Below are positions 1 through 25,809 of a stretch of DNA of 25,809 nucleotides, piece after piece; position 1 is the stretch's first letter, and each line of letters opens with the position of its first letter. This DNA is from a virus. The stretch spans positions 1 to 25,809 of IMG/VR virus record IMGVR_UViG_3300032083_000540; one strand, written 5' to 3'. The translations under genes and the position numbers were made by a program. The notes beneath the pieces were generated by a model, which saw only the letters and a list, made by a program, of their open reading frames with translations, was not told where the DNA came from and ran no database searches.

Positions 1-31
1 TGCAGCGCCGAATACAAACTTCTGGGACTGA
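1..31 (+). CDS. 3' end of an upstream gene (partial)
   Basis: The reading frame starting at base 2 gives nine codons (AAPNTNFWD) and then TGA at 29-31, one base before the next ATG at 33. The tight spacing matches the rest of this operon, so this is probably the last few codons of the preceding structural or packaging gene. Nothing can be said about its function. Confidence 0.35.
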   Translation, partial: AAPNTNFWD

Positions 32-32
32 G

Positions 33-359
33 ATGGCAGCAAAACGCTTAGAAGATGGTAGTGAGTATGCGGAATACGATTCGGATGGTGACGGCGTAGT
101 TACCGATGAAGAGTTGCAGACTAGCAAGGAATTGCAGGAGCTACGCTTACGGCATGAACGGGCTGACGCTCAAAGGGCGATGAGTTGGTTTGCCCTCTGG
201 GGAATGTTGCTCTACCCATCTTTAGTGGTGGTCAGCGAGTTCTTTGGGATGAATCAAGCGGCTTCGATTCTCGGTGACATGGCTGCGGTCTACTTTGTGT
301 CCGTTGCAGGTATACTGGCTGCGTTTTTTGGCGCACAAGCATGGTCAAATAGGAAATAG
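33..359 (+). CDS. EF-hand calcium-binding membrane protein
   Basis: This 108-residue protein begins with a soluble acidic segment carrying a canonical EF-hand loop at residues 16-27 (DSDGDGVVTDEE). Asp is at loop positions 1, 3 and 5, Gly at 6, Val at 8 and Glu at 12, so Ca2+ binding is well supported. A charged helix follows (about 28-50), then two hydrophobic segments at about 53-72 and 84-104, and a short basic tail. It lies four bases upstream of a holin gene and just before the lysozyme, which suggests a role in lysis or at the membrane, for example as an accessory holin or lysis regulator. That role is inferred from position and topology, not from a characterised homologue. It could also be a membrane protein unrelated to lysis. 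The EF-hand call is firm and the function is not. Confidence 0.85.
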   Translation: MAAKRLEDGSEYAEYDSDGDGVVTDEELQTSKELQELRLRHERADAQRAMSWFALWGMLLYPSLVVVSEFFGMNQAASILGDMAAVYFVSVAGILAAFFGAQAWSNRK

Positions 360-362
360 ATT

Positions 363-746
363 ATGAGTTTAGTCGGACAACTGATTGGGCCGGTCACAGG
401 GTTACTTGATAAGTTCATTGAAGACAAAGATCAGAAAGCGGCTTTGGCCCATGAGATCGCAACCATGTCGGAGCGCCACGCGCATGACGCTTTGAAGGGC
501 CAGCTAGAAATCAACAAGATGGAAGCTGCACACAAGAGCTTATTTGTTGCTGGGTGGCGACCTGCCATTGGTTGGATTTGTGCGGTAGGACTGCTGTACA
601 ACACGATTGTAGCTAACGTATTAGGGATATGGATGGAGGTGCCTGAAGTGGATACCACGCTTCTTGTGCCTGTTATGATGGGAATGTTGGGTCTCGGCGC
701 TATGCGTTCATACGAGAAGGTCAATTCCGTGGCACGAGAAAAGTAG
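363..746 (+). CDS. Holin, GTA-type 3TM family
   Basis: This 127-residue protein has an amphipathic charged N-terminal half, then the signature stretch EINKMEAAHKS (49-59) and GWRPAIGW (64-71). Hydrophobic segments lie at about 67-90 and 99-115. The EINKxEAAHxSxFVAGWRPxIGW pattern is characteristic of the 3TM holin family named for gene-transfer-agent release (Pfam GTA_holin_3TM). It would form lesions in the inner membrane that let the lysozyme reach peptidoglycan. An AGGA ribosome site lies about nine bases upstream of the ATG, and the next gene (lysozyme) starts immediately after its stop codon. This neighbour supports the assignment. Confidence 0.88.
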   Translation: MSLVGQLIGPVTGLLDKFIEDKDQKAALAHEIATMSERHAHDALKGQLEINKMEAAHKSLFVAGWRPAIGWICAVGLLYNTIVANVLGIWMEVPEVDTTLLVPVMMGMLGLGAMRSYEKVNSVAREK

Positions 747-1181
747 ATGGTGACATTTGCAGGCCAGTTAATACAGGCACTGAAGCGGCACGAAGGTGTT
801 AAAGCTTTTGCTTACCGATGTACCTCTGACAAGCTAACCATCGGCGTCGGGCGCTGCGTGGACGAAGATGGCGGTATCGGCCTTTCTGATGATGAGATTG
901 ATTATTTGCTTCTTAATGACATTGAGCGTTGTGATGAGGAGTTAGAAAACGCTTATGGATGGTATCGGTCTTTGAATAAACCGCGCCGTGACGCGATGAT
1001 CAACTTGTGTTTTAACCTTGGTTTGACCCGGTTACGAGGGTTCGTAAAGGCGTTGAATGCCATGTCACGACAACAATATGACGTAGCAGCGGATGAATTT
1101 ATGGATTCGCGCTGGGCAAGTCAGGTGGGTGATCGTGCCATAGAGGTGACTGAGATGATTAGACATGGAGAATACTTATGA
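747..1181 (+). CDS. Endolysin, T4-like lysozyme (GH24 muramidase)
   Basis: This 144-residue protein matches the T4-type lysozyme family and would cleave the glycan strands of peptidoglycan at the end of infection. The catalytic pattern E-8aa-(D/C)-5aa-T is visible: Glu16 in RHEG, Cys25 in YRCT and Thr31 in LTIGVGR. The nucleophile position is thus Cys, as in some phage lysozymes, rather than the Asp of T4. The C-terminal half has the usual helical core, including RRDAMINLCFNLG and a late DSRWASQVGDRA stretch. No signal peptide or signal-anchor sequence is seen, so export should depend on the holin encoded just upstream. Its ATG follows the holin stop directly, and its stop overlaps the next gene by four bases (ATGA). 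Confidence 0.93.
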   Translation: MVTFAGQLIQALKRHEGVKAFAYRCTSDKLTIGVGRCVDEDGGIGLSDDEIDYLLLNDIERCDEELENAYGWYRSLNKPRRDAMINLCFNLGLTRLRGFVKALNAMSRQQYDVAADEFMDSRWASQVGDRAIEVTEMIRHGEYL

Positions 1182-1744
1182 GCGCAGGCGCACAGGGAGG
1201 AGGTAAAGGCGGAGGCCGTTCTGTGCCCTACCAAAGTATGCCTTTTATGCCAAGCGCAGGGTCAATGCTTGGCTCTCGTTTGATGGGTAGTCAAGGCCCA
1301 CAAGATTTATTTGTTACGCAAGATCGTAGACGGAACCGAGGGCGAGGTAGAACTCAAAAAGCCCCAGAACAACGCTACGAATTAAAGCCTCTACAAGGAT
1401 TAGAAATAGCTAATCGTCGTACCACGACAATCCCACCTATGCAATCTTACGGTGGTTTTGCACCACAGCCATCCCCTGGTGGGAAAGGTGGCAGAGGTGG
1501 CGGTAAAGGCGGGGGGTACAATCAGCCGTATCAACAGCAACCTTTACCCCAAAACTTAGGCTCTCCAACAGGGTATCAAGGCATGGGGTTCACACAAAAC
1601 TACGGTGTGCCTAGTATGATGAGAGGATCAAACGCTATGGCGAATCCTTTTGGCTCATCTAACCTTCCGATGCGACAGCAGTTTTACACTGCATTTAACC
1701 GTGGTGGGCTGACTCAGCCTGGGATAGGCGGATTTTTCGGCTAA
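1178..1744 (+). CDS. Gly/Gln-rich low-complexity protein
   Basis: This 188-residue protein has no recognised domain. It contains Gly/Lys/Arg-rich tracts (GGGKGGGR near the N-terminus, GGKGGRGGGKGGGY at about 101-114), a basic RRRNRGRGRTQK patch at about 50-61, and a region rich in Gln, Pro, Met and Asn in the second half. The composition suggests a disordered protein able to bind nucleic acid or act as a linker. A GGAG ribosome site precedes the ATG, which overlaps the lysozyme stop. Its own TAA overlaps the next ATG (TAATG). Its position at the head of the tail genes suggests a minor virion or assembly protein, but this is inference. Confidence 0.75.
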   Translation: MSAGAQGGGKGGGRSVPYQSMPFMPSAGSMLGSRLMGSQGPQDLFVTQDRRRNRGRGRTQKAPEQRYELKPLQGLEIANRRTTTIPPMQSYGGFAPQPSPGGKGGRGGGKGGGYNQPYQQQPLPQNLGSPTGYQGMGFTQNYGVPSMMRGSNAMANPFGSSNLPMRQQFYTAFNRGGLTQPGIGGFFG

Positions 1745-3600
1745 TGCCTCTAGCTAAGATACAGTTTGCACCAGGTGTCAACAAAGAGGGCACCGAGTAC
1801 ACGGCAGACTCGGGATGGTTTGACTCTGATAAAATCAGATTCCGACAAGGTCGGGTCGAAAAGATTGGTGGCTGGCAAAAATTAGTTCAATCTGCTTTCC
1901 AGGGTATCGCTCGTTCAATACACAACTGGGCATCTTTGGAAGCTATCAAGTATATAGGTCTAGGGACCAATCTAAAGTTTTATATTGTAGAGGGCAGCGG
2001 CATCAAAGATGTCACGCCTTTGAGAAACACCACTTCTGCTGGCGACGTTACGTTTGCTGCGACTAACGGATCGTCAACCATTACTGTGACTGATTCTGCT
2101 CACGGCGCTGTGGTAAATGATTTTGTTACTTTTAGTGACGCTGCGTCTTTGGGGGGCAACATTATAGCCTCCGTACTCAATCAGGAGTATCAAATCGCTT
2201 CAGTGCCGACCACTAACACGTTCACAATCACCGCCAAAGACACGACCGGGTCCGAGGTGACCGCAAACTCTAGCGATTCTGGAAATGGTGGAAGCTCCAC
2301 GGTGGGAGCGTATCAAATCAATACGGGTCTGAATGCTTTCGTTCAAGGCACTGGGTTTGGTGCCGGTAGTTGGGGTTCTGGAACGTGGGGAAGTTCTAGT
2401 AGCGTTTCCGCAGCAGGACAGTTACGGCTGATCAGCCAGGATAATTTCGGTGAAGATTTAATTTTCAACATCAGAGGTGGTGGGATTTTTTATTGGGATG
2501 AATCTTCTGGTACGGGGGCAAGGGCAATCAACGCAACAGCTTTGTCTGGTGCTTCTAATGTTCCAACGGTTGCTCTCCAGGTCATGGTCTCGGACATCGA
2601 TCAACACGTTATTGCGTTTGGCTCAAATCCCATTGGATCAAGTAACATTGATCCGTTGTTTGTGAGATTCTCCGATCAGCAAAATGCAGCGGTGTGGACT
2701 CCGACAGCGACGAATACTGCCGGTGGAGTTAGGATAAACTCTGGGTCAGAGATTATCGGTGCGGTGCAGGCAAGGCAGGAGATACTTATATGGACGGATG
2801 CAAGCTTGCATTCGATGCGTTTTGTGGGCGCACCTTTCACTTTTCAGTTTTCTACGCTCAGTACAGATGTCTCCATGATTGCGCCAAACGCCGCAGTGAA
2901 TGCCAGGGGTTCGGTTTTCTTCATGGATAAAGGTGGCTTTTACGTTTACAACGGTTCGGTGCAGCCATTGCCTTGTTCGGTAAAAGAACACGTTTTCTCC
3001 AACCTCAACCAAGAGCAAGCGTTTAAGGTTTTTGCGGCAGAAAACAATGCATTTTCTGAGGTGATATGGTTTTACCCAGTTGGGTCCGGCAACACAGAAA
3101 TCACAAACTATGTCTCGTACAACTACTCAGAAAACTTATGGGCTATTGGTACGTTAGAAAGGGGTGCTTGGGTTGGGGCGTCGGTCAACGACAAGCCGTT
3201 AGCAACAAGCTGTATTGATAGCAATGATCTTGTGAACTATCTGTTTGAACATGAGGTAGGTCACGATGATGATGGTTCGGCTATCACTGCGTTTGTAGAG
3301 TCTGGAGATTTGGAGATAGGTGATGGTGAACGGTTTATGATGATTAGCAGGATACTTCCTGATTTTAAGTTTAGTGGTAATTCTACAGATGCCAGTATTG
3401 ACCTCACCATTAAGGGTAGTGATTTCCCGCTTGAAGCTCAAAGCACTCTAGCAACATCTACGGTGTCTTCTTCAACAAAGCAAAATCATATTAGGGCTAG
3501 GGCTAGACATACCATACTTAGGGTTGAAAGTTCGGGCCTGGGGTATGGTTGGCGGCTAGGTGGTTTGAGATTTGATATGAGACAGGACGGGAGGCGCTAA
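1744..3600 (+). CDS. Tail-type structural protein, conserved in environmental phages
   Basis: This 618-residue protein is rich in beta-structure residues (Ser, Thr, Gly, Val). Its N-terminus (FAPGVNKEGTEY, GWFDSDKIRFRQG, EKIGGWQK) is the hallmark of a family common in environmental podovirus-like phages and usually annotated as a tail or structural protein. It may be analogous to the P22 gp10-type DNA-stabilisation or tail-accessory proteins, but I cannot confirm that. Residues of about 95-190 look like an inserted beta-sandwich (ATNGSSTITVTD, HGAVVNDFVTF, SLGGNI). The central and C-terminal parts resemble beta-propeller-like repeats and end in a conserved GYGWRLGGLRFD. Coupled starts at both ends (TAATG) place it in one transcript with the neighbouring virion genes. 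Confidence 0.82.
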   Translation: MPLAKIQFAPGVNKEGTEYTADSGWFDSDKIRFRQGRVEKIGGWQKLVQSAFQGIARSIHNWASLEAIKYIGLGTNLKFYIVEGSGIKDVTPLRNTTSAGDVTFAATNGSSTITVTDSAHGAVVNDFVTFSDAASLGGNIIASVLNQEYQIASVPTTNTFTITAKDTTGSEVTANSSDSGNGGSSTVGAYQINTGLNAFVQGTGFGAGSWGSGTWGSSSSVSAAGQLRLISQDNFGEDLIFNIRGGGIFYWDESSGTGARAINATALSGASNVPTVALQVMVSDIDQHVIAFGSNPIGSSNIDPLFVRFSDQQNAAVWTPTATNTAGGVRINSGSEIIGAVQARQEILIWTDASLHSMRFVGAPFTFQFSTLSTDVSMIAPNAAVNARGSVFFMDKGGFYVYNGSVQPLPCSVKEHVFSNLNQEQAFKVFAAENNAFSEVIWFYPVGSGNTEITNYVSYNYSENLWAIGTLERGAWVGASVNDKPLATSCIDSNDLVNYLFEHEVGHDDDGSAITAFVESGDLEIGDGERFMMISRILPDFKFSGNSTDASIDLTIKGSDFPLEAQSTLATSTVSSSTKQNHIRARARHTILRVESSGLGYGWRLGGLRFDMRQDGRR

Positions 3601-3797
3601 TGGCTTCGACAAGGCAAACGCCCTTACCTGTACCGTCAATCAACTATGATCCTACTGAAGAGGCAATAAATAGAAGGACCATTGAGCTTGCTTTAGACCG
3701 TATAGAGAACGACCTGTTGGTGGCAAAAACGCAAGACGACAAAACTGGTTCGCTTGCGATGAGAAGGTTTCAGTTCTTGTTGATGGGTGCGTCGTGA
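3600..3797 (+). CDS. Small conserved virion-operon protein
   Basis: This 65-residue protein begins with a Pro-rich segment and contains EEAINRRTIELALDRIENDL, a single predicted helix with charged faces. It ends in LAMRRFQFLLMGAS. Small proteins of this pattern usually sit beside the preceding 618-residue tail-type protein in related phages, but I know of no assigned function. The ATG overlaps the upstream stop (TAATG) and is preceded by GGGAGG. Its own TGA overlaps the next GTG start. It may be a tail or connector accessory, or a chaperone for its neighbour. Confidence 0.75.
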   Translation: MASTRQTPLPVPSINYDPTEEAINRRTIELALDRIENDLLVAKTQDDKTGSLAMRRFQFLLMGAS

Positions 3798-4123
3798 CGG
3801 ACGTTATTAAAGTTTTAGGCCAAGTGGATGTGAGTGCAACCACCACCACAACGCTTTATACCGTACCAGATTTGACGCAAACGACCGTCAGCTCCCTGGT
3901 CATTTGCAATAGAAGCGGATCGGGTATCACTTTCCGGGTCAGTATTCATGTCGCCGGAGCTTCGGCGGACGATAAACAGTTTATATTTTTTGATGAAGAC
4001 CTTGCGGCAACAACCAGCCGCACCGTTGTAATCGGTATTTGTTTAGAGCAGACAGATGTCGTAAAAGTTTATTCAAGTGCAGCAAATGTTAGCTTCAATA
4101 TGTTTGGAGTGGAGACCAGCTAA
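3794..4123 (+). CDS. Small beta-rich structural protein
   Basis: This 109-residue protein is predicted to be almost all beta-strand and rich in Thr, Ser and Val. Recognisable stretches are VLGQVDVSATTTTTLYTVP, SLVICNRSGSGITFRVSIH and TDVVKVYSSAANVSFNMFG. The pattern is that of a common small phage structural protein (a beta-sandwich with a decoration-like or fibre-like look) with no firmly assigned role. Translation starts at GTG (GTGA overlap with the upstream stop), which is the first start compatible with the conserved N-terminus. The TAA overlaps the ATG of the next gene. Confidence 0.8.
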   Translation: MTDVIKVLGQVDVSATTTTTLYTVPDLTQTTVSSLVICNRSGSGITFRVSIHVAGASADDKQFIFFDEDLAATTSRTVVIGICLEQTDVVKVYSSAANVSFNMFGVETS

Positions 4124-6249
4124 TGATGTATCAACAACCCCCATTCCCAATGCAGCCTATGGCAGACCAGATGGCTCAACAAGGCCGGTTTGGCGACAGC
4201 ATGATGGTTCACATGAACCCTATAGAAGTGGCTGGTATCGCCTCTCTGTCGCCCACAGGGCAGCTTACAACCAACCCGATGACAGGACAGCCTGAAGCAT
4301 TCCTGCCCTTTCTAGCACCACTGCTAGGAAGTCTTGCTGGGTCTTCACTCCTCGCGGGAACGGGTGGAATTTTGGCTGGTAAAACAGCTTTGGCGAGTGC
4401 TATTGGTTCTGGTCTCGCCACCACAGCAGTAACTGGAGACTTGAAAGAAGGTTTGGTCTCTGGGCTTACAGGCTTCGGTCTTGGCAAGGCTTTTGAGGCT
4501 GGAGCGAAAGCTCTTTCTGGTGTTGATCAAGCAGCTAAAGCAGCGACAGATGCAACAAAAGCGGCAGACGCAGCGGCTTCTGCCGCACAGATAGGTGCTG
4601 AAGGCAAACTTACAGCCGAAAAATTAGCCCAGCTTCCACAAGTTGGTGCGAAAGAAAAAGCGATAGACACTTTGGCTAAGATTCAAGAAGGGGCCGCTAC
4701 CGCAAGTCCGTTAGATACTTTGCGCGGTCAAGTGAAAGGCTCAACTTTTGCTGGTGTCCCAAAAGAACAAGGATTGATTGAGGGTTTACAAGCTACAGGT
4801 AAAGGTCTTCTGAGTCCGTCGGCAGCCATCCCTATAGCGATTGGCGAAGGTGAGCGAGCCGCTATGGCGCGTCGGCAAGAAATGGAAGAAATGTTTGGTC
4901 GAAGGTCAGCACAATCTGAAGAGGATTTGCGTCGAGCAGAGGAGGCGTTAGATTCTGGTAGATTCTTGAACGTGACCGGCGAGGGTTATGGTAAATATGA
5001 TTATCTTGGGGATGATCCTTACTTCCCAACAGGCATGGCAGAGGGCGGCATTACGGCTATCAACCCACAGGATTTTAGAAAAAGACAAGCAGAGCTGTAT
5101 GGGCTTGCCGGAGAGATGCCGCCAGTGAAGCGGATGCAGCAAGGAGGGCCGTTCCCTCCGAATTTCAACCCGGCCCCGACTTATGGGTTAGGTGGTTCAT
5201 CAGCCGCACAGGCAGCAATCAGAGGCAGTGTTGTTGTTGATCCTAAAGAGCTTGAGGGATATAGACCGGGTTTTGACCCAGAGATAAAGTATTTTAGAGA
5301 CCCAACCCCAGAAGAGATTGAGGCGTCAGAACAAGCTGAAACGACAACAACCCCAACGACCGGGGCTTCAGCTCCTAGTGCTGCTGTAAGTGCTGCTGAA
5401 TCAGACCCCAACAGGAATTTTTCTGAAGAACAAAGCCTCTATGAAAAGGCTAAGGCAACGGTAGATAGCGGATTCGGCTCTCAAAGAAAAAGAAAAGCCG
5501 CAAAGGCGAGAGTCGAAAGATATGAAAGGGAGTTCGGGTTGCCTGGATCGCAGGAGTCCGTTCAAGATAATTATTATAAAGCGCCCCCTCCACCAGCGAC
5601 AGCAGTGACAACACCACCAGCTACGGTAGTGGAGGCTCCGTCACAGACCACAATGGTAGCATCACCTCAAGCTGGAACGGGTATCGAATCTATTCTTCAA
5701 GCTAATCTTGCTGATAGCAACATTGATCCCGCAACTAGAGAACTCATCATGCGCGATGTGTTGAGAGACGCTCGGGGTATGACGGGGCGTTTTCAAGAAG
5801 GAGGCCCGACAAATAAAGCTTTAGAAGACGCTCAAAAACTTTTAGAGCAGACTCGGATGGCGATATTGGGCAGACTGGATGAAGATGATTCAGAAACGAT
5901 CATACAACGATTTATTGATGAGTTCGGAATAGAGGTTTTCCAGGCGTTGAGATCGTCGGTACTAGAAGAGGTAGTTCCTGGCTCTCAAAAAGAGGGTTTG
6001 ATAGATGGTCTTGGCGGTGGCATGGATGATCTTGTACCTGGCATGATCGGTGATCAACAGCCGGTAGCAGTTTCCCCTGGTGAGTTCATTGTACCGGCTG
6101 ATGTCGTCTCAGGTCTGGGCGATGGGGACACTGACGCAGGGGCAGAGGATTTGGAGCAGATGATGGATCGGGTGCGGATGGAGCGAACAGGGACGACAGA
6201 ACAGCCGCAGCCGCTGATGGCTAAAAAGGGAGGCATACTGCCAGCATGA
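4123..6249 (+). CDS. Large inner-virion or tail-associated protein
   Basis: This 708-residue protein opens with a Met/Gln/Pro-rich segment. A hydrophobic Gly/Ala/Leu-rich region at about 64-130 (FLAPLLGSLAGSSLL, GLTGFGLGKAF) could insert into or cross membranes. An Ala/Lys helical stretch and Pro/Thr-rich linkers follow. Short hydrophobic-X-(E/Q)-G-G motifs recur (MAEGG at 305, MQQGG at 338, FQEGG at 557). The C-terminus carries VSPGEFIVPADVVSGLG followed by EQMMDRVRMERTG, a signature seen at the ends of inner or tail proteins of many environmental phages. No enzymatic motif is apparent. Its place between tail genes and the coiled-coil proteins suggests a protein packaged in the virion and perhaps ejected with the DNA. 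The start shares bases with the upstream TAA; a second ATG follows directly. Confidence 0.78.
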   Translation: MMYQQPPFPMQPMADQMAQQGRFGDSMMVHMNPIEVAGIASLSPTGQLTTNPMTGQPEAFLPFLAPLLGSLAGSSLLAGTGGILAGKTALASAIGSGLATTAVTGDLKEGLVSGLTGFGLGKAFEAGAKALSGVDQAAKAATDATKAADAAASAAQIGAEGKLTAEKLAQLPQVGAKEKAIDTLAKIQEGAATASPLDTLRGQVKGSTFAGVPKEQGLIEGLQATGKGLLSPSAAIPIAIGEGERAAMARRQEMEEMFGRRSAQSEEDLRRAEEALDSGRFLNVTGEGYGKYDYLGDDPYFPTGMAEGGITAINPQDFRKRQAELYGLAGEMPPVKRMQQGGPFPPNFNPAPTYGLGGSSAAQAAIRGSVVVDPKELEGYRPGFDPEIKYFRDPTPEEIEASEQAETTTTPTTGASAPSAAVSAAESDPNRNFSEEQSLYEKAKATVDSGFGSQRKRKAAKARVERYEREFGLPGSQESVQDNYYKAPPPPATAVTTPPATVVEAPSQTTMVASPQAGTGIESILQANLADSNIDPATRELIMRDVLRDARGMTGRFQEGGPTNKALEDAQKLLEQTRMAILGRLDEDDSETIIQRFIDEFGIEVFQALRSSVLEEVVPGSQKEGLIDGLGGGMDDLVPGMIGDQQPVAVSPGEFIVPADVVSGLGDGDTDAGAEDLEQMMDRVRMERTGTTEQPQPLMAKKGGILPA

Positions 6250-6761
6250 ACAATCTCTTAGATTTTGATTCTTCAAAGGTTAAAGACATATCCCGCGAAC
6301 CTAAAGTAAGGAGGCGGGATCAGCCAAGAGACGTTACACACACTATAACAATGGTTCCTGCACACTATATCAGCACGATGTGGCCGGAGGTGAAGGGTCA
6401 GTTGAGTAGAGCTGTCGCCCGATCTAATGGTAGGTGGAATCTTGAGTTTCTTTATGCGGCTATTTTGAACGGTAATCAACAGATTTGGTTGGCTTTCGAT
6501 GACGACAAGCGTATCGATGGTGTGGGAACGACGGAGATTTATCAGTATCCAGAGAAAAAGATGTTGGCAATACAGTTTTTGGGCGGAGATAATTTCAACG
6601 ACTGGGTCTGGGATATGCTGGACAAGTTCAAGTCCTTTGGCAAAGACACTGGATGCTCTGGCATTGAGGCAACTGCTCGGATGGGTTTTTGGAAGTGGTT
6701 GGAGCAAGACGAATTCCAACGCTCATACGTTGTTTATGAAAGGAGTTTGACAAATGAGTAA
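6246..6761 (+). CDS. GNAT-like N-acetyltransferase-type protein
   Basis: This 171-residue protein has the layout of a small GNAT-fold family often found among phage structural genes. The visible elements are HYISTMWPEVKGQLSRA (about 40-56), a strand IWLAFDDDKRIDGVGTTEIYQYP, then AIQFLGGDNFNDWVWDML, and CSGIEATARMGFWKWL near the C-terminus. GNAT enzymes move an acetyl group from acetyl-CoA to an amine, but the acceptor here is unknown and a classical Q/RxxGxG/A acetyl-CoA loop is not evident, so it may be divergent or non-catalytic. Its start overlaps the preceding gene (ATGA) and its end overlaps the next gene by eight bases, so it is translated with virion proteins. It may modify a virion protein or a host target. 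Confidence 0.62.
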   Translation: MNNLLDFDSSKVKDISREPKVRRRDQPRDVTHTITMVPAHYISTMWPEVKGQLSRAVARSNGRWNLEFLYAAILNGNQQIWLAFDDDKRIDGVGTTEIYQYPEKKMLAIQFLGGDNFNDWVWDMLDKFKSFGKDTGCSGIEATARMGFWKWLEQDEFQRSYVVYERSLTNE

Positions 6762-8298
6762 AGGTGGTGGTGGTGGTGGCGTTCAAGAAAGCGTCGTAAC
6801 TCAGACAAATCTTCCAGAGTATGCGCGTCCGTATTATGAGGATATGCTCAAGCGCACTGTGTTTGAAAGCACTCGGCCTTACGAAGCTTTTCCTGGTCAA
6901 CGGTTAGCAGACTTTACCGATGCTGAACGAGCAGGGATGCAGGGCTTCCAAGAGATGGCTGCGACTGGCTCTCCGCAACAAACGAGAACGGCTTCAGATA
7001 TTGCTACCCAAGTTGGGTATCAAGATGTCGGTGGCGGCATGGATATTGCGCGGTCTTTTACGCCCGAGATGCAAAGGTCAGGATATCAAGCAAGCCGTAT
7101 CGGCAGTGACTATCGGGCGGGTGATTTAGGTCAGGGGTTCCAAGCGGGTCAGAGAGGCGTCGGTTATCAAGCAGGAAGCTTTGACCCTGGATATGAAGCG
7201 ACTGTTCGTGAATCTGGATATCGTTCTGGTAGGGTAGATCAGGGGTCGGGCTTTGAAGCTGGCACTGTTGCTGATCCTGAAACGCTAGAAAGATATATGA
7301 ACCCGTACCAACAACTGGTGACGGACATAGAAAAGCGTGAAGCTAGAAAGCAGTCCGAAATGCAAGGTTCTGCGATTGAGCAACAAGCGGCACAAGCTGG
7401 TGGTCTTGGTGGTTACCGAGAGGCCATCTTGCAGTCTGAAAGAGAAAAGAATCTTTCTGAGCAACTGCAAGACATCCAATCTAGAGGTGGTCAAGCAGCG
7501 TTTGAGCAGGCGCAAAAAGCTTTTGAAGCGGATCGTGCCGCTCGTCTGCAAGAAGGCCAGTTCGGGTTGCAGGCTTCTCAGCAGTTAGAGCAAGCAAGGC
7601 AGCAGCAAGAAGCTTTCCGACAAAGCGCCTTACAGGCTGGCGAACAAGCCAGGCAACGAGCGGCAGAGTTGGGTTTGACTGCCCAGCAACAAGAAGATGC
7701 TTCAAGGCAAGCGCAAGAAAAATTTGGTCAACAACAATTCCAGCAGAATGAACAGCTAAGGTTAGCCCAGCAGCAGGAAGAAAGGGCTGTCTTTGATGCT
7801 ACAGAAAGGGCAAGGCAAGAGGCTACTAGGCTTGGTCTCAGCGGACAAGAAATCCAAGAGCGAGCTTTACAGGCCGAGAATGAGGCTCGGATGAGAGCCA
7901 GGGCAGAAAATGCCGCGCTTGAAGAAACAAGAGCGAGACTAGGATTCGCTGGCCTTGACGCTGACCGGGCGACCCAAGCTCAACGATTAGAGGCTGCTGG
8001 TTTGCTGGGCAGACTTGGGACTGATGAGCAAAATATGGCTATTGAGCGGTTGAGAAATCTACAGGCATCCGGTCAGATTGAAAGAGAGCTAGGCCAAAGG
8101 GGGCTTGATATAGGCTATCAGGATTTCCTACGTCAACAAGCGTTCCCACGCGAGCAGTTAGCTTTCTTCAGCCAACTGTTGCAAGGATTACCCGTTACAC
8201 CGGGATCACAAACCACCACATTCGGGGGTCCGAGTCAGACAGAAAGGCTGTTGGGTGCTGGGATTGGTGGCGTTGGTCTTTACAACGCAACTCGGTAG
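6754..8298 (+). CDS. Gln-rich coiled-coil inner-virion protein with aromatic/Gly repeats
   Basis: This 514-residue protein starts with a poly-Gly tract (SKGGGGGGV). Residues 88-170 hold about eight degenerate repeats, 9-11 residues long, of the form G-(Y/F)-x-(A/S)-(G/S/T). The stretch RYMNPYQQLVTDIEKREA (about 178-195) is a recurrent motif in phage inner-core-type proteins. Residues of about 195-440 are rich in Gln, Ala, Glu and Arg and should form long coiled coils. No catalytic residues are visible. By position (after tail genes, before the giant protein) it is a likely counterpart of T7-type internal core proteins that form the ejection channel; this is inference from context and composition. 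AAGGAG lies a few bases before the ATG. Confidence 0.78.
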   Translation: MSKGGGGGGVQESVVTQTNLPEYARPYYEDMLKRTVFESTRPYEAFPGQRLADFTDAERAGMQGFQEMAATGSPQQTRTASDIATQVGYQDVGGGMDIARSFTPEMQRSGYQASRIGSDYRAGDLGQGFQAGQRGVGYQAGSFDPGYEATVRESGYRSGRVDQGSGFEAGTVADPETLERYMNPYQQLVTDIEKREARKQSEMQGSAIEQQAAQAGGLGGYREAILQSEREKNLSEQLQDIQSRGGQAAFEQAQKAFEADRAARLQEGQFGLQASQQLEQARQQQEAFRQSALQAGEQARQRAAELGLTAQQQEDASRQAQEKFGQQQFQQNEQLRLAQQQEERAVFDATERARQEATRLGLSGQEIQERALQAENEARMRARAENAALEETRARLGFAGLDADRATQAQRLEAAGLLGRLGTDEQNMAIERLRNLQASGQIERELGQRGLDIGYQDFLRQQAFPREQLAFFSQLLQGLPVTPGSQTTTFGGPSQTERLLGAGIGGVGLYNATR

Positions 8299-8304
8299 CG
8301 ATAT

Positions 8305-10113
8305 ATGAACATACTTGAAATCGAAGACATGGTGAAAGGGTTGCCCGATGATCGGCTGCAACAAGAGGCGGAGATGCCCACTGGGCAAGTGCCTCAGTTT
8401 CTAGTTGTGTCTGAGATTCAGAGACGTTCAGATATGCGTAGGCGTTTTGCTGAAAGGCAGCAGCAACAGCCTCAAGGCACCGTTAAAGATCAGATCATAC
8501 AAGAGGGTATAGCGGCGATGGCACCGCCAGACCAGTCGATGCAGGCTGCGATGATGGGTCAACAGGAGCAGATGCCACCACAAATGATGCCTCCTGAAGG
8601 AATGCCGATGCCTCCTGAAGGAATGCCTATGGAGCAACCTCCTATGGGTATGTATGGAGGGGGTGTTGTTCGTATGTATGAGGGTGGTAAAACCATAGAG
8701 CAAATAGCCGAAGACCTATATGACTACCAGAGGCCAACGATCAGCACTCGGCGCGGAGCTAGACCACAACCAGGAGCAACTTCTAGAGATGAATTTATTC
8801 GTGAACTTCTTCCTCGATATGAAGGCGTGATGCCGGGTGAGAGGTTGCCTAGACGCGGCCAGCGAGAATCATTTATCGATGATGTAGTTGAATATGTGTC
8901 AGACCGACAAGGGTTGGATGACACTGGACCAGATGCAAGTCCTGCGAACTTCCGATTGATGGACGCCAGTCTCAATAATCAGGAGGAAAACATCGGATCA
9001 CAAATGGTAGGTGAAGAATCGGGGCCATTTGAAATCCCAGAAAACGTAATGAAGCCACCTCCAGTTATCCCGACGTTAGATAACCTTATAGCTGGCGATC
9101 TCAGTCAAGACTCATCTGACGTTCGTCAGAACATTGAACGGTACATAAGTCCAGAGGTTTTCCCTGATGATATCACTCGACTTTCTGGATCAAACGCGAT
9201 TGGAGAGGATGCGAAAAGATTCAATCAGAATGCTGACGCATCTAACGTCAGGGCTGCTCTTGAAAGAGAAAAGCAAGCTAAAACCGACCTTGCTGGCAGG
9301 CGCATCAAGCAATTAGAGGGCTTAGAAAATGAATTCGAAAGCTACGCTCAGTCTATTAAAGACATGAAAGTGCCAGCAATCAATTACTCTAGCTTGAAGG
9401 CGCAGCAGCAAGAGTTTGCAGAAGGTCAAATAGCAGAGGCTAAGAAGGCTGGCGCAGCACAAGCACTGATCGCACTGGGTGCTGGCATCGCCAGAGGTGA
9501 TATTGCAGAAGGTTTGAGCGAAGCGGGTAAGGCCACTGCCGCAGCAAACGCTGAGAAGAGAGCAATAGCAGCAAGAAACAAGGCTGCTGAGTTTGGCTTC
9601 ACCAAGGCGGAGATTGATAACGAATACAATCGGGCTGTCAAGAAAGAAGAAAACAGGCTGAGAGCTATTGAGACTGAGATCGGCGCTCTAGAAAATCTTG
9701 GGGCAAGTCGCTTTGCCGCTGAACAATTTGCCATCGTTAGCGAAACAGCTATAGAGCAAGCTATTGCAAACCTAAATCAAAGCACAGAATTGGCTCTTGC
9801 AAAGATAGAAAATGATAGGTTCAAACAAGAAGAGCTTCTGAAGAGAGAGGTTCTCAGGGCCGCTTCCAATTTGCTGGATAAAATGCCTGTGCAGGTAACT
9901 CAAACAATGGAGAAAAATGATATCGTCGCCTTGCAGAGCCAACTAGCAGCAACGATAGGTGAACAGTTTGGTCTAACGCTTCCAAGAATTAGTACAACGC
10001 AAACAAGCACAACCACACCTGGGGATGATTTTGAGGAAAAAATTAAAGGTTTAGACCCAGAAATCCGAAAGCAGTTGCGACAGCAGAGAGAAAGACTGGC
10101 AGGCGCGGAATAG
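8305..10113 (+). CDS. Helical inner-virion-type protein
   Basis: This 602-residue protein starts with a helical region (IEDMVKGLPDDRLQQEAEMP, PQFLVVSEIQRRSDMRRR) seen in proteins preceding giant inner proteins in related phages. A Met/Pro-rich tract with a 21-bp tandem DNA repeat follows (8587-8628, MPPEGMP twice), then MYGGG and MYEGG at about 116-128. Residues of about 320-540 form long Ala/Glu/Lys/Gln helices likely to coil. A short hydrophobic stretch (AALIALGAGIARGDI type, about 387-402) could contact membranes. No enzyme motif was found. No clear ribosome site precedes the ATG, which lies six bases after the upstream stop, so translation may be coupled. I infer a packaged core or scaffold role. 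Confidence 0.75.
   Translation: MNILEIEDMVKGLPDDRLQQEAEMPTGQVPQFLVVSEIQRRSDMRRRFAERQQQQPQGTVKDQIIQEGIAAMAPPDQSMQAAMMGQQEQMPPQMMPPEGMPMPPEGMPMEQPPMGMYGGGVVRMYEGGKTIEQIAEDLYDYQRPTISTRRGARPQPGATSRDEFIRELLPRYEGVMPGERLPRRGQRESFIDDVVEYVSDRQGLDDTGPDASPANFRLMDASLNNQEENIGSQMVGEESGPFEIPENVMKPPPVIPTLDNLIAGDLSQDSSDVRQNIERYISPEVFPDDITRLSGSNAIGEDAKRFNQNADASNVRAALEREKQAKTDLAGRRIKQLEGLENEFESYAQSIKDMKVPAINYSSLKAQQQEFAEGQIAEAKKAGAAQALIALGAGIARGDIAEGLSEAGKATAAANAEKRAIAARNKAAEFGFTKAEIDNEYNRAVKKEENRLRAIETEIGALENLGASRFAAEQFAIVSETAIEQAIANLNQSTELALAKIENDRFKQEELLKREVLRAASNLLDKMPVQVTQTMEKNDIVALQSQLAATIGEQFGLTLPRISTTQTSTTTPGDDFEEKIKGLDPEIRKQLRQQRERLAGAE
8587..8628 (+). repeat. 21-bp tandem repeat inside the 602-residue gene
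   Basis: Two head-to-tail 21-base copies begin with ATGCCTCCTGAAGGAATGCC and encode MPPEGMP twice, within a Met/Pro-rich low-complexity tract. It is a likely slippage product, kept in frame. Confidence 0.85.
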
Positions 10114-10122
10114 ATATCAACG

Positions 10123-13100
10123 ATGTCATCTCAAACAATACAACTCCTGGAACAGGCTCTTATTCAGGCAAATGAAGAACAAAACAAAGAAGACATTGAG
10201 GTTTTTACAAATGCGCTCTTAGAGCAGATTGAAAAGCAACAGCTACCTGCTACACAAGAGATTGTTGATCAGTCGAATATAGCGCCACAGCTGCAATCTG
10301 AGTTAGAGCCAGAAGAAGATGTCACCGTTTTAGGTGGCGTGGGTGAGTTCTTCAAAGCAATACCCAGGGGATTTGCAAACTCTTATCTCAGCTCTGCTGA
10401 GGGACTTGCAGAGATAAGTGATGCTGCTACAAATGTGGTTGGTCTTGAAGAAGCCATTGATTCTGGTGACGCCAATGCAATGGTCTCCTTTGCCAGAGAT
10501 GGGCGTCGAGCAGTGCAGGGCGCTCTTGGTGCTAACGAGGCTTACCAAGACCTATGGTCAACAAAGCTAGGTGAAGGTGTTGGCTCATTTGCATCCTTCT
10601 TTGGACCGGCTGGTTTTGTGAAGTTGCTTGGCCTGGCTGGAAAGGGTGCAGCGGCATCAAAAGCCGCATCTACTGGCGCACTTGCTGTGGGTGGCGGTGC
10701 TGGTGATCAAGCGCAAAGGATAGAAGCTGCAAGACAGGCAGGCATTGATATCTCTCAGGCAGACGAGGACGCAGCGATCCTTCTTGGTGGTGCTGTTGGT
10801 GCGACTGAGTTGCTCACTGTGAATATGCTTCTCAGAAGATTGTCCAAAAAAGACATGACCCCAGAGCAGATAGACGGTGTGAGGGGTGCCATTAGTTCCG
10901 CATTGAAAACTGGCTCAATAGAGGGTACTCAGGAAGTATTGGCTAGTGTTTTGCAGGACTCCATTGAGCGTAGGTTTTATAACGAAGACCTCCCGGCTGG
11001 TGAGTCATTGTTCGATGACTTCACTATCGGTGCAACCATTGGTGCGGGGGCTGATTTAGTCACCAGTGCGTTCATAGGTAAAGCTCGCAAAAAGCGTATG
11101 GAAGCCATTCTTGAGAATGAAGAACAAGAGCGCGAGCGGTTTTCCGAAAAAGTCGCAATGGCAGAGCGCGATCTTGATTTAGTAGAGCGTGGCAGGCTAG
11201 ACCCTACGGTCATTGAACCGACTCCTGAAACAGACCCTTCAACAATTATACCTCCTGTTGCAGAAATGCAGACGGACCCATTACGAGCAGCTAATTTAGC
11301 AGAAGCTGAACGAATTGGTGTGCGCGAGAAAATGTATGCTTACGCTCAGAAAATTGCTGGGGTAGAGGGTGCGAACTTCCCTTTCGTCGGTAATGTTTTT
11401 GTGGCAACACCGACAGCAGAAAATCAAAATCAGTTTGAAGTCCTAGATTCTGACGGTAACAAGCATGGTGTTACCTTGAGCAAAGCAGAGGCTATTGAGC
11501 TTGCGGATCATTTGAATGAGATCGCAGAAACAAAAAATATCGTAAAGTCTTTGATAGATCGCCTGGAAACAAGCCCAGATTCTTATACAAAAGAACAGAC
11601 CCAAAAGCTTTTAGACCTGGGTCTGAGAGCTAACTCTCCTTCGTTTGGCAGATTCACATCACTTGAGATTGATATGGCTGCTGAAGCTGATGAAGAGGCG
11701 GGGTTCAATCCCAACAAAAGCGTCAGAGAGCTAGAGCAAGAAGGGGTCAAGAAAAAAGATTACACCCCGTCTCAAAAAATAAACGCCAAAAGATTAGAGC
11801 GTGGCCTTTCTGAAGATGTCACTCATTCTGTCGAAGACGCCAAGAAAGCTCTTGGTGATAAGTTTGAGCTGCTTGCTCCAGAGGGTCGTAAGCGCACGGT
11901 TGATTCGATAAAAAGACTTCTTGAAATAAAAAATATAGAAGCACCTTTAGGCTCTAAGCAGCTTAGATTCTTGATGGAAAAGTTTATCGGTGTACCCGCT
12001 TCAAGCAACAGAAAGCTGTACGATCTCACAAAAGGCGAGATCAACCTGTTATACAAAAGACTTGAAGAGTTACCCAGCTTTGAGTCTCCGACCAAACTGC
12101 CCGATCTGAGGCTTCCCAACTACACTGCTATTCAATTCAGCGCCGCAAGTGACCTACTCAACAAAAATCCCACAGCCACCGATTCAGAAATCGCAGCAGC
12201 CGCACGAATAGACCTAACAAAAAAGAGTGGCCGAAATAAACTCGCGTCTCTCAAGCAAGATTTAGCAAGCCAGGGAACGCTAGAGCTTGCTGAGACAAAC
12301 GCTAAACGTATACAGGACGATCAGTTAGAGCAGGCCAGAGAGGATGCTCAAGCTGAGGAAGTTTCTATTGACGATATTTCTAGAGATAGTTTGGAGACCA
12401 TAGATTTATCTGTTGGCATGACCCTAGAAGAATTGTCTGAGGCTACCGGGAGGACGATAGAAGAAGAATCACAAATTGTTGATCGGTTAATAAGGCAAGG
12501 CGCGGTTATCGCTGAAGACTTCGATGGGGTTTTGTTACTCACGGTTGCTGATCAAGCATCTGCTGACATCGCCGCAGATGATTTAGATGATATTCAACCA
12601 TCGAAAGTTGATGAAGCTGACCCAGTTGCGCCACTGGAAGAGCAAGACTCGTTGCTTGACGGTTTGACAAAAACATTAAGAGAACAGATGCAGCGTTATG
12701 GGTTGGGTGATGTTGCGGTCAATATAGATCATGCTTTGAGAACCGTAGCGAGGGATAGTCAAGGCAACTTGGTTTATGGGATCAAAGCTATACCGATCAA
12801 AACTCTCAAGAATCTCAAGCCAGAAGACGTTGAGCTGTACGGGCAAGGCGATGTTTATGCTTTCGTCGGTAGCGAGCTAGATCAAGGTGTCGAAGGATAT
12901 TACTCGCCCAATATCGGTCAGATTTTTCTAGGCATAGATCGGATAAAAGCTCAGAGACCAGATGCTACCCCAGAGCAAATAGCTAATGACATGATCAGCA
13001 TTCTGGACCATGAAATTGTTCACGCTCTTAGGCAGCTTGATGTTTTCAAGCAAACCGAATGGAAACTGCTGTCAGGTCTATCGGCCAAAAAGAAAAGGTC

Positions 13101-16100
13101 GGACGGTTCAACGTATCTTGAGTGGGCAACAAGCACCTATCAAGGAGATGGGTTGAGCAATGCTTCGATAGTGGAAGAGGCGGTTGCAGAAATGGTCAGG
13201 GACGGACTAGCAAATGCCAGGATGTTTGGCGGCAAGCCTCAGTCGGTCATTAACAAGATCAAGCAGTTTTTCCAAAGGCTCAATAACTCTTTCTCTGGCT
13301 CGGGTTTTGCTTCATTTGAGGACATGATCCAGAAGATCAATTCGGGTGAGATTGGTAGTAGAGATGTCATCGATGGGCAGCGGCAGTCTGTCGTCAGAAC
13401 GCCTTACCGGCTAGAAAAAACTGGCCGTCTCACTAGCGATTTAGAGATATTACAGCCACTCTCACTTGAGGAAGAAGAAAGGCAAAAGAGATTAGATGAC
13501 TTTGAGATGTCCAAGGTGGCTCCGATCAAAGCCGAAATGGGTATCAATGTGAGAACTGATGGTGAATCAAATTATGCTGACCTGATTGTTGGCGGAGAAA
13601 AAAGATACGAGAGCCGAGATAAAGATTCTCTTCGTCCGTATGTCGGACAACGTGTTGGAATCATAGAAACAGGCTCTGGTCCTGCAAAGCTGGTCGGGTA
13701 TGCTACCGTTGGTGAGCCTATTGAAGTTGGGGAAACAGAGTTTTCTGATTCAAGAGATCAGCATCTTGTGCCAGAGGGCAGCAAATTTGATATAAAGCCA
13801 GGGCAATCTAAGTTTCTTTATGAGATGATTGATCCTGAGAGGTTGCCAGAGCCTATCGACGCATCGGCAACCCGAGGCATCGTTGCAAGAAATATTTCAC
13901 AGCTTGGAGATGAAGGTGTACGACCCCAACGCAGAGGAGACGGAAGAGGACGCGATCAGACACGAAGCGTTGCGCCGACAGAGGATCAGGATGCAAGCAC
14001 AGATGCACTCCCAGAAGCGCCTGTTAGAGTCGGAGCGACAGGCCCAGACCCAGCGATCAACGTCGCAGCAAAGCGGTATGCAGAAACCTTCGACATACCA
14101 GTCACCAGGCAAAAGAAGTATGTAAGGGTAGACCTAGATAGAGCTGAACGAATAGCTCAAGCTTATGAAGATATGGTCGATGATCCTACCGACCCTATCG
14201 TCAAAGAAGCTTATGAAGACCTGGTCCGACAAACTAGAAATCAGTACGACGCTCTTATCGATGCTGGCTTTGAGTTTACCTTTTACGATTCAAACTCTGA
14301 CCCCTATGACGGCAACCCGTATAACGCGATGCGTGATTTACGCAACAATAAGCGTATGGCTGTGTATGGGACTTACGATGGTTACGGCACATTAGAAGAC
14401 TTCAATGATGATCTAAATGATCCAGACAGAGTCATGTTGCGCGACAGCGGCTTGCGATGGAAGGACCAGTCTGGTGCAGATCGAATTGTCACCAATAACG
14501 ATTTATTCAGAGCGGTGCATGATGCGTTTGGTCATGGCATCGAAGGCGCTGGATTCCGCGCCCGTGGCGAAGAAAACGCCTGGCAGGCTCATGCAAAACT
14601 GTTCACTGGTCCGGCGCTACAGGCGCTCACTTCAGAGACCAGGGGTCAAAATAGCTGGCTTAATTTTGGTCCGTATGGTGAGCAGAACAGAACCGCCGGA
14701 GTTTTGGATACGGTTTTTGCAGAACAAAAGATGGGCCTCATGCCTGAGTGGACATCCCGAGAGGGTCGGGACGGTCTTGAGGACGACCTATCTTTAGATG
14801 AGTCTGTCTTTGCAAGGCGAGCTGCTGAACAGGGAGGCGTCGAGGGTAACGTCAGCACACGATTCCCCACAGGTAAAAAAGCAAAAGAAGACCCGATTGA
14901 AGACTTGCTAGTCAACGATTATGGGGCATTTGTCGATGATCGCCCGGTGTTTATCAAAAACATGAAACTGATCAAAGACGCTCTTCTATATCCGCTGCTA
15001 CGAAAAGGCCGAGAGCTAAGGACAGATGAGCAAAAAGCAGAAGCATTCGTTGATCTTGTTAAAGACAACTTGCTTTACATCCACGACAGTGTGCCTGTTG
15101 ATATCCGAGAGCAATCAAAAGTTTGGTATAACGGTGCGAACTCTGTGGTTCGTAGATTTGCAGATCGTCACAAGATAACCATGCAACAGGCTGCTGCTGT
15201 GGCTGCCGTGCTATCACCACAAAAGGACTGGTATCAGAACGCCTCACTTGCAGAGCGAACTATCGATACGTTCTTCAATCATGCAAGACAACCGTTCACT
15301 CCCGAGATGAAAGCTCGCGCTGAGGAGCTGTTCTTTCATAAGGATATCAAACCTAAAGCTCAGGCTAGAAACCGTGAGATGCTTGAACTGATAGGTTCTA
15401 GCTCCCTGGAGCAGATACTGCGTAAATTCAATGAGCCAGGACTTGGCCAGCAGCTAGGCGCTATGTGGATCAGGACGTTTGACCAGACCTATAACGACCC
15501 AAGCTACAGGATTGTATCCCCGGACGGCAGGCTTCTAGACTACGCAAAGAACGCTGACGGCAGCAACTCAAAGATAGCTTGGGGGTCTTTGTCTGAGATA
15601 GCCAAGTCAATTGAAGCGTTGCGCGAAGCCGACATTGATGTGATATCTGCAACCCTTGGCTCGGCAAATAAAGTCAGAAACTTCTACAACAACATATATG
15701 ATCCAGAGTCCGATCTTGGTTATGTGACTATCGATACTCACGCCGTTGCAGCGGGGCTTCTGAAGCCCCTCGGCGGCAGTGCATTTGAGGTATCTCACAA
15801 TTTTGGAACCAAGGGTTCATCCTCACAAACGTCTGGCCTTAACGGTGTTTATTCTTTGTATGAAGAAGGATATCGCCGTGCCGCTAAGGAGCGAGGCATT
15901 CTGCCTAGAGAAATGCAATCTATTACCTGGGAGGCGTCCAGGGGTTTGTTCCAGCCAGACTACAAGAGACAGAAGAAAAACATTGAGTTTGTGAATGACG
16001 TATGGAGACAGTACAATAACAAACGAATAACACTGGACCAAGCGAGAGAAATAATTTATGAACACGCAGGACAAGTCACGCCCCCAGAATGGTATCGATC

Positions 16101-19100
16101 TGACGGAGCAGTATCTGATTTCAACGAAGCAACCACTTACGAGAGAAAACTACCTGATAGCGGCATACCCAGACCGAGACCCAACTCGGCAGCTAGGCGC
16201 AGAGGAAGAAGCGATGCTGCCGCCGAGGTACAGGCAGAAGCAGACGTAGGAACCGTTGATCAATTAGTTCAGCGGTTTATACCAAAGCCACCACTGATAA
16301 GTGATGCCCAAGTTAATCTGGCAGTAAAAAAAGACGAAGAAATTGCAGAAACAGTACCGGCCACTTTCATCCCCCGAATCAACCCAGATAGCGACGGATA
16401 CACTCAAGCTGTAGCGAGAGACCCCGATCAAGGTCAAACGCTTGACGATCTTGACGACGCTTTGTTTTCACGATCAAACACTCCAGACTTAAAGCCAGAA
16501 GAGCAGAAGGCGCTAGAAAGTTTGGTTGCAGAACCGCCTCCTGACAGCACACCTGGTATGGCCTATTTGGGTGCCGTTGAAGAACCTGAGTGGCGGACTT
16601 GGTTGGACAAAGTGAAATCTGGTGCGATCAATAGGTATGCTCGGATTGAGAGATTACTAAACAAGGATGGTAGATTCTCAAATCATCTAGCCGACGTAAG
16701 CTCCATGAGTGCGTTATTGATGGCAGATCGATCTATCGCAGTGAGTGCCACGGCTCTACAAAAAGGGATTCCAGTTTACAAGGACGGCGCTACTTCGGTA
16801 GAACCTTTCTTTCATGAAGGCAAAAAGTACAAGGGCTTGATCGGTGTGATGGAGCCGCTTTTTAACAATCAGTACGGAAAGAATCTAGAACAGTTAGCCC
16901 AGGCTTACGCCATAGCCCAAAGAGGTATGCGCTTAAATCAAGAGGGTAAAGCTGTCCCTGGCGATCCAGAAGCGAATGCCAGAATACAAGAAGCCGTCGA
17001 TAGATACATAAACGAAGAAACAGGCAGACCGATCATAGAGGAATGGTATCAAACCTGGCAGGCTTACAATCGCAACACGGTCCAGTTTTTGATGGATACC
17101 GGGGTTCTAGATGCAGAGACCGCCACGTTGTGGATGAAACAATCTGACTACGTTCCTTTTTATCGTCAAAGCACAGAGCCAGACGCTGATCTAGGACCAA
17201 ACGTACCGAAAGTTTTTTCTGGTATGACGAGTGCCGCGCAATTCAAAAAGCTTGAGGGCAGTGAGAAGCAGATCAACATTCCAATGCTCGACGCGATCAC
17301 CCGTAATCTTTCAGCAGCGGTTGAAATGGGAATGAAAAACGTCGCTCAACAAAGAGTCGCTCGGGATTTGATCAAAATGGGGTTGGCAGAAAGAGTGTCG
17401 CCTTTGGCAAAAACAGCCGAAGGGGCTGGAGTAATTAGCTTCAAGTCTAAAGGACAAAAGGTCAACGTGAGAATCAACGATCCGTTGATTTACGAATCTT
17501 TACTCCCGCTAGACGCTGGGTATCCGCTGCTTGAGAAATATCTCGGAGCGCCAGCTATATTTTTGCGGGAAATGATTACGAGAGACCCCGGATTTGTTCT
17601 CACGAACATGGCCCGAGACACGCTCAGTACCTACGTTACGTCAGGCTCTTCTTTTACGCCCGTGATTGATACGGTAAAAAACTACGCCAAAGACATGAAC
17701 GACTTGGAAAAATTTGGAGTCGTCGGTGGATATGATTTCGGGAAAGACCCCAAGGACATCGTTAAGTTTATCAACAAAAACCTCAAGCGCCGGGGAGCTA
17801 GAAGGACCGAAAGAGGTCTAACGGACAATGTAGTCACAGATATGTTCGGCGGTATGTGGGACACTTTGGGTACTTTAAGCACTCGGTCTGATTTTGCCAC
17901 CAGGAAAGCGGTGTATGATGATGTTTTAGCTCGCACCGGGAACGAAGCAGAAGCGGCATTCCAAGCACTTGAAGTGATCAATTTCGGTCGTCGTGGTTCT
18001 AACCCGGTGATGAGGACGTTGACTGCGATGATCCCATTCTTGAACGCGAGGCTACAGGGTCTTGATGTCCTGGCGCGAGCATACACTGGCGGATACAGCG
18101 CAGATAAAACAAAGACTCGGGGGCAAAGGGCTGTGAGTGCTACGGTTCGGAGTTTGTACCTGACGGCGCTTACTGGGATGTACTACTTATTGGTGAGTGA
18201 TGATGAGCAATACAAAGAACAAACCGACTACATCAAAGATAACCATTTCATCATCCCGTCAGACTCTGGTAAACCGTATAAGTTGCCAATTCCATTTGAA
18301 ATTGGTTTCCTTTTCAAGACTATCCCAGAGCGTGTACTTGATTCAATGGTTGGTGAATCCAGCACGAAAGACGTTCAAGAGTCTGTCGCCAGGGGAGTTT
18401 TCAACACTCTTGAGTTGAATCCGTTTGACGCCGCAGCCTACGGACCACTGATCGAAGCGAGTATGAACTTTGACTTTTTTACTGGGAGGTCGATTGTTCC
18501 GTACTACATTGATCGAACTATTGAGCCACGGCTGCAATCGACAGATCGTACAACCGAAATCTCTAAAAATGTTTCTAATTTTCTGTCAAAAGGTAACGTA
18601 GAGATTAGTCCATTGAAGATTGATCACTTGCTTTACGGCTATGGCGGAACGCTCGGCTCTTACGTTATCGACGTTGTAGATTTGATTCTGAAAGGAGATG
18701 ATCCTACAAAACAACGCCCTATGCGTATGGAAGATTACCCGGTGATGAGAAGATTTCGGGCAAGAGAATTTGGTGGTGGGCCATCTGAAGATTTCTACGA
18801 GCTGAAGCAGTACGTTGATCAACTCTACGGTTCTATGAAACAACTAGAAAAACAGGGTCGCTTCGATGAAGCTTCTGCTTACGCTGCCACAAACGCAAGC
18901 GTCATTGGTTATCGTAAAGGATTGAATGAAATAGCTGATGAACTTTCTAAACTTAGAAAAGTAGAGCAGATCATTCTATCTTCTGATTTGCCGGTCAAAG
19001 AAAAAGAAAAACAACAAGATGAGTTGAGGGAAGCAAGGCAAATAATTTTGAGGGCAATCGTTCCTATCTATAAAGCAGAAATACGACCGCCCCTCAGATT

Positions 19101-19116
19101 CAAGCCACTGAACTAA
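10123..19116 (+). CDS. Giant polyvalent (multidomain) inner-virion protein, 2,997 residues
   Basis: One unbroken frame covers nearly 9 kb. Order of parts: helical N-terminus with hydrophobic Gly/Ala-rich segments (about 60-330, for example 152-172); charged and helical linkers with HTH-like stretches (about 330-840); zincin metallopeptidase (about 847-1110, HEIVH at 963-967); ASCH-like module (about 1127-1245); a domain with HDAFGH at 1466-1471 and EENAW at 1483-1487 (about 1315-1550); an HhH-glycosylase-like domain with TIDTH at 1869-1873 (about 1592-1994); a disordered linker; and an LPD38-like C-terminal region (about 2144-2997). Phage polyvalent proteins of this kind are thought to be packaged and injected so that their domains act at once on host defences, host enzymes or incoming DNA. 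Position and size also match T7 gp16-type core proteins. No lytic transglycosylase motif was noticed. The stop overlaps the converging gene by four bases. Confidence 0.9.
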   Translation: MSSQTIQLLEQALIQANEEQNKEDIEVFTNALLEQIEKQQLPATQEIVDQSNIAPQLQSELEPEEDVTVLGGVGEFFKAIPRGFANSYLSSAEGLAEISDAATNVVGLEEAIDSGDANAMVSFARDGRRAVQGALGANEAYQDLWSTKLGEGVGSFASFFGPAGFVKLLGLAGKGAAASKAASTGALAVGGGAGDQAQRIEAARQAGIDISQADEDAAILLGGAVGATELLTVNMLLRRLSKKDMTPEQIDGVRGAISSALKTGSIEGTQEVLASVLQDSIERRFYNEDLPAGESLFDDFTIGATIGAGADLVTSAFIGKARKKRMEAILENEEQERERFSEKVAMAERDLDLVERGRLDPTVIEPTPETDPSTIIPPVAEMQTDPLRAANLAEAERIGVREKMYAYAQKIAGVEGANFPFVGNVFVATPTAENQNQFEVLDSDGNKHGVTLSKAEAIELADHLNEIAETKNIVKSLIDRLETSPDSYTKEQTQKLLDLGLRANSPSFGRFTSLEIDMAAEADEEAGFNPNKSVRELEQEGVKKKDYTPSQKINAKRLERGLSEDVTHSVEDAKKALGDKFELLAPEGRKRTVDSIKRLLEIKNIEAPLGSKQLRFLMEKFIGVPASSNRKLYDLTKGEINLLYKRLEELPSFESPTKLPDLRLPNYTAIQFSAASDLLNKNPTATDSEIAAAARIDLTKKSGRNKLASLKQDLASQGTLELAETNAKRIQDDQLEQAREDAQAEEVSIDDISRDSLETIDLSVGMTLEELSEATGRTIEEESQIVDRLIRQGAVIAEDFDGVLLLTVADQASADIAADDLDDIQPSKVDEADPVAPLEEQDSLLDGLTKTLREQMQRYGLGDVAVNIDHALRTVARDSQGNLVYGIKAIPIKTLKNLKPEDVELYGQGDVYAFVGSELDQGVEGYYSPNIGQIFLGIDRIKAQRPDATPEQIANDMISILDHEIVHALRQLDVFKQTEWKLLSGLSAKKKRSDGSTYLEWATSTYQGDGLSNASIVEEAVAEMVRDGLANARMFGGKPQSVINKIKQFFQRLNNSFSGSGFASFEDMIQKINSGEIGSRDVIDGQRQSVVRTPYRLEKTGRLTSDLEILQPLSLEEEERQKRLDDFEMSKVAPIKAEMGINVRTDGESNYADLIVGGEKRYESRDKDSLRPYVGQRVGIIETGSGPAKLVGYATVGEPIEVGETEFSDSRDQHLVPEGSKFDIKPGQSKFLYEMIDPERLPEPIDASATRGIVARNISQLGDEGVRPQRRGDGRGRDQTRSVAPTEDQDASTDALPEAPVRVGATGPDPAINVAAKRYAETFDIPVTRQKKYVRVDLDRAERIAQAYEDMVDDPTDPIVKEAYEDLVRQTRNQYDALIDAGFEFTFYDSNSDPYDGNPYNAMRDLRNNKRMAVYGTYDGYGTLEDFNDDLNDPDRVMLRDSGLRWKDQSGADRIVTNNDLFRAVHDAFGHGIEGAGFRARGEENAWQAHAKLFTGPALQALTSETRGQNSWLNFGPYGEQNRTAGVLDTVFAEQKMGLMPEWTSREGRDGLEDDLSLDESVFARRAAEQGGVEGNVSTRFPTGKKAKEDPIEDLLVNDYGAFVDDRPVFIKNMKLIKDALLYPLLRKGRELRTDEQKAEAFVDLVKDNLLYIHDSVPVDIREQSKVWYNGANSVVRRFADRHKITMQQAAAVAAVLSPQKDWYQNASLAERTIDTFFNHARQPFTPEMKARAEELFFHKDIKPKAQARNREMLELIGSSSLEQILRKFNEPGLGQQLGAMWIRTFDQTYNDPSYRIVSPDGRLLDYAKNADGSNSKIAWGSLSEIAKSIEALREADIDVISATLGSANKVRNFYNNIYDPESDLGYVTIDTHAVAAGLLKPLGGSAFEVSHNFGTKGSSSQTSGLNGVYSLYEEGYRRAAKERGILPREMQSITWEASRGLFQPDYKRQKKNIEFVNDVWRQYNNKRITLDQAREIIYEHAGQVTPPEWYRSDGAVSDFNEATTYERKLPDSGIPRPRPNSAARRRGRSDAAAEVQAEADVGTVDQLVQRFIPKPPLISDAQVNLAVKKDEEIAETVPATFIPRINPDSDGYTQAVARDPDQGQTLDDLDDALFSRSNTPDLKPEEQKALESLVAEPPPDSTPGMAYLGAVEEPEWRTWLDKVKSGAINRYARIERLLNKDGRFSNHLADVSSMSALLMADRSIAVSATALQKGIPVYKDGATSVEPFFHEGKKYKGLIGVMEPLFNNQYGKNLEQLAQAYAIAQRGMRLNQEGKAVPGDPEANARIQEAVDRYINEETGRPIIEEWYQTWQAYNRNTVQFLMDTGVLDAETATLWMKQSDYVPFYRQSTEPDADLGPNVPKVFSGMTSAAQFKKLEGSEKQINIPMLDAITRNLSAAVEMGMKNVAQQRVARDLIKMGLAERVSPLAKTAEGAGVISFKSKGQKVNVRINDPLIYESLLPLDAGYPLLEKYLGAPAIFLREMITRDPGFVLTNMARDTLSTYVTSGSSFTPVIDTVKNYAKDMNDLEKFGVVGGYDFGKDPKDIVKFINKNLKRRGARRTERGLTDNVVTDMFGGMWDTLGTLSTRSDFATRKAVYDDVLARTGNEAEAAFQALEVINFGRRGSNPVMRTLTAMIPFLNARLQGLDVLARAYTGGYSADKTKTRGQRAVSATVRSLYLTALTGMYYLLVSDDEQYKEQTDYIKDNHFIIPSDSGKPYKLPIPFEIGFLFKTIPERVLDSMVGESSTKDVQESVARGVFNTLELNPFDAAAYGPLIEASMNFDFFTGRSIVPYYIDRTIEPRLQSTDRTTEISKNVSNFLSKGNVEISPLKIDHLLYGYGGTLGSYVIDVVDLILKGDDPTKQRPMRMEDYPVMRRFRAREFGGGPSEDFYELKQYVDQLYGSMKQLEKQGRFDEASAYAATNASVIGYRKGLNEIADELSKLRKVEQIILSSDLPVKEKEKQQDELREARQIILRAIVPIYKAEIRPPLRFKPLN
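12661..13452 (+). other. Domain of the giant protein: zincin-like metallopeptidase
   Basis: Residues of about 847-1110. The HExxH motif is HEIVH at 963-967 (His963, Glu964, His967) in the context ISILDHEIVHALRQLDVF. A downstream EEAVAEMV at 1018-1025 could give the third zinc ligand (Glu1018, Glu1019 or Glu1023). The lead-in GLGDVAVNIDHALR and the strand QIFLGIDRI fit metallopeptidase domains known from polyvalent proteins. The target could be the virion itself, peptidoglycan-linked peptides or a host protein; the sequence does not say which. Confidence 0.72.
13501..13857 (+). other. Domain of the giant protein: ASCH/PUA-like module
   Basis: Residues of about 1127-1245. The pattern YADLIVGGEKRYESRD, then LRPYVGQRVGI, then AKLVGYATVGEPI resembles the ASCH fold (GEKxxExR, GxRVxI and VGxxxV elements), a PUA-related RNA- or nucleotide-binding fold. 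It ends with KFDIKPGQSKFLYEM. The family match is made by eye from motif order. The ligand is unknown. Confidence 0.55.
14065..14772 (+). other. Domain of the giant protein: conserved HDxFGH domain of unknown function
   Basis: Residues of about 1315-1550. The core is LFRAVHDAFGHGIEGAGFRA (1461-1480), then RGEENAWQAH (1481-1490), then SETRGQNSWLNFGPYGEQNR and DTVFAEQKMGLMPEWT. The density of His, Asp, Glu, Arg and Asn suggests an enzyme active site. I recognise this pattern as recurring in phage proteins but know of no assigned function. The HDxFGH hexapeptide also resembles the iron-binding HxxxxH of bacterial phenylalanine hydroxylases; that likeness is short and may be chance. Confidence 0.6.
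14896..16104 (+). other. Domain of the giant protein: HhH-GPD DNA-glycosylase-like domain (tentative)
   Basis: Residues of about 1592-1994. The visible motifs are VWYNGANSVVRRFADR, AAVAAVLSPQKDWYQN (1691-1706), LGSANKVRNFYNNIY and YVTIDTHAVAAGLL (1867-1880), then REMQSITWEASRGLF. The spacing of a Lys-bearing helical turn and a (V/I)DTH motif recalls HhH-GPD glycosylases of the EndoIII/OGG type, where this Asp is catalytic and the Lys, when present, forms the Schiff base. No canonical GxGxK hairpin is seen, so the assignment is tentative. The domain as a whole appears conserved in other phage proteins. Confidence 0.45.
16552..19113 (+). other. C-terminal region of the giant protein: LPD38-like
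   Basis: Residues of about 2144-2997. Helical segments lead to NFGRRG (2620-2625) followed by RTLTAMIPFLNARLQGLDVL, a pattern I associate with Large Polyvalent Protein-associated Domain 38. A short hydrophobic stretch (about 2677-2691, SLYLTALTGMYYLLV) and FIIPSDSGKPYKLPIPFEIG follow. The end is Lys/Glu/Gln-rich helix. The role may be packaging or membrane channel formation in the virion core; this is inferred from its constant C-terminal place in such proteins. Confidence 0.6.
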
Positions 19117-19370
19117 TTGCTTTGGTCCCCTATTTCTAGGTCGTACCATTGCCAAATGCGCTCTTTTGACTTTGTCCAATTACTTCCGAAGAGTCGAAAC
19201 ATTCCTAATGAAACTCGTTTCGTTTCAGAGTGAATCTTCATTAGCTCACAGTAGTTGTGCTTCATGGAATTGAGCAACAAATGACTGACCACCTCTTCTG
19301 CTTTGTCCCGGTCTAAATCGCCGGGCCAAACGATCAGATTTTCCCAAGCCGTGTCATCATATTTTTCCAC
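19113..19370 (-). CDS. Small hypothetical protein, last gene of the leftward operon
   Basis: This 85-residue acidic N-terminal, basic C-terminal protein is rich in Trp, Lys and Asp; no domain was recognised. The start is GTG at 19370, chosen because an excellent AGGAGGT ribosome site lies just upstream, overlapping the stop of the preceding gene. It is the most promoter-distal gene of the minus-strand operon, and its TAG overlaps the TAA of the giant virion gene by four bases in convergent orientation. It may be an early host-takeover protein, as is common at the ends of such operons, but nothing in the sequence shows this. Confidence 0.72.
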   Translation of the reverse strand: MEKYDDTAWENLIVWPGDLDRDKAEEVVSHLLLNSMKHNYCELMKIHSETKRVSLGMFRLFGSNWTKSKERIWQWYDLEIGDQSN

Positions 19371-19371
19371 G

Positions 19372-19857
19372 CTAACCTCCTAGTCTTTTGATCTCGGCAT
19401 TTATGTAAAAACGCATCTTCTTGGCGTCTCGCAGACAATCAGAGTGAGAAGCCTGCCCGTTGCGATAACACGCACGAAATATCTCACCGATCTGAGCGTT
19501 CATGTTCTTAAAGGAGATGAGGTCTTGCAGCTCTGTCGCGCCCCCTGGCAACTGGTAGTAGCTGGCGGTGCTACCATCTGAAACGGCGCTTTCGACTTCA
19601 CCGTGCGGCCTCAAGATAAGGGTTCCGCTGTCACTTCTAAGACTGGTCGGGATGTGATCTTTAGAGCGCACGACCACTGGTAAGTCGGCACTCGGAGGTG
19701 TTTGAGCCAACTCTTTTTTCAAACGCCAAGCTGTCGGGTAACTGCAACCACAAGCTTCCATCGCATCCTTTGGCTTCGCTTCTGGATTGTTTCTAAAAAA
19801 TTCACGCACTCTCGTCGAGATTGCTGGATATGGTCCTCTTTTCGTTGAGGTCATCAT
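19372..19857 (-). CDS. HTH protein with a DUF3310-like C-terminus
   Basis: This 161-residue protein has two parts. Residues of about 12-50 (TRVREFFRNNPEAKPKDA, then CGCSYPTAWRLKKEL) look like a helix-turn-helix. After a linker, residues of about 98-161 carry SYYQLPGGATELQDLI, GEIFRACYRNG and LRDAKKMRFYINAEIKRLGG. That is the layout of the DUF3310 family, to which the T7 gp1.7 nucleotide-kinase-type protein appears related. The function could be nucleotide metabolism, DNA-binding regulation or both. Two ATGs are adjacent; the second (19854) has better spacing from the AAGGAG site. The gene sits downstream of ssDNA-handling genes in the same operon. Confidence 0.72.
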   Translation of the reverse strand: MMTSTKRGPYPAISTRVREFFRNNPEAKPKDAMEACGCSYPTAWRLKKELAQTPPSADLPVVVRSKDHIPTSLRSDSGTLILRPHGEVESAVSDGSTASYYQLPGGATELQDLISFKNMNAQIGEIFRACYRNGQASHSDCLRDAKKMRFYINAEIKRLGG

Positions 19858-19863
19858 AACTCC

Positions 19864-20145
19864 TTAGTTTCGTTTCAATTGTTTGATTCTGAAAAAGCCT
19901 TTGTGTTCTGGGTTATAGGCCATGAACAATCGGGCGTAGTAAGCAATGAAGTCATTGCTGATTTTGAAGTCTTCACCGCTGGTTTCGACCATCGTTTCCC
20001 ATCGGATTCGATTTACAATCAACCAGGCACTCAAATTGTTGTGGCCTTTCGCAATAGCTTCTTTTGAAAACTTCTCAAACAGCTCATAGACCTGTGGGTT
20101 CGCCTTGTGCCATCGCCACCATCGCCGCTTCACGCTTTCCGTCAC
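19864..20145 (-). CDS. Conserved small phage protein of unknown function
   Basis: This 93-residue basic protein is rich in aromatic residues. It contains RRWWRWHKANPQVYELFEKF (7-26), SAWLIVNRIRWETMVETSG (39-57) and FKISNDFIAYYARLFMAYNP (60-79). I recognise the INRIRWET and FKISNDFIAYYAR motifs from small proteins in many phage replication operons, but no function is known. The start is GTG, chosen because GAGG lies about nine bases upstream and the conserved N-terminus begins there. It sits between the SSB-like gene and the HTH/DUF3310-like gene. It may be a replication or recombination accessory factor by context. Confidence 0.78.
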   Translation of the reverse strand: MTESVKRRWWRWHKANPQVYELFEKFSKEAIAKGHNNLSAWLIVNRIRWETMVETSGEDFKISNDFIAYYARLFMAYNPEHKGFFRIKQLKRN

Positions 20146-20160
20146 AATATTTGCCTCTTG

Positions 20161-20538
20161 CTAAAAGGGAATGTCCTCTTCCAGATCGTCAAAGGGGTCT
20201 TCAGATTGCGGTTTCGGCTCTGCGACCTTCGTTTGGCGACCAGTGAACATTCCTTGACCAGGCCGTGGTTCATCGCCTGCTGGAGATACGTCATCAGGCG
20301 GATAGGTCTCTGACTGGATCGATAGCTGCACACCGTTTTCACCTTGATTTTTCCAAGCAGCTAACGTCACTCGCAGTTTGTCGAGGCTACCGTCTTGCTT
20401 GAAATGCTGGGCAATATGCTTGGCTTGATCTCTAGTAATGTTAACGAACCCCTTAAAGTGAGGGGCTTTGTCGTGCTTTCTGTTCCTCTCTGGGTACAGA
20501 CCACCGTTTGAGGTAACCTTCAACTTATAGTTCGGCAT
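20161..20538 (-). CDS. SSB-like single-stranded DNA-binding protein
   Basis: This 125-residue protein has a compact basic N-terminal region, probably an OB-type fold (YKLKVTSNGGLYPERN, APHFKGFVNITRDQ, LRVTLAAWKNQG, GVQLSIQSETY). A Pro/Gly/Gln-rich linker follows, then the acidic tail EDPFDDLEEDIPF (113-125). That tail matches the C-terminal tip of bacterial SSBs (DDDIPF), which recruits partner proteins. It would coat ssDNA and pass it to the ERF protein encoded immediately upstream; the two genes overlap by 14 bases. An AGGAGA ribosome site precedes the ATG. The fold is inferred and the tail is seen directly. Confidence 0.74.
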   Translation of the reverse strand: MPNYKLKVTSNGGLYPERNRKHDKAPHFKGFVNITRDQAKHIAQHFKQDGSLDKLRVTLAAWKNQGENGVQLSIQSETYPPDDVSPAGDEPRPGQGMFTGRQTKVAEPKPQSEDPFDDLEEDIPF

Positions 20539-21190
20539 CGTTGTTCTCCTTTACTGCCTCTATTTCTGCCTTGCGGCTGTTGTATGCCTGCTTAATCTCT
20601 TCAAAGATCGCAGGATGATGTTCTTGAATTGTGGTAATCGCGCCACGGTTGTTTGCAAAGACGCCAGATAGATCATCGTGCATCGGCAATACAGTCTCTA
20701 CCCAACCCTTCAAGAACGCTTTAGCGCCAGCCTCTGTGGTGTAGTCTTCATCACCAGCGGCCTGCTTGACGGGCTTCGGCTTCGTTTTCTTCGGCGCAGC
20801 CTGTGGTTGCTCTGCTTCTGCCGCTTGCCCATCGTCATCCTCATCGGCAGCTATACCGACCGCCATCGATAGACTGTATCTCTTGGCATAGGTCATGGCC
20901 GAACCATAGCCCTGGGCCGTAATTTTCTGTGCCGGAACCGGCACTGGCCCGGTTTCGATCTGTTCCCCGAAGCCTAGCAAAACGGTCTCGACTGAAATGC
21001 CATTCTCAAGCGGAATAGACCGCTGCACGAAAGCAATACCGTTTGCGTTGAGAGCTGGCTTCACGGCGTCGATCACCGATTTCAGAGAAGCGAACTTAGA
21101 TTTAAATTGTGGGTTCACTTGGTCGAACACTGCGTGTCCCATCTCCGATTGTGCTTTGACTAGCGCCTGCACAAGTGTCTTCTCAGCCAT
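20525..21190 (-). CDS. erf: ERF-family single-strand annealing recombinase
   Basis: The 221-residue protein from the chosen start matches the ERF family of phage annealing proteins. Landmarks are LVKAQSEMGHAVFDQVNP (10-27), FKSKFASLKSVIDAVKPALN (29-48), GIAFVQRSI, VETVLLGFGEQI and the signature GSAMTYAKRYSLSMAVGIA (96-114), followed by an Asp-rich EDDDGQ and a Pro/Lys linker. ERF proteins anneal complementary ssDNA in phage recombination and genome circularisation. The frame is open upstream to 21265, but the ATG at 21190 has an AAGGAG site at proper spacing and fits the family's N-terminus, so I use it. The 3' end overlaps the SSB-like gene. An upstream PD-(D/E)XK nuclease could supply the single strands. 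Confidence 0.9.
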   Translation of the reverse strand: MAEKTLVQALVKAQSEMGHAVFDQVNPQFKSKFASLKSVIDAVKPALNANGIAFVQRSIPLENGISVETVLLGFGEQIETGPVPVPAQKITAQGYGSAMTYAKRYSLSMAVGIAADEDDDGQAAEAEQPQAAPKKTKPKPVKQAAGDEDYTTEAGAKAFLKGWVETVLPMHDDLSGVFANNRGAITTIQEHHPAIFEEIKQAYNSRKAEIEAVKENNDAEL

Positions 21191-21200
21191 TTGATTCTCC

Positions 21201-21482
21201 TTAATTTTGACTGGAAAAGGGGTCTTTGCGGTAGCCAGAAAGGTCCGTTCTAAACTGCCTGGCATTGACTCCGTACTTCTTTTTTATTTGATCTTCGATG
21301 TACTGAACCAATTCGATTGGGGAACTGTCATCGAACATCTTGAATGGCATTTGGGCTATGTCGCCCCCACGCCAACTGAAAAACACCTCACCGCCGCGTG
21401 GTGCCATCAATAGGTTAGGTATGCTGGTGATCGACCAGATGCCGATCATCTTTTCGTATACCGTTTTATCCATTTCGATCAT
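21201..21482 (-). CDS. Small hypothetical protein in the recombination operon
   Basis: This 93-residue protein from the ATG at 21482 overlaps the nuclease stop (ATGA) and is preceded by AAGGAGA. A longer in-frame start at 21539 lies inside the nuclease gene and is less likely. The sequence has a mixed alpha/beta look: GEVFFSWRGGDIAQMPFKMF in the middle, then the helix IELVQYIEDQIKKKYG, then a basic tail. No family was recognised. It lies between the nuclease and ERF, so a recombination accessory role is possible by context only. Confidence 0.7.
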   Translation of the reverse strand: MIEMDKTVYEKMIGIWSITSIPNLLMAPRGGEVFFSWRGGDIAQMPFKMFDDSSPIELVQYIEDQIKKKYGVNARQFRTDLSGYRKDPFSSQN

Positions 21483-22345
21483 GCGGTCTCCTTCGATTGA
21501 TCGCAAAACTCCGAAACTCTGCACCAGTTCTGGTCGCATCTGACATGAACTCCAGGGCGCACCTCAACCTCATGCTCTTTACTATCCGCCATCCCCTGGG
21601 AGTCCAGGTATGTTTCAGCGTCTTCCATCGAATCAAAGACTCGCAACGCACGTTTGTTCGTTTTCTTTTTCGCTGCGTAGGTTGTCGGACGAGTCCACCG
21701 CTCTATGTCTGTGCAAGGAGGTAATGGTTCGTCATTGAAATCCGCAAACTCCGCAAGCTGATGCAGCGATATACGTTCCGCCATGTATGCGTCTTGCTTT
21801 TCATCTGACCATAGCGTGACGTTGATCGTCTGGATCGGTGCAGGTGGATAGCTTTCGTTGCGCTCTGCCTCCCGGCGATTCCAATCACGCATCACTGCAA
21901 TGATCCGCAAGGACTTAGATCGCACACCCTTGGCGTGACGCATCAGCCAGGCGTAGGCGTTTAGCTGTAGCTCCCATTCAATCTTGTTATGGATCACGCT
22001 CCAAACGCTGGTGCATTTGTAATCGATGGGGCCATCTTTATCTTGAACATCGATGGCACCACTGATCACCCAGCCGTCCACCTCCACAAATAAACGCTCT
22101 TCACTGATCACATCATCACCCGCATGATCTTCAAATATACGATGCACTGCCGTACCAAGAACGCTCCACATCTTTTCAGAAACGTCTTCGGTCAACTCAT
22201 CCCAGTGCCGCTCTCGGAGTATGCGAATGCGTGGACTGTCGATCAGTTGCGTGACGGATCGGTGGCTGGGACCACGGGTGTAATCATCCCTAGAAAGGGC
22301 TTTGACTATCGGGGCCGAGAGGTTGTGATGATTGGTTATCTTCAT
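21479..22345 (-). CDS. PD-(D/E)XK nuclease, Cas4/RecB-like, with four conserved-type cysteines
   Basis: This 288-residue protein has the RecB/Cas4-type nuclease core. GTAVHRIFE (65-72, His68) is followed by GAIDV with Asp99, IDYK with Asp108 and Lys110, and ELQLNAY with Gln127. These form the metal-binding (D/E)XK site and the helical QxxxY motif. The C-terminal part has Cys211 (PPCTDIERW) and Cys270-x4-Cys275-x5-Cys281, reminiscent of the four cysteines that hold a 4Fe-4S cluster in Cas4 and AddB-type nucleases. It would resect or process DNA ends ahead of ERF-mediated annealing. The start ATG lies inside the preceding small gene (56-base overlap) and its stop overlaps the next ATG. Confidence 0.84.
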   Translation of the reverse strand: MKITNHHNLSAPIVKALSRDDYTRGPSHRSVTQLIDSPRIRILRERHWDELTEDVSEKMWSVLGTAVHRIFEDHAGDDVISEERLFVEVDGWVISGAIDVQDKDGPIDYKCTSVWSVIHNKIEWELQLNAYAWLMRHAKGVRSKSLRIIAVMRDWNRREAERNESYPPAPIQTINVTLWSDEKQDAYMAERISLHQLAEFADFNDEPLPPCTDIERWTRPTTYAAKKKTNKRALRVFDSMEDAETYLDSQGMADSKEHEVEVRPGVHVRCDQNWCRVSEFCDQSKETA

Positions 22346-22622
22346 CGCGCACCGGCCCCTTTTTGCAGTAAACCCGCACGAAAATATCCTCGCCTTCGCC
22401 GTGTTTGCCGATATAAAACTCCCGCTCTACCTCGCCCAACTGACGATCTTGCCACCGCTTGTACGAGCTTCGTGCTGCGCTTAGTCTGCTTGTATAATTT
22501 TCCGGCAAAACGGGGATGTCGAATGCGTCCTTCCAATACATCTCGTCCCACGGTATCTTGGGCAGCGACGTTCCCGGCTGGCGCACCTTCATGCTCACGT
22601 TCTTTTTGATTTCTAAACTCAT
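22290..22622 (-). CDS. Small conserved protein with PWDEM motif
   Basis: This 110-residue protein begins MSLEIKKNVSM, then LPKIPWDEMYWKDAFDIP (20-37). Next come a basic helix (SRLSAARSSYKRWQDRQ) and a strand-rich end (REFYIGKHGEGEDIFVRVY). The K(I/Y)PWDEMxxxDxFxxP opening followed by a basic segment and a strand recalls small phage proteins of unknown function found near replication genes. A GAGGAG site lies about ten bases before the ATG, with an in-frame stop just upstream of it. Another frame with its own start (22698) runs through almost the same DNA. I take this frame as the real one because it looks protein-like throughout. Confidence 0.72.
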   Translation of the reverse strand: MSLEIKKNVSMKVRQPGTSLPKIPWDEMYWKDAFDIPVLPENYTSRLSAARSSYKRWQDRQLGEVEREFYIGKHGEGEDIFVRVYCKKGPVRDEDNQSSQPLGPDSQSPF

Positions 22623-22698
22623 AAGTCAAAGACTCCTCATCGAAGAGCATCTCCCCAAGCTCTTCACGTTCCAATACATAGCTTCCAATTTTGCTCAT
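22342..22698 (-). CDS. Overlapping small ORF at the head of the leftward operon (start convincing, end doubtful)
   Basis: The ATG at 22698 is preceded by GGAGG and by a candidate promoter. The first 25 or so residues (MSKIGSYVLEREELGEMLF...) look like a genuine acidic small protein. From about residue 26 the frame enters the DNA of the 110-residue gene in another phase. The product then becomes very basic (RQTRRRRGYFRAG), as an out-of-frame shadow would. Options are a true overlapping gene pair, a short gene that lost its stop, or a frame disruption (the two frames differ by +1). The coordinates are those of the open frame and may overstate the real gene. Confidence 0.35.
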   Translation of the reverse strand: MSKIGSYVLEREELGEMLFDEESLTYEFRNQKEREHEGAPAGNVAAQDTVGRDVLEGRIRHPRFAGKLYKQTKRSTKLVQAVARSSVGRGRAGVLYRQTRRRRGYFRAGLLQKGAGAR

Positions 22699-22723
22699 TA
22701 TGTTTGCCTCCAACAGCTTGCAA

Positions 22724-22752
22724 AGAATACCAAGCACTAGTAACGTGTGCAA
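22724..22752 (-). promoter_or_regulatory. Candidate sigma70-type promoter for the leftward operon
   Basis: On the minus strand, TTGCAC (22752-22747) and TATTCT (22729-22724) are separated by 17 bases. The -10 box lies about 26 bases before the ATG at 22698, which has a GGAGG site between. Matches to consensus are 3 of 6 and 4 of 6, so this is a plausible but unproven promoter. It sits in the short gap between divergent genes. Confidence 0.4.
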
Positions 22753-23122
22753 CGAATTTAGAACAACAATTTTCGGAGAGCCTGCATCGAAGGCCAACTC
22801 GCGTAGACTGGTAACTATCGGGGGCCGTGCAAGGTTCATCAAAAGTCAGAAGGCAATCGATTACGTCGCAGCTTTCAAAAGGCAATGTCCCAGGCTAGAT
22901 GAACTGCTTGAGGGTGATGTCCGAGTGACGATGAGGATTTTTTATCGGACCCGTAGGCCGGATTTAGATGAATCGGTGATTCTAGATTGCCTTGAAGGTC
23001 ACGCCTATCAAAATGACAGACAAGTGAAAGAGAAGCACATCTTCCATGACATCGACAAAGACAAGCCGAGGGCTGAAATCAAAGTCGAAAGCATCGCATC
23101 GACTAGCAAGGTCAATGATTGA
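22745..23122 (+). CDS. rusA: RusA-family Holliday junction resolvase
   Basis: From GTG 22745 this is a 125-residue protein matching the RusA family, which cuts Holliday junctions and so resolves branched phage DNA. Visible parts are TTIFGEPASKANSRR near the N-terminus, VRVTMRIFYRTRRPDLDESV with the acidic pair PDLD, YQNDRQVKEKHI with a third Asp, and KPRAEIKVE at the end. These match the RusA catalytic triad pattern (DxD and a later Asp). The start is uncertain: TTG 22691 and ATG 22700 are in frame, but the family usually begins just before the FGEP stretch. No good ribosome site is seen at any of them. It diverges from the leftward operon and leads the rightward replication genes. Confidence 0.85.
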   Translation: MCNEFRTTIFGEPASKANSRRLVTIGGRARFIKSQKAIDYVAAFKRQCPRLDELLEGDVRVTMRIFYRTRRPDLDESVILDCLEGHAYQNDRQVKEKHIFHDIDKDKPRAEIKVESIASTSKVND

Positions 23123-23384
23123 AATTGCTTTGAGAGACATCGCCGGAGATGACCCGACCAGGGCGCTTGAGGCGGGGCAGCTCTTACTCGGTGGCAAAAG
23201 AATTGAGCTTTTGTGCGATCAACTAAACATTCCAGAGTCGGAGATCGAAGGTTTGGCACGGTACGTCTTCGCTGAGGATTTTGGGGTGAGAAGAAGAGCG
23301 GCGTCAAGGAAAGCGATATCGAAGTTGATTTCGATGACCGAGAAGAAAAAAAAAGGAGATCGACATCGAAAGCTATCGATTTGA
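23115..23384 (+). CDS. Small hypothetical protein with a disturbed 3' end
   Basis: This 89-residue protein from ATG 23115 overlaps the RusA stop by eight bases, with AAGG just upstream. The part up to about residue 56 reads as a normal helical acidic protein (MIEIALRDIAGDD, ELLCDQLNIPESEIEGLARY). After that the frame becomes strongly basic (VRRRAASRK, TEKKKKGDRHRK). Meanwhile the -1 frame reads as an acidic protein (KSGVKESDIEVDFDDREE) up to an A9 run at 23346-23354. This may mark a frameshift in nature or in the assembly. No family was recognised. It could be a small DNA-binding or regulatory protein between RusA and the primase-helicase. Confidence 0.6.
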   Translation: MIEIALRDIAGDDPTRALEAGQLLLGGKRIELLCDQLNIPESEIEGLARYVFAEDFGVRRRAASRKAISKLISMTEKKKKGDRHRKLSI

Positions 23385-23442
23385 GTTGGCTTTCGATCAA
23401 CTTTAAAAGTTGATTCGATGGCTTACGTCGATGGCTTTCGAT
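23319..23442. repeat. TCGA-rich iteron-like cluster with an inverted repeat
   Basis: Nine TCGA tetramers occur in about 123 bases. GGCTTTCGAT occurs at 23388-23397 and 23433-23442, with a near-inverse copy ATCGAAAGC at 23365-23373. A 19-base inverted repeat ATCAACTTTAAAAGTTGAT lies at 23396-23414 (nine-base arms around one A). GTTGATT(T)CGATG occurs at 23324 and 23409. The cluster spans the end of the small gene and the gap before the primase-helicase, so it could be an operator, origin or promoter region. Confidence 0.6.
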
Positions 23443-23483
23443 AAATAAATATCACATTAAGGGAAGATTCACAAGGAGGCAAA
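23385..23483 (+). promoter_or_regulatory. Noncoding leader of the primase-helicase gene
   Basis: This 99-base gap is the longest internal noncoding stretch of the window. It holds part of the TCGA-rich repeats, the inverted repeat, an A/T-rich run (ATAAATAAATATCACATTAA at 23441-23460), two GANTC sites (23412-23416 and 23466-23470) and a strong AAGGAGG ribosome site at 23473-23479, four bases before the ATG. No convincing -35/-10 pair was found. A control or origin role is inferred. Confidence 0.5.
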
Positions 23484-25259
23484 ATGAATCGTGATGAAAA
23501 AGAAGAGTTCGACTTGTTCGTAAGGTCCGAGGGCGAGGGCAGACACGTTTGTCCTGTGTGCGCTTCAACCCGAAAGAAAAAAAATGAACGAACTCTAGAT
23601 GTAGATCAGGTCAGTGATGGCTTGGTGTACAAGTGCTGGCACTGCGATGCTGCGGGTAAGGTTAAGGACAATCTGTTCGATGATTTTGACATTGATCCAC
23701 CCTCAAAGGTTCAAGCGATCAGTGTTCCAAAGCAAAACGATTCTCTAGTCGCTGACAACTTCCTGCGCCGCCGGGGCATGGACCCGGATCGGATACGCCA
23801 CCTCAATGTGGTGGGTGGTTCTCATTATTTCCACAACGCAGGTGAACTATCAGCTATCGGTTTCGGATACCAAAACAAGTCAGCGATCAAGTGGCGCTCA
23901 ACGGAAGGCAAGCACTTCATCCAGGACGGATCAGCCCAGCACCTATGGAACATTGAGTCGGCCTCTGAACAACACACCACGGTGATCATCACTGAGGGTG
24001 AGCTTGATTGCTGTGCAATCTCTGATGCTCTGGGCAGTCGCCCTGATCACCTGGTGGTGTCTGTACCTAGTGGTGCCCCGCAAAAGGTCAGCAACCGCAA
24101 GGTTGATCCAGCGGAGGACAGAAAGTTCGGATACCTTTGGAAAGCAAAATCTGTCTTCGACCAAGCAGATAAAATCATCTTGGCAATGGACTCTGATGAG
24201 CCAGGAGAGGCGCTGGGCGAGGAGATAATGAGGCGCGTAGGGAGGGCCAAGTGCTATCACCTAGAGCTGCCAGAGGGCTGTAAGGACGCCAACGACGCGC
24301 TTATCAATCATGGTGCCGATTATTTGGCTGAGTTGATCGATTGTGCAGTGCCTACACCCTTGGTCGGCGTCTACAGCGCCGACGACTACAGCGATGATGT
24401 GGCGTTCCTGTATGAGCGGGGACTGATGCAGGGGAAAAGCACTGGGTTTACGGGTCTTGATTCTGTGTATACCGTTTTACAGGGCCAACTAACGGTTGTG
24501 ACCGGGCAACCGGGTTCTGGCAAGTCAGAATTCATCGATGCAGTCCTGGTGAATTTGGCAGAGCAACACGATTGGAAGTTTGCCATCGCCAGCTTTGAAA
24601 ACCCACCGCCGCTCCACATCATAAAATTAAGCGAAAAGAGGGCTAGAAAGCCATTCTTCATCGGTGACACAGAGCGTATGTCGCAGGAGGAAATGAGCGA
24701 GGCTAAGTCCTGGGTGAACGATCACTTCGCTTTTCTGGACAGCAAAGATGGTGAGCCAGCTACCATCGACTCAATCATAGATCGGACTAAGCAGGCCGTG
24801 ATGAGGCTCGGCTGCCGGGGTTTGGTGATCGACCCGTACAATTACATCGCTCAAGGCAGCAACGAGCATGAACACCAGGCGATCAGTGAGATGCTGACAC
24901 GCATGGTGCAGTTCGCTCGGTCCTGCGATCTGCATATTTGGTTTATCGCGCATCCTGCAAAAATGAGAGCGAATGACAGCGGGCAGATGCCTATACCAAA
25001 CGGCAATCACATCAGCGGCAGTGCTGCATGGTTTGCCAAGTCAGACTGTGGGCTGACGGTGCATCGCACAGGTGAGCATATCGAAGTGCATTCTTGGAAA
25101 TGCAGGTTCAAATGGATCGGATCGGTGGGCCACGCGAAGCTGAGTTATGACCCAGTTTGTGGGCGGTATAAAGATTTCGTGGAGTGGGACGAGGCAGAGG
25201 CCAATCCTATTTTGCCAACGAGGAATTTTAATGAAACGGAAGACGAGTGGGACATCTGA
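23484..25259 (+). CDS. Primase-helicase, T7 gp4/Twinkle type
   Basis: This 591-residue bifunctional replication protein has an N-terminal zinc-binding primase domain with CPVC (23-26) and CWHC (51-54). A TOPRIM domain follows, with ITEGELDCCAIS (Glu171 to Asp175) and LAMDSDEPG (Asp236, Asp238). The C-terminal RecA-like helicase has Walker A GQPGSGKS (341-348), FENPPP after the next strand, Walker B-type GLVIDPYNYI and a late IWFIAHPAKM segment. It would make RNA primers and unwind DNA at the phage fork. The length and order match T7 gp4-type proteins. No DNA polymerase is present in the window, so its partner should lie beyond the right end. The ATG has a strong AAGGAGG site. Confidence 0.93.
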   Translation: MNRDEKEEFDLFVRSEGEGRHVCPVCASTRKKKNERTLDVDQVSDGLVYKCWHCDAAGKVKDNLFDDFDIDPPSKVQAISVPKQNDSLVADNFLRRRGMDPDRIRHLNVVGGSHYFHNAGELSAIGFGYQNKSAIKWRSTEGKHFIQDGSAQHLWNIESASEQHTTVIITEGELDCCAISDALGSRPDHLVVSVPSGAPQKVSNRKVDPAEDRKFGYLWKAKSVFDQADKIILAMDSDEPGEALGEEIMRRVGRAKCYHLELPEGCKDANDALINHGADYLAELIDCAVPTPLVGVYSADDYSDDVAFLYERGLMQGKSTGFTGLDSVYTVLQGQLTVVTGQPGSGKSEFIDAVLVNLAEQHDWKFAIASFENPPPLHIIKLSEKRARKPFFIGDTERMSQEEMSEAKSWVNDHFAFLDSKDGEPATIDSIIDRTKQAVMRLGCRGLVIDPYNYIAQGSNEHEHQAISEMLTRMVQFARSCDLHIWFIAHPAKMRANDSGQMPIPNGNHISGSAAWFAKSDCGLTVHRTGEHIEVHSWKCRFKWIGSVGHAKLSYDPVCGRYKDFVEWDEAEANPILPTRNFNETEDEWDI

Positions 25260-25701
25260 TGAGGTCACGATGGACTTGGGCAATCCAAAACTGCATGAGA
25301 GACATGAAGTTGTTTTGCAAAAAGAAGATGGTGAGGTGGTATCAAAGGCCAGGGTAACCGATCAGCTAGAGATTGATCGACTTTTGCTCGGGAACAAAAT
25401 CACCTCCCTGGAACATAAGGCTGGTGAGTTCATGCTTCAAGTTTTTGTGGACGCCGGGGTTTTCGTTAAGACGGTAAATCTCAACGCGATCTCTTCTGGG
25501 AGGTTCCCAAAAAGCAACTATCACTACGGGTTGTTGAGGTTCCGGGACACGGCTCGGGTTGTGCAAGAGGTGGTCGATGATGATCAAGCACTCAAAATTT
25601 TTGATTGCTTGGCGAAGGATTATCCAATCGAAGAAGACGATTTGATTTTCTTTCGGCTTGCGATGCAAGCAATCGATCAAAAGTTCCTCAGCGGGAGTTA
25701 A
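25231..25701 (+). CDS. Small protein, possible phage regulator
   Basis: From ATG 25231 this is a 156-residue protein whose start lies inside the end of the primase-helicase gene. ATG 25270 with GAGG at proper spacing is an equally good start (143 residues). Visible features are RVTDQLEIDRLLLGNKITSL, HKAGEFMLQVFVDAGVFV, YHYGLLRFRDTARVVQEVV and a C-terminal helix FFRLAMQAIDQKFL. The arrangement of an AGExxxxxF motif, a helical middle and a terminal LAxxxI(A/D)xxF helix recalls phage and bacterial proteins of presumed regulatory type, but the match is weak and no DNA-binding motif is certain. It follows the replication genes and precedes hairpins that may end the transcript. Confidence 0.7.
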   Translation: MKRKTSGTSDEVTMDLGNPKLHERHEVVLQKEDGEVVSKARVTDQLEIDRLLLGNKITSLEHKAGEFMLQVFVDAGVFVKTVNLNAISSGRFPKSNYHYGLLRFRDTARVVQEVVDDDQALKIFDCLAKDYPIEEDDLIFFRLAMQAIDQKFLSGS

Positions 25702-25809
25702 TGGAAGTGTTGCAATTTTTTGATGGTCTGCGAGAATCTAATCGCAGTCTCTCCTTAGCTGCATGGCCCCCGGCCAAGCCTCCACTTCCCCCAGGCCGGG
25801 GGTCTCTTT
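25701..25809 (+). CDS. Possible start of another gene (open at window end, doubtful)
   Basis: An ATG at 25701 shares a base with the preceding TAA (TAATG) and has GGGAG a few bases upstream. The frame then stays open to the last base (begins MEVLQFFDGLRESN, then Pro-rich). The TAATG junction is common in this phage. However, a terminator-like hairpin lies inside the frame and the Pro-rich stretch merely reflects its C-rich arm, so a noncoding reading is at least as likely. Confidence 0.2.
   Translation, partial: MEVLQFFDGLRESNRSLSLAAWPPAKPPLPPGRGSL
25728..25747 (+). other. Small hairpin before the terminator-like hairpin
   Basis: CTGCGA (25728-25733) pairs with TCGCAG (25742-25747) around an eight-base loop. 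It lies 19 bases upstream of the GC-rich hairpin. It could be part of an RNA element or a protein-binding site. On its own it is short enough to be chance. Confidence 0.35.
25765..25809 (+). terminator. Probable Rho-independent terminator
   Basis: CCCCCGGCC (25767-25775) and GGCCGGGGG (25794-25802) form a perfect nine-base GC stem, extended by a G-U and a G-C pair to 25765-25804. The loop is 18 bases, and the stem is followed by TCTCTTT at the window end. The strong GC stem with a U-rich 3' side is typical of an intrinsic terminator. The U tract may continue past the window. It would end the RusA/primase-helicase transcript. Confidence 0.6.

Follow-up and report, generated by a model that had tools for sequence, protein, structure and literature searches.

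The window, the whole 25,809-base stretch of a virus record (IMGVR_UViG_3300032083_000540) whose source is a tailed phage, contains one reading frame of 9 kb. The first-pass annotation had described the frame as intact, with five segments in a fixed order. Both points held. The frame at 10123-19116 is uninterrupted, with 2,997 codons and no stop, compared with a longest open run of 226 codons when the bases of this stretch were shuffled 200 times. HEIVH lies at residue 963, ASCH at residues 1150-1220, HDAFGH at 1466, DTHAV at 1871, and NFGRRG at 2620. A near-identical copy is encoded on a metagenome contig (L002, 100% over residues 1-2997), and further viral-contig homologues share 54-77% identity, with most of the length covered.

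10123..19116, plus strand: gene for the 2,997-residue polyvalent protein (one ORF, homologues elsewhere)

With its disparate domains, the polyvalent-specific LPD38 domain, and late and virion gene neighbors, the giant protein is a phage-type polyvalent protein. Such proteins, among them P1 DdrB and the N4 virion RNA polymerase, share very large size, disparate domains, a zincin peptidase, LPD38, and a late-gene neighborhood (Iyer et al. 2017, PMC5512222). Glycosylase, ASCH, and hydroxylase domains are absent from the main text of that paper. Neither HDxFGH nor DTH was found described elsewhere, and NCBIfam and PADLOC scans gave no matches. That several modules share one chain is supported by Pfam matches for LPD38 and ASCH, by conserved zincin residues, and by AF2 domains in the HDxFGH-DTH part.

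The regions outside the HDxFGH and DTH modules were located as follows.

10300..11307, plus strand: N-terminal Gly/Ala-rich region, residues 60-395, part of the conserved frame (conserved in 22 ORFs)
11305..12612, plus strand: region X, residues 395-830, common to close relatives (17 ORFs)
12595..13467, plus strand: zincin-like metallopeptidase domain, residues 825-1115 (27 ORFs)
13009..13023, plus strand: HEIVH, residues 963-967 (H963, E964, and H967 invariant in alignment A6)
13174..13191, plus strand: EEAVAE, residues 1018-1023, presumed third zinc ligand (E1018, E1019, and E1023 invariant in A6)
13570..13782, plus strand: ASCH domain, residues 1150-1220 (Pfam PF04266)
16240..19113, plus strand: conserved C-terminal block, residues 2040-2997, including NFGRRG at 17980-17997 (one half in 29 ORFs, the other in 39)
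18202..18744, plus strand: LPD38 domain, residues 2694-2874 (Pfam PF18857, E 4.7e-35)

Hydropathy analysis of residues 60-395 revealed three moderately hydrophobic stretches near positions 153, 217, and 300, and the region may have a membrane or pore role. The segment previously taken for a peptidase has its HExxH motif and downstream glutamate intact and invariant in A6, a full-length alignment of five proteins, as would be expected of a zincin. No Pfam model matches the zincin-like domain, which fits the statement that zincins of polyvalent proteins form their own clades (PMC5512222). The proposed ASCH segment passed the Pfam cutoff of 21.2 bits when searched as a slice (21.4 bits), fell below it in the whole protein (16.3 bits), and was clearer in the homologue L051 (32.5 bits, E 1.4e-7); the slice thus matches the family of ASCH proteins (PF04266), embedded here in a giant protein. 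NFGRRG, which had been called LPD38-like, does belong to the same conserved C-terminal block, but it lies ∼70 residues ahead of the Pfam LPD38 match.

The genes around the giant gene were then considered. On the plus strand the order is holin, lysozyme, phrog_3287 virion protein, 708-residue protein, 171-residue protein, phrog_4287 ejection homologue, 602-residue protein, and the giant gene, which is the end of the late operon. Genes for replication and recombination (ERF, a PD-(D/E)XK nuclease, RusA, and a primase-helicase) converge on the giant gene or lie further to the right.

1744..3600, plus strand: virion structural protein, also in the late operon (phrog_3287, E 5.9e-72)
6754..8298, plus strand: DNA ejection protein homologue, two genes upstream of the giant gene (phrog_4287, E 3e-8; synteny)
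8305..10113, plus strand: 602-residue protein immediately upstream of the giant gene, presumed second ejection protein (synteny)

The 602-residue protein gave no family match, and its gene stays adjacent to the giant gene in relatives. Homologues of the ejection gene and the 602-residue gene also precede divergent giants (e.g. L077, L091, L097, L157, and L163). Because they precede giants that are otherwise very different, the position of the last ejection protein is the one that the giant protein retains. This agrees with the earlier remark that it is placed like an ejected core protein, behind DNA-ejection-type genes, and the position is kept across relatives. One relative (L085) matches phrog_342, an internal-virion-protein family, and gp205 of Rhodococcus phage E3, which carries HDxFGH and a DTH-like module, is annotated as "structural protein." From synteny and the precedents in PMC5512222 we infer a role of the frame as ejected carrier, the giant protein probably being a virion component that enters the cell along with the DNA. 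P1 DdrB undergoes processing prior to packaging, but the N4 virion RNA polymerase goes into the particle whole (PMC5512222); because these two differ, either course could apply to the giant protein. The location of the gene in the late operon beside structural and lysis genes would also suit a protein that is not injected, either a virion scaffold or assembly protein or a late protein with enzymes acting late in the infected cell. We regard this as improbable, however, given that giant genes stand behind DNA-ejection-type genes in many phages and that HDxFGH and DTH recur in E3 gp205 with its structural annotation.

Between the ASCH domain and the C-terminal block lie the HDxFGH and DTH modules.

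14050..14781, plus strand: HDxFGH module, residues about 1310-1553 (phrog_3170; AF2 folded domain; alignment A4)
14518..14535, plus strand: HDAFGH, residues 1466-1471, presumed metal site together with E1483 and H1490
14851..16152, plus strand: DTH module, residues about 1577-2010, HhH-glycosylase-like (Pfam DUF7178/phrog_3842)
15670..15672, plus strand: K1850, with which the second hairpin helix starts, presumed catalytic lysine (63 of 63 sequences; also in E3 gp205)
15733..15741, plus strand: DTH motif (D1871-T1872-H1873), whose aspartate opens a helix and is presumed to be catalytic (D1871 in 62 of 63)

An AF2 model of residues 1300-2010 (46 rows) had a mean pLDDT of 89.7. Because a linker at residues 1554-1559 with pLDDT below 50 divides two well-predicted parts, HDxFGH and DTH are most likely separate folded domains, in keeping with the distinct modules of the first-pass annotation.

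In alignment A4 (31 diverse sequences), H1466, D1467, H1471, E1483, and H1490 are invariant. This conservation suggests a metal site, and the HDxFGH module is a probable metal enzyme as judged from its sequence. No solved relative was found in PDB profile sequence searches or among the fold matches listed. An assignment as HD-type phosphohydrolase was ruled out on inspection, since no invariant histidine precedes the HD pair. The HDxFGH motif itself, followed by two helices, also occurs in the aromatic amino acid hydroxylases, which are pterin-dependent non-heme iron enzymes, and in hhalign A4 scored 27.8 against Biopterin_H (P 0.0066), with controls at 11-18. The module might accordingly be a relative of these hydroxylases, a reading that concerns one module and is compatible with the best explanation of the whole protein. 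However, the likeness is essentially that of the hexapeptide alone; nothing clearly corresponds to the glutamate ligand of the hydroxylases (at E1505, L004/L095 and L176 have Q), Pfam gave no match to PF00351, and no hydroxylase appeared among the fold matches listed. With the weak signal carried by the hexapeptide only and the family profile match absent, the idea was dropped as very improbable.

HDxFGH is a protein family widespread on mobile elements. A scan found more than 560 relatives in viral contigs, and copies occur in 187 mycobacteriophage records, on a few plasmids, and rarely on bacterial chromosomes, as seen in the Enterovibrio family (150 genomes) and in the class to which the BD1-7 bacterium belongs (369 genomes). 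Gene 99 of the C1 mycobacteriophage Alice is an HDxFGH gene. Two bacteria, Enterovibrio baiacu and a member of the BD1-7 clade, encode HDxFGH as a stand-alone protein directly behind an S-adenosylhomocysteine-hydrolase-like gene (L178:8766-10720 and L180:8768-11236). The S-adenosylhomocysteine-hydrolase-like proteins of the two bacteria are 45% identical, and this neighbor may hint at the HDxFGH substrate. The bacterial protein at L180:9944-11236 is fused to DUF3293, and its gene is present in two copies in the genome. On a Microbacterium plasmid (L218:5191-8941) an HDxFGH gene lies near an ArdC-like gene in a neighborhood of antirestriction type.

The DTH module had been called glycosylase-like. 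In the model, a helix at residues 1838-1845 is predicted to be followed by a turn, a helix starting from K1850, an extended piece, and a next helix starting at D1871. This succession corresponds to the catalytic plan of endonuclease III, of the HhH-GPD family, with LSxQ in front in both. The catalytic Lys and the Asp after the hairpin that mark HhH-GPD enzymes are thus matched by K1850 and D1871, at the corresponding helix positions. LSxQ, GxxxK, and [VI]DTH follow one another in 78 of the 90 DTH ORFs and in seven bacterial Nth proteins, and the rest of the 5,926 ORFs compared lack this combination; the three-motif pattern was written after both families had been seen, so that these counts measure specificity and not chance similarity. 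In a Foldseek search of 350,542 PDB chains with the DTH core alone (pLDDT 86), structures of AGOG 8-oxoguanine glycosylases (7ou3, 1xqp, and 1xg7) came out on top, as three of the best five matches, at values that are not significant (E 0.24-0.49, TM about 0.3, rmsd >11 Å). Across the AGOG entries, the probability was 0.28-0.63 and E 0.24-0.88. Nth, MutY, and OGG1 were absent among the 50 fold matches listed.

In hhalign, DTH gave no significant score against a panel of Nth, MutY, and AlkA-type proteins drawn from seven bacterial genomes; the controls were reversed or had shuffled columns. The alignment of DTH with Nth paired K with K and DTH with DTH at a score on the level of the reversed control (17.6 versus 17.3, P 0.33; not significant). 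No Pfam match to PF00730 (HhH-GPD) was obtained for DTH, its profile gave nothing credible against PDB sequences, and no publication on DUF7178 turned up in the literature. The earlier label therefore stands with regard to motif order, helix plan, and weak AGOG matches, on which the likeness to glycosylases rests; it did not extend to a significant profile comparison, and membership in HhH-GPD is not established.

DTH thus shares with HhH-GPD glycosylases (Nth) and AGOG a predicted helix-hairpin-helix, Lys and Asp at matching places, and LSxQ ahead of them, but differs in being undetectable by Pfam and profiles, in a long insert, in extra C-terminal helices, and in other invariant residues. 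The insert between LSxQ and K1850 spans 150 residues compared with about 80 in Nth, and many invariant residues (WYxGA, SPQKDWYQN, and QSITWE) are unlike those of glycosylases. Together with the nonsignificant profile and fold values, these differences leave some room for an ejected polyvalent protein in which DTH is another enzyme on an HhH scaffold (e.g. a base-modifying transferase) or a noncatalytic DNA binder. We consider this doubtful, as K1850 and D1871 are conserved at the expected places and AGOG came up repeatedly at the top. A glycosylase-type reaction of the DTH module is somewhat favored. Many viral contigs (L021 to L064) encode proteins of ∼640-900 residues with DTH at the very C terminus, behind ∼200-490 residues.

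The first-pass annotation had proposed a comparison of domain order in homologues. The same set in the same order recurred in L003, whereas other relatives carry different module sets or orders. Among 119 nonredundant ORFs with HDxFGH or DTH, 20 arrangements were counted; as HDxFGH and DTH themselves served as the search queries for the sampling, the counts are not population frequencies. HDxFGH and DTH were found alone, together, and in either order, with DTH ahead of HDxFGH in L023, L031, and L078. The same frame of N-terminal region, peptidase, and C-terminal block holds ASCH-HDxFGH-DTH in the giant protein and L003 and, as far as profiles see, HDxFGH in L107 and L092 and DTH in L009 and L011. 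Partner domains in other giants include ADP-ribosyltransferase (nine of 14 scanned), inorganic pyrophosphatase (three), GNAT, and RadC. E3 gp205 resembles the giant protein in having HDxFGH and then the DTH-like module in one protein, with K, D, and T kept; however, its 858 residues are far too few for the whole giant frame, the histidine of DTH (H1873) is replaced by Q, and Q1700 of LSxQ is not kept. The best reading of these arrangements is that the giant protein consists of a conserved frame and swappable cargo.

Taken as a whole, we favor an ejected polyvalent carrier with swappable cargo in which DTH acts as a lysine-dependent HhH glycosylase, with a probability of roughly 0.55. The giant protein would be the last and largest of an apparent set of ejection-type proteins, traveling in the particle and entering the cell with the DNA. 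The frame (Gly-rich N terminus, zincin peptidase, and C-terminal LPD38 block) would serve packaging, passage, and possibly self-processing, and the zincin would perhaps drive release of the cargo. The cargo between peptidase and C-terminal block, namely ASCH, the probable metal enzyme HDxFGH, and DTH, would act on host nucleic acids and metabolites. In DTH, K1850 would presumably attack the sugar with assistance from D1871; the base removed could come from the DNA of the host or of a competitor, or it could be one that is damaged or modified in the incoming DNA.

More tentatively, the particle could deliver a DNA glycosylase-lyase, an ASCH base reader, and a new family of HDxFGH metal enzymes, so that base excision would take place at the first moment of infection. 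If delivered in this way, it might be directed against host DNA or a competing element, or it might mend or unmask modified incoming DNA. Brig1, a glycosylase with which bacteria resist T-even phages, belongs to the uracil-glycosylase superfamily and has been proposed to be monofunctional (PMC11078745). It would be comparable as a glycosylase in phage-host conflict only if the glycosylase reading of DTH holds, and it is a bacterial-side defense gene, whereas DTH is phage-encoded and of a different fold class. If the proposal is true, base excision joins the activities that phages may carry in with their DNA, mirroring glycosylase defenses like Brig1. DUF7178/phrog_3842 and phrog_3170, modules that are abundant in phages and had no function assigned, gain domain limits and presumed active-site residues, and DTH in addition gains a testable reaction class.

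The 171-residue protein at window positions 6246-6761 (phrog_7642) is GNAT acetyltransferase-like by eye and had no Pfam match; in relatives, too, its gene precedes the ejection gene. At the right of the window, ARAGORN reported a candidate tRNA-Ser(aga) at positions 25333-25408, which overlaps an ORF at 25147-25701.
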